From assembly GCA_029964075.1 (NCBI GenBank), contig CM057135.1, forward strand, positions 19,928,863-19,992,862: a stretch of 64,000 bases of DNA, read 5' to 3'. The notes below the pieces were generated by a model. It saw only the letters and a program-made list of their open reading frames with translations. It was not told the origin of the DNA and made no database searches. The stretch comes from Patiria pectinifera (taxonomy: Eukaryota; Echinodermata; Asteroidea; Valvatida; Asterinidae). Below, in pieces: positions 1 to 64,000 of the stretch (positions are counted from its first letter, which is position 1; each line of letters starts with the position of its first letter). The translations under genes and the position numbers were made by a program.

Positions 1-4
1 CCTG

Positions 5-235
5 ATGGGATCCAAGTCCAAGCTTGCCAGCACGATAATCTTCATCCTCCCAGACCTACCAGCTGCTGACGTCGCCAAGAAAAGGTCCCTCCGAGATGTC
101 ATGAAACGAGCCTATGACGCCGGTCAACGTGTCATATTCCGAAGTGGCCAGCGCTACATCCAGGGTAGAAGTATACCGGCACAGCCTCCTAATCACAATC
201 TAATAAAACCTGAATACCCTGTGCCATCCAGTTAA
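5..235 (+). pseudogene. LINE ORF1 C-terminal fragment
   Basis: A 76-codon open stretch whose residues 20-55 (a basic segment, then AYDAGQRVIFRSGQRYIQGR) look like the C-terminal domain of LINE ORF1 nucleic-acid-binding proteins, where a helix of alternating basic residues precedes a 'G..v.fr.g..yi.G' strand. ORF1 proteins coat LINE RNA. The rest of ORF1 lies outside the window. Assignment to the same LINE as the ORF2 pieces downstream is inferred from strand and spacing (about 300 bp). Confidence 0.45.
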
Positions 236-488
236 TTTACACATGTATTAGTCTTCAGTATAATTTGTTGGTTTTTCCCGGTCCACGTCAACTCCTCAAT
301 CTAAATCTTACATTAGTTCATCTACTTGTTTTTCCCCTGTTTGTGCATATTTTGTTGTGTTTTTGATGTTTGTATGTTTCTAAGCTTCATGCATACCTAC
401 CTCTTGGCTTGTTTACAATCACCCTGGCTACACAATTCGAATTCCACACCTCGCCTAAACAACCTGTTACTAAAGACGGCTGGACGCA

Positions 489-1167
489 TTTACATACTTA
501 TTGTACCCTTTACTGCCCGGCTGGCTCTATAAATGCATTACGTAACTGATAAATGCAGCATATGTTGTAAATCAATTGATAAGCATGACTGGTACGATTT
601 TTGTGGAACCTGTAAAAACTGCTTTCCTCAAATATTACCGTTTAATCATCTTTTATCTCAGGACTTTGATTTGGTAATTGTTGAATTTAAAACTAATACT
701 AAAATCGATGCCGACCGACTAAAAAACCTAAAATTTAATCCATTTATTTGTAATGAGAAACTTGCTGACAGTAGTGATATCGATCCAGACATGAATTACT
801 ATGCTACAAATTATACCACATCAGAGTACCTCTTTTCGGACCAGTTTGTTGAAAAATACAAACTGACTAATTGTCGAAATACTATTTCATGTCTTCGCCA
901 GAATGTTCGAAGCCTCGCTGAAAATTTTGACCAAATGATTGATTTCATAAATATTCTTAACTCACAATTCCATTTGATTGGTTTTAGTGAAACATGGTTC
1001 AATGATCAGAGTCCTGATATGCACATAAAAGATTACTTATGCGTTAAGAAAAATAGACAAAATAGGACAGGTGGCGGTGTTGCACTGTACGTGCACAATT
1101 CCCTCGACTTTTTTTCTCCGTAACGACCTAATACTGAATTGTTCAGAATGTGACTCATTATTTATTG
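489..1167 (+). repeat. Direct repeat shared with 63291-64000 (LINE copies A and B)
   Basis: The sequence beginning tttacatacttattgtacc recurs at 63291 with only scattered changes. One is a short stretch of extra bases in copy B just before the shared codons for CSIC. Similarity starts abruptly at 489, so copy B is 5'-truncated relative to copy A. Confidence 0.85.
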
Positions 1168-1808
1168 AAATTCCTTGCACTGAGGGTAAACATATTATTG
1201 TTGGAATAGTTTACAAACCGCCTTGTTTTAATACAAATGAATTTGTTGATTTTTTTGACACTATCCTGGCAAACATAAACAAGGAAAATAAAATTTCCTT
1301 CATCATGGGCGATTTTAACATTGATTTGTTGAACTACAATAGCCATAATCCAACCAAGAATTTTGTTAATTCTCTTTTTAGCAATTCATATTTACCGCTG
1401 ATAGACAGACCAACTCGCATAACGTCAACATTTGCTACCTTAATAGATAATATTATATCAAACAGTACTGGACGTATAGAAAGCGGTATCCTGTTCAATG
1501 ACGTTTCTGACCACTTACCAATTTATCAGATATCTTCCTTTAATATTAGAGAAATTGATAAACAAAATGCAGGTCGATTATACAGACACATTACAGCTGA
1601 TAGATTGGAAAGGTTCAAAATCGATTTAAACAACGCAAATTGGAATATCAATTGTACGGATAATCCTAATCATATTTTTGATAATTTCCATTCGGACTTT
1701 TTAAAGATATTTCAAGATAACTTTCCCAAAAAGAAAACCAAGCCCTCTAAGAAACTCAAATTATGGATGACGGATGGAATCTTGAATTCAATTAATCATA
1801 AAAAATAA
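533..1808 (+). pseudogene. LINE ORF2, N-terminal zinc motif and endonuclease domain
   Basis: Two overlapping frames (533-1123 and 1071-1808) together cover the start of ORF2. Residues 8-30 contain CSICCKS...FCGTCKNC, a PHD/treble-clef-like cysteine cluster. The endonuclease/exonuclease/phosphatase fold follows: SCLRQNVRSL, IGFSETWF, GGGVALYVH, then GIVYKPP, FIMGDFNIDL and SDHLPIYQI. These correspond to the family's N, E, GDFN and SDH motifs. The enzyme nicks target DNA to prime reverse transcription. A frameshift at about 1110-1125 separates the two frames; copy B (63957 onward) shows the same frame break, so it may be ancestral to both copies. Confidence 0.8.
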
Positions 1809-3702
1809 ACTATACAAAAATATTTTAAAAACTCAACTAGTAACTGTTTTGACAAATACAAGATTTTCCGTAACAAGTTAAATGCCATCATCAAGATTAC
1901 CAAACCAAAATTTTATAAAAATGAGTTTGAAAAAGTAAAAAGTTTATGCTCAAAAAATATGGTGTATAATTAACTCATTATTAAACAAAAATAATCATAA
2001 AAAGTACCCTTCTGAATTCAATATACGTGGAAACCATACAAATAACACCAAAGATATTTCAAATGCTTTTAATGACTACTTTACTCAAATAGGCCCTTCT
2101 CTTAATCGCAATCTTCCTCAAGCAAATGCTAGTTATGAGAATTACTTGACTGATCCTAACGAAAATTCCATTTTCTTTAATCCAATAACAAAAACAGAAA
2201 TTCATGAAATTGTTTCCAAATTTAAAAACAGTCTCCTGGCTTGGATGGTGTCAAACCAGGGTTAATCAAATCTGTCATAACCAATATAAGTGATCCCCTG
2301 TGTCACATTTTTAATTTATCTCTATCTAAAGGGGTTTTCCCAGATAAATTGAAATTGCCAAAGTCACTCCTATATTTAAACAAGAAAACCCCGCTGAGCT
2401 TGGTAACTATAGACCAATTTCAGTAGTATCATGTTTTTCCAAGATTCTTGAAAGACTTGTGTACAATAGGACAGTAGCATTTCTAGACAAATATAACATC
2501 ATTTTTGATAACCAATATGGTTTTCGTTCTAATTTCTCCACTTCAATGGCACTTATTGACCTAGCAGATAAAGTAGTCCAAACGTTTGAGGAGAATGCTT
2601 TTTCAATCGGTATATTCTTAGATTTATCAAAAGCATGTGATACCATGATATTCTTCTTCATAAATTAAATTTCTATGGTATCCGTGGGGTTGCCCATGAT
2701 TGGTTTGCGAGCTATTTGAATAATCGTAAACAGTGTACAACTTTTAATAACTGCCTCTCTGATTTAAAAGGCATCTCATGCGGAGTACCCCAGGGTTCTC
2801 TGTTGGGACCTTCGTTATTTCTACTCTATATTAATGACATTTCAAAGACATCTATCTTATTATCCTTTATATTATATGCTGATGACACTAGTTTATTCTA
2901 TTGTAACAAAGATCTTATTACCCTGTATAATATTGTCAATAATGAACTGGTCAGTATCTGTGATTGGTTAAAAGCTAACCGCTTAACTCTTAATTCATCT
3001 AAATGTAATTATATGATCTTCAGTAACAGGAAAAAACAGAGTAACTCATCAATTTTAAATATTTTAATGGATAGCAAAACTGCCAAGAAAGTAGACAAGT
3101 TTAGATTTTTAGGTGTAATCATCGATTAAAAATTGACTTGGAAATATCACATCGATGAGATTGTAAGTAAAGTTTCTAAGAGTATTGGAGTTTTCAACAG
3201 ACTTAAACATACTGTTCCCTTTGAGGTATTAAATACTCTCTATAGTTCATTAATACTTCCTTATTTTTCTTACTGTAACATTGTTTGGGGGAATACATTC
3301 CTTACGAATTTGGATAAACTAATAAAATTGCAGAAAAGAGTTGTTCGAATTATTACAAATTCACCATATAGGGCCCATAGTCAACCTCTCTTGCGTGAAC
3401 TAAAATATTTAAACATAACAAACCTAAATAAATACCAACAAGTTCTATTTATGTACAAGTTTAAAAACAATTTACTGCCCATTTCCTATTCAAACATGTT
3501 TGTACTAAACTGCAATTTGCATAACTATAATACTCGTGTGTCTACTAACTTATATTTCCACATACCGCAACATGAAACATCTGCCTTTCAATATAACATG
3601 AAATACACCGGACCTAAAATATGGAACAATGTACCATTGTCTCTCAGATGTTTAAGGTCTTATAATATTTTCAAACGCAAACTTAAATTGTACCTTATGT
3701 AA
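1809..3702 (+). pseudogene. LINE ORF2, reverse transcriptase and C-terminal region
   Basis: Reverse transcriptase remains spread over at least four frames. The linker 1809-2240 is heavily interrupted. 2241-2668 holds the finger region, with LDLSKACDT standing for the family's 'LDlsKAFD'. 2716-3129 holds GVPQGSLLGP and the catalytic YADDTSLF. 3133-3702 is the C-terminal region (FSYCNIVWG, NTRVSTNLYFHIP, GPKIWNNVPLSL), typical of invertebrate CR1/Jockey-like LINEs. A stop (TAA) at 3127-3129 separates the RT from the C-terminal region. The catalytic box is intact, but the gene is dead. Confidence 0.85.
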
Positions 3703-3793
3703 TGTAATATATTTTATATGTTATATGCCTCTGCCATAATTGGACTCTGTATCCACGATGATCCTACTCGTAGCCCATTTTTATTAATTAGTT

Positions 3794-3815
3794 GTTTCGG
3801 TGTACACACCGAAAC
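3794..3815. repeat. 22-nt perfect inverted repeat at the LINE/polymerase junction
   Basis: A 10-bp stem (gtttcggtgt / acaccgaaac) with a 2-nt loop lies between the LINE 3' tail and the antisense polymerase remnant. It could be a terminator-like hairpin, a junction scar or chance. Confidence 0.5.
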
Positions 3816-6378
3816 AGCTCTTGTTTTCGTTAAGATATTTATTGTTTGCTTTGTGATATCTCGCGCTTCCGACGCTCGACATGCCTCCTCGTTTCGCTCT
3901 CTCAAAAAATAAATGTTTGTCTACGTCTTGCAATAGTTCGAGTTCTATCTGAGCGTGTTTTAACTTATAATTCTTTTTACACACGCGTCTAAAATTCTCA
4001 AACACGCCGGCTAGTAATAACGTGTCGGTAGTCACGTACAAGTCGTGGTATTCGCCCAAGTTTTTTACCTTAAACTCTTTCCACACTCGTCGAGCTCTGT
4101 CATAGTCTTCTCGCGATATCCCTTCGTCTTTTAGACTGCTGTAAAACTTTTCGATTGGTGGTAGACTGGTCTCTTCAAATTTATCAAACGAGTCCATATA
4201 TTCGTAAGGGTAAACTCCTTTTTGTAGTAAAAGGTCTAAACTCTCTGGCGAATTTTTAAAATGTTTTCTCAGTAAAGTAAACGACTCTTTTGGACAAGCT
4301 TTGACTAAGTTGTCAAGCGATGACGCCATAAAATTGAACGAGTCTATAAATCGTAGATTTCCGATTGAAAACGAAGTGTACTTTTCTGAATTTCTAGGGA
4401 TACAATTTATATTACCTTTGCAAACAGAGATGCCTTGCATGATCAAATGCGCGTCGTAACTTTGTAGATTGTGTAATATGACCGGTATCGTAGTACAACC
4501 GGGTTTAACACGTAGCTTGGTGTTACAGTAGGCGTGCGCGGCACCTCTATATCTACGTGGCAGTGATCTCTCACCTTTCTAAATTTGTTGATTTTCTTTT
4601 TGCATTCGAGACTTTTAGACTCGATAAATCCATTTTTGTTTTCGTATTGATGTTCTTTTATTTGTTTTTCTGTTTTTGTTTTTTTGGGTTTCTGGCATTG
4701 ACAGTTGCTCGAGTAATTGGGATAAATTGGTTTCTCGCAAATCCAACACGTGTTTGTTTTTTCATGATATTTCTTATATCTCGCTCAGTAAATTCCATGG
4801 GTATGGGATTAGCAAATATGCAATTAACATCTCGTTGTAATTGTAACATCTGCTCTACAAACTTAGTTGTGGCGTCTTTGATCCTGTAAGTTTCTCCATA
4901 CATATTTTTACCATCACATCTAACAACTACCAACGAATAACCGCTTGCTTTGTGAATGTTTGTCTTTTGCGTGTTTTCCTTTTTATCGTGCTGAGGTTTT
5001 TCTAGTACCGATTCAAAGTCGGCGTAAATGACATATGGTGCGTCCTGTGCAAATCTGTGGTTTTTAAATTTTAATACGTTGTTCTCAGGGAAAACGATTT
5101 TAGACGGAGGTTTGTCTATTCCCTTACAATCTTGTTTGTGTCTGTCTAGTTTTTCTTGCGTTCCGTAGTGTGACAGACATCTTCTACAAAAATATTTCTT
5201 GTGTCGATCTGCCGTTACAGTATAAAATAATCTAGAAAATTGTTTCATCCAACAGTAGTGACTCTTATCACCGTTGGAAAACAACAACAGATCGATAGCC
5301 TCAACGGTAGGATCTGTGTTTTTAGATAATGCCAATACATGTATGTTATCTTGTTCAGTATAACCAAACACGTTTATTGACAGATTATTTTGTCTTTCTA
5401 CCCTAGTTATTTGATCCACTGGTGTGGGAAAGTCTATATTTTCGAATTTCAATCCATCGTTCGTGTTGTATATCGTAGTTCTCTCTTCATGGACATGATA
5501 TTTTGGGTTGTTTTCGATTCGCTGTTTTACTTTGTCCGAATATTTACCAAGAGCAGCCCTCAAACACCATCTCAAACATTCGTTGTCTTTGTTTTGTACG
5601 TTGATAATCGCCCTTTTATTTTTGAGATACTCGGGTAGCTCTATGTAAGAACTACCTACTGCTTGAGCATAACGGTTTACGTTAATATAAAACGCGAGTA
5701 TTTTATCGACTACCCAACCTGATCCTCGATTTGTATGACTCGCGTGTTTTTCTTTTACTTGATCGATCGCTTCTTTAAGAATTTGCTTTACCTGACTCTC
5801 CCTCAAAATAACCACATTGTTACTGATAAAGGTACATTCAGCAGTCACCCGTTCTCCATCAGGTACATTTTTAACGTATCTCACTGTAATCGCAATCTGA
5901 ACCTTTATGTTAGTGAGTTCTCTCAGTTCTGATACGACTTTGCTTTTGATCTGTCGCTCGTGAGTGCAAAAAAAACAGTTCAACCTCATTATTAAACTGT
6001 CTCGGAATCAGTTCCCAGTTTCGAAAGTTATTTCTAAACCTTCTCGTACCTCTGAAGTCAGCCTCTTGAAAATCTTCGGGAGATTTAAATCTCTTGATCG
6101 CTGAGAATAAATCTTCTTTTTTTCAAAAATCGTCCATTATAACCCGTCGGTACGTATTCTAGATTGTGTTCATCTACAATCTGTTTGAGCTCATGTAGTG
6201 TCTTTTTCCTCAAGTTTTTAAATTTACTCTCTTCAGCCCTTATGGCTCGAATATAGTCTCAACGAGTATAATTTTCTCGTTCGTCGATCACTACATTATT
6301 TTGATCAACGTAACTCTTCAATGCAGCTTTAACCCACCGCGAATAGCCTTTAGGTGATGGCTTTGAGTTGGTCTCCAT
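3816..6378 (-). pseudogene. Family-B (protein-primed type) DNA polymerase, truncated
   Basis: Read from an ATG at 6378 on the minus strand. The N-terminal 390 bp carry an in-frame stop and a frameshift. 5989-4658 is a 443-codon open stretch with a C2H2-like finger (FCRRCLSHYGTQEKLDRHKQ) and exonuclease motif I (YVIYADFESV). Exo II (HNLQSYDAHL, about 4450-4480) and Exo III (YVTTDTLLL, about 4020-4040) follow after a frameshift and a small deletion in an HNH-like RDHCH segment near 4550. The palm domain with the polymerase YxDTDS site is absent, because the copy ends where the LINE begins. Such proteins replicate Polinton/Maverick or adintovirus-like DNA; which of these is not resolved. The gene is non-functional. 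No capsid or integrase gene was seen nearby. Confidence 0.8.
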
Positions 6379-6836
6379 TTAATATATAGATATATTATCT
6401 CTTCAAATATGGACTAGAAATTTTTTTTTTATTTAATTTTTTTTGAATAAAACCAAAATGTTTATCCACTTAGAGGGCTAACTTTAAATTACAAGTACAT
6501 AGGAAGTGAGTCGACACTATTCGAGAGTGCATGAGAATGCATATGAATAGATTTTGAGCGGCCTTGACCACTCAAAATCTATCATGCTTGAAATGAGAAT
6601 TTTCTAGCACAAGTACGCACAATTGCACAATTGTGTGTTGTGTAAACCCCAGTTCTAGTAAACTGTTTGATTAGTCATGATCACCCCAGTGACGTAGAAT
6701 ATTTTGGTCGACGGTTTCCTAAAATTTGAGAATATTGCACAATGCACAATTGCGCAATGTGTTATAGTCTCCAATTGGAATTTTCTAGATGGCACCACTT
6801 ATAAAACACTATGATCATGAGTAATATTTTTTTGGC

Positions 6837-6843
6837 TATATAA
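6837..6843 (+). promoter_or_regulatory. Candidate TATA box
   Basis: TATATAA is followed about 28-35 bp downstream by pyrimidine-rich initiator-like sequence (gccattcaac). A plausible exon end at about 6989 is followed by GTAAAC. This is only a pattern-level promoter suggestion. Confidence 0.3.
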
Positions 6844-7581
6844 GTAGACAAATGAACAGCCCTGCCATTCAACAGACATTCTACCCAGCAGATAGACGTT
6901 CATCAGCCTAGCAGCATTAACAACTGCAGTAAAAAATACAGAGCAGTAATATCTACACTTGTTTTAATCAAGCAACCCGCACTAAAAAGGTAAACTATAA
7001 GCTATGTTTTTTACTAAAATTTTTAATAAAAGTGTGCGAGGGAGCTGTACAATACGTAACAAAGTTTTAAAGTGAACTTTTAACTGTTTAATTTATTATT
7101 ATTTTTCAGATCCCAAAAGAGGAATTGATCGAGACACACGTGAAATCCAGCAATCCAAACAAGTTGTCTGCACCATCGAAAGGTAAACATAAATATTTAC
7201 CCTTGACTAGTGTAGTATATTTCCCGTAAATTGTATAAAAAGTACTCACAATAATCGGAAGAAAACGACACAATTTTGCAGTAGCGCGTACAAGACTCAC
7301 GTTCCACACAACAACCTGTTACAATTTCAACCCTGGAGGGCGCTATCACACAAATGCATGTCAACTAGATTTTTGAGGAAGGATATGAGCAGTTGCAAAG
7401 CACATAACAATTTTTTGTAAATAACTTTCAACTTTTTAGTATTTGTATTTTTTCCGATACAACAGCAATCATGACTACTATTTGTAACAAAAGGTTGTCT
7501 AAATACAAAATGCATCAAAATTACCATTTCATTAAAAGGATAAATGTATATATATATGCCACTTTATTTTTTATTTTTTTT

Positions 7582-7604
7582 TCTCTCTCTCTCTCTCTCT
7601 CTCT
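7582..7604 (+). repeat. (CT)n microsatellite
   Basis: An uninterrupted run of CT dinucleotides after a T-rich tract and before ttttag. It could act as a polypyrimidine tract for the following AG. Confidence 0.9.
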
Positions 7605-7678
7605 TTTAGAAACACTATGGAGATTCCAAGGCAGACCAATGGCATAACTCACGTTGAGGAGGCTAACGAAATCATTAG

Positions 7679-7983
7679 AACTAGTGATGACATCATGCTT
7701 ATGAATTGAATTTGTTTAACAAAGAGAAGGAAAGCAGCACTTCCCTTTCATCAATAGAACTAGTGATGGCATCATGCTTATGAATAAAATTTGTTTAACA
7801 AAGAAAAGGGAAGCAGTACTTCCCTTTTATCAATAGAACTAGTGATGACATCATGCTTATAAATAAAATTTGTTTAACAAAGATAAGGGAAGCAGCACTT
7901 CCCTTTTATCAATAGAACTAGTGATGACATCATGCTTATGAATAAAATTTGTTTAACAAAGAGAAGGGAAGCAGCACTTCCCT
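7679..7983 (+). repeat. Tandem repeat, about 3.9 copies of 79 bp
   Basis: Units begin aactagtgat at 7679, 7758, 7837 and 7916, an exact 79-bp period. Each unit contains a hairpin, gggaag-cagca-cttccc (the first unit reads ggaaag). The copies differ by only a few substitutions, so the array is young or homogenised. The first unit starts within a short open stretch (atggagattccaaggc...) that ends inside it. Confidence 0.9.
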
Positions 7984-8236
7984 GTAGTTCAATATAACTC
8001 TGACATCATTTTTGATCTATATTTATTATATTATATGTTGTTAAAGTTATACGTTTTAATGGTAAAGTCAGCCGTTTTTAATAAAGTAAAAAACTCAGAC
8101 ATGTAAGCCTAAGAAATCGTTGTTTGTCTATTTATTTATAAGTATTGATAGAGGGCGCCACCAGTTGCTGTGAGTCTGTGTAACGATCTCCAAGACGGCA
8201 AAAGATATTATATAGTAAGAGCCTGGTCTGGTGCTT

Positions 8237-8475
8237 GACAGGGGGAGATATATTTGGGAAAGGGGCGGGGGCTAAGTGGGTAGGGAAAGGGGCATCATAG
8301 GGGTGGGAAATCATTGGAGAGGGGCAAAGTCTGGTACCCTCCACTTATAATATAACAACTCGGAGAGAGAGATATTTGGGAGCTAGAGGGGGAGATTTTT
8401 GGGGGAGGGGATCTATTTTGGGGGAGGGTCAATTGGAGGAGAGAGAGAGAGGGGGGGGGGGTAATTAAGGGGAGA
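8237..8475 (+). repeat. G-rich/purine-rich low-complexity tract
   Basis: Degenerate runs of GGGGA, GGGGAG and GAGAG with a 10-G run near 8452. Many G3+ runs lie on the + strand, so G-quadruplex formation is possible. No coding signal. Confidence 0.75.
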
Positions 8476-9293
8476 TAATAGGATTTGGAATAGTGCCTGC
8501 CCCTCTCCCTACTCATGCACATCCTTGGGATGGAGGATAACACTGATGTGCCGACTGGATGTCCCTGCCCCGAATCAGCAGAGGCCGAACGGGCAACCTT
8601 CATTGGAGAAGTGGCAAGGAAAGTTGTGGAAGAAATTATGGCCTCAAATCGACCATGCCAAGATTGGAGAAGTGGCGGCCCTACAAGACGAGGGTGATTC
8701 TTTCGACCGGAGTTTTTGCACGTGTGATGGAGAGGAAGGTTGGTTGCTACAAACGCGTCTTGTTTTTTGTTGTCAATCATCAAATCTCAGTGGGGAAGGG
8801 TCATGGAATAAATTTTTCGGACTTTACGTTTGCTCATGGATATTGAAATTTGTATCAACATATCAGGACTGGGGGGAAAGGCACACAAACTACATTTCCA
8901 AATGAACAAACAAAAAGTATCATAAAAAAAGCTGCACGGGTTCTTTTATACTAGCCTATCTTGTACTTGCACAACGAGACAATAAATTGTCACTTCTGAA
9001 AAATTTGAATATTCTGCAAATGGAGCCTTTAATACAGAGATCCCAAATTGATATTCATGTAAAAAAAAATGTTTACGGAAAGATACATGTACAAATAATG
9101 GCAAGATCATATTAAGAAGAAATGACGTTAAACGCACAATAGCAAGACAACTTACACGAAGAAACTCCAAGCGCCCAACTCCATGCACTCCTTACAAATA
9201 AAACTTGGTTTATCCTTGAACACAAGTCATTACAAAACTTGCAAACGGGAACCTTGACGGGTTTAAGGAGATATAATCAAATTATAATGTGTA

Positions 9294-10258
9294 TGTGACA
9301 GGTGCGAAAAAATGACCCCCCTTTACTTTTTTGTATTTCTTGTATATTTAGTTTCTTTAAGTAAGGGACTATTTCTTTAGCACATTATCCATCCACCCAC
9401 TTCTGTATTACGCAATCACCTAGTTTGGCGCCACCAGCGGCGTCACACACACTCATACTTCATGCCAGAGGCACTAATACACATGTCTCTCATACCCTCT
9501 CCAATTTTACAGGTAAATACCTTTGATTTATTTTCACTTCAATTATATACTGTCAATACATTTTGTTATTTTCTCATGTTTAAGTATTTAGGTATTTATT
9601 TATAAGGACAAGATTGCCATGAAATCTGTATTTTTATGCTAAAACCTTGTCCCTTTCCGTTAGTAAACCTGAGCGAGTTCACTTTTGTAAATATCTCACT
9701 TTAACTTTTACTTTTAGTAATGTGTTAATTAATAACGCATTAGAGAGGGCTCCTTATTTCATTTACTAAGTTCAATTCATTGATTTGGTGATTTAGATGT
9801 ACTTTTTCTAAATTTTGATGCGTCCGCAAGATGGCGGCCGTCACGTAAGGTTTTGGCGCCAAACTATGTTTCCTTTAAATGATACATTATTGCACGATTT
9901 TCATGTAAAGCATCCATTAATTGCTTTCCTTGACAATAATGTCCTTATTAACTTATCGATTGTTTGAGGATGTCAGTTAAGTAACTTGTAAATTACGTTT
10001 CAGATTATTTGCTTTTGTCAGACCTTTGTCCGCCATTTTGTAATCTTGTCTTCAACATGTCTTAATTAATTTAATTCTTGTTAATGTTATACTTTATTGT
10101 AAATACAGACACTCATACTTCATGCCAGAGGCACTAATACACATGTCTCTCATACCCTCTCCAATTTTACAGAGAGAATTAAAACACCGGTGAAGACAGG
10201 AAATTCAAGTGCCGTTCTCCTCCGCCCATTTATTTCGGCCTCGTTCCTGAGTGCCACA
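9294..10258 (+). repeat. gypsy-1 5' LTR (965 bp)
   Basis: Matches 18001-18959 almost throughout. It contains a 66-bp internal direct repeat (about 9448-9513 and 10108-10173) and two YY1-like words, AAGATGGCGG (about 9829) and CCGCCATTTTG (about 10030). No canonical AATAAA is obvious. Confidence 0.95.
9514..10173 (+). other. Possible intron inside the gypsy-1 LTR, bounded by duplicated sequence
   Basis: The segment ending ctccaattttacag occurs twice in the LTR. After copy 1 comes gtaaatacc, a good 5' splice site; after copy 2 comes agagag, an exon-like continuation, with copy 2 itself supplying a polypyrimidine-AG 3' splice site. Splicing would remove about 660 nt. The same layout is present in the 3' LTR (copies ending at 18218 and 18873). 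Confidence 0.45.
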
Positions 10259-10261
10259 TTT

Positions 10262-10279
10262 TGGTGGAAGATCCGGGTA
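10262..10279 (+). promoter_or_regulatory. gypsy-1 primer-binding site candidate
   Basis: TGGTGGAAGATCCGGGTA starts 3 nt after the 5' LTR and begins with TGG, the complement of a tRNA 3' CCA end. The tRNA species was not identified. Confidence 0.5.
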
Positions 10280-11679
10280 CGGGGAGATCAAGTAACGGCC
10301 CAACGTTGCACTGCATCACCGGTGAGCTCAAGATCTACTTACCTTGTCTCTACGAACATCGAGAGTACCGAGCCACATACAGTTGATTCCCGAGGCCAGA
10401 ATTCATCGCCGAAGACCCGGCGGACGTGGGTTCTGATTTACACCCACCCGCCTGGGAAGATCCCGTTCGCTGTACCTCTCCGAACACCCCCCACCGATCA
10501 CCCATGGTTGTTGTTTCCTACCGATGTCCCTGCCGATGCCCCTACCGATGAGCCTGCTGATCACTCAGTCCGATTAACCTGTTGTCAAACATTGTGTGTC
10601 GCATCGACGGACTGTGGTGATCATCGTCCAGCATTGACTCCATCAGTTACCGGGTTATTACAGCCCCGCTGTGCCCCGAGCGATCTGTCGGTCAGAACTG
10701 TGTAATCACCGGACATTCTGAACTTAGCACAGTCCTTCTAGAGTTTCTGTCGAACAAGACATCCAGAGCTATTCCGTTACGCCGAACTTTTCATTTCCGC
10801 AATTCGCGATTGCCGGCAGGACAACCGTTGTTCATCAGAGACTTCGCAAGACAAAGAACAATTGAACACTCAAGATTTCTTGGTGCCGGACAACTCAAGT
10901 TTCAAGATTGAAGATATACACCAGGTGAAACGTATTTGTCTTTTCCCAACAATCTGGCATTCCGCAATACAATTCCTTTGGTAGCTTGCTCTTGTACTGG
11001 TAATTGATTAGCAGGTGGAAAAAAAGTTCATCCCTGCCCACCTCTTTAAGTCAAGTCCCTTTGTATTAATTGAATTCTCTAGGTGGATTACCTCTGTTCC
11101 CATTGATCATACACACTAGAGGTGTAACGTGGTATTTCAGTAGCACCTCTCTTGTCGAAGCTTTATGGTTCGAGTGTAGCTCATTGAAGCCAGTATATTG
11201 ACACATTTTTTTTGTTGCAACACCACACAGAGTTCTGACTGCATTTTAGTAGACAGTGCTGATTAGATCACCCTTCGACTGCTGCATTTTTTCCCACAAG
11301 TAAGGCCCGATAGTGACTATTTGAGTGATTCCTCTGATTCATGATTGATTGATTTATGATTGACTGAAAAATCCTCATTGCATTTCTTTCGATTACGTTT
11401 TCATAGCATTTGGTTTCTGATTGAATTTTCATTTGCCTTGACATTTTGTTGATAGTAGATTTCATTTGATTATCTTACAGAGTGTGATTAACCCTGACAT
11501 TACCTTTTGATTGTGCTTTCATTATTGTTGTTTATCATTTGTTCTTGCTATTGTTGATTGCATTCCAAGCCTGTCTTTTCTCAGTCTTATTCTGACCTTG
11601 ATTTGTGTACTTTATTCTCATGTTGTATTTGATTTGTTTGCTTTTCCAAACTCTGCTCATTATTGTGCAACCCAAGAAC
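10280..11679 (+). other. gypsy-1 5' leader, non-coding
   Basis: About 1.4 kb between the primer-binding region and gag. Open stretches here (for example 10190-10705, which begins inside the LTR) have no recognisable domain and are likely chance. A T-rich run precedes gag. Confidence 0.5.
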
Positions 11680-13034
11680 ATGGCTTATTCTCGTAGGCGA
11701 TCAGAAGAACACATGTTTCCTACCCCAACGACGGCTCGTGGTCGCCCATCTACCCGAGGCACATCACTCAACCCTCCTCCTGCCACTACCGTCCACAGAC
11801 TTGACCAACCACACACTCCAACGGTTGGTAACCTGCATAACTTCAAGCCAGTCAGTGAGCGACTTCTTGCTGAGATAGAGGATTTTGAAAGACGATTCTC
11901 GCGAAGTATGCCCCATCAGAAACGACCGAGAGAAGCAGAGCAACCGAAGTCTCCATCTGACCATACACCCCCTCCGGCGCCACCTCAGTCTTCTTCAATG
12001 CCAGCCTATCCAATATCCAGCACCCCTAGTCAGCAGTTGGCTCAAAACCAATCTTCTTCTAGTCAGTTCCATCTCATGCCATCTCATCAAGTGAAAAGTG
12101 TTCCTGTGTATACTGGACGCGAAGGCTCGAACATTTGCATTGACGACTGGATCCGCGACACTAAGTACCTCATTGAAAGTACATCGATGCCGTTGCCGAT
12201 GCAGTTTGGTACTATAGTCAGATACCTCGGTGGAGCAGCGAGAAAGTTGGTACTGAACCTGCCAGTCGAACATCAAACTCCAAGTCAAGCCTTTGCTGAA
12301 CTCAGAGCCCAGTTTGGAGACATCTCGATGCTTGGTGACCCTCTGGCTGATTTCTACGAGAGATTCAGGCTACCAAATGAATCCCCCAGCATATATGCAG
12401 TAGAACTGGAAGCCACACTTCGAACTGTGGAAGAGAGGATGAATGCAAGTCACCCCCGCCCAACAGGAATGGAATGTTAACACAACAGTTCATGAGAGGT
12501 GTAAGAGATGAGAAGATAACCAGCAGACTAGCACCCATGAAGCCTAGAGATATGGCGTTTCGAGAACTTCAGATGGAACTTAGACAAATTGATCGTGAGA
12601 ACCGCACAGCCGCAGCCTTAAAACCAAAGCCTGATGTCAAAGTACACTCCCAACCTCAATACATCCCAGCTCAAGCTTCAGCCAATCTTCAAGCTCAGCA
12701 GAAGCCACCCAAACCACCAGCGGCTCCGAAGCCTCAGGTATCTTCTTCAAACACTCCACCTGCTCAGCAGCAACAGAAGTCCACCGACGACGTCCTGCAA
12801 GATCTGATACACAGAGTGCAACAGCTTGCCCAGACGGTTGATTTCTTGGCTGCCAGATCGATCCCAACTCCACCCAGACAGATGTACCCTCAACAGACTG
12901 ATCAGCGGGTCTTCGTCTGTCACCGCTGTGGCCAAGAAGGTCACATTGCACGAGGATGCCGGAGACAACCTTTAAACTACCAGGGTCCCCGGTCGCAGGG
13001 CAGACCGGCGGACACCCAGAATCCAGCCCAGTAG
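11680..13034 (+). pseudogene. gag: gypsy-1 gag (capsid and CCHC nucleocapsid)
   Basis: The start is chosen at ATG 11680 (aagaacATGgct), after an AT-rich leader. A proline-rich N-terminus (about 150 residues) is followed by a retrotransposon gag capsid region (DDWIRDTKYLI, FGTIVRYLGGAARK, PLADFYERF). The frame ends at 12480 and continues in another frame from 12474 (QQFMRGVRDEKI, a conserved gag block), which shows a one-base indel near the run of C at about 12452. The C-terminus has a zinc knuckle, CHRCGQEGHIARGC. Gag forms the virus-like particle and binds element RNA. The break before the conserved block makes this copy defective unless it is a sequencing error. Confidence 0.85.
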
Positions 13035-16000
13035 TCTCTCTTCAAAACCCTACAGCAAATCAACATTCATCAGTGCTTCGACAAGGAGAGCAAGAGCACC
13101 AAGATCTCATTGGTCCCCAGAATGAAGACACTGTTGAGATAAACGGAAGATTCTTTACAGCCCTCATAGATTCTGGTTCCCAGATTTCCTCAATCACTGA
13201 CGAGCTAAGAAAGGAACATCCAGAACTGAGAGATCTTGAACTGTCATCCACTGAGATACGTATAGAGGGAGCGAGTGGACACCAAGTACCTTACTTAGGA
13301 GTAATCCCGATCACCCTGACTGTTCTTGGCATCACTTATGAAGATGTGCCATTCTTCGTCGTTCCAGCTGATAACTACCGGAGACAGGTTCCAGTGTTAA
13401 TTGGCACCAACGTTATCCGAGTTTCTAAGAACGACCAGCAACGAGTCAGAGGTGAAGACTTTATGCAGCATTTAAAAGACGAAAACATCACATGGCATAC
13501 AGCTTATGTCAACACAGTAACCCCTGAGTCTAGTGAGAACCCCAGTAGGATGGGATATGCTAGGTATGTGGGTCTGAGACCTAGGAAGATTCCACCTGGT
13601 GAAGCAGTAGACATCATCTGTGAAGCGCCACTCAGTCCAACCGGTCAACCATACACCGCTATCGTTGAAGACCTACCCAACAGTGCGTCGTGTTTAAGAG
13701 TTGCCCATTTAGTAGCTGACGTCTCCCAGAATCGCCGTGTACCGGTACGGGTGTGTAACATATCAGCAAGGCCCATCTTTCTACCAAGGAACTCTCAAGT
13801 GGCTCAGGTATCCCCGATCATCCAATTGGAACAGGTAAACTACCCTCAACCTAGGTCAGCGTCCGAGACACACGAAGTCTTTCTTCATAACCCGTTGCCG
13901 AATCACCAACATCGACCGAGACCTGAAGGAAGTGTAGCATGCGGACACGTCCAGACACATACAGCTGCGGAAGTCAGGCATAAAGAAGTACCTGCCTTAG
14001 ACCTATCCGATGCAACACTAGAAGATGATTTCCAGAGGAGACAGCTGAATAATCTCCTTCAGAAGTTTTCCGACATCTTTTCCAAGGATTCTCAAGATTT
14101 CGGCAGAACTTCGACAGTGAGACACAACATCCCTCTCATCGACGAAATACCTTTCCGGCTCCCTTACCGACGCATTCCACCAGCACTGTACCAAGAGGTA
14201 AAGGAACAACTGGCAAAAATGGAAAAGTCAGAAGTCATCCGACGCAGCTGTTCGCCCTATGCATCCCCAATAGTCGTAGCCCACAAGAAAGACGGCTCCT
14301 TGAGATTGTGTATAGACTACAGGCAACTTAACAGTCGAAACGTCCGTGACGCCTTTCCGCTGCCACGCATTGAAGAGGCATTAGATGCTCTCGGAAATGC
14401 TTCTATCTTCAGTACCTTAGATTTAACTTCAGGCTATTGGCAAGTGGAAATGGAGGAGAAGGATAAACACAAGACGGCATTCACTACCCCTACCGGTCTG
14501 TTTGAGTGCAACAGAATGCCGTTTGGTTTACAGAATGCGCCAGCGACCTTTCAGCGGTTGATGACCTCATGTTTAGGCGATCTGAATTATACCACTTGTC
14601 TTCTGTATTTAGACGATATCATTGTCTACTCATCCACGTTTGAAGAACACCTTGTACGTCTTGAGAAGGTCTTTTCCTGTCTACGTCAACATGGACTCAA
14701 GCTTAAACCATCAAAGTGTAATCTCCTTCAAACAAAAGTCAAGTACCTTGGACATGTCGTCTCTGCCGAAGGTATAGCCACGGACCCTGACAAGATTTCC
14801 CAAGTAAACTGGCCACCGCCCATCACCCGAAAGGAACTCCTTCGCTTCCTTGGCTTCACGGGGTACTGTCGCCGGTTTATCAAAGGATATTCTAGCATCG
14901 CATCCCCACTCTACAAGCTCACATCAGGCGATCCTAGACGAAGGAAGAAGGCAAAAGGGAAGAAGCCAGTACCAGCTCCACCCTACATATGGACAGATGA
15001 GTGTCAAGAGGCTTTTGACGCACTGAAGCACCACATGACGTCTGCTCCAGTCCTAGGCTACGCCAACTACAACCTACCGTTTATACTACAAACTGACGCA
15101 TCTGGGACGGGACTTGGCGCTGTTCTCAGTCAAATTCAGGATGGTAGAGAGAGGATAATAGCCTACGCTAGCAGAGGTCTTTCTTCATCTGAGTCGAGGT
15201 ACCCAGCACATAAACTGGAATTCCTCGCCCTGAAGTGGTCGATTACAGATAAGCTACGAGACTATCTCCTTGGTAGTAAATTCACCGTCCTGACAGACAA
15301 TAATCCTCTACTATACGTGACAACGTCAGCTAAACTGGACGCCACTGGACAGCGTTGGGTAGCCGCACTTTCGCAGTTCAACTTTCACATTAAGTACAAG
15401 CCTGGGAAAAATAACGCAGCTGCTGATGCGCTCTCCAGAAAGCCAGAGTCAAACGCACAAAGAACGTCCATAGAATTCCAGAGAGAAGCCACCACGATCC
15501 CTTCCGATGTCGTCAATGCAATCTGCAATGGTCACCCACCTGAATCGTGTCTGTATGCACAGCCATCGGTAGTCCATTGTCGGATTACGACAAAAACCCA
15601 GACGCAGCCTACTCAGCCATGGAGTGTCGAATTTCCTACCATCTCTTCGAAGGTCCTAGCTATTTCCCAGCGCGACGATCCTGAAATTGGTCCAGCCATA
15701 TTGTTCTTCGAGAGAGGCGAACGACCAACGCAAGCAGAAAAATCCAGACTGCCACCTGGCTGTACTCACTATCTCCGTCAATGGGACAAGCTCTGCATCC
15801 GGAACAACCTCCTCTGCAGAGCAAGGAAATCATCAGATGGCGATGTCTCCTTCCAACTAATCCTACCTCGCCAATACAGAAACACAGCTCTGACATCTCT
15901 GCATAATGATCTTGGTCACATGGGCTACGACCGCACGCTCAACATGGTCCGTGAGAGGTTCTTCTGGCCAAAGATGGCAGATGATGTAAAACGATGGTGT

Positions 16001-17386
16001 GAGACCTGTAAGCGGTGCTGTCTGCGCAAGGACCCGGAGTCAAAAACAAGAGTTCCACTCGTCTCCATCAACACAACAGAACCCATGGAGTTGATATGCA
16101 TAGATTTTCTGAAACTAGAGAAATCCAAAGGTGGACACGAAAACATACTTGTGATAACAGATCACTTTACCAAGTATGCCCTTGCCTACCCTACACGCGA
16201 CCAGAAGGCGGATACCGTGGCTAAGATTCTTTGGGAAGGTATGATCCAGCACTATGGATTTCCGCTCCGGATCCACGCCGATCAAGGACGGAACTTTGAG
16301 AGTACACTCATCCGAGAGCTCTGCAAGGTTTCGGGAATCCAGAAAAGTCACACCACTCCATATCACCCCCAAGGCAACGGCCAAACCGAGCGCTTCAACC
16401 ATACCCTCTTGAACATGCTTGGTACTTTAGAACAAGACCAAAAGAAAGATTGGAAGTCACATGTTGGAGCTATGGCACACGCGTATAATTCGACCAAACA
16501 TGAATCCACCGGGTATGCCCCATTCTTCCTGATGTTTGGGAGGCATGCCAATCTCCCTGTCGATCTCATGTTCGGCCTCAAAGCAAATGACCAAGAGGAG
16601 CTAACATACGATGACTTCGTCGAAAACTTCAGAGACCGTCTCCAATACGCCTACAACAAAGCTACTGATGTTGTCAGGAGAGCCAAAAATAAACAAAAGC
16701 GTCTCTATGATAGAGGAACAAGGGAAGCACCTCTGAACATAGGCGACAGAGTGTTGGTGCAGAACAAACACGTCATTGGCACGCAAAAACTGCGAGATAG
16801 ATGGGAGCCCTACCCCTACGTCGTGACGTCCAAGGTACCCAACATTCCAGTCTACAAAGTATCTTCCCTTGAGACAGGCAAGGAACGTACAATCCACAGG
16901 AACCTCCTTACCCCCTGTATGTTCCTCCCTCTTGATCATTCAACGGAAGACACACAGGAAAACCCAAGACAGAAAGAAACTGCAACAGAGGCGAAACCCG
17001 AATCTACACATAAGAAAGGAAAAATCAACGAGGTGAGACCCGAATCAGCTCATGAAGAGACCGATGATGAAGAGGTGGACATTGCCTTCATTCCCGTTGC
17101 GGTAAACGTCTCCATCGACAATGGCGCCCACAAAGTGCCATGTCCAACAGAATCTAGTATAGACACCTGTTTGCTTTTACAAGATCCCGACCCAGAAGCT
17201 GAGACTCCAAGTTTATGCCCATCTCCATCACCAGAGTCAGTGGGCAATGACATATCCGCCTCCTCTCCCAACATTCCAGTCTACAAAGCATCTCCATCAC
17301 CAGAGTCAATGGGCAACGACACATCCGCCTCCTCTCCGTCTATAAAACCTCCCCACATTCCCTTCCGGACGACAGTGATCATGTAA
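12956..17386 (+). CDS. pol: gypsy-1 Pol polyprotein (protease, RT, RNase H, integrase)
   Basis: An open frame of 1476 codons; it is probably entered by -1 frameshifting at 12977, so the nominal ATG is not the true start. Protease active site IDSGSQ is at about residue 71; RT YLDDIIVYS at about 551; RNase H LQTDASG at about 710 with LTDNNPL downstream; integrase zinc finger HNDLGHMGYDRT...CETCKRCC from about 982; integrase catalytic D in CIDFLKL (about 1048), D in HADQGRNF (about 1107) and E in QTERFNHT (about 1142); a GPY/F-like module WEPYPYVV at about 1282. The tail is Glu/Pro/Ser-rich, with an imperfect repeat of SPSPES(V/M)GND. All key catalytic residues are present. No env-like ORF follows. 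Confidence 0.95.
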   Translation: MPETTFKLPGSPVAGQTGGHPESSPVVSLQNPTANQHSSVLRQGEQEHQDLIGPQNEDTVEINGRFFTALIDSGSQISSITDELRKEHPELRDLELSSTEIRIEGASGHQVPYLGVIPITLTVLGITYEDVPFFVVPADNYRRQVPVLIGTNVIRVSKNDQQRVRGEDFMQHLKDENITWHTAYVNTVTPESSENPSRMGYARYVGLRPRKIPPGEAVDIICEAPLSPTGQPYTAIVEDLPNSASCLRVAHLVADVSQNRRVPVRVCNISARPIFLPRNSQVAQVSPIIQLEQVNYPQPRSASETHEVFLHNPLPNHQHRPRPEGSVACGHVQTHTAAEVRHKEVPALDLSDATLEDDFQRRQLNNLLQKFSDIFSKDSQDFGRTSTVRHNIPLIDEIPFRLPYRRIPPALYQEVKEQLAKMEKSEVIRRSCSPYASPIVVAHKKDGSLRLCIDYRQLNSRNVRDAFPLPRIEEALDALGNASIFSTLDLTSGYWQVEMEEKDKHKTAFTTPTGLFECNRMPFGLQNAPATFQRLMTSCLGDLNYTTCLLYLDDIIVYSSTFEEHLVRLEKVFSCLRQHGLKLKPSKCNLLQTKVKYLGHVVSAEGIATDPDKISQVNWPPPITRKELLRFLGFTGYCRRFIKGYSSIASPLYKLTSGDPRRRKKAKGKKPVPAPPYIWTDECQEAFDALKHHMTSAPVLGYANYNLPFILQTDASGTGLGAVLSQIQDGRERIIAYASRGLSSSESRYPAHKLEFLALKWSITDKLRDYLLGSKFTVLTDNNPLLYVTTSAKLDATGQRWVAALSQFNFHIKYKPGKNNAAADALSRKPESNAQRTSIEFQREATTIPSDVVNAICNGHPPESCLYAQPSVVHCRITTKTQTQPTQPWSVEFPTISSKVLAISQRDDPEIGPAILFFERGERPTQAEKSRLPPGCTHYLRQWDKLCIRNNLLCRARKSSDGDVSFQLILPRQYRNTALTSLHNDLGHMGYDRTLNMVRERFFWPKMADDVKRWCETCKRCCLRKDPESKTRVPLVSINTTEPMELICIDFLKLEKSKGGHENILVITDHFTKYALAYPTRDQKADTVAKILWEGMIQHYGFPLRIHADQGRNFESTLIRELCKVSGIQKSHTTPYHPQGNGQTERFNHTLLNMLGTLEQDQKKDWKSHVGAMAHAYNSTKHESTGYAPFFLMFGRHANLPVDLMFGLKANDQEELTYDDFVENFRDRLQYAYNKATDVVRRAKNKQKRLYDRGTREAPLNIGDRVLVQNKHVIGTQKLRDRWEPYPYVVTSKVPNIPVYKVSSLETGKERTIHRNLLTPCMFLPLDHSTEDTQENPRQKETATEAKPESTHKKGKINEVRPESAHEETDDEEVDIAFIPVAVNVSIDNGAHKVPCPTESSIDTCLLLQDPDPEAETPSLCPSPSPESVGNDISASSPNIPVYKASPSPESMGNDTSASSPSIKPPHIPFRTTVIM
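12971..13013 (+). promoter_or_regulatory. -1 programmed ribosomal frameshift signal, gag to pol
   Basis: The slippery heptamer T TTA AAC (12971-12977) lies exactly in the gag frame. A 7-nt spacer (12978-12984) precedes a stem-loop: arm 12985-12994 pairs with 13003-13013 (10 bp, one bulged C), with an 8-nt loop. The pol frame is -1 relative to gag, and the overlap contains the site. This sets the Gag:Gag-Pol ratio. All parts are seen in the sequence; only activity is inferred. Confidence 0.8.
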
Positions 17387-17989
17387 GACCTCGACGTATA
17401 CGGAGGCCACCAGACAGATTTACATACAAGTTTCTAGGACAAACAAAACAACATCGTGCAGAAGGGTCTACTTCATATCAATCCAGACTTGAAGCAGGAA
17501 AGAAAATATGGCGGAAGTGGAGAAGTCCCGAAATGTTAGAGACGAGAAAGAAGATCTATCTTCAATTAGCTTCACGAGAATAGCCTGTTCAATAATAATT
17601 ACAAATATTTTTTTCCACATTTTTATGCCAAGAATATTAATTTCGTAGTCTGTTATTATTATGATTATGGTATAAATGGTTTAAAGAGGTTTCCAATTTG
17701 TTGATGAATGGTCTAATAGGGTTTTGTTTAAAATATTGAATATACATGTATTGTGTTTATCTTGGAACATAGCCTTGAACATTGTTCTTGAACATATGAG
17801 TATTTCCTCTTTTGCCGACTGATTTAAGACTAGAGGCAAAGTAAGTTGCAGTTAAAAGAATGAAGTAGAATATTTTGTACATAACCCAGACTTGTGTAAA
17901 TATTTTTTTCGCATTAATCCATGTAAATATTGTACTATTAGAGTATTTCATTTGTTTTCTTTGAAATGTCGAGGACGACATTTTTCAAT
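17387..17989 (+). other. gypsy-1 3' untranslated region
   Basis: About 600 bp of AT-rich sequence between the pol stop and the purine tract. No ORF of substance and no envelope gene. Confidence 0.7.
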
Positions 17990-18000
17990 CGGGGGAAGAG
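17990..18000 (+). promoter_or_regulatory. gypsy-1 polypurine tract
   Basis: cgggggaagag lies immediately before the 3' LTR TGTGACA. It is the expected site of plus-strand priming. Confidence 0.85.
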
Positions 18001-18959
18001 TGTGACAGGTGCGAAAAAATGACCCCCCTTTACTTTTTTGTATTTCTTGTATATTTAGTTTCTTTAAGTAAGGGACTATTTCTTTAGCACATTATCCATC
18101 CACCCACTTCTGTATTACGCAATCACCTAGTTTGGCGCCACCAGCGGCGTCACACACACTCATACTTCATGCCAGAGGCACTAATACACATGTCTCTCAT
18201 ACCCTCTCCAATTTTACAGGTAAATACCTTTGATTTATTTTCACTTCAATTATATACTGTCAATACATTTTGTTATTTTCTCATGTTTAAGTATTTAGGT
18301 ATTTATTTATAAGGACAAGATTGCCATGAAATCTGTATTTTTATGCTAAAACCTTGTCCCTTTCCGTTAGTAAACCTGAGCGAGTTCACTTTTGTAAATA
18401 TCTCACTTTAACTTTTACTTTTAGTAATGTGTTAATTAATAACGCATTAGAGAGGGCTCCTTATTTCATTTACTAAGTTCAATTCATTGATTTGGTGATT
18501 TAGATTTTCTAAATTTTGATGCGTCCGCAAGATGGCGGCCGCCACGTAAGGTTTTGGCGCCAAACTATGTTTCCTTTAAATGATCCATTATTGCACAATT
18601 TTCATGTAAAGCATCCATTAATTGCTTTCCTTGACAATAATGTCCTAATTAACCTATCGATTGATTGAGGATGTCAGTTAAGTAACTTGTTAATTACGTT
18701 TCAGATTATTTGCTTTTGTCAGACCTTTGTCCGCCATTTTGTAATCTTGTTTTCAACATGTCTTAATTAATTTAATTCTTGTTAATGTTATACTTTATTG
18801 TAAATACACACACTCATACTTCATGCCAGAGGCACTAATACACATGTCTCTCATACCCTCTCCAATTTTACAGAGAGAATTAAAACACCGGTGAAGACAG
18901 GAAATTCAAGTGCCGTTCTCCTCCGCCCATTTATTTCGGCCTCGTTCCTGAGTGCCACA
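18001..18959 (+). repeat. gypsy-1 3' LTR (959 bp)
   Basis: The partner of 9294-10258. It lacks a few bases near 18505 relative to the 5' LTR and has scattered substitutions. It ends GTGCCACA, followed by the TGTA target duplicate. Confidence 0.95.
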
Positions 18960-19389
18960 TGTATGAAAACAAAACTATATGTGATTGTTTTTTGTTATTG
19001 TGCAGGAGGAGACTGGGCGGAAAAACTGCACTGGGCACCGATGGTATCACATGAACTGTGTCGGCTTGAACGCAGAAGAGGTCGACCAAGAAGACGATTG
19101 GTGGTGTGCTGACGAGTGCAAAAATTACAGCATCTTCTGCCTATGTCGCACGGTACAGCCAGAGTCCACTTTAGTGGAGTGCTTTCGAGGACAGCTGTGC
19201 AGCGGACCATGGTGGTTCCACCTAGAATGTGTTGGACTGTCTTCAAGCCCAGGTTTGTACAATGTATAAAAAATGTCAATGTAAAAGTGCGAAGCTATCC
19301 ATGCATGCTGTTCTGTACTTGTAATTTCAAGGTCATTAGTTGCAAGCTGAAGCCACGAATGAAAACGACAAATCAGTGATAGGTGTAAT

Positions 19390-19580
19390 GGCTACATTGG
19401 CGTAGCCACGGTGGGCTTGGGGGGGGGGCGACAGCCCCCATGAAACCTTGTCGCCCCCCCTTGAGATTTTGAGTTTCTAAAAAAATTATAATTGATCTAC
19501 AAGACGCACCCCACGAACCACCCCCCCCCATGAACCCGCCCCCAACGAAAAATTGGTTGGTAGCCACTGAATGGCTACCA
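19390..19580. repeat. G/C-run repeat in a PHD-gene intron, possible small TIR element
   Basis: Runs of nine to ten G and nine C flank short internal sequence, with imperfect inverted words near the ends (ggcgtagccac and ggtagccact). It resembles the poly-G/poly-C MITE-like repeat at 30730-30932. Ends and TSD are not clear. Confidence 0.35.
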
Positions 19581-20055
19581 ACACTCTACTGAAAAGATCC
19601 CTTTAAAATCTTGTTTCACAAATTGAACCATTACACGCATATATCATTATCAGTGTTTCACTTGGCAAAGCGCTTCCAGTTCCCATTCTTTTTCATACAC
19701 TTTTATCTTGATTTTCAAATCAGTGACGTCATAAAGTTCATTGATTTCTTAGTAACAAATATGTAACCGATTCATTTTGCTTAAGTGACAACGTACTCTT
19801 CTTGTTTTCATTCAGAAGGAGACTGGTTCTGCTCCACTGACTGCTACAACGCAGGAAGTAGGAAAGACGAAAGAGACGGCATCAGAGAATATAGTACGGC
19901 TTTGCTCTGGCATGGCCTCTTCATTCTAAGCAACATCGATGCCGAACGTGAGAACAATGGACCAGAAATGATTCGTCTGTGGAAACTGTGCATGCCCTTA
20001 TTTTGGGCAAATAAACACCACAAATACATTGAGCTTGCACATCGACTGGTAGCAG

Positions 20056-20470
20056 GTTCGCATAATTTTTTGGGCAAGATTAGAAGTCGCTAGCAGTTAA
20101 TCCTGCACAACATTAGGAGGTTTTCCTCCTAATGTATACAATATATATATGACGTGTAGCCTATGATCGGACAACTAAACATCATGTTGCAATACCTGTT
20201 GGTTTGTAATTACGCCAACAACTGGCTCGCTTCTCCACCACTATAGTACTGGCCCCTATATTCTGTTTCTTTAGAATGGCTCAGTGATCATTTTCTAAGA
20301 AATACAACATTTTGGAGAGCATATTTAGTATTAGGACGTACGTGTTATTTAAATATGCAGTCATAAATAATGGGATTGTTCACGGTAGTTTGTGCCCATG
20401 TCAAGCCTACATTCTCATAAATAGAAGTCATTCTTCTCTCTGAGCATCTCTTTCATTTGCCATTTACTAG
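20056..20470 (+). other. Intron of the PHD/DUF6589 gene
   Basis: Begins GTTCGC after ...GTAGCAG and ends TTTACTAG before the exon coding GVNGWLPHRL. An inverted cctcctaatg/cattaggagg pair lies at about 20112-20135. Nothing else was seen. Confidence 0.55.
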
Positions 20471-21304
20471 GGGTGAATGGATGGCTACCTCATCGCTTAG
20501 CACATGATGCTGTTTGGAATCGCACAGCCAACATAACCGGAGGACCTCGCAAGAACATCGCTCTGGATCTTGTCAACGAGTTTGAGAATAATGAGTTCAA
20601 AAGTAAATCAAGTTCTTCCTTTATTTCGTCACATTTCACAACTTACCATGAATACTGAATTGCTTGCCCAAATTTACCAAGTGTAAAAAAAAACCCACAA
20701 ATAATCTCCATCACACAGAAAGACTCAAATTTTCGTGATGCAATGCAATTTTCAACACTTACGTGTGCATTCCCCGGGTGGGGAAAATGAGAAAAATAGT
20801 ATTACGTCAACACACTTTTTCACTCAATGTCCATTGTACATGAATTGTTTCGTCCCGTTTCAGCATGTCCGAATTATATACACTTACAAAAATACGTGAC
20901 ACAGAAATGCATTTACATATCCAGAAAATAAAGATAATTTTTCTCCTTCATAACAATAATTTATAAACACACTGAAGACCTCAAGAGGTGTTTTCTCCGA
21001 CACCCACGTTACCAGAGTGAGCCGTATCACCGGTAGTTTGGGCCGTGCTATGAGGAGCATGTTCACTGAACAGTTGATGCAGACGTATGTCGGCAAAGGA
21101 AGGTCTGGGAAGCCAAACTACAGCAGTGATGTAGTGAAATGTTTGCAGGCTTTACAGCAGAACAACATTTTCCAGCACATCCCCGGAAGAGTTCATTCTT
21201 CATTTCCCGATGTAACACACAGGATCAAGGTACAGAATGTCGACAAGCTTCTGGACAAACTGAGGTCTCTCAGTAGAAACTTGGATTTTGAGAGGACAAT
21301 TTAA

Positions 21305-22053
21305 CCTAGATACATTTATGTAGTACACCTACAACCTTAAAGGGAATATATAATAATTCAAAACCAAAACCACAAAATGCTAATGAAATGTATTAAATGA
21401 CTGTTGGTCAATAACAGTCGGCAGATGGTCTAGTTTGTTTCGATTCATTTCGGTTTATTTCGGGTTTTTACAAAATGGATTAACCGACTTGACCCTACCA
21501 GAAAATCGCTAACGCAAAACCGAAACCGACCTGGCACGACTGAAATGATGCACAAACCGACCAGACCCGAAGTCGGTTTCCGGTCAGGTCGGTTTCGTTT
21601 TCGGGTGTTTGCAAAACATTTTCCCTGACCTTATACAATTCCCTGACGTTTTGAAATGGCTCCGTTTCATCTTAAGTGGGGACAGGGAACTCAAACATGG
21701 TTGTTTTTCTTTGTTTTTCCTGCATCTTCTGTTTGAAAGCTCCATGGTGTGACAATATTTGCCATAAATAATAACCCCAAAATTCATCCATATCGGAAAA
21801 TTAAAGCAAAAGAACATGTTGTATATTCGCTTCAAGCAAGCTACGTTTTCTAGAGATGCCTTAATTCTTGATTACACATTTACAAAACAAACATGCTTAT
21901 CGTAACTATGTTTAATTTTTTGTTCAGTAGGCTAAGTGGGGTAAAGAAATGTCTTATCAGTTGTATTTATTATAATGAACAATCAACAGGAAATGTTATA
22001 GACATTTCCAAATAGGTATGTAAACCCAAATTTTGGCTTTAGGTCTGCTTCCG
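21305..22053. other. Intergenic spacer between the tail-to-tail genes
   Basis: About 750 bp, AT-rich. It contains an inverted repeat: CGAAACCGACCTG at 21521-21533 pairs with CAGGTCGGTTTCG at 21585-21597, inside a cluster of cggtttcgg-like words. No coding signal. Confidence 0.6.
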
Positions 22054-22647
22054 TTACTTCTTAATGATGGCGCAGCAACGTTCATCGTGTTGGAGGGAGG
22101 AATCGACCATCTTGTAGAACACACTTCTCAAAAGCAGCTTCCGGATGCAGGTGCCAGGTGTCTCCTTAACCAACTGTTTGAGGGATGGTTGTGTGTTTGC
22201 TGATGCCATACTCTGGGGAGTGAACAAAAGTCTGGCTTCAGAGGGATGGCCGTCCCTCCCTGCCCTGCCGACCTCCTGCCAAACCTCGGACGCAGTGGAT
22301 GGGGCTCCCCAAAGGACAACGTACTTAATGTCTTTAATATCAATGCCCATGCCGAAGGCAGAAGTGGCTAGGAGTAGCCTTATTTGAGAATCTGGCCTGC
22401 TGAACTCATTGATAATTCGGTCGCGATCATGACTGGGCCAGCTGGCGTGGAAAAGTTTGACCATTATTTTGGTCCTGTCCGGTTGATTCTCCGAGAAGGC
22501 CTTTTCTTGAAGGTGTTGTCTGATATCCCGGTAGCACTTGCCAAGGGACGCTAAAGACCTTGACACGGAAAAGAAAGTACATGTATGGACTGAAACAGTT
22601 TTTTCTTTTTGTGAAATGCCTGAAAATAATGGGCGCAGCGATGTCAC

Positions 22648-23146
22648 ATTTTAGAGCTTAATGCCAAATATGCATGTTCCGTCGCTTTGTTCTTATTTTA
22701 CGATTACCACAGATGGATAATAAGGAGAGTCTTGACGATTTGCAGAGCACTCAACTCAATAACCGAACCCCCGCTGTGAAGTCTTTTAATAATCTTTACA
22801 TTGTTTACACGCACTTTTCGGACTGTCGTTGCAGCATGCAGCACGGTGCCTTTTTTGATCAAAATGTGAGCGAACAGGCTGTAATATTGAACAGCCGAAT
22901 CTCCCAGTGTTATTTGAAGCTTATAATTATCAATTTTTGGAAAAGAATGATTTACAGTGGGAAAGGTATAGTGCTTGTAATTTTGACGGTTTTCCATTGT
23001 GAAGATTGCACTACTACACTTTATAAAAGTTACTGCAAATTAAAAACGGAATAAAGTAACAGGCCAACAACATAACGATTAAGCGTTGGTTGGTGCGCTA
23101 TAGTTTTGTGCAGTTAGGGTACATAATAACAAGCCACGCCACTTAC
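22648..23146 (-). other. Helicase intron
   Basis: AT-rich sequence between helicase exons, with no independent gene. The donor GTAAGT (complement of 23141-23146) is strong; the acceptor is near 22559. Confidence 0.5.
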
Positions 23147-23272
23147 CCATTGACGTACATGATACATTTCGGGCAGGCCTTCTTACTCTATGTCAGTTTA
23201 TGAAGATACCACTGCATTTCCTGGAGGACATCCATGCCGCTCTTTGACTGCAATCGCAGACTGATGTTGGGC

Positions 23273-23894
23273 CTATAAAAAGTAAGATAAAACCAAACAG
23301 TAATAGTTGATGTCGTGATGTGTATACGTTGAACTTAGTGAACACAATTTAACAATACTTCTGTTATGGGAAATAAATTATTGACTTTGCATGTAATTCA
23401 TTGAAATGCCTGGACTCCTCTACAAATTCTGGGTTTTTTTTTCATTTTGTAACTTTTTCAGAACGCCAAGAATTATCCAGTTGTATGTATGATTCATTAG
23501 CGTCACGCTGCATAATATTATCTTTCAATATTGTTATAGATCAATCAGCAGTTCCAATTTTATAGACGGTTTATGTGAAATATTTCAAAATTAATAGGTA
23601 TGCACTGTGGCTCGTACAGTAACAAAATTAAATCACTTCAGCCTGAAGTCACCAATTTCACGGTATAGGTCAGTTCAGTGCATGGGCTGAACTAAAACAG
23701 CCCTAGTAGTACTTTCTCGCGGTCTTCAAAGTATCCAATAATATTTATAAACATCCCATTTTCTTTGACTTGTATTTCCAAAGTGATGATTCCACTTATT
23801 TAGGAAATTTATACACAAGTGCAATTAGTGGGAGGGGTTGTTGTTGTTACAATAATTGGTGAAACCTTGTAGGGTATACATATATACAATGTAC
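23273..23894 (-). other. Helicase intron
   Basis: About 620 bp, AT-rich; donor GTACAT after the PDRY-coding exon end, acceptor TTTATAG before 23272. Nothing else was seen. Confidence 0.5.
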
Positions 23895-24067
23895 CTGTCT
23901 GGATACTTGAAGACCTCCTCGACGTCCTCACTGTTGAGGCGTAAAGTCGTAAAGACACTGCTTCTTGCCGCTTCAGACATGGTGGCAGTTAGCATCAACA
24001 CAGGCACTTTCTCGAAAAGGCTCCGAAGACGCCCTAATGTTCGAAAAGCTGGTCTGAATCTTTCTCC

Positions 24068-24579
24068 CTTTACAAATGACAAATGATAATTCATTATTAA
24101 CTTCAGTATGTTTGGATTAAGATAATGGGTTTAAGGTAGACGTTCGTCAGTGGTAGACAAAAATTGTTATGTAAGCACAATACGAAGTCAAATATTGTGA
24201 GCTAACTGGCAGCAAAGTTAAACTATCGCCACTTTGATTTATTGCTACACACAATGATGATTTGATATAAATCCAATTTTGGATCACATAACATGGAAAA
24301 AATTTAATTCAATGTCGGATGAACAACAGTTTTTGGTGTGCCTTATGTGGACGGTTCTATTTACATTTCTTTGTTTTTTGGGGTTTTTTTTATATTTGAA
24401 TGCCTTACAAAAACAATCCCCATCGAAAAGTGTCTTAATCGCGTTAACAAGCGTCACTGTAGCAGATAAACAATTGTTGTCCCTTATCCAGGTTAATGCA
24501 TATTATACTGGTAGATTTGTATAATTTCAATAACAGCAAAGTTTGTATATGTGCCTGTCAATATCGATCATTGGCCTAC
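24068..24579 (-). other. Helicase intron
   Basis: About 510 bp with donor GTAGGC after the exon ending at 24580 and acceptor AAAG before 24067. It has short poly-T runs and no supported gene. Confidence 0.5.
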
Positions 24580-24789
24580 CATTCTGCAAGTGTATGAACT
24601 TCGTCAAATGCTAGGATGCACAACTTGTCCCGATACAGTTCTTTGTGGATGTCATCCATCCACACTTCCAGGCCCTCTGGGGAGATAAAGATAATCCTTG
24701 CAGTTCCCTTCTTTAAACCTTCAAAAAATAAGATGAAAGAAAATGAACATACAAAACAAATGCAGTCACTCCAAGAGAGTTTACTCCTT

Positions 24790-24985
24790 TGTACATACAC
24801 CAGTCGACTCGTTATAACAAGGTCGATGAGACTAGCCAGATTACCTCTTTATAACAGGAATGTTGTTATAAAAGGACAGCGAAACAAAGAAACACAAAGA
24901 GAACCTGAGATTTGGGACCTCAGAATTTGCTCTTTATAAGCAGAACCTCTTTATAAAAGTGCTCTTTATAATGAGAGTCGAAAGC
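24790..24985. repeat. Cluster of TTATAA-type repeats
   Basis: Words such as ctcgttataacaagg, acctctttataac and gctctttataa recur in direct and inverted form. It looks like part of a small repeat element. It lies between the truncated helicase and the BEL element, so it may mark the rearrangement that removed both 5' ends. Confidence 0.4.
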
Positions 24986-25051
24986 TGCAGCGTACAGTCG
25001 CATTTTCCCGTGCCTCAACCGAGCGCCATATTGACTCAACCGAGTAATGCG

Positions 25052-25089
25052 TTGCCCCCACCGAGTGCTGCATCGCACGGTGGGGGCAA
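25052..25089. repeat. 12-bp perfect hairpin in a degenerate tandem array
   Basis: TTGCCCCCACCG (25052-25063) and CGGTGGGGGCAA (25078-25089) with a 14-nt loop, within a run of related gcattgccccc...gagcgctgcattgcc units from about 25040 to 25145. Confidence 0.7.
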
Positions 25090-25098
25090 TGTAATGCA

Positions 25099-26220
25099 TT
25101 GCCCCCGCTGAGCGCTGCATTGCCCCCAACGAGCACTGCATTGTCTCAATCCAGTATTGTTGCTCCCCTGCATAGCAGTTCACTTGTGAATTCCTTTCCA
25201 TATATGTATGTGTCCTCTGGACCTACTTTTCTTCCCACATCTGTTTCATTTCCTAATACAGGTACATGTACAGTCGCCACATTGATCACACCCCAGACCT
25301 CGTTTTCACTTGGCACCATAGCACCCCTGGGACACATGTCCGCCTCTCCGTCGGACATTTCCGGTCATCCTATTGCAACCATGCAATCCTCTCGTCAGAT
25401 GGGCGCCAGTCCCACACCGACGGCACTCCTGACCACGCCCATACCGTGTGCACCAGTGCCTGTGAGAACCCAGCCAGTCCCTCTGGCTGGTCTTTTCAGT
25501 GATCAATGGGTGAATTCAGTTTCAACTGGTAAGTCTTCACATGAAACTTCCCGGCCAATCACTCCCCCCATGGAGTCTCCGCCCCCGAAGGGCACATCAG
25601 CAGATCTACCTATGATGGCACCAGTGCCCTGTAGTCCTTCTTTGATGAACCAGATGATGCTAAGTTCCATGCTAGCTGCATCAGCAGGTGGAATAAACAT
25701 GGAAGTACCCCATTTAAATGGAGGTGATCCATCTGAATTCCGGTGCTTCGAAACCATGATCGACGGCTGTATAAAGCCCTTGATACACTTGAGTGAGTTG
25801 CAGAAATACTTCATTGTGAAGTCAAAGCTTAGTGGTCAGCCCAAAAAAGATATTTTGGGACTGGAACGTGACCCAACCCCCTTCACCAAGGCCATGTTAA
25901 CACTAACGCGACTCTATGGTGACATAGGTGTACTCATTCGCGCCAAAATTGAGCGTCTCACCGCGTGGCCGAGAGTAGCAGCAAATGACTCAAAGGGACT
26001 AGTTGAATTTGCCTCAGCAGTCTCCACCCTCATCACCCAACTTGAAACCGCTCCCGAGGGACAGGCGGAGCTTCGAGCTAACTCCACCGCCTGTGTTCTG
26101 TATGGCCGACTGTCAAACCAGCACCAAACAGCTTTCCTGAAGCAAATGGAAGCTAAGCGCATCCATACCTTTTCCTTGATCGACCCGTTGGTTAAAGGAA
26201 ACTGCATCCGTTGCACGTAA
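25099..26220 (+). pseudogene. gag: BEL-1 gag fragment
   Basis: A 373-codon open stretch with a Ser/Thr/Pro-rich N-terminal 190 residues, then the BEL/Pao gag core: HLNGGDPSEFRCFETMID, LQKYFIVKSKLSG and ALTRLYGD-like helices. The start is not determinable (the nominal first codon is TTG inside a repeat array). The frame is lost near 26215, and the coding sense continues in another frame at 26225. Confidence 0.7.
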
Positions 26221-26224
26221 AAAG

Positions 26225-27648
26225 GTGGAACTTGAAGACAGCCTACGAGTCGGCTCCCAAAGTAGCCATGACCATCGTCGACGAGGCGTGTCCACCTACC
26301 ATACCGAGAGTGGAAGCAAGAGCCAAAGCCAGTCGGCTGGAAAAAGTAGCAGCAATCGAAACACATCTGTCAACCAGTCACCAGGCAGTGGAAAGAAGCC
26401 ATTCAGGAAGTGGTGTCCTCACTGCAAAAATGACCACTGGTTATCCCGCTGCAACGAGTTTGGCAAGCTCACGGTAGCAGAGCGATTGAAGTGGATCAAA
26501 GATGGTCGTCGCTGTTGGCAGTGTGCATGCCTGCACAAAGAAGGTCAGAGCTGCGACTTGAAGAAAACCTGCCGGGAGTGTGATCAACTCCATCTCACCA
26601 TCCTTCACAATCTTGTCGCTCAACCAGGCTATGGAGTCTACTACTGCAACTTCAATCCCAATTTTTCCGCCTTTTACAGTGATGGTAATCCATGGCGTCC
26701 CAGAGATGTGAGCATGAAGATCGTTCCTGTTATTCTTTACGGTAACGGGACCCAGCTGAAGACTCACTGTCTTCTAGATGATGCTGCCAACTTTACCATG
26801 ATGTTACCAGAGGCAGTCAGAGCTCTCCGTCTCAAAGGCAAGGCACAGAGATTCCTATAGCCACTGCTCGAGAGGAGTGTACCCCCTGTAAAGGAACCCT
26901 GCTGAAGCTCCAGACCGCTCCCGAAGATGACCCTGACAACAAGACTCTGTTGTCCCAAGTTTTCTCATCCCCAATGCTGCGGCCATCCGAACATTCAGTC
27001 CTAGCTAGAGATCTGCAGAAAAAATGGGCTCGACTAAAGGACCTTCCTCTTCATGACTGTAGGAATGTCCGTCCTCTGATGCTCCTTGGCAGTAACAGAC
27101 CTGACCTGATAGTCCCAATCGAGAGCCACTTTGGCCCAGAGGGGGCACCAGTGGCCGTCCGTACCAAATTAGGTTGGGCAGTGCAAGGTCCCACGCTCAC
27201 CTACAGACGTGGAGGTGGGGTGAATCACCTGCAAGGACCTACCAGCCGTGAAGCCGATGAGGTCCTGCATGGGAATGTCTGCAGGATGTGGCAAAATGAT
27301 GTACAAATGTACAATGAACGAAAGCAGGTGACCCGCTCCAAGCAGGATCAAAGAGCCGTAGATATCCTGGAATCTAAGTCTACCTTTGTCGAGTTGGATG
27401 GTGTCCAGCGGGTAGCAACACCACTCCTGTGGAGACGTGATGGAGACACATTCTCCAGTCCAGCATCCTCAGTTTTGCCAGCTCTCAGAAGAAATGAACA
27501 ACGCCTTCAAAGGGACCCTGATCTTGCTGATGTCCACCGCAAGAAGATTGAAGAACTAAAAGAGGCTCGACTTGTTCGCACTCTGACAGCTGAGGGAAGA
27601 GAGAAATTCACCCAGCGCCAGTGGTATATTCCATACCACGTTGTCAAG
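26225..27648 (+). pseudogene. pol: BEL-1 zinc knuckle, protease and RT N-terminus, interrupted by the RAG1-like transposon
   Basis: 26225-26860 holds the BEL/Pao zinc-knuckle region (CPHCKNDHWLSRC, then CWQCACLHKEGQSC and CRECDQLHLTILH) and the retropepsin-like domain with CLLDDAANFTMM in place of the usual LLDxGS/T, so the active site looks altered. 26950-27660 continues the protease C-terminus (VPIESHFGP, AVRTKLGWAVQGP) and the start of the RT (QRWYIPYHVV-like). The frame runs directly into the transposon at 27653, and the RT resumes at 34306. Confidence 0.8.
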
Positions 27649-27652
27649 CAGA
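27649..27652 (+). repeat. Target-site duplication CAGA, left copy
   Basis: CAGA precedes the left CACGG terminus. The matching copy follows the right terminus at 34302-34305. Confidence 0.85.
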
Positions 27653-27683
27653 CACGGTAGTTCCACTTACATAGCGCGCACGC
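27653..27683 (+). repeat. Left terminal inverted repeat of the RAG1-like transposon
   Basis: Starts CACGG; 13 of the first 16 bases agree with the inverted right end, and ACGC matches again at positions 28-31. The terminal CAC is shared with RAG recombination signals and related transposons. Confidence 0.85.
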
Positions 27684-27782
27684 AAATAAAGTATCGATGT
27701 GCGTTAATTCCTCGTTTATTAACTCCAATGATGTCTATGACGTGTACAACATGGCGGCCCCCGTGCACGGAAAAAAAACGTG

Positions 27783-27789
27783 TATAAAG
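27783..27789 (+). promoter_or_regulatory. Candidate TATA box of the RAG1-like gene
   Basis: TATAAAG lies 130 bp inside the element and 531 bp upstream of the ATG. A YY1-like ACATGGCGGCC lies about 35 bp upstream of it. This is pattern evidence only. Confidence 0.35.
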
Positions 27790-28319
27790 CGCCGACAAAA
27801 TTGTCGAAATTGTACTGTTTCTTAATAAAAACATATAAATTAATGATGAAGGATGATAAAGCGTTGTGTTTTCTTTAAGAAATGAATCAATAATGAGGAT
27901 TATTTGTCTTTAATTATTTGTTACGGTGAATTTTCATCGACTTTTTTCACGTCCGCGGTAAATTTACACGCAGGACGCTGAGATAGAAACGATCGTCAAA
28001 AAGAATAATATCCGGTTTTCTCAAACAAATCAAAATATATATCAGAAAGATCAGTTGATGAAAGGGTTAAAACGATGTATTTTATCGTTAGGACACTTGG
28101 TTATAATTAAAATTCGGACGTTAAACTGTATGCTTTATTTCCCGCGGAACGCGAAGAATTCGAGCTGCCGCTGCACTGGTTCACGGCATGCTACGATTCT
28201 TGTGTGTTAATCGATGCGCGGGTACCAGGTTTGTTCGCTCGGAATACAAACTTTGTTTACAAAGTGATATTCGTTTCCGGGGATTACATATGGGTTAGTT
28301 CCACATTGTTTGTCACAAC
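27790..28319 (+). other. 5' untranslated region of the RAG1-like gene
   Basis: About 530 bp with no open frame, AT-rich, leading to the ATG at 28320 (cacaacATGag). Nothing else was seen. Confidence 0.45.
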
Positions 28320-31300
28320 ATGAGTTTTAAGTTTCATCAAGCATCACTGGGAAAATTCTGCAGAATATGTACAGATAGGCTTCATCCTGGATTAAAAAAA
28401 CCTGCTTGTAAACCTGTCTTGTGTAGTAGTATTCAAAAGGAGATTTATAGTGTATATCGAGTCGGTACGTTGAAAGACACATTAGATCAGCATCCACCTC
28501 ATCTTTGCGAGAAGTGTTCGAGACAGATTCGACATTTTACTGCTGGTACAAGAGACATTGATGTCAACAAACTACGCCTAAATCAAACAATCCAATCGGA
28601 CTGGCCCAAGCACACAAGAACAGGTGATTGTTTTGTATGTGAGCTTGTAACTAGACAGGGGAAAGGGGGCCGGCATTGTTCACAAAAGAAAAAGAAATCT
28701 TCAGTACCATCAACTTCTGTTAGTGAGCATAATGCACCATGTTCATTTAATCGTACTGATGCCAACATCTTTGAACATCTAGATACGTCAAGTCAAGTTC
28801 AAGTACCCATAAGTTTGGACCTAATCAGTGACAGAGGGGAAGGAAGCATTTTCATCTGTCCTATTTGTCAGTGCATCCTAAGCAGACCAGCAGTCCAAAC
28901 TCCTTGTGAACACAACTTTTGTGCCATATGTCTCAGTGCATATTATAAACATTCCAGGAGTGATAGTGTCAGATGTCCACTATGCAATAATCCAACTAAA
29001 TATGGTCAAATAACAAAAAGTTATAAGACTGTTCAGCTGGACAATCTACTAGTTGTTTGTAGCCAGTGCCAAAACATTGGAAAATTGGAGCAACTGTTGC
29101 ATCATCATACATGTACCCCAATCACGAGCCCCATTTCCAAAGTCACTGTCGTAAAAGCCCCACAATGCCCAACCCCAACCAAAGAGCACTCAGCATCAGC
29201 CAAAGTGACTTCGGCAGCAAGAATTCTGAAGGATTTAGCCAACTGCCATAAACCCGGCTCCCCTATACCGCCAATTGTGGAAGATGTCGCGGATAAATGG
29301 ATTTGGCTGAAGCTGAAACGAGACAAGCACCTAACAGCCATTAAAACTGGTGGTCGGGTAATTTTTTTTTAAATTATATACAAATAATCTTAGTACAACA
29401 GTACTGATTGAGTTTCTTAATCCACTTGGACCAAATATTGTTCATTTCAAAATTTAAACAGACATTCACTATAGTTTTATACTTTCATAAATAAATTAAA
29501 TAACATAAACAATAGGCAATGAGTAAAAAAAGATGATTTTCAAAATACAACAAAATAGAAAGCATAAAAATATTAGCTTTTTTCAATTAGGCACAAACTT
29601 CAGATAGATGAAGAGTTTGTGAAAATGAACATTATGAAAAAAACGCTCTATTTTAGCGCAACTACATGTACTATCTATTTATACTAGTTATGGTTTCCTT
29701 TTGTATCTAAACAGCCTGCCTATATACATCAACAAGTTATGTCCAAGAAGGCTAGGACATCTCCAGAAGCAGCTAAGCAGAAGCCCTTGACAACAGAAAC
29801 ATCAATTGTCATGGTGCGAGACTGTCATCTTGCGTGGAATCAGCTGAGGAAATTAAGAAGGTTGGTGGGTATTAGTTATTTAAATGAGCAGCATTATTTG
29901 TAGTGATTCAAAACATTTCATGTATTATAGGGGTTGAATAAAAAGAAAGTATCGTAATGACATCAATTTCATTTTTTTAAATTCCCCAAAACGTTTTTTT
30001 CAGGTACCTGAATGACAACATTCAAAACACCATCCCCTCTGAAAGGACTCTAAGAAAACAACAGAAACTTCTCCTGAAAGACTATCTCCAAGGGGAAATG
30101 ACTGAACTTGTGTTCAACAGTGAGAAAGCTGATGGTATGAATGGGCTTGAAACTCGAGCTGTACCATTTGCATATGTGAGCAACCTCAGTGAGATGGTGA
30201 TAGATTACTTGGATCGGCATGACCGGTAAGAGCATATACATTTGTACTACATGTACATGTAATGACTGAACATGTACATGTCCATAACATGGAATTCACT
30301 GTCACAATGATAAAAAATAATGCCTCATTCAACTCCCCCTTTCAAAGGAATGGCACGTTGACATGGCATCAAGGAGTGATACCCGACGATGAGGTCTGGA
30401 TAAAGATTGGAGGGGATACAGGAGGAACATCTTTCAAGATGGCATTCCAAATTGTGAATGTTGCGCATCCCAATGCCCTGCCCAACACTGTTGTCTTTGC
30501 ATGCTTTGAGGCCAAAGATTCCCTAGTGAACATCGAAAGGGCACTACCACCTACCTTTCAACAGATTGCAAAGCTGGCGATCCATCAAGTGGCAGTAAGC
30601 TGGGTTTTCAGGTTCTATATGTTGCTGTTAACTGTTTTATTCTGAAAAGAAATAAGCAATCAGCTTATTACATTTACATTGCATTTTATTCATCACCACA
30701 GAAACAAAGTTGTATCTTGGACACATACACAGGGGCAGATCCAGGATTTTTAAAAAGGGGGGGGGGGTACTTCCCCCTCCCCGAACCCCCCTTTGGCTGG
30801 CATTTTTACAATGCTGCTGACATTTTTAATTGTTTTTTATTTTATTCTATTTTGTTTTGTAAAAAAAAAATGGCGAGCAGAAAGGTGGGTCCAGACCCCC
30901 CGGACCCCCCCCCCCCCCCAGATCCGCCTATGCATAAACTCAATACAAATGGATAATTAAAAACTATAATTTCCACCTTTCCCATTTGTTATTTATTAGG
31001 CACAGGTCTATCCGTCTATTTTGCTTCGGGGACTATGAGTTGCTGAACAAGATATATGGCATATGTGGATGCAATGGTAAGTTATGGCAACATGTATTCT
31101 CAAAAAGCAAATACAATATTTTGTTTAAGTACAAGGGATACATGTATGCTATACTAACCGAATGACGGTGTATCAGTAGCAGTCGTTCAACTTCTAAGAC
31201 CTTGAGTCCAGTGTGATGAGTTGGTTGGTCACATGAATGGCTTGGATAGCAGATAGCCTGTGGAAATAAAACCATTGGAAAATATTAAGGGTTTGAATTC

Positions 31301-33077
31301 GTATTTTATTTATTTTTATTTCGCAGCTCGCTATTGCTGTATATATTGTAGAGCCAGCAAAACAGCAATGCAGGAACCAATCACAGACAGGGGTCGATGT
31401 TCACCTCGCACACTACAGACTATCGAAGCGAATTATTGCCGCTTTGAACAAGATGGAGGACTGCAGAAGAGATCCAAAGATGTTTCATTCAGCGTTGTAC
31501 ATCGCCCTCTTATGCCTATTGAGATAGATCACGTAAGTTCTAGAAGCACTAAATACATGTAGATTTATTGTTTGACAACCAGTGCAACAGGCCAAATTGA
31601 TCATGAACAATGTTAACTTTTGTCCCCCTTGTCACCAGGTCGTCCTTCCAACATTACATATTTCGCTGGGTGTCTTTAGAAATTGTTCGATGCATTCGAA
31701 TCTGCTTGCCATGGAATTGATGTGGAGTTGTTCCAGCTTCGTGTTGCTGCAGATGACACAGAGCAGGGGAACAACTTTGAAGACCGTATACAATGCGAAA
31801 TCGAACGACAACAGCAAATCATGACAACGCTGGAAGAGAAACGCTCTGAGCTGGATGATGTTGAAGAGGAACTACCTCTACATGTATTGCGAAATGCCAA
31901 AGAAGATATGGACGCCGATTTTCTTCAAATTGCAAACACAGCCTTCAAGCTCCGTGATGAAATTCTGAACCTGGTACTTCTTTCACTTGAAAATAGAAAC
32001 GGGCATCTAATAAATCCCTTACCCAATAAACAGGAAATGCAGGCTTAACACACCTTTCTCTACTTTTCAACAGGAGAGACAGTCTGAAACACTTCAGCTT
32101 CCATTCGCCACTGGACCTGTTGCAAGCAGTCTGGACAAAGTCCTTCAGCAACATCGAGTACAGAGACAGGCATACCACGGGAAGGCGTTTGTTGGCAATC
32201 ATGTCCACAAGTGCTGTGAGGTAAAAGCAAATACATTTTGTACATTCTATAATTACAGAAAGTAACATACTTGACAGTGCTAGGTCTGTTATGCTTGTCT
32301 TGTAATATGAGACCTTTATGCATTGTACTGAAATGAAACTGCATCTGCATTTACAATTTCTTTTTGTTTGTTTGACAGCCCTTTATAATAAAAGCACTTA
32401 CCTCAGCTCCCTCAGAGGTGGTGGACAAAAGCCTGACCGATGACATCCCCTTAGCAGTAGGTGAGAGACTCCGACGTGATGCCGCTCAAATCGGGGTGAA
32501 CTTCAAGGAGCTTTTCTTGAAATCGGGGTAAACTTCAAGGAGCTTTTCTTGAAGTTTGCTGATGTGCACAAAGGCATAAATCACACCTATGCAGTAACAC
32601 CAGATCAAATTCATCGCATTGGTATGTAAAAATACTAAAAATGTTTTGAGGGTTTCTTGGAAATTATTGTTCTCCACTTTACTTAAGACTGGATATAATG
32701 AGCCCTCCATAGCACTTCCCTTAAAATTTCAAATAGCTAATAACAACCATGTTTCCCGACCAACAGATGTGAGTATCCGTGATCTCATGAGCACATATCG
32801 CAGACTACTTCCCACGCAGAGCATCACTCCTAAACTACACCTACTGGAAGACCATGCAGTGGAACAACTGGAACGCTTTCAAGTTGGTTTCGGTTTACTC
32901 AACGAGCAAGGTGAGGAACTCATTCATACCGAATTCAATCAAACTGGGAGAATCGTTCAGGGCATGCGAGGAGAACTCCAAAAGCTGATGTCCATCATGC
33001 GAAGGCACCATATCACCACGACTCCTGAAATCAGCAGGCACCTGTCAAAACCTGAAAGTACACAAAGGAAGGAGTAA
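28320..33077 (+). pseudogene. RAG1-like transposase gene, ten exons, two lesions
   Basis: Exons: 28320-29357, 29715-29860, 30004-30225, 30348-30611, 31006-31076, 31327-31532, 31639-31973, 32074-32220, 32379-32621, 32767-33077. All introns are GT-AG and the phases agree. Ignoring the two lesions, the model is about 983 residues, close to RAG1 (about 1040). Exon 1 holds N-terminal Cys pairs (CRIC at 14-17, CEKC, CFVC), the RING finger CPICQCIL...CEHNFCAICL...CPLC (residues about 180-222) and a C2H2-like CSQCQ...HHHTC finger, in the same order as the RAG1 N-terminus. The core has candidate catalytic D in IGGDTGG (30415), a zinc-binding CCIYC, D in IEIDH (31527) followed by LPTLHISLG, and E in NEQGEELIH (32904-32918). 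Lesions: one base lost near 31680 and a 32-bp tandem duplication at about 32488-32551. It would bind the CACGG ends and cut DNA in the nucleus. Confidence 0.85.
30730..30932. mobile_element. Small MITE-like element in intron 4 of the RAG1-like gene
   Basis: About 203 bp, with ends CAGGGGCAGATCCAGG and, inverted, CATAGGCGGATCTGG, and poly-G/poly-C tracts just inside each end. This matches a widespread hAT-like MITE style. No clear TSD was read. A related fragment may lie at 40491-40665. Confidence 0.5.
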
Positions 33078-33381
33078 AAAAAGATACTACCGACTTCCGA
33101 AATACAATCACTTTGACTTTTGGTGGTACGTGACGCTGATTAATAGGAATGCCTGGCTCCCCGGGCACCATTCCCGCTTAGCGAGAAGTCGTATTTTGAG
33201 CTGAACAGATCAGAAGGATAAATTTGACTTGACATGCTGCAGCATGCTGGGCTTATTTACAAATCATAATTCATGTCAAAATGGTTTCCGCTTTCATGTA
33301 ATTTGTACACCTACGTGTACCATGGATGACGGAGCATGGAGGATTAAAGGTGTGGCAAGTTGAATATTAATCATTTATGTA

Positions 33382-33398
33382 AATAAATGTTAAATAAA
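33382..33398 (+). terminator. Polyadenylation signals downstream of the RAG1-like gene
   Basis: AATAAA occurs at 33382 and 33393, about 305-320 bp after the stop at 33077 and inside the transposon. Confidence 0.5.
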
Positions 33399-33399
33399 A

Positions 33400-34270
33400 T
33401 GGTGTAAATAAATATAACATATTGCATGATGAAATTGAATCCCCATGAAATTTAATTTGATTGCATACATGCAAGAGTCGTTGAGCATGACGACATGTAC
33501 AGTACATGAACATAAAACGTATAGCGCAATGCACCTACCCCACGACTGTTTCATGTTCCGTAAGCGCAAGTGATTGTTTCGTGCTCTGTTGTGTTTAACG
33601 AAAATTAAAATGCCCATCATGCATATCAAGACACAACTAACGTTCTCAGAATTGGCTAAAATTGAAAACAGATCACTTGTTCACTTACCTAGTTTTTTCG
33701 AAGGTCCTGTCTCTGCTCCCAACGGATTGCGTGCATGGTGCACGCGACGCGACCGCGTGACTTGACCACGTTGTTGACGAACGGCAGCTAGAAATGTACA
33801 GTAAACTTAGGCCAAAAAATAATGAACGCGACCTGTCCTAGAACCCCTGTCAGTATTATCATAAAAACTAATCATCATTTTAGTAATCTGTTGATGAATA
33901 TAACTTCAGAAAACCGGATTTCTGTTTAAATTTTACGATTTTCAACGGCTGACGCGACGACAGAAATCGCGCGGAGTCATAACAAACTGGTACCGCGTCA
34001 CGAGCGAAAAACATGGCGAAAGTTCTTGTTACCATGCCAGGGAAGCACGCAGTCTAGCCGACTAGCCGGGGATAGAGCTTCATTCAAGACTTCCAAAGCC
34101 TTATTTGGTCACTGTTGCATTATTCACGACCTAGACCTATGATATCAGGCGAGGTTCGCGGGCTATTTAAATTCCACTAATGGAAACAACGGCTCAAGGC
34201 ACGCCCTGAATAATGAGACGCGCTTAGCAGTCACGTGATTTAGGCACTATCTATAAATAACCAACAGAGG
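33400..34270. other. 3' non-coding part of the RAG1-like transposon
   Basis: About 900 bp with only short open stretches in any frame; no kelch repeats or second gene. CpG-rich words appear between 33730 and 34220. Confidence 0.65.
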
Positions 34271-34301
34271 GCGTACTTTTTTTACAAGTGAAACAGCCGT
34301 G
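34271..34301 (-). repeat. Right terminal inverted repeat of the RAG1-like transposon
   Basis: Read inward on the minus strand it starts CACGGCTGTTTCACTT, followed by GTAAAAAAAG. It pairs with the left end at 27653. Confidence 0.85.
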
Positions 34302-34305
34302 CAGA
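34302..34305 (+). repeat. Target-site duplication CAGA, right copy
   Basis: CAGA directly follows the right terminus ...CCGTG. BEL-1 pol coding resumes in frame from here. Confidence 0.85.
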
Positions 34306-35891
34306 ATGGTAAACACAGACTGGTGTTTAACTGCGCCTTTCAATATCTGGGCGAGTCTCTCAATGATCATCTCCTCCCAGGCCCCACACTTGGCTCCACT
34401 CTTGTTGGAGTCTTGTTGAGGTTCCGTCGACACCTTGTAGCCATCTCAGGAGACATAAAGACCATGTTTCACCTCACCCTTGAAGAAGACAGATCAGCGC
34501 TTTGCTTTCTCTGGAGGGAACTTGGATCCACTGCTGAACCAGATGAGTTGGAGTGGAATGTCTTACCCTTTGGGACAACGTGCAGCCCTTGTTGCGCCAC
34601 ATATGCTCTCCAGAATCATGTGAGAGATATGATCCAGGAGCCAGACGTAACCAGAAGTGTGCTGGAAGCATTTTACGTTGATAACTGCTTGGATGGCAAA
34701 CCAACTGCCGGAGAAGCGAAGGAGTTGGTGGAGAAGTTGGTCCGATCATTAGGTTTAGGTGGGTTCCCTACTGTCAAGTGGGCCAGCAATGTCCCCTCTG
34801 TAGTGAGTGATCTCCCTCTAGAAGCTTGCTCCAACAATGCAGAGTGCTGAATCAACCTGAGTGGCAATTCCCCAGAGGAAGCAGCCCTGGGGCCGAGGTG
34901 GAACTTAAGGGATGATGCCTTGACGTACCAGCTCTCTCTGAAAGACTGGCCAACTCCGACAAGACGAACTGTACTTAGTGATGTCATGCAGTGCGCTGGC
35001 AAAGACCCACTTGGATACCTTATGCCCTATATAGTCAGAGGCAAGATGTTGCTGCAGGAGCTATGGAAACAGCCTTTGGGTTGGGATGATGGGATCCCTG
35101 ATGAAGGAGATGAAGGGCTACGAGCGCAGCACATCCAATGGCGAGAAGAGCTCGTCGATTTATCCAGTATTCACCTCCCTAGGTGCTACATCCCATCTCA
35201 CTTTGAGCCAGACCTTGTCAAGTATGAGCTACACGTGTTCACCGACTCCTCTGAAAAGGCATATGGTGCGGTGGCTTATTTAAGAGCTACAGTTCCGTCG
35301 TCTGAAGTCAGTGTGAGGTTTGTGATGTCCCGCTCACGGCTGGCTCCAAAGCGTGTCCAGACCATACCTTGCCTGGAACTCCTAGCAGCTGTTAGTGGAG
35401 CCGAGTTGGTGGAGCTGCTAGAAGACGAAATGAAGATGAAGATGCCAATCACTTGTTGGAGTGATAGTACAACAGTGTTGTCGTGGATCAAGTCAGAGTC
35501 CTGCCGTTACAACCGATACATTGGAGCACGAATTGCTGAAATTCAGAGACTTACTGACCACACAGTGTGGCGGTACGTAGATTCAGCAAACAATCCAGCT
35601 GACGACCTCACCAGAGGGTTGAAACTGAGTCAGTTGGGTGACAGCAGCCGTTGGAATTCTCCGCCATTCCTGCTCCCCCCAAAGGAGCAGTGGCCAGTGC
35701 TCCCGACACAAATTAAAGGTGAGGAAGCCGATGCTGAACTCAAACACCAGGGATTCACTGCACATACCGTCGCCTTAGCCATGCCTGGTCCAGCCGTGGA
35801 CCTCACCCAATATGCCGCCTGGGACGACTTAGTTGGGGTTATTGTGCTGCCGTTTGTGAGTTCAAGGGAGAGCCGAAGCCTGACTTTATGA
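34306..35891 (+). pseudogene. pol: BEL-1 reverse transcriptase and RNase H, continued
   Basis: Resumes with GKHRLVFNCAF, GESLNDHLLPGP, AISGDIKTMFH (first catalytic Asp), CFLWRELG and LPFGTTCSP. The catalytic box reads FYVDNCL where BEL/Pao RTs have YVDDCL, so the second metal-binding Asp is replaced by Asn. A TGA at 34848-34850 interrupts the frame before 34920. RNase H motif HVFTDSSEKAYGAVAY and ITCWSDSTTVLSWI follow (34920-35891). The frame shifts again near 35890 at the integrase boundary. Confidence 0.85.
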
Positions 35892-37302
35892 CAGCAGATC
35901 AGCGTTTGAAAACTGAGGGTCTCCTGTACCAACGAGTACAAACTGACAGCTTTTCTGAAAAAGTTGCTGCTCTTCAGGCCGACAAAAACGTTTCCCCGAA
36001 GAGCCGTCTTGCCAGCCTTTCCCCAGAGCTCGATTCCGATTGTAATCTCATCCGAGTTGGAGGAAGGCTCCGTTGGGCGCAATCACTGGATGAGACAGTG
36101 AAGCACCCAGTTGTGCTTGACCCGAAGCACCCCATCACTTGCCTCCTCATAAAGGAAGCTGACAGTCGTTTGGGACACTGTGGAACTGGAACAGTTCTGG
36201 CTGATCTGCGCCGCAGATTTTGGGTGTTACGAGGACGCCAAGCTATCCGTGGCTTACAGAGCCGTTACAGAGCCGTTGCTCTGGCTGTCTGAAGAGACGA
36301 GGAAGACCATCATTACCAAGGATGGCAGATCTTCCGCCTGCTCGTCTCAGGATCAGTGAACCCCCATTCTATTCCACCGGTGTGGACTGTTTGGGACCCT
36401 TTCATGTCTCCATCGGACGACGCAGTGAACAACGCTGAGGAATCGTCTGGAAATGCATGACGACCAGGGCTGTTTACCTTGACTTGTTAGAGTCTCTTGA
36501 CTCTGATGCTTTTCTGATTGCCTTCAATCGTTTCCGATCTAGGCGTGGAACTCCTCATGAAATCCTATGTGATAATGGGACCAACTTCAAGGGAGGCCAA
36601 ACCAAAATAAAAAAAGCTTATGAAGCCATGACTCCCAGCCTCAAGGAGAAGCTTGCCAAGCATCAGGTATGCTTCAAGTTCAATCCCCCTTCTGCGCCTC
36701 ATTTTGGTGGCACCTGGGAGAGGGAAATACGGTCTATGAAGTCAGCCCTCTATGCGATTCTTGGCAACCAGACTGTTTCCCCAACGGTCTTGTACACGAG
36801 TCTTACAGAGGTTGAGGCTCTGATCAACTCAAAACCGCTGAGTTACATCTCATCCGATGTCGCTGATCCAGACCCTATAACGCCCTTTATGTTGGTCATG
36901 GGGCGGCTTGATCATGCGCCTCCTCAGTTGGTGTATCCCGACAGGGACGTACTTAGTCGCCGCCGCTGGAGACAGTGCCAGGTTTTGATGCAAAGGTTCT
37001 GGAAAGAAATTATTCAGTCCTACTTACCTGCCATGAAGGCCCCTCAGAAATGGAGAGGTGAAGCAGAGAACCTGAAAGCCGGCGACGTAGTTCTCATGGT
37101 TGATCCTCAGCAAGCGCGTGCCTCATGGCCGTTAGCAAAGGTTGTCGAGGCGCTACCCGGGGTTGATGGTCGAGTCCGTGCCGTCAAACTGCAGGCTGAT
37201 GGTCGAGAATACGTCCGCCCTGTCGCCCGCCTCATCCGTCTGCCAGCCGAGCCAGAAGTCAACCCACCTGATGGTTCAGGCCCCAAGCCTCAGGAGGCCT
37301 AA
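35888..37302 (+). pseudogene. pol: BEL-1 integrase
   Basis: 35888-36292 has the N-terminal zinc region (HPITCLLIKEADSRLGHCG). An 11-bp tandem duplication of ttacagagccg at about 36251-36272 throws the frame, which resumes at 36220-36438 with CSGCLKRRGRPSLP and VDCLGPFHV (first catalytic Asp). A TGA at 36436-36438 follows; then 36457-37302 has CDNGTNFKG (second Asp), APHFGGTWEREIRSMK (catalytic Glu) and a C-terminal domain with AGDVVLMVD and VRPVARLIRLP. This is the BEL/Pao integrase type (DUF1759-DUF1758-rve family). Not functional. Confidence 0.85.
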
Positions 37303-37473
37303 CCAATTTAAAGCTTGAGTTCTATCAAGTCTATGCCTAACCTCAATTTTACCTGTTGTCTTTAAACCTTTTGCCTTTTTACCCTTTGCCATATCTTTGG
37401 CACCTTAAGTACTTGTTGTTTACCTGTTGTTAAACCTTTTGTGACGTTTTTGTAAACTGCTACTCTCAGTTTA

Positions 37474-37483
37474 GGGGCGGCTG
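37474..37483 (+). promoter_or_regulatory. BEL-1 polypurine tract
   Basis: ggggcggct lies immediately before the TGTTGAG start of the 3' LTR. BEL-2 has the same gggggcggc before its 3' LTR at 57142. Confidence 0.65.
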
Positions 37484-38117
37484 TGTTGAGAAAAGTGCCA
37501 CCGCTATTTAAAAGGGCGCCACCTTGCGGCGCGATCCAAACGCGTGTGTAAATGGTCAAGCGTCGGCAAGCCGAATTAGGGGAAAACCATGGCCGGGTAA
37601 GGATGGTGAGGGCATCTTTTTCCCTTATAATAACTGTTTATGATTGTTTATAGTGTAGTTCCAATAATTAGATGATCGATTCTTATAATGAGATAATATT
37701 CAGTTGTTAATTCTGGTTCAAATCCTTCAATCACAAAGTGTCGGAATTACACGTAGGTAACGAACATTGATCCACCGTATATATGAGTGAATGTATATAC
37801 GAGTGAATGTACGTGTGCATGTATTTAGGTTTTCGACATCGTGTTTCTTGCCCTTGTTTAATTCTTTCATTGTTTCCTTGTTACCCTTCAGAACGGGCTT
37901 ACCACTGCCAGGGTTATTGGACTTACGGGCTTATTATGGGCACTCCTCCCAGTTTAACAAGGGCTACCACGGTGTTTACCAGGGCTTTTTATCTACATCA
38001 CTCATACATGTACTGTGTGTACTTTCCAAGCCAAGAACTTGATAATAAATGCACCGTTTCATCTACGCCCAGTCTCTCCACCGGTCACTTCCTTTCCCCC
38101 TTTGCCATTCCACAACA
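37484..38117 (+). repeat. BEL-1 3' LTR (about 634 bp, single copy)
   Basis: Begins TGTTGAG after the purine tract and, as proposed, ends CCACAACA (inverted TGTTG/CAACA). It contains AATAAA at about 38044. With no 5' LTR for comparison the end is inferred. A minus-strand exon of a different gene lies 36 bp further on. Confidence 0.6.
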
Positions 38118-38349
38118 GTCTGATTCATAAAAAGGATAGAAAAGTGACTCACATTTCCATCTTCAAGTAGACGTGGGTAACGGTCTTGTATCTCTGCAAC
38201 TGATCCGTCATCTTGTTTTTGTCTTATCCACTCATACCGTGACCAAGCAGTTTCCAGCATATATTGTGTGCACTGCCTCTCTGGCCCTTTGTTATGTTTC
38301 ATCCATTCCACCCGCTCATGTTGTTCTTCATTTGAGAGCAGCACGTGTT

Positions 38350-38893
38350 CTACTCAGCAAAACAAAAAAAAGAAATTGCAAAAAATAAAAATCAACCTTG
38401 CATGATAGTTACCTTCCCAGTGTTGTAGTTCTTGTACTTGGTACTCCAATGTCAGAGTACTCGTACTCGTAATGACGGTACTCGTACTCGGGCAGCAAAG
38501 TACTCGTACTTGACATGTCAAAATTGTACTGGATCATCAAAGCACTCGTATTCAAATAGCAGTACTCGAAAAAAAAGGTTATAGCGCTTACCACGGCCTT
38601 AATTTATTGATGCTTTCAGTTTTAAATGGTTGATTGCGGAGAAATCGAAGTTTGTACGCACGTACGTCCAGACGAACGCAATTACCAGCTAGCCGTGACT
38701 GGGTCTCTATCTAAATGGGCCTGGGCCAATTATGCACTAATAATTCAAATCATTTAATTGAAAAATGCTTACAAAGACGATCCCTAGTTTGTATCACAAG
38801 TGATTAACAGTTCACATAATTTTCAGTTTATTTGTTTAAATGATTTGTGTAGCAAATTATATTAAGAAACCCAACAGCTACCTGGAACTTGCT
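38350..38893 (-). other. Intron of the companion gene
   Basis: AT-rich, with a cluster of tactcgtact/gtactcg words at about 38430-38570 (degenerate tandem repeat of gtactcgta). Nothing else was seen. Confidence 0.5.
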
Positions 38894-39980
38894 AACGAGC
38901 TTGTGGTTGTTTGTCTTCTTTGGGAGCTTTTTTGTCCTCTGAGTTGTCATGAAGCAAAGTTTTCCTTATGTACCGCAGACGATCCTCGATGTAACCACTC
39001 GCAGGTCTCCCCTTCTTCCCTTTAATGTACCAAAGTTCCTGTTGCAATACTTGGTTTAAAAGAAAGTTCTCTAGGTTTATTCCCATGATGAAATGGGCTA
39101 CTAATATTTCAATGAAACAGAGAAAATAAACACATACATACTGTGACGATTAACAAAGTAAGTTTTAAATGAAAAGAATTAAGCATGGAATCTATGAACA
39201 TCTGATCCCTTAAATTGCCATTAAAAGTCCATTTCTCCGTGAAAATAATCTTTAAGAGATGTTACACAGACATTTACATTGAGCTTATATAATAGAGGAC
39301 TAATCCTGTAAGGGTGTTTTCACAGTTTTTAATGACCCTGGTCACTGAGGATTATAATTGGTTATAAACATAAGGGTACACTGTGTCTATCTCCATGGGT
39401 AAACAAATGACTTTCTAAAGGGTGTTTTCACGGACTCTTAATCTGGCTTAATATGTTGAAAAATCCGTAAAAATTTAGTTGACAGTAACTTCAAGGGAAA
39501 ATGGCTCTTTAACAAATTTTTCAAGAATGAAGATGTTCATAGTATGGCCCCACTGGGCTAAAAGAGGCAGTCTGTCTGTGATGTTATCCTTGCCAACAAA
39601 ATTATACCCAAGAACATAAGTTCCATGACGTATTCAAGCTGTTTTTTTAACTTGGTTGTCAAGAAAGGATTATATACACCTTTAATTCAAGTCACAAGAA
39701 CTAATAATAAAATCTTGGAGAAAACCTTTCGGATGAAGTAGTATGAAGAGCTTTTTATTCAAGTACCGAGTATTGACGAGTGCTTAGGTTGCGAGTACGC
39801 ATTTTTCATTTGTATTATTATAGAGAAAACTCACATAGTCAGTCTCTCCTTTGGGATCACCAAGGAACGGGAACGTATCCACAAGATTTGATGCCATGGT
39901 CTCTTTGATGAAGGCTGATGGGCTATGAGGATGAGAATTGATACAAATCTTAATCCATATTTTACATTTACAGACCATGT

Positions 39981-41389
39981 TCAGACACCATGTTAGCTAA
40001 AACGGTAAAAGTTAAAACGGTCGCTCATCACATACGGGAGGTATCCAGACATCGTTTTAAGTGTAGCAAAGTTAACTCGAAGTAGTTTATCTCAATTTCT
40101 AAGGTCATGTAGAACATCCGCCTCTGCTAAAACTGCGCGCTAAAAAGAGCCTTTACTCTTCCATTTTTACAGTTTGCTACACATGGTCTGAGCCCCTCAC
40201 CGTGTGATGTGATGTGTGTTGCCATGCCGTGTTTGACATCGCAGCCTCGGCCAGTCATGTATGGCACGCCGGTAAACATGACGACAGTCTCTTGTCCACC
40301 GCGGCGATTTGCCCATTTTTTTGGAAGTATCGTACATCGGTCTTAATACGCCATTTCAGATAAAAAAAAATTGCATTAGCAAAAAGAAGGATTGTGATGT
40401 AAATGCGAACGGTCTCCCCCTAAAGAAGAAATAGCCGTGACAAGGATGCATTAGTTAATATAGTGGGAATGATTTTAGGATTTTATTGCCGGGGGTTGAG
40501 CCCCCCACGCCCCCACCCCCCATTGATTTTCGGAGGCCTAAGTGTCTTGAAAAAATAACAGGTCAACATTTCAGCACGCCTCCCTGAAAAAAAATCTGGA
40601 TCTTCCGTGCTGCCCCCCCCCAAAAAAAAAAAAATATTGGTTCTAGAACCGCGCCTGTGCCATTTGTGTTTATATTTTGGGGGTTATTCTCTGTACCTTT
40701 CGTGGCGCAAAAAGACAAAAAATGTTCTGAAAAGTTGTTTAAAAACCATGTGTTCGAAACGACGTCATTGAACAGATTTCTCTCACAGCTTACTGTGTCA
40801 ACTTGCCCGCACTTGTCAGTCACGTGAAAATACAAGTGATATTAACGTTGCAATATTGACCAATCAACGCCAAGGTTTTCCTGGTAGTTGAGTATATTAG
40901 TGTATTATGATAATTATACTCCGGTTAGCGGTTGTTGCGTTGGCATCTACATATACACGTTTGTCAGCGCATCGTGAGTCTAGTGTGAGAGTACGAGTGA
41001 GCACGATGTGAAACTCGGACCATGTGGTCAGAAAACTTGCGGAAATTGGACTTGAAATTTGATTTGATTTTTGTACGATAGGAGAATTTGGACATTGTTT
41101 GCTTAATACAAAAGTACGCCACGGAGAAGGCGTTACGTAACTCCAGGTCACTGCGCTGGCTAAAACGGGCAGCCTTTTAGCATAAACCGTTCAGACATCG
41201 TACTAGGAGATAAATTTGTTCTGGTTATTCGCTAAACCCTCCCTCCGAGGGGGTTTAAAATGCCGTTTTATCTTTGAGTTTAACTCGGATTCGGTTTAAA
41301 TAAAAAAACGTTCAGACATTGTTTTAGCAAAAAAGTTACACTGAATCGAGTTCAACCGGTGTTTTAAGGGAATTTAAAACGGTGTCTGA
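39981..41389. mobile_element. Candidate non-autonomous TIR element in a companion-gene intron
   Basis: The left end TCAGACACCATGTTAG and the inverted right end TCAGACACCGTTTTAA agree over about 12 bases. Related subterminal words (cagacatcgttttaa, cagacattgttttag) recur near 40050, 41190 and 41310. The 1.4-kb interior has no transposase. No clear target duplication was found. Confidence 0.4.
40491..40665. repeat. Poly-G/poly-C low-complexity repeat
   Basis: Contains gggggttgagcccccc, long C runs, a run of 13 A and the perfect palindrome ggttctagaacc at about 40641. Similar in style to 30730-30932. Confidence 0.5.
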
Positions 41390-41998
41390 GTGACCCCACA
41401 GTTGCCTACAAAGTTGTGGTACATCTGCTAAGTAGGCCATATGCAGGTGAACTTGTAAACTGCCAATTTGTGGCTTGTGAACACACAATACAAGTGACTG
41501 TAAACAAGATTCCATCATGAATCTCCCATTGCTCCTCTTTTGGGACCAACTCACATATATTTTGTATACACTCATCAACAAGCATGAGAATGAATTTCAA
41601 TTAAAAAAAAAAAACAGGAAACATTGTGCAGAAACAGCCAAAAAGATGTGAAATCAGGCAAAAACGCCCCAAAACAGGCTCAAAACAATTTTAGGTCACT
41701 CGCACCCCCCCCCAGGAATTCCTGCTTTAACAGGAAGATTCTCATGCCTGCATCAAAAGTAGACCTTTGCACAATCCTGGACTATATTTGTCCACAACTA
41801 ATCCATGTGATCCACCAGTGGAATATGAGAACATATACCCAACTGTTCACATTGTGACCCTGATATCACAAACACCGGGATATGTGAAAATTGAAAATCG
41901 GCGAGTTGCTTTGATAGCATGAAAAGCACCACAACATCACAGTAACATTTCATTCGATGGTCTTTGTAAAAGATTAGGAAGTAACAAACTATTCTTAC
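41390..41998. other. Intronic non-coding sequence
   Basis: AT-rich, poly-A run at about 41600; no supported exon. Confidence 0.45.
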
Positions 41999-42141
41999 TT
42001 TTTCCCATGATTATCTATCAAATGGCCAACTAAAACCGTTTTGATGAGTTTGGTGTCTGCCCTTGAAGCGAACTTATTCTTCTCTATATTAGCTATGATG
42101 GCAGGTCTTTTCGAGTCGCTTGACAGTATTGCTCTGATATC

Positions 42142-43004
42142 CTGCAGCAAGACAAACAAAAGAGAGAATCATTGAAAAGACAATTTTGAAAGAGAAGTTT
42201 GCACCCGAGTATAGAGTCACCCTGACAAAAGAACTGACTGTAAAAAACGGGATCATGTTGACTCAAACAAGCTCAGGCCAAATTTTTCCTTTTTATACAA
42301 CACATTACATTCTCAGAATATTTAAACTGAATTCGAAAAAGTATTGAAGAAAAAAGGTAATTAAGTGTTTTGACTTATTCACTGCCTCGCATACTGGTTT
42401 GAGCATAAATTGAATCATGTTTGCAATCCAAACCCAGAATACAATTCAAAGTCAATGAAAAGCAATTACTTTAAGTGTGGTACTTGTATCCATTAGAAAG
42501 ACTGGAAACATGTAGGACAGGGCACATTCTATTTCGAGCACACGTTCATTCTACTATAATGTTTCAAAAGTTTCGCATGCACATGCAGTCACATCAGACT
42601 GCAAAGGTTCCTTTTTTTCTGATTATTCACTGTATACAAGCACATCTTTCTATCAATGCAGTCATGATGATATCAATGCACCCCATGTCATTGCATGCCT
42701 AAAAGCTTCTTGAGAAGTGCGAATAATCGCACACCTGAATCCCTCTGTACCGCACACCTCGGCATAATTATACTTCATCATTTGTGAATAAAAAGTATGT
42801 TGGACTCGGTGAAGAGAAAATTTATGGCTTAACTGTATTTAACCAAGATGTATAAAAAAATACCAGATTTTTCAGTCCCAGCTTGGACCACAGAATCACA
42901 CACCTAGAAAAATCCAGGTGTGCCTTTTTCCAAACGCCGGTGATTTTCAAATGAGAAGGAATGCAATAGTTAAATACCAGTGGTGAATGTTCACTCTGTA
43001 CTTA
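42142..43004 (-). other. Intron of the companion gene
   Basis: AT-rich. Bounded by a CTGCAG acceptor before 42141. Nothing else was seen. Confidence 0.45.
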
Positions 43005-43137
43005 CAAATTGACATCGTATTTTGTTCTGCGCCAGCTTGTTGGGGGGTTCCTCCTCACTGCATGGTCTTTTGAGTGGTGGCTCCACAGGTGGGCCACCTA
43101 ACAGTTGGTCGGTCAATCCCACCATGCTTTGGAAGAT

Positions 43138-44636
43138 CTGCCAAAAAACAACAAACACAAATGAAATTAAGTTTCCATGTGTGTACTGCAAATGTTGTTT
43201 GCTGAACACTTGTTCCTTTTCTCATTCACACACTTGTGAAGTTTTCATGCTATATTCCAAAATGAAGTATTTTGTGGATTAAGGAGGGAATACGGGCATG
43301 TATTGAAAAGCTAAATGGGAGATATCAAAGTTCAGCTACATGTACATGTATATTACTGGTACATTGCTGTGAGGAATGTTGTTAGTGGGAGAGAATGAAA
43401 ATAGTAATTGTTTATCCTTCAAGAAAAAATATCACCTGAATTTTCCAAATCTGTCAAATTGAATTTGGCACTAAGATAAGAGATAAGAGTCTATAGGAAA
43501 TAACTATGGCATATAATTATTTGCCAAACATGTCATATGGCCAAAAAAATTTAAACATTTTTCTGCTTCCGGTTTCCCTACCTACCCTATTTCGACAGCC
43601 CCTACCCTTATTTTTATTATGGGGAAAATGAGAAAAAAACACCCAAAAACATCAATTTCTATCTTGAATTTCTAATTTCTACAGGCAGACGCCCACATTC
43701 TGAAATTTGTATTCCTGTGGAGACATTTCTTTGTTCTCGTGTAGTAAAGTTTTCGAGTGTGAAATTGAAGTTTCAAAATGCTCTTATTTCAACCAGAATT
43801 AATTTCCTGGGCTGAAATTTGGACTAAATATCCCTTTTCTAAAACTCTTCCACTTGCGATAGATCAACCTACCTTGGAAATTCCTAGTTTTTGAGTAAAA
43901 TCCATATATCTATTTCGTGAAATTCTTGTGGAGACGCATTCATCTATAGAAATGTTCTTCTGGAGACGTATACAATTTTTTGTTCCCTATTGTGTTCATG
44001 TCTCCGTAAGGTAGTAAATTCCAGAACCTCCTTACAATCACACACACACACACACACACACAAATGCCCCCCCCCCCCCCAAAGAAAAAAAATCCCTCCC
44101 TACCTACCCTCTTAATTCTCAAATGCCTTGTTATCGGAAGCAGAACTCTTTTTTTTTGGCCTATGCACTGTGGGTAGATGACAACAGCAGCACAGAAAGC
44201 ATCGCCATGGTAAAATTCAACTGCAAACTGGAAATGTCAGCTTAACACTAATTGAAATGTCAACTCGAAAAGTCAGCTCCTAACTCAAAATTTCAGCTCC
44301 AAACTCCAAAGTCAGATCCTTGAAAAGTCAACTCAAAACTCAAAAAGTCAATTCCAAACTAAAATAAAAATCAGCTCCGAACTCCAAACTCCAAAAGTCC
44401 GATCCAAACTCAAAAATTTAACTAAAAACTTGAAAAGTCAACTTAAACTGGATGTCAACCCCAAACTTTTACAGTCAATTCACAACTTGAGGAGAGAAAC
44501 ACACACATATCTGAAGTATCGTCCTAAGCCAGCTGAAATCGGGTAGAGATGTAAAAGTTTGGGTCTTGGTCTGAGTAGGACTTCACCGCATGGACAGGCT
44601 TATGATCGCCCAGTTTATCTGGTGTCTTCACGGCAA
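43138..44636. other. Non-coding spacer with simple repeats
   Basis: Lies between the companion gene and the transposase gene. It includes (CA)n plus a C run at about 44039-44080 and a degenerate tandem array of aactcaaaagtcagctcc-like units at about 44215-44480 (period near 20). No gene was recognised; a first exon of the companion gene may be hidden here. Confidence 0.55.
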
Positions 44637-44877
44637 TTAATGAAAGGTCTGTGAAGTCCTTACAGCATAGGCATGGTAATGTTCATTGAAAGAAACAGTA
44701 ACCCATGGTCCCTCTAGAAAATAAATGTTGCTGTTTACCAGTACAATCTGCTGAACATCTTCAAATTCAGGGAGGTCATCGCCCCAAGACAGGAGAAGCA
44801 TTGTATTGGGCCTCATTTGATAGCCATTCACCACTACTGAACTTGCTAACGTGACTTCTGAATCTGGGGCCAATTTC

Positions 44878-45176
44878 GGGCAAGGACCATTAGTCGAATA
44901 GTGGTTGATTTGTGACGTACCTTACGCCTGCGCACTAATAGCAAGGTGAGAACGTCCTTAGTCGAACGCTGGTCAAAATGTCATCGCAAAAGTCTGGATC
45001 CTGGCTCCCTGCTGTACGTTATGAACGCGCGCGGCTATGGTTACCAGCGATGCAACCAGCCCCAGTAGGTTGGTTCCAAATAGTCGACTAGCGTAGTTAA
45101 CCATCGTCGACCAGACAAAGTTCGGGCAAGCGTTAGTCGACCAATGGTTAACTATAGTCCTTGCGCGAACTTGCCC
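44878..45176. mobile_element. MITE-like hairpin element in the transposase gene
   Basis: Ends GGGCAAG/CTTGCCC. Inside are inverted gttaaccatcgtcgac and gtcgaccaatggttaac words and several (t)tagtcgac motifs. Transposase coding sense is present on both sides and the same type of sequence resumes, so it inserted in an exon. No TSD was confirmed. Confidence 0.55.
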
Positions 45177-46871
45177 AAAGTCACACCCAAGACTTGCACA
45201 TACTGCTTCGACATTTTGCAAGCTCGTGGCAGGCACTACATATTGGCTGGCGACTTCAATGCCTCGTCAGAACATCTTCCTTTAGCAGAAATGCATAGCT
45301 TTGCCCCAGCTGGTGCTTTTTGGCCACTGTCTTTGCTATGTTTATGTAATTGTTACATTTTTTTGCCACATGTTTTAAGCCTTTGTGTTTAGCCTCCCAG
45401 CGCATGGATGAATAGTTGGACAATTGCCCAACAAGCCGAATAATGCGAGGATAATGAAGTAAGTGGTGCTGCTTAGATATTAGTGTTACCTCTGGGAACA
45501 AATGCTTGAACAATCTATGGTGATCCGCAATTTTTCCTTTAAGCATATACGTTGCAGCACAACTTATGCTTGGCGCTAGCACCAGATGCTCAGTAGCTGA
45601 AGAAGCAATTCCTACACCTCTGAATTTTCACTGACTTTGTCGACAATGATTAGTGGCAGGTAGTTGAAGAGGCACTCTGTCTGGGCTGCTATTTGCCCAC
45701 TGCTTCCTTTGGGAATTGGCAATAATTTCACAGGGGCGATTCTTTGAGTTTGTAAACCCATAACTGAATGCGGCAATTCTACCATTTAATTCAACGAGGC
45801 TGAAGCAGTGCTGATGAATGAGTTTACTGACAACGAGCTTTATTTCCATGGGAATAACTCCCTCAAGAAGATCGTGCATTATATCTGGAACAAAGTTAAA
45901 TACCACATGGTAGTAACTGAGGTCGTTCAGAGAGCTATAACGGGAAACACCTGTCTGAAACAGATCACCAACTTCAACGTCTTGGGCATGGTTTTCCTCA
46001 TCTCTCAGTGAGGTTGTGTCCTCCTCCTCTTGACATATTTCCCTGTGCTCTTTGCAATGTCTACAAGGGTAGTTTGCAGTAAACCCTCTTGCGAAGCCCA
46101 ACATTGCATGCATTCCTAGGTTATCTCCTACTACTTGAAACAGTTTTGGATGCACATGCCCTGTAAATTCAGGGGTATCGATGTATATTCCATCATCATA
46201 TGCTCTTTGGAAGTCGTCCACTATGACCCTTTGAACACTGTCAATGCCATACTGTGCTATAAGCTTGCTCTTGGCTAGTGCTACGAGTAGAATGTTATCT
46301 AAACGGCTTTGGAACTTTCTAGGCGTGCACAATAACGACATATAAAATGCACATAACTTGTGGACACCTCTACGAGACCCTAAGGGGTTTGCTGGTTCCC
46401 ATTCATCACTATACAGCAATAACGGAAGAACAACAGATCCATCTTCTTTGAACATCTCTTCAAAAAACCTGCCATCTTGGTAGGACTTCAGAACTCCCGC
46501 TTCAGCATCTTCATTTCTTTGAAACTGTAATATAGCTCTCATCATGCCAGGTAATTGAAGGTACAGTTTCAAGACCTCTTGGACTGGAACATACTCAAAT
46601 GATTCACTTTTTCTCACTTGTTCCATTCGACCAGATGACCTGTTCAATACCGCTTTATATGTAACACCAAGAAACCTTTCCTGAGGCATCACAAGAACCC
46701 TAGTTCCTTTGCATACTTCTGTTGTTTGCATTCAGACTTAATATCTGTCAAAATGTCTTTCAGAAGGTCACATTCAGTAAGGGACGTTTCAAAAGACTTA
46801 TGGGTTAAACACCCATCCTCAAAGTCTTTCATCAGTAGGCCTACTTTAGACTTGATGTGATCAACTGTAGT

Positions 46872-46990
46872 TGTAGAAACTAGCTAGTCCAACAGAGGGC
46901 GCTATTGCAGTTTAATTGTGTTGAGCTATATACTTTCTGACTATTGGTGGCGCTGTTTCAAACCATGCCTTTATTGTTCCAAGTTACATG
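46872..46990 (+). repeat. BEL-2 5' LTR, first part (continues at 56156-56195)
   Basis: Aligns with the 3' LTR from 57142. The match continues after gypsy-2 as gaaaatctccattttgatgc at 56155 (57260 in the 3' LTR) and then stops at the integrase junction. Confidence 0.85.
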
Positions 46991-47841
46991 TGTAGTGATT
47001 AGAAATAATTTATTTGCTTTGCCCATAAGGTCAAATGAGGGCGCTGTTTAAGTTAACTGGTCAAACTTCCGCGAATTTGTTGAGGGGTTATGAGGATATA
47101 GAAATAGTACGTTCATCAGCTAGGTAAGGGGATATTTTGACGATAATAGATAACTGAAGGGTTCTATCTTTCATGAAGTGCTGTATTCTCAAAAGTAAAT
47201 TTCTGTTATTGTAAAATATGTGAATGTAGGATAGAGCAGATGATGTTTTTATCGTGTGCGCCTTAATACTAAACAACTGTTTACGTAAGCGGGTTTGGCG
47301 GGCACTCTCTCCGAGGTCTGGGTTTCACTACACTTGTGACAGCGGCAGATACCTTGTTTTTATCAATATCGGACCGATTTATTCCTACAGCCGATGGCTG
47401 GAAGGTATTGCTAGACACCAGAGGAAGGAGAGACAGCCCTGGAGCCCGTGCACTGGCTGGTATGGGATGCATTGAATTATTTTCATGTTATTTTTGGGGT
47501 TTTACTATCAACGAAAGTGTAATTTCCAAGACGCCGACCAGGTCAGAGGTCACATGTCATACATGTACATTATTGTGGGAAGGCTGCTGTATTTGCAATG
47601 GAGTTCTTTGTATCTGGGTTGAACTATGTAATTTTCTAGGGTTAATTTATTACTTGTACACACATGTATTATGATTTATGGGATACATGCACATGTATGT
47701 GAAGTTATGTGGGTTTATATTGATTTATTTTTAATGTATTTGATTACTAGGTTTTTTGTGATGAATGTAAGATAGACGAATAAATTTGATGTGATTGAAT
47801 CATCACCCCTGAACCTCGACTCCACACCGAGTTTCACTACA
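46991..47841 (+). repeat. gypsy-2 5' LTR (851 bp)
   Basis: Pairs with 55301-56151. Contains AATAAA at about 47780, shortly before the 3' end. Confidence 0.95.
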
Positions 47842-47844
47842 AAT

Positions 47845-47861
47845 TGGTAACACGGATGGGG
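47845..47861 (+). promoter_or_regulatory. gypsy-2 primer-binding site candidate
   Basis: TGGTAACACGGATGGGG starts 3 nt after the 5' LTR; TGG is the complement of a tRNA CCA end. The tRNA was not identified. Confidence 0.5.
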
Positions 47862-48306
47862 TGCTGAGTGCTGACCTAATGACCTGACTGAACGGGTGGA
47901 CGGTGACCTGAGCCTAGCGTAGGAGAACTGCGGGGAATTACATGCGTTTGCTGGGGAGGCAACGTGGACGGAGGCCGTAACAGTACCACTACCAGGGAGT
48001 CTGCAAGGGAACTACAGACAGTGGTTGCGGTAGACGGTTTGGAGTCATACGCATGGACTGTGTCATGTTTACTCGTACAGTTTAAATGTAAATCAGTAGT
48101 TACATTGTAGATTAGGTTGCCAGCAGTAAGTGGTCGTGATAACTGAAGAAACAAAAACAAAAACCAGCCAGTGCATTATTGGTTGAAAATACTGGGTAAT
48201 CTGCCAGTTAATTGGACCTAGTTAATTTAGCCGTGTTGATTGTAGAAATATTTTAGGCTGACCTTGGATTTTCGCGTGGGGTTTTGTGTACATCGTTTCT
48301 TGTGCT
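47862..48306 (+). other. gypsy-2 leader
   Basis: Untranslated region before gag, with no supported ORF. Confidence 0.6.
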
Positions 48307-49429
48307 ATGGCTGAGGCGGAGGCTGGCTTGGTTGAGCGTCTTGTTGCAGGCCTGACTGAGGCCATCAAGTCAAATTATAAGCCAACCACACAACGAGCGA
48401 TTAAATTAGCTAGGTTTAATGGCCGTCCAAGTAGGGCAGGGATCCTACCATTCTTGAGTGGATTGATGAGGTTGATATATATTGTCAACAATGCCATATC
48501 CCTGACTAAGAAAAAGCGCAGGTTGTCTATGATCACTTAGGGGGGTTGGCCCGGGATAAGGTTAAGTGTAACCCGTCAGTGAAAGGCGATTATAAGGCCT
48601 TGATGAGGCTACTTAACAGACAATTTGGGGCAGATGAAACTGTACAGTCGTTGCAAAAGTCACTGTATGAGCGTCATCAACTGGAAGATGAGTCCCTCAT
48701 GGACTATTCACGGTCTCTTATTAGGCTTTATGATAGTATAATTGAGGCTGGGAGTGAGGGAGAAAAAGAGGGATTGAAGGGACTTAAGGATAAAGTCCTC
48801 ATTAATCAGTTTGTAGCTGGGGCCAAGAACCAAAGCATGCGCTTAGAGCTACGGCGTCTCGAGTTGGCCACACCAGGGCAAAGTTTCAGTGCGCTGCGAG
48901 ATGCTGCTTTAGACCTATTCAGGGATATCGATAGGCCAAAGGTCAAACGAAGCCAGGTACGCCAAGTGGGCGTAGCACCGTTTGATGATCCTAATGAGGA
49001 AAATCAGGGGGGTTTGAATTGTGCTAATGATGTAGTTGAGGTGTCAGTGGAGGGCGTGGCCGCTCGTACTCCTAGTGGGGGCAGTTTCAAAAAGTGATGC
49101 AACAGCAAACAGAAATGATGAAGTGCATTAGGGATCAACAGGAACAGATTCTAAAACAACAAGAACAGCTCACAACCTTGATGGAACATGTGATCAAATG
49201 GTCAGATCCAAAACCATTTAATGTTGGTCAAGGGGGACGGCGCGTGGTGTGTTTCAGATGCAAGCGCCCCGGGCATATCAAGGCTAATTGTAGATTCGGT
49301 GGAAGTGGCCAAAGTTTGACAGCTAGCAGTAAGTCCTCTGGGAGACAGGGGCAATCGGATGGTGTTGGGTCACCATGTGATAAATCCACGGTTAGTGGTG
49401 AGTTAAACACAAGTCCTCCATCACTGTAG
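48307..49429 (+). pseudogene. gag: gypsy-2 gag and CCHC zinc knuckle
   Basis: ATG at 48307 (gctATGgctgag). The frame breaks near 48450; 48546-49097 carries the capsid core (DYKALMRLLNRQFGADE, YERHQLEDESLMDYSRSL, LINQFVAGAKNQSMRLEL); a one-base shift near 49090 leads to 49094-49429 with a Gln-rich coiled-coil stretch and the knuckle CFRCKRPGHIKANC. The residue pattern is a Ty3/gypsy gag. The two shifts look like decay: no slippery heptamer of the usual form sits at either one. Confidence 0.8.
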
Positions 49430-49559
49430 GCAAAGTGATGGAGGGAGTCTCTGAAATGGCCTCACCTGGGGACAAGGTGCATTGTGAAAGGGGGGAATTG
49501 TCTGAGCGTTCGGTAAATGAACTTCTTACTCACCTGGTACATAAAAGCCCTTCAGTTAA

Positions 49560-50629
49560 TGTGACTTTAGCTTGAGTTCCGGTAACTTGTATACTAGATA
49601 CAGGAGCTGAAACCTCCCTTATGAGCTCATCTTTTTTTAGCAAACATTTGTCGGATAAGATGAGTGGGCCCGAACCAGTGGGCCGGTACCTGCGGGTATA
49701 TGGGGTAGGTCACTTAGGGACCGTGACCATTCAGCCCCGGTATGAAAAGGGCCCCCTTTAAGCTTGTCCCCTCCGTAGAAGTCCTTTTGTACCGTCCAAG
49801 CTACCGGCCCAGGAGCTGGTCCGGTTGCTAATCAGGAACTCCTCTATCCTGGGGTCTATTGTTTGCAAGTATTGGCAAATGTAATATATCCCAGAAGAAA
49901 CCTGCTTGTGGTTTTCATCTCTCAGCGCGAAACAATAGAACACTTTCGACGGCACAGATCAAAACCCATGCCATGCGGTTTCGGGCACAATGGGACCGTA
50001 AATTACCGAAGAGTTTGGAAGGATTTTATCTTTAACCCGATTAGTCTGCTATTGTTCTGTTTAGAACGTTCTCCAAAGGGCAATAAATTGATGCTCTGGA
50101 CCGGACGAGGTACCGGGGGGCCCTTTTCATACCAGGGCTGAATGGTCACGGTTCCTTAGAGCTGCCTGTGGAGGGATATGTGGAGGTCCCAATGGTGGTG
50201 CATAACCACACAGTAATGGCACATTTTCTAGTTGTGAGAGACCCATCACAGTGTGGGGTGGGGGGCAGGAAGAGCACGGTACTAATCGGTTGTATTGTAC
50301 TAGAGCTGTTGAAGGGCATAGCGATTGACTCGAAAGTGCAAGATGCAGAAGCTTTGAGTGTTGCTCTGCAGTGGTACCGTCTCGCAAGAGAACCACATGA
50401 TCAAGATCGACACAAATCTAATAAGGGATTAAAGAAACCGGTGTCTGTGCGCACTCGTGGACAACCAATGACTGTCCCTCCCAGGCAGGTGCAAACCATT
50501 AAATGCCAGATTAGAGCCCCAGTTGAGGATTTCAGAGACAAAATGATTCTTGTGGATAGTCATTTGACAGAGAGTGGAGAAATAAATGAGGGGAGCGGAA
50601 GGAACAACAAACGTTTCCCCAACCCTTAG
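49560..50629 (+). pseudogene. pol: gypsy-2 protease region, split by a TIR element
   Basis: A TGA at about 49574 precedes the active-site box ILDTGAETSLM. The frame runs to 49717, is interrupted by the 437-bp element, and resumes at 50155 (LPVEGYVEVPMVV). The downstream protease-RT linker continues to 50629, where the frame shifts to that of 50586 onward. Confidence 0.8.
49718..50154. mobile_element. 437-bp non-autonomous TIR element
   Basis: Terminal inverted repeats of about 38-40 bp begin G(G/A)ACCGTGACCATTCAGC and continue to a GGGCCCCC run on each side. CTTAG is duplicated exactly (49713-49717 and 50155-50159). One CTTAG without the element keeps the gypsy-2 frame open, so the insertion is precise. 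No transposase. The superfamily is unknown; 5-bp duplications occur in only a few superfamilies. Confidence 0.85.
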
Positions 50630-53600
50630 GGTATACAATTCTTGTGGGATTACTGATGGTCGCTTTGTAAATATTCTAGTTGCTAATCTTGGGACCCAGG
50701 CATTGGTTATTCCTCCCCACACAAAGTTGGCACAAGCTACTGTGGTATCCTCTGAACAAATTTGGCTGGAGGAAGAGATAAGTGCATTACAGGTATCTGT
50801 GCATGAAGTTTTGGTTGAAGACGTAGGTGACCATGTTGAGGTCGGGCCCACGCCCAAGTCTGATGTGTCAGTGGACACATCAGAACCTTCCTCACAAGAG
50901 ACTTTTGTAGTTAGGGATGGAACCCAATACCAGTTACGCCCAGGATTAACCTTTTCCTCTTGTAGTTTGGATGAAAATCAGAAAGAGCAGTTGGTGTGGC
51001 TAGTGCAGAAACATGACACAAAATTATCTAAACACCAGTATGATGTAGGCTGCTGTGATACGATACCTCATGTAATTCGTACTGTAGACAACATACCAAT
51101 TGGCCAGCCTTACCGTAGGATTCCACCCAGGAATTTGCAGGAAGTGAGGGAACTCCTGCAACGACTACTAGATCAGGGCATCATAAAGTGCAGTGCGAGC
51201 CCATATGCCAGCCCGATTGTACTCGTTCGAAAAAAAGATGGGAGCCTGCGATTATGCATTGATTACAGGCGCTTAAATGCAAAAAGGGTGCGCGATTCGT
51301 TCCCCCTTCCCCGCATAGAAGAGTTCCTGGAGGCACTCCAAGTTGCCAAGTATTTCTCCTCCATGGATTTGGCTGATGGCTACCACCAGGTAGTTATTGA
51401 TCCCGAGTCCGTGGAGAAGACTGCATTCAGGGTACCTTTCGGACTGTTTGAGTTTACCCGTATGCCATTCGGGCTAGTCAATGCCCCTGGAACGTTCCAA
51501 CGAGTAATGGAGATGTGTCTTGGGGACATGAACTTGTCAGAGCTCCTCATTTACTTGGATGATAAACTTGTGTACTCGTCCACTTTTGAAGAGCACCTTC
51601 AAAGGTTGGACAAGGTGTTCACACGCATTGAGGAGTTTTGGTTGAAAATAAAGGGGAAGAAATGTCAGTTTCTTCCAGGATCATGTTTCATTTTTGGCCA
51701 TGTGGAAACAGTCAGGGAATATCGGTGGACAATGACAAAATCCAAAAGGTTAGGGACTGGCCTGTGCCACAGAATGCAGCAGTTGCGATCCTTTTTAGGG
51801 CTGGCAGGGTACTGTAGGAGATTCGTCCTAAACTTCTCCCGTTTGGCAGCACCGCTACATGCAATAATACCTCCAGTTCAGTGTAAAGGGAAAGTGCGGA
51901 AAAGTGTCCGAAAGTTTAAGTTGAGCACTGAAGCACAGGGCGCCTTTGACTCGCTCAAGTTGCCCCTCACTCAGGCCCCAGTGCTTGCATATCCAGATTT
52001 CTCGCGTGCATTTGTTCTCGAAGTTGATAATTCTCTACAGGGTTTGGGTGCATGTTTGGCACAAGACGATTTAGAAGGAAATAGACACCCTGTTGCATAT
52101 GCCAGCCGTGGTCTGAGGGGGGGGGGGCGGAGGCTAATTACCCAGACTACAGCTCATTCAAGTTAGAAATACTGGCTCTAAAGTGGGCTGTTGTGGATAA
52201 GTTTAGGGACCATCTCTTAGGGGTGCCCTTTACCATACTCACAGACAATAATCCACTCGCACATCTGCAAACCGCCAAGTTAGGGGCAAGTGAATTGCGC
52301 TCGGTGGCGCAATTAGCTGCATTCAATTTCGATGTGAAGTTTCGCTCGGGTCGTAGTAACCGGTGTGCGGACGCGCTTAGTCGTTATCCTAGTCAGAGCA
52401 CTGCAGAGATAGAGACAGTCATGCAGAGCAAGGTCCACTCTTGTGCAATTCCAATCCATGTTGCTGCAAATGCAGCCACTGTTACGCAGTCTGGTGGAGA
52501 CGCTCCTCCAGGAACTGCTGGTCCCCCAGGGTTGTTTCCGTCGTGGTCATCGGAACAAATGGCATCCCTCCAAAGGGATGACCCAGAGCTGGGGTTGGTG
52601 TGGGAACTGTGGGACAAAAGGTGGACCCCGGGAGAGGTATGCCTTGTGAGTTTACTACTTCACCAGAGTTAAAACTGTGGCTTGGACAGTGGTCTAGGGT
52701 TGTTGAAAGAAATGGTGTTCTGTGCCGGAGGGTGATGGACCCTGTACTTGGGGAGATTTTCCAAATTCTCCTACCCAAATGTCTACAGCTTAGGATAATG
52801 AAAGGTTGTCATGATGGCTGGGGTCACCAAGGGGTGACCCGTACCTGCTCTTTACTAAGGAGGAGAGTGTACTGGCCTCGAATGACGGCGGATGTCCGTC
52901 GTCATGTAAGCCGCTGCAAACTGTGTATAATTGCTAAGGCTTCACAGCCGCAACCTAGAGTCCCACTGAGGCATCTAGTAGCATTCCGACCACTCGAAAT
53001 ATTGGCAGTGGATTTTGTCAAAGTGGACAGGGGCCGTGGGGGTTACGAAGATATCCTCATCATGACGGATGTTTATACCAAGTTTTCACAGGCTGCACCC
53101 TGTAGGGACCAGTTGGCTGTTACTGTAGCGAAAGTCCTTAGGGACCAGTGGTTCACCAAATTTGGGATACCCAGTAGACTTCACAGCGATTAGGGACGCA
53201 ATTTTGAGGGGGAAATCGTGAGGGAATTATGTTTATTGTACGGGATTAGAAAATCCCGTACCACACCCTATCATCCGGAGGGAAACGCGCAAGCAGAGCG
53301 TTTTAATCGTACCCTGTTTGGATTGATTAAATCCCTCGATGAGCAAGACAGGCACAAATTGCCTGACCTTGTTTCCCATTTAGTTTTTGTATATAATGCT
53401 ACCCCCCATACAGCAACTGGCATTGAACCATATACCCTGATGTTCGGAAGAGAACCACTGATCCCTCTGGATCAAATGTTGGGGAGAACTGACTCAGATT
53501 GGGGACAAGAATTTGTTAGGGAGCAATCTCAGATGTTGAACCGTGCCTCGGAAATTGTGAGGGATAAAGTTGCTAAGACGGCAAGTCAAAACAAGGCAGC

Positions 53601-54069
53601 ATATGATGCTAGGGGGCGCACAGCAGTGAAACCAGTTGTACCAGGCTCGCAGGTACTCATGCGCAGATGTGCATTTTGGGGCCGTCACAAACTTCAAAAT
53701 AAATGCGATCCGTATATCGTGGTATGGGTAAATCAGCAAGGGGATGTGTGTTCCATTCGACCGGCTAAGGGAGGTGAACAGAAGACAGTAAATAGGAAAT
53801 ATTTACTGCTAGACCCTTTAGCAGAACCGGAGTCTGACAGTGGGGAAGAGTCCGAGGAGGATTCATTATGTGATGTTGTCGTGTCTGACACAGGTGGCTT
53901 GCCAGGCCGGCCTCCAGCTAATGGCTCTAGGGAAGAAGAGAGTGGAAAAGTAGGGGAGCCAGCTCAAGTCACTGGCCCAAGCTCTTCTGTTCCACTAAGA
54001 AGATCCGAAAGGGTGACAAAAGGGGTACACCGAAACCCATGTCGACTTCCCCGGTCAGCATTGCTTTGA
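50586..54069 (+). pseudogene. pol: gypsy-2 Pol: RT, RNase H, integrase
   Basis: 50586-52166 holds RT (ASPYASPIVLVRKKDGS, MPFGLVNAPGTFQRVM and the box YLDDKLVYS at 51552, with Lys where Ile/Val is usual). RNase H shows LEVDNSLQGLG with the Asp kept. A G-run at about 52119-52130 shifts the frame; 52193-52672 has LTDNNPLAHL and ADALSRYP. Another shift near 52640 leads to 52600-53193, with the integrase zinc finger (GWGHQGVTRTCS...CKLC) and the first Asp (LAVDFVKVD). A TAG at 53191 falls inside the HSD.GRNFE motif. 53218-54069 has TTPYHPEGNAQAERFN with the catalytic Glu. The tail is acidic. Confidence 0.9.
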
Positions 54070-54337
54070 ATTTGATAGAATCTTGTGTTTACTGTGATGT
54101 GACGACATCAGTTGGTGGATGGGTGTCGCTGGGGGTCTGTAACGTTTTGGAAGAAGGCTGGGGTATCCGGTTCTCTTAAGACCGACCAGATCCAGCGCTG
54201 CTCATTCGTACGATGTCGTCGCAGCTTAATTTTCACAATGTCAGATGACAGAGTTAAGTTAGTTACATGTAACTGGTATATTTTCCTATATTTTGGGGCC
54301 CAGGTTGGCTCTCCTTTTTATTCATGTTGTATTTACT

Positions 54338-54904
54338 ATGAGTTTTGTGCTATTTGGGCATAGTTTTGTCAAACGCCTTAATAAAAGGAGAAGATCTTTT
54401 TATGTAGCTTTGTCAGGTGGAACGTACGAGATTAAGTGTCTGGGGGAAGGGGGTATCACTATAGACCGAATAGAGAAAAACCCTTGACGATATTTGAGGC
54501 CACTTGGTATGATATCACCAAAGGTGCTAATCCTCGACTTAGGAACTAATGATCTCTGTGCAAGAGAAAATCAAACTGAGATAGTGCATGCCTCCTTATG
54601 CAATCTTATTAACGAATTTCCTAGGTGGAATATCAAACCTGACGTTATTGTATTTTTGCCTGTGCTGGCCCGCACTGGGGCCATGCGAAGCTCACAAGTC
54701 TCACTTGATGAATTTAATGAAGCATTTAACAGGTTGTTGGAGGGTTCCACATTTGTAGAAGATAGATGGTGGGTGTGGAAACACCGGGCCTTAAAAAACC
54801 CTGAGTACATCCTGGATGGTGTGCATCTGAACCCTGCAGGCATGGCTCACTATGACAGAACCCTCAGACAGTTAATCAAGTTTTTTGAATTCAGGATTCT
54901 GTGA
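54338..54904 (+). pseudogene. SGNH/GDSL-type hydrolase ORF at the 3' end of gypsy-2
   Basis: ATG 54338. The serine block reads LFGHSFVKRL (Ser codon 54362-54364), then a Gly-rich GGTY...GEGG stretch, then LILDLGTNDLC (block III GTND at 54542) and DGVHLNPAGM (catalytic Asp-x-x-His block at 54815). These are the canonical SGNH hydrolase blocks in order and at normal spacing (about 190 residues in all). One in-frame TGA (54485-54487) interrupts it. It follows pol by about 270 bp inside the element, where env-like genes usually sit. Such esterases are known in some CR1 LINE ORF1 proteins; its role here is unknown. Confidence 0.75.
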
Positions 54905-55286
54905 TTATAGTAACCTTTTTGACGTTGCTATGAGTGACGATGTGTTTGTCCTAACTCAAAGTTTGAGTATTGCCATATAAGTTCAGTTAAGATATTAGGA
55001 AGAAGGGTATATTTATATTGTATATGAGACCCGTCATGACGGGAGGGCTGTTTAAGTTATACCCTGCCAAAATTAACATTTTTTGTGCTTTAATGAAAGA
55101 GAATGTAATGAGCCTTAAAATAACGGGTCAGACAGCTCAATAGATAGTATGGTTTTAGAGTTATAACAATGTACATGTAAACAGAGCCAGATTGGTCGCA
55201 TTATGTTTTCTTGTCAACTGATCCCATTTTATTGCTGTTTTAAAAAAAGTGTTTTCCTAAATTGATCTCCAGGAGTATATCACCAA
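54905..55286 (+). other. gypsy-2 3' untranslated region
   Basis: No ORF. A direct/inverted acccgtcatgacggg palindrome lies at about 55029. Confidence 0.55.
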
Positions 55287-55300
55287 AAGAAGGGGAGAGA
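55287..55300 (+). promoter_or_regulatory. gypsy-2 polypurine tract
   Basis: agaaggggagaga directly precedes the 3' LTR start TGTAGTGATT. Confidence 0.85.
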
Positions 55301-56151
55301 TGTAGTGATTAGAAATAATTTATTTGCTTTGCCCATAAGGTCAAATGAGGGCGCTGTTTAAGTTAACTGGTCAAACGTCCGCGAATTTGTTGAGGGGTTA
55401 TGAGGATATAGAAATAGTACGTTCATCAGCTAGGTAAGGGGATATTTTGACGATAATAGATAACTAAGGGTTTCTATCTTTCATGAAGTGCTGTATTCTC
55501 AAAAGTAAATTTCTGTTATTGTAAAATATGAGAATGTAGGATAGAGTAGATGATGTTTTTATCGTGTGCGCCTTAATACTAAACAACTGTTTACGTAAGC
55601 GGGTTTGGCGGGCACTCTCTCCGAGGTCTGGGTTTCGCTGCACTTGTGACAGCGGTAGATACCTTGTTTTTATCAATATCGGACCGAGTTATTCCTACAG
55701 CCGATGGCTGGAAGGTATTGCTAGACACCAGAGGAAGGAGAGACAGCCCTGGAGCCCGTGCACTGGCTGGTATGGGATGAATTGAATTATTTTCATGTTA
55801 TTTTGGGGGTTTTACTATCAACGAAAGTGTAATTTCCAAGACGCCGACCAGGTCAGAGGTCACATGTCATGCATGTACATTATTGTGGGAAGGCTGCTGT
55901 ATTTGCAATGGAGTTCTTTGTATCTGGGTTGAACTATGTAATTTTCTAGGGTTAATTTATTACTTGTACACACATGTATTATGATTTATGGGATACATGC
56001 ACATGTATGTGACGTTATGTGGGTTTATATAGATTTATTTTTAATGTATTTGATTACTAGGTTTTTTGTGATGAATGGAAGATAGACGAATAAATTTGAT
56101 GTGATTGAATCTTCACCCCTGAACCTCGACTCCACACCGAGTTTCACTACA
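55301..56151 (+). repeat. gypsy-2 3' LTR (851 bp)
   Basis: Equal in length to the 5' LTR with scattered substitutions; followed by the CATG target duplicate and then the rest of the BEL-2 5' LTR. Confidence 0.95.
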
Positions 56152-56198
56152 CATGAAAATCTCCATTTTGATGCTGAAAAGTGTATTTTTCATCAAAG

Positions 56199-57052
56199 AT
56201 GGCTGACTTACCAAAGTCTCGTTTGCGACTACATAAACCCCCCTTTTTCTCCACTGGTATGGACTGTTTTGGTCCATTTCGAGTGAAGATTGGCCGACGT
56301 CAGGAGAAGCGTTGGGGCTTGATCTTCAAGTGCATGACAACCCGGGCTCTCCACCTCGAGCTTGTCGAGTCTCTTGACACAGACCACTTCTTGATGGCAT
56401 ATCGAAGATTCGCCTCCCGTAGGGGTGTACCTCACCAATTATTGAGTGACTGCGGTACCAACTTCAAAGGAGCTGAGTCGGAGATTCAACAGGCCCTGAA
56501 GGAAATGGAGCCAGCATTGGTTCAGCGCCTTGCCCAATACAGGGTCGTGTTCAGGTTCAATCATCCCAATGCGCCACATTTCGGAGGACTGTGGGAACGT
56601 GAAGTGCGATCCGTCAAAAACGCTCTTAGAGGTGTACTTGGAGACCGGACTGTTTCAGAGGCTGTGCTGCGCACAGTCCTCACCGAAGTTGAAGGGATCC
56701 TGAACTCTAAGCCCCTTGGCTATGCGTCTTCGAAGATTGCTGATGTTGACCCAGTTACCCCCAACATGCTTCTCATGGGGCGGCGGGACCCTGCACTTCC
56801 CATGGTAGTCTATGATGAGTCAGTGTTCAGGGGTCGTCGCAGTTGGCGTCACAGTCAAGTAACTGCAGATCAGTTCTGGCGACAGTTTGTACGGTCCTAC
56901 CTCCCTACCTTGCAGGCTCGCCAAAAGTGGAATCGGGAGTCGAAAACCTCTCTGTTGGAGATGTCGTGATGATTGCTGACCCGCAACTAACTCGATCCCA
57001 GTGGCCAGTTGGCAAGGTTGACGAGTTACTTCTGTATGGCCACAGTTTCTGA
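56199..57052 (+). pseudogene. pol: BEL-2 integrase
   Basis: ATG 56199. 257 codons stay open to 56969: GMDCFGPFRV (first Asp), SDCGTNFKG (second Asp), APHFGGLWEREVRSVK (Glu), SKPLGYASS and MGRRDPALP. A one-base shift near 56940 moves the C-terminal VGDVVMIADP into the frame ending at 57052. The D-D-E triad is intact. The protein starts only a few bases after the deleted 5' LTR, so the LTR promoter could drive it. Homologous to the BEL-1 integrase at 36390-37302. Confidence 0.85.
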
Positions 57053-57141
57053 TCCCAAGTGTTTAACCGTAACCGTTTCCAGTAGTATAGTGTTAGGGTT
57101 CCTGTTATTATGCAAATTTCTGTTTGAAATTTGGGGGCGGC

Positions 57142-57697
57142 TGTAGAAACTAGCTAGTCCAACAGAGGGCGCTATTGCAGTTTAATAGTGTTGAGCTATA
57201 TACTTTCTGACTATTGGTGGCGCTGTTTCAAACCATGCCTTTAATGTTCCAAGTTACATGAAAATCTCCATATTGATGCTGAAAAGTGTTGTATTTTTCA
57301 TCATTCAACCTGACATATGTTACCAAAACTGGGTGAGTTAACCCTATGAATGTTTATGATTGAGGTTTATATTGTAAGATGAACAGTTATTTAAGCTGGA
57401 TTTGTCATCCAAAGTTCATGTAAATTCATTGCTAATTGTCACATGGTTGGGACGATTGTTATTTTTCCCTTACTGATTACTGTTGTAATTCTCTATTGTA
57501 TTTCAGCATAAAGAAAGAAAAGAAAGACCTTGTAAAGACAGCATAACCTTGCAAAGACAGAAAAGGAAGAACAGAATAAAAGGAATACAGAGAATAAAAT
57601 CAAGCAGAACTTTATCGGCCAGAAGTAACAGTCATTGACAGTGGAAACGAGTTCACATATGAGATTAAAACCCATCCAGTTACCCCAGATCCGTACA
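57142..57697 (+). repeat. BEL-2 3' LTR (556 bp)
   Basis: Starts TGTAGAAAC after gggggcggc and ends CCGTACA (inverted TGTA/TACA), followed by the GTAGT target duplicate. The first 170 bp match the 5' LTR. Confidence 0.8.
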
Positions 57698-58316
57698 GTA
57701 GTATTCATCAATTCTTCAACATTGTCTGTTATTTTTTTTTTTGTTGACACTGGAATGCCATTGGTGCCCTTTAGGCTTGCAATAAACAAAGCTGCCTCAT
57801 GCTTAAAGTCTGTTTTTATTTCCTCAGTTGTTCAGTATTCTTCATCATCACTTCCATCATCAGAATGTGCATGTACTTCTTCAAACATATCATCGTTTTG
57901 ACCGTTAGTTGCTGGAATAATCAGGGCAAGGGGTTGTCCATGCAAATGATCCCTCAAGATGTGTCGTTTATATGTTTTGCAGTGGAAAACTCTCGCTGGC
58001 ACCCTTCCTCATGACAAACGATATGGGTTGAAGTGCTCGAGTATATGTTGTGAATGTATTTGATGTGATTGAAAAAAATGCTAACTCCGTAGGCAATTGG
58101 TTTCAGACACTTAAAACACATGTAACTCACTTCTTTTGGTCCAAGGTCTGGAGTGCGAAGCGCATCTTTCCAACTACTGTAATCTTGCTTAAATTTCAAA
58201 AGGAGACCAATTCTTGGAATTAGTTCTTTCAAAGTCTCGGTAGCCTCATCCAGCAGCTTAAAAGCTGCATCATCAACCCCATTTTCTGCAAAGGAATAAA
58301 AGAAAGACAACTCCAT

Positions 58317-60255
58317 TAGAGAGCAGGTGGCACTCAGTGACTTTTACTTTTAACAAGTTCCTCAAGGAAGTAATTCCTTGAGTACCTGCACCTTGACAAG
58401 TAAGTCAGCAATCATCAATTGTATCTATGTACAGCACCTACATCGTGAATCCATTAGAATTTACAGTAAATGAAGCTTAGCTAGGACAGAGGTTTGGGTT
58501 GGTATCAGGAAGATGATCACTAGAGAAAAAGCTGACCATATAGGCTATAGGAATTTGACGTGCATCACCCAAACTGTTTTGAGTATTTTTTTCAGCTTAA
58601 TTTATTATGTCTAAGACATATTGAATGGTCAACCCAGAAATCTCAAACACGAAACTAAGCCTTTAATGCTTTTATATTGACCCAATCTGAACCAATTCAC
58701 TTTTGGGTCAGGCCAAACTGGTTTCTCTTTTAAGTCTGGTTTGCACGACATATATGTGTAAATTATAGTGTCTATAGCCCTGCTAATTATTGGGGTTAAA
58801 AAAGTATAGGCTTAAAGCAAACCTGGTGTAATTCAAAATTACAAACAAGTAGTCCGCAGACCGCATACATGTGTCGCCCTTTAATTTCTGCGGTTTATCA
58901 GTAATGATGTTTTATGTTAATTTGAATATGTTTGTGCCTCTATGTCATTCGTGTTTCGTTCATTTCAAAATGAGTTAGGTCAAATAAAAAATGGTGTGTT
59001 TACGGTGACCAGACCGACCTGGAATTTATTTGGCCAAATTGCCGACGTCAAACTTTTTATTGCCATTTTGAAGGTTGATATTGATAATTTTACATGAACA
59101 AATTTTCGTTTACACATGTACACGTGATTGCAAATCATGAAATCTCGCAAAAGTCTTCATTTTTCAACCGGTGATTTGGACGTGTTACGCATAAAAATAA
59201 AGCATATACTTTCCTCTATCTAATGAATCTTGCCGTGTCTTTTTCGGCCTTTTTAAAGAATCATACACCTAAAAACTATCGGCCCTCGCTTTTGTTGATA
59301 AAAAGTATGATTTTGTTTGACAGGCCTTATCAACACGTACTTGTCAAAAGCAGTTATTTTTTGTATCATAACAAAGCACATGATTTCAACTTTTCACATA
59401 TTTAGCCATCTTGGCCAAACAGTGCATATATCCAGGCACTTTTCGTGTTTTTTCTGTAGTCTCGCATAAATCTCGTAAAACCTCGCGTATGCTTTTGGGC
59501 CACTCGTGCGCGACCTCATGACAAGAAGCTGAGGTCAAACAGGGCTGTGTGCGTGACACGGCCACTGACTGCATTGTTAAGACTCTTTCTTGGGATATTA
59601 CTTGCGCATGGTCATGCATACATTATTATCACGTGAGAGGGTTTATTCAATACAAATAATGGAAAGCGAGTCCGATTTCATTTAAGTCTGATTTTCATAT
59701 TACACCGGCCAACGCTTTATTCGCGCACGTGTACGTGTGGACAAGTTTCTACTTGTCAAAATAATGTTATGATTTCGAATTCAACATGGTGTCTGCCGGC
59801 CAAGTGTCAAAATTGTTCAGTTTAAAAATCAGTGCCTCGATCCATCAACCAGCTCAGCTGAAATTGATCAACATAGACATGATAGATCTCAGCAAGACAT
59901 TTATCGATGTTTTACATGACCAATTTGTGCTTTTACGGCACTATTATTTGTGCTTTTTCGGCACTGCCAGGGAAGTGCGCCGAAATTGGACCGCGTAGCT
60001 TTAGGGGTCTGACGAGCCTATAGCCTGGGCTCAGGGCTCGATTTACAAAAAAAAGTGGCATGGACTGGTGCATGTAGACCGAAAAACCTACATGCACCAA
60101 GAAAAACCCACATGCACCATATATTCAAGTTCACTATGTCAAGATATTGAACTTCGTTAACTTTTTTGGGGGATTTGCAAACCTATACATTTTTGGAATC
60201 TGTGTAGTATAGGCAATCAGAAAACCAATGTTTACAATTTGCCGGAAGCATGCAT
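58317..60255. other. Non-coding interval
   Basis: No gene supported. AT-rich, with a stretch of higher CpG near 59460-59640 and a short duplicated acctacatgcaccaagaaaaa/acccacatgcaccat pair at about 60087-60120. Confidence 0.55.
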
Positions 60256-60451
60256 GGCGGCCATCTTGGATTTTCAAAATGGCCGCCTTCAAAATGGGTG
60301 TTTCTCAATATCTCAGCATCCAGGTGGCCTCGAGTCATGATTTTAACGGCTAAACATACATTTTCAGGGGTGAGGAAGCCAGTGGTACAAAGCAAAACAA
60401 GCTAAACATAACCACAAAGCGGCCGTCTTGGATTTTCAAAATGGCTGCCTA
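60256..60451. repeat. Pair of related CCATCTTGGATTTT repeats
   Basis: ggccatcttggattttcaaa at 60260 and a near copy at about 60424. The first is flanked by GGCGGCCAT and ATGGCCGCC (9-bp stem). The word resembles the YY1 consensus on the reverse strand. No gene. Confidence 0.5.
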
Positions 60452-60670
60452 TTTTTTCAATTTTTTTCTGGAAATGTCTGTTTTTTCCCCTATTTTTGTT
60501 TAAGTGGTGCTTCCCATTGCTGTATTTGCACGTTCTAGTACTGTTAAAGGGTATAACGATTCCCCCCCCCCCCCAAACAAAACTTTTAGACCTGTGGCCA
60601 GAAAACCCAAACAACAGAGGGCGCTGCTTGTTCTGAGCATCAGTTCAGTGTATTAATTAATAATAAAGTC

Positions 60671-60731
60671 ATTGTTCTGGTGATCAGGCCAATTAATGCT
60701 TAATTGTTGCCCTCATTTTATTATGCCACAG
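60671..60731 (+). repeat. 61-bp direct repeat, copy 1 (followed by a splice donor)
   Basis: Starts attgttctggtgatcaggcc and ends atgccacag, followed by GTATGT. Copy 2 at 61746-61806 differs at about 5 sites and is followed by the exon of the zinc-finger/CXC gene. The intervening 1.07 kb has intron-like borders. Confidence 0.7.
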
Positions 60732-61745
60732 GTATGTACAAAAGTTCTTATTGTTATTACTGTATTCTTAAAACATCATAGATCATTTTGATATATAATT
60801 TAAATTGTAGAGTTGGAGAAGATTTAAGGATTGAAAGGATTGAAAACTGTGTAAAGTTTGTAAGTGTAACGATGCATGTGAGAGTTGTAACATAGACATT
60901 GCACATGCTATTCCATAGGCAGAAGTGGATCAACAATTTTTCATATGTAAAAAGTTGCAAAAGTGAAAGTCACTGACACTACATGGATCAGGATTGTTTG
61001 ATGGAAACCTGAGTTTGGAAATTAAGCCATAAAGCACGAATGTAAGTCACAAAGTATTTCCGACTGTTTTCCATGTTACCATGGTTACCCATGCAAAGGT
61101 ATGATGAAGTGATATACATGTACACAAGGTATTTTGATTTTGTCATGTACATGGTCCCAGGATATCAGAATATTGTAGACATTTGTCAATTAACAGGGGT
61201 TAGTAGACATTTGTCAATTAACATTAGGTAGTTTCCTTCAGAGCTGTGCACTGAAATTGATTATTATTAATATACGTTGTTGCAGCCAAAGTTCATGTTC
61301 TCAAAACATGTTAGAGTTATAACTTGCCGGCATGTTTTAAAGAATTGATTGTCATGCATATACATTTTTATTGACTTTAAGGAAACCTCACAACATAAGT
61401 TCCACTCGAGCCGGTTATGTTGATACATGTACATTTACTGGACCTGATTTTAATATGAAGTCACATTACATTACGGCCACACATAAAAAAGTTGTGTTTC
61501 TCATATATAGATTCGGAACTACATGTACTCCGCTTTCTTAAAATGTAACAGCAGCTCATATTACCTTGCATAGTTGAACTTACCTGTTGATTGATTGGTG
61601 ATTACTAGGTATTAAATGGCGTGATTACCCATGCTGATAAGGCTAGGGACCAGACTTTCAAAGTATTAGGATTTTATTGTACCTTGCAAACTCACAAACA
61701 GAATATGTTGACCATTCTAGGATATTGCACTAAATTAATAAATCC
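60732..61745 (+). other. Possible 5' intron of the zinc-finger/CXC gene
   Basis: AT-rich, starts GTATGT; includes a 28-bp-period direct duplication of gtagacatttgtcaattaac (61175 and 61203). No ORF is supported. Confidence 0.4.
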
Positions 61746-61806
61746 ATTGTTCTGGCGATCAGGCCAGTTAATGCTCAATTGTCGCCATCATTTTATTATG
61801 CCACAG
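61746..61806 (+). repeat. 61-bp direct repeat, copy 2 (3' splice-site-like)
   Basis: Ends cattttattatgccacag, a reasonable polypyrimidine-AG acceptor, followed by agagcgaactggc leading to the start codon at 61872. Confidence 0.65.
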
Positions 61807-61871
61807 AGAGCGAACTGGCACCCAAGTACCCAGTAGAAAATTGGAACCCAGGTAACAGTACTATCTACACT

Positions 61872-63290
61872 ATGAGTGCGGTGCCACAGCTTGGTCAAGG
61901 GGTGCACCAAACCCGGGAATCCACCAACTGGAAGCTGTGCATGCTGTGCCAGTCTGATGATGTTACGAAAGGAGCCTTTGTGTTACAGCTCAAAATAGAC
62001 TCCTACAAGCATCTACTGGAGAAGATACAAGAGAGGGCCAGTTTACATGATGGCAACTTCGTTCAAGTCCGTAGACGACTCAGAGACAGCACAAAAGAAA
62101 CCTTGTGCACAGAGAAGTCAGTTTGGCATCGCACTTGTTACTCCAATGCAACTAACAAGCAACTGTTAGAACGTGCCAGAGACCGCAAAGATGCTTTTTC
62201 TACTGGAAGCTGCACTGTCAGAAAACGTGGACAGAAAAGAGACAGCACCAAAATGGATGAACCAGGCCCATCAACTTCTGGTTCATCAGCGCCATTCACA
62301 CGATCATCTACAGTGCCGCTGGATAAGAAACAGTGCTTCTTCTGTCAGAAGGACGATGGCCAACAGTTGTTCAAAGTCAGGACTGAAAATGCTGGTGCAG
62401 AGCTGAGAAAAGCTGTAGAAAAGTCTTAAGATGCCTCATTGAAAACGAGGTTGAACACATCTATCTCACCAACTGATGCCCACGCGATAGACGTTAGGTA
62501 CCACAAGTCATGTTGGAGAAGACACGTGTTCCACCCAGTGCGAGATGAAACCAGAACAAGAAGCACACACAAAGCACCCACTGCAAAGGGCAATTCTGAT
62601 CGAACTGACCAACCTTATCAGTATGCAAACTCAACAACAAGCTTACCTCTCAAAGGATGACATTGAAACCACATGTGTCAATTTGCTTGGTCCAAAAGGT
62701 TTGGAAAATCATTCGCCTGCAGTCAAAAGAGCATGGTTGAAGGAAAAGATACTTACTGAGTTGCCCAGCGTGAAGTCTGTTCGACAAACAGATAGAAGGA
62801 AATCGGCTGTCCTCTACTCTCCAGATGCATGTCAGGAAGCCATGGTCCATTCTGCTATAACAAGTGATGCTGACGATGTGAATGACATGAAGGCCATCTA
62901 CAAGTCTGCAGATGTGATACGCAAGAGCATTGCAAACTTCACAAAGAAGGACAAGCCAGAAACTGCCATACCAGTATCTAGCAACATCGATGATGTTCCA
63001 TCTGAACTATACACTATGATCCGCTGGATCATGGTGGGGCCAGTGCAGTATATGGAAAACGAAACGAGATGATGAAGTAGTAGTTCCTGGCAGCAGTTCC
63101 TGGATCCGCTGCAGCATGGCTTCTACAAGGACACAGCAGCTGATCAGGTGAAGCCAATCACAACTAAGGTCCTCCCAGCCCCCAAGGCCATCATTGAGAT
63201 GGTGAGATGCCAGTGCAGAGCAGACTGTTCAACATCTCGATGCTCTTGCAGGTCCAAGAACTTATCATGCACAGACCTCTGCCTCTGCTC
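61872..63290 (+). pseudogene. Zinc-finger/CXC mobile-element protein, internally deleted
   Basis: ATG 61872. N-terminal Cys/His blocks WKLCMLCQSDD, WHRTCYSNATN, CFFCQKDD and YHKSCWRRH suggest two zinc modules. An in-frame TAA lies at 62427-62429, and a shift near 62580 leads to 62545-63072 (LLGPKGLENHSPAVKRAWLK). The C-terminus, 63148-63290, is a CXC-like cluster VRCQCRADCSTSRCSCRSKN...CTDLC. Proteins with these ends and a long middle recur in marine invertebrate genomes as uncharacterised, mobile-looking genes; here the middle is missing between 63072 and 63148. The LINE copy B starts immediately after the last Cys codons. The function is unknown. Confidence 0.55.
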
Positions 63291-64000
63291 TTTACATACT
63301 TATTGTACCTTTACTGCCCGGCTGGCTCTAGAAATGCATTACCTAACCTATTGCATAATATGTAATGGCGAACGTAACTGATAAATGCAGCATATGTTAT
63401 AAATCAATTGATAAACATGACTGGTACGATTTTTGTGGAACTTGTAAAAACTGCTTTCCTCAAATATTACCGTTTAATCATCTTTTATCTCAGGACTTTG
63501 ATTTGGTAATTGTTGAATTTAAAACTAATACTAAAATCGATGCCGACTGACTAAAAAACCTAAAATTTAATCCATTTATTTGTAATGAGAAACTTGCTGG
63601 CAATAGTGATATCGATCCAGACATGAATTACTATGTTACAAATTATACCACATCAGAGTACCTTCTTGTCGGACCAGTTTGTTGAAAAATACAAACTGAC
63701 TAATTGCCGAAATACTTTTTCATGTCTTCACCAGAATGTTCGAAGCCTCGCTAAAAATAATGACCAAATGATTGATTTCATAAATATTCTTAACTTCCAA
63801 TTCCATGTGATTGGTTTTAGCGAAACATGGTTAAATGATCAGAGTCCCGATATGCACATAAAAGATTACTCATCCGTTAAGAAAAATAGACAAAATAGGA
63901 CAGGTGGCGGTGTTGCACTCTACGTGCACAATTCCCTCGACTTTTTTTCTCCGTAATGACCTAATACTGAATTGTTCAGAATGTGACTCATTATTTATTG
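63291..64000 (+). mobile_element. LINE copy B, 5'-truncated, continues beyond the window
   Basis: Matches 489-1167 of copy A. It contains ORF2 start sequence (CSICYKSIDKHDWYDFCGTC at 63380), a TGA at 63548-63550 replacing the Arg codon of copy A, a frameshift near 63660 and the endonuclease start (SCLHQNVRSL, GFSETWLNDQ). It stops at the window edge. It interrupts or abuts the CXC gene. Confidence 0.85.

Follow-up and report, generated by a model that had tools for sequence, protein, structure and literature searches.

Chapaev DNA transposons that carry both a Chapa domain and a RING finger are an architecture already described (Kapitonov and Jurka 2007, via PMC4411706). As outlined in the passages of PMC4411706 devoted to them, they have CAC...GTG ends and a 4-bp target-site duplication (TSD), and encode Chapa, then RING, then a DDE core bearing the motifs C(2)C, LH and H(4)H. 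Transib, as HzTransib, is given in the corresponding passage of that source as a core with no other identifiable domain, and the Transib passage of PMC8355894 puts its TSD at 5 bp. RAGL/ProtoRAG elements have a RAG2L partner and a 5-bp TSD in passages of PMC7204232, while N-RAG-TP of Aplysia is described, in the portion of PMC8355894 that treats it, as entirely RAG1 N-terminal-like sequence.

Here we analyse an element in a 64,000-nucleotide stretch of Patiria pectinifera DNA (the window), which is very probably a single, decayed Chapaev transposon copy belonging to the Chapa-plus-RING subgroup. It shares its ends, its TSD length and its order of domains with Chapaev as summarized above, and no architectural difference from Chapaev was found, the two being compared by description. 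Like N-RAG-TP, again by description only, it is a mobile element with sequence resembling the RAG1 N-terminus. It differs from Transib in its 4-bp TSD and in having a Chapa-like region and a RING, and from RAGL/ProtoRAG in its TSD and in the missing RAG2L partner.

Results

Precise integration within a BEL/Pao pol gene

The element spans 27653-34301 (6.6 kb), from a CACGG that begins at 27653 to a CCGTG that finishes at 34301. Its ends are CACGGCAGTTYCAC, and 14 of the first 19 bases are identical between the 5' and 3' ends. The features of the insertion are as follows.

25048..37302, + strand: host BEL/Pao retroelement ORFs in several frames, interrupted by the transposon (Pfam domains; the limits are ORF ends, not retroelement ends)
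27649..27652, no strand: left TSD, CAGA (sequence and paralogous empty sites)
27653..27671, + strand: 5' terminal inverted repeat, CACGGTAGTTCCACTTACA (matches the 3' end as above; boundary shared by other copies)
34283..34301, - strand: 3' terminal inverted repeat, CACGGCTGTTTCACTTGTA when read on the - strand
34302..34305, no strand: right TSD, CAGA (sequence and paralogous empty sites)

Once a single CAGA is kept, the BEL/Pao reverse transcriptase frame stays open over the insertion site, and the site is unoccupied in all three of the closest other BEL/Pao copies (L039, L040 and L041, with left flanks 98.5%, 98% and 96.5% identical to that of the window), where the flanks adjoin with a 4-bp overlap reading CAGA, CAGA and CAAA, respectively. 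In the host element, Peptidase_A17 (the Pao peptidase), DUF5641 and DUF1759 score above the Pfam cut-off, and RVT_1 and Integrase_H2C2 below it; for LTR dating, direct repeats of at least 60 bp (14-base seeds) were not found in 22500-40000. The transposon is inserted precisely at a CAGA within an older BEL/Pao pol gene and is flanked by a 4-bp target duplication. An earlier note had read exact CACGG ends, a duplicated CAGA and a host pol frame continuous with one CAGA; its coordinates hold to the base, the open frame bears it out, and the empty sites that it suggested looking for are there in each of the three paralogous copies.

Related copies in the genome

The first 148 bases of the element matched at 38 other places in the genome, at 37 of them from base 1, and the ends are therefore not a matter of chance. 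Full-length and deleted relatives with shared ends and 4-bp duplications occur in the same genome; a search for further copies had been proposed in the earlier note. The CACGG...CCGTG ends are found in the window copy, in eight aligned non-autonomous copies and in L042 and L043, and the 3' end of L026 reads CCTAG. Among the 12 copies with both ends found, 11 have an exact 4-bp TSD and L025 has 6 bp; a convincing 3' end was not found at nine of the 18 loci checked.

A broken transposase gene of about ten exons

The element holds a single gene of about ten AG/GT-bounded exons, a predicted model whose exon ends were set by eye from GT/AG and homology. Its layout recurs in the relatives L026 and L042, in keeping with the ten-exon gene first proposed.

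28320..29357, + strand: exon 1, with start codon, Chapa/RAG1-type zinc region and RING (open frame, GT donor)
28359..28682, + strand: Chapa (RAG1 N-terminal, importin-binding-like) zinc region (limits by eye; profile-profile match of homologues to RAG1L N-termini)
28857..28985, + strand: RING finger (PF13445 and PF00097 above cut-off)
29715..29860, + strand: exon 2 (AG/GT-bounded open frame; conserved in L026, L042)
30004..30225, + strand: exon 3 (AG/GT-bounded; conserved in L026, L042)
30348..30594, + strand: exon 4, with the first catalytic Asp (IKIGGD, D codon 30415-30417) and Pfam DUF1280; break near its 3' end
31000..31076, + strand: exon 5, with the second catalytic Asp (FGDYE, D codon 31031-31033; alignment to RAG1 D708)
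31327..31532, + strand: exon 6, with C(2)C zinc ligands CIYC, 31338-31349 (alignment to RAG1 C727/C730)
31639..31973, + strand: exon 7, with LH motif TLHISLG, 31651-31671; frame break near 31679
32074..32220, + strand: exon 8, with GNHVHK
32379..32621, + strand: exon 9, with a frame-breaking 32-bp tandem duplication, units from 32488 and 32520
32767..33076, + strand: exon 10, with H(4)H HLLEDH, 32838-32855, catalytic Glu EQGEE, 32904-32918, and stop (alignment to RAG1 H937/H942, E962)

Three breaks interrupt the frame, one late in exon 4, a second in exon 7 and a third caused by the tandem duplication in exon 9, so that the window copy is not an intact transposase source and an intact autonomous copy is ruled out. 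The word 'complete', which the earlier note applied to the transposon, is thus true of its ends and not of its coding frame. Frame breaks also occur in the relatives L026, L042 and L043. Two uncharacterised proteins of Asterias amurensis (NCBI; P0001, 49% over 99% of the protein, and P0002, 48% over 100%) are predicted to be full-length, whereas their counterpart in the window is broken. The gene was also said to be the only one and to lack a RAG2-like partner; this stands, in that a search for a RAG2-like domain among the element's 17 further ORFs of at least 70 aa gave no Pfam match above cut-off.

Relation to RAG1

The Chapa-like call is a profile of homologues matching the RAG1 N-terminus: against RAG1, residues 102-404 were matched with an E-value of 1.1e-31, and PF12560 exceeded its cut-off in four of the nine homologues scanned, not in the window itself. 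We did not accept the RING by itself as proving kinship with RAG1 because, in a single-sequence search, the RINGs of BRCA1 and TRAF6 outscore that of RAG1; specificity for RAG1 comes from the wider N-terminal profile only.

In the core, profile alignment places GGD, GDYE and EQGxE on RAG1 D600, D708 and E962, the D600 match being seen in the global alignment only, at the alignment's edge. The zinc and LH motifs are all there (C(2)C as CIYC, LH as TLH, H(4)H as HLLEDH). A structure model of the homologue P0002, rather than of the broken window protein, predicts a RAG1-fold core, with residues 373-985 lying on RAG1 460-1008 at about 16% identity in the structural alignment. The core profile gave only P 0.046 against a single RAG1 sequence, and a 512-aa phmmer query running from window exon 2 into exon 9, but short of its end, retrieved no PDB chain up to E 10.

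Discussion

The assignment to Chapaev is made on published hallmarks, by setting the element against Chapaev by description, of which the following have a counterpart here: a 3-4 bp TSD (CAGA), 5'-CAC...GTG-3' termini, the DDE residues, the C(2)C, LH and H(4)H motifs, and a Chapa zinc domain with, as in some subgroups, a RING, these last from the homologue profile and the RING Pfam matches. A domesticated host gene might also be multi-exon and carry a RING domain, but the terminal repeats, TSD, empty sites, frame breaks and many related loci make this reading scarcely credible. Closer to hand is a RAGL/ProtoRAG-type transposon of the RAG1L lineage that has lost RAG2L, with which the element shares CAC ends, a DDE triad, C2/H2 zinc ligands and, through its homologues, a RAG1-type N-terminus and a modelled RAG1-fold core, and which would agree with the presence of one gene only. 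Yet the TSD is 4 bp and not 5 bp in 11 of 12 copies, no convergent RAG1L-RAG2L pair shows up among the ORFs of at least 70 aa, and the ends past CAC look different, by eye, from the consensus that PMC7204232 gives for protostome RAGL. A whole-genome search with the RAG1 family profile PF12940, a comparison put forward in the earlier note, finds five places, none of them in the element; element homologues are absent from the 47 matches listed in a RAG1L protein search (8000 best candidates scored), and the reverse search gave nothing carrying a RAG1-core domain. We therefore reject RAGL/ProtoRAG identity on the TSD, the absent RAG2 and the PF12940 search, and regard this origin as very unlikely.

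It is also unlikely, if less remote, that the protein is chimeric, with a RAG1-like N-terminus fused to a core of other ancestry, and hence related to RAG1 in its N-terminus only. The N-terminal profile score (284) is far above that of the core (53.4), and a recombination story is told for N-RAG-TP in the relevant part of PMC8355894. The homologue's model lends structural support to a Chapaev core sharing the RAG1/Transib fold, beyond the RAG1 N-terminus alone. The relation of this Chapaev element to RAG1 is common descent at the superfamily level, and the element is not the RAG1-RAG2 transposon itself. The observation first made from the sequence is thus confirmed and its interpretation partly supported: architecture bears out Chapaev as nearest kin, and N-terminal homology of the homologues together with the core fold supports the link to RAG1 among more distant kin (Transib, ProtoRAG and RAG1). 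The claim of a direct view of the transposon class linked to V(D)J recombination is overstated: the RAG1 link holds, but the element does not belong to RAGL/ProtoRAG, its architecture had been published before, and its gene is disrupted.

In the mechanism we envisage, an intact transposase would have bound the element ends and excised the element, perhaps by way of hairpins, using a DDE active site of the RAG/Transib kind (its codons lie at 30415, 31031 and 32916). The transposase would have integrated the element into target DNA at a 4-bp staggered cut; the window copy would afterwards have lost its coding capacity by mutation.

An unexpected observation concerns where the family resides. Of 84 exon-4 loci, 59 lie within 24 Mb of one 45-Mb contig (C7, about 0-24 Mb), on the chromosome that also carries the window, compared with 36 of 150 BEL/Pao loci and 7 of 66 piggyBac loci. 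Local hopping as sole cause is rejected, because the closest copies of BEL/Pao, which does not hop locally, also sit in the block. Tentatively, the block may have retained diverged Chapaev lineages, or received them repeatedly, through many generations of the family, while RAG1-like remnants lie elsewhere or nearby on that contig. If so, it would offer a good setting in which to observe Chapaev and RAG-type transposases side by side, non-autonomous kin being re-mobilised and N-terminal domains being exchanged, the last of which has been put forward as part of how RAG1 arose. The crowding is in any case a separate, testable observation on where Chapaev elements insert or survive. What the locus itself supplies is a Chapaev element whose ends are known exactly and for which three empty sites and numerous sister copies are available; it fits the published view that the Chapa-RING-core architecture is older than the RAG1-RAG2 transposon.

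Insertion site and boundaries of the element

We file the element, by published hallmarks, as a Chapaev transposon, one that is real, precisely bounded and decayed. The boundaries claimed for it in the earlier note proved exact to the base, with CACGG running from 27653, CCGTG ending at 34301 and CAGA on both sides, and the proposed continuity of the host pol frame across a single CAGA was borne out: joining the 90-base flanks gives the open frame WYIPYHVVKQNGKHRLVFNCAFQYLGESLND, which, going by its motif, we take to be a BEL/Pao reverse-transcriptase stretch. ORFs adjoining the element match Pao peptidase A17, DUF5641 and DUF1759 above the Pfam cut-off, and reverse transcriptase and integrase H2C2 below it; a genome search found BEL/Pao relatives. 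In all three of the closest other BEL/Pao copies (L039, L040 and L041), the flanks of the empty site meet and share four bases (CAGA in the first two, CAAA in the third), which is direct evidence for a 4-bp target-site duplication (TSD).

Elsewhere in the window are further ORFs:
12902-17386, + strand: retroelement pol ORF, a 1494-aa open frame with protease, reverse transcriptase, RNase H and integrase domains
50586-52166, + strand: another retroelement pol ORF
23825-24848, - strand: ORFs containing the words LTATMS and DEVHTLAEW, reminiscent of a RecQ-type helicase; the one piece scanned, 24579-24848, had no Pfam match at E 1e-4

Gene and classification

The element had been described as complete, with a ten-exon gene. 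Ten exons, modelled from AG/GT-bounded open frames and homology, do span 28320-33076, but the coding frame has three breaks: one close to the end of exon 4, one within exon 7 and, in exon 9, one caused by a 32-bp tandem duplication. A Pfam scan detected RING and DUF1280, and 17 further ORFs of at least 70 aa in the element had no Pfam match above cut-off; there is therefore no sign of RAG2, in agreement with the earlier note. By eye, a stretch of intron 4 (window 30720-30930) looks inserted; one of its arms carries a run of G and the other a run of C, and it may be a small mobile repeat.

The Chapaev literature gives as hallmarks a 3-4 bp TSD, termini of CAC/GTG, and the DDE, C(2)C, LH and H(4)H motifs (PMC4079192) and, for two subgroups, a Chapa-then-RING order like that of RAG1 (PMC4411706), and these are present in the element. 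In contrast, the RAG1L-RAG2L pair and 5-bp TSD of RAGL elements (PMC7204232) were both looked for and not found in it. A genome search with the RAG1 profile PF12940 matched five places, all outside the element and four of them on C7, the contig that carries the window (C7:19928863-19992862):
C7:13017885-13019549
C7:5681019
C7:40842313
C7:41403910
C21:13982476, on another contig of the assembly
The best match has E 4e-71, with one stop. These places are probably RAG1-like (RAG1L) remnants, separate from the element.

Other copies and sister families

The first 148 bases of the element have 39 matches in the genome, the window included, and the last 150 have 27. Eighteen loci chosen from the 5'-end matches were retrieved for inspection. 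Of the 18, 17 have CACGG at the expected start; L024 lacks it there. A recognisable 3' end is present in nine; pattern search found no convincing 3' end in the other nine, among which L026 has CCTAG where that end is expected. An exact 4-bp duplication (GTTA, TGGA, TGAA, TTAA, TTCA, AACA, TGCT, GCCG) flanks eight of the nine two-ended loci, the ninth, L025, having a 6-bp repeat, ATATGC. With TCCT and GGAG at the further full-length copies L042 and L043, 11 of 12 copies, the window copy included, have a 4-bp TSD.

The ends are common to two sister families. The non-autonomous family, of about 4.5-5.0 kb with exact ends, is young: eight short copies (L010, L012, L013, L016, L017, L018, L022, L025), none with detected transposase, have a mean pairwise identity of 96.2% (range 88.8-99.4%, 28 pairs). 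L020, at 6.7 kb, has a second 5' end in its interior. The read-through transposase matches only two of the 18 loci, L026 over almost the entire transposase and L019 over a fragment of the last exon; judged by eye, L017 has an ORF that resembles another such fragment. The full-length family, of 7.3-8.0 kb, has the exon layout of the window copy; L026, L042 and L043 are 96.7-98.2% identical over aligned parts, and each has frame breaks. Over the 5' end, identity between the window copy and the short family reaches only 72-76%, so the window copy is of an older or separate lineage.

Crowding on one contig

Most matches lie on C7 (44.85 Mb), nearly all within its first 24 Mb, a limit chosen post hoc that takes in 3.9% of the assembly. 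An exon-4 search gave 91 matches from 103 candidates, all scored, which merged into 84 loci: 59 in this block, 12 on C22, six on C20, one on the rest of C7 and six on other contigs. The block also holds 33 of 39 5' ends and 21 of 27 3' ends, against 36 of 150 BEL/Pao matches (150 of 279 candidates scored) and seven of 66 merged piggyBac loci (110 matches; 116 of 122 candidates scored). Fisher odds ratios for Chapaev exon 4 are 7.5 against BEL/Pao (p 8e-12) and 20 against piggyBac (p 5e-14), the p values being descriptive only because loci are not independent. Thus, the block is enriched in several elements, and far more so in Chapaev. The copies differ in flanks and TSDs, which argues against plain segmental duplication; local reinsertion, target preference, or slow elimination from a block with little recombination are each possible explanations.

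Homologues and the relation to RAG1

With the exons translated through as query (X at frame breaks), 18 of 4435 candidate proteins pass the E<=0.001 threshold, led by uncharacterised Asterias amurensis proteins (49% identity over 99%, 48% over 100%). Amphiura filiformis, Lytechinus variegatus, EukProt records, which we take to be sponges, and unnamed records come next. In a 16-row tree (the window and 15 of the 18 homologues, three partial ones omitted), the window groups with the four echinoderm proteins at 100/100 support, the Lytechinus row being a long branch; this placement makes an echinoderm host probable. RAG1_imp_bd (PF12560) is above cut-off in four of nine homologues scanned (P0004, P0007, P0008, P0009).

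Window exon 1 matches the RAG1 RING at E 6e-4; because the BRCA1 and TRAF6 RINGs score higher, RING alone proves nothing, and we rejected it as proof of kinship. In a search with an 18-row profile, the top match is full-length mouse RAG1 (E 1.1e-31; RAG1 102-404 aligned to columns 5-268), and columns 5-102, upstream of RING, match a RAG1 chain at E 9.4e-15. When the N-termini of 14 homologues and those of 17 RAG1L proteins are compared as profiles, the score is 284, whereas 40 shuffles give no more than 20.1.

A sequence search with most of the window copy's core found no PDB chain; as a yardstick, the accepted HzTransib reaches only E 0.0057 against RAG1. A 15-row core profile scores 53.4 (P 7.5e-6, 348 columns) against a 38-row RAG1/RAG1L core profile, and controls peak at 27.5 (60 column shuffles), 33.8 (60 block shuffles) and 17.0 (reversal). 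The alignment places the second Asp on RAG1 D708, C(2)C on C727/C730, LH on the ALHCD stretch, H(4)H on H937/H942 and Glu on E962; in a global alignment D600 is matched as well, where it lies at the margin of the RAG1 segment. Residue numbering derives from the match of the RAG1 core sequence used here to RAG1 595-1006.

The titles and abstract openings surveyed report no Chapaev from a sea star, a coverage that leaves out most subscription papers and Repbase Reports and so is no proof of novelty. The relation of the element to RAG1 is distant but true.
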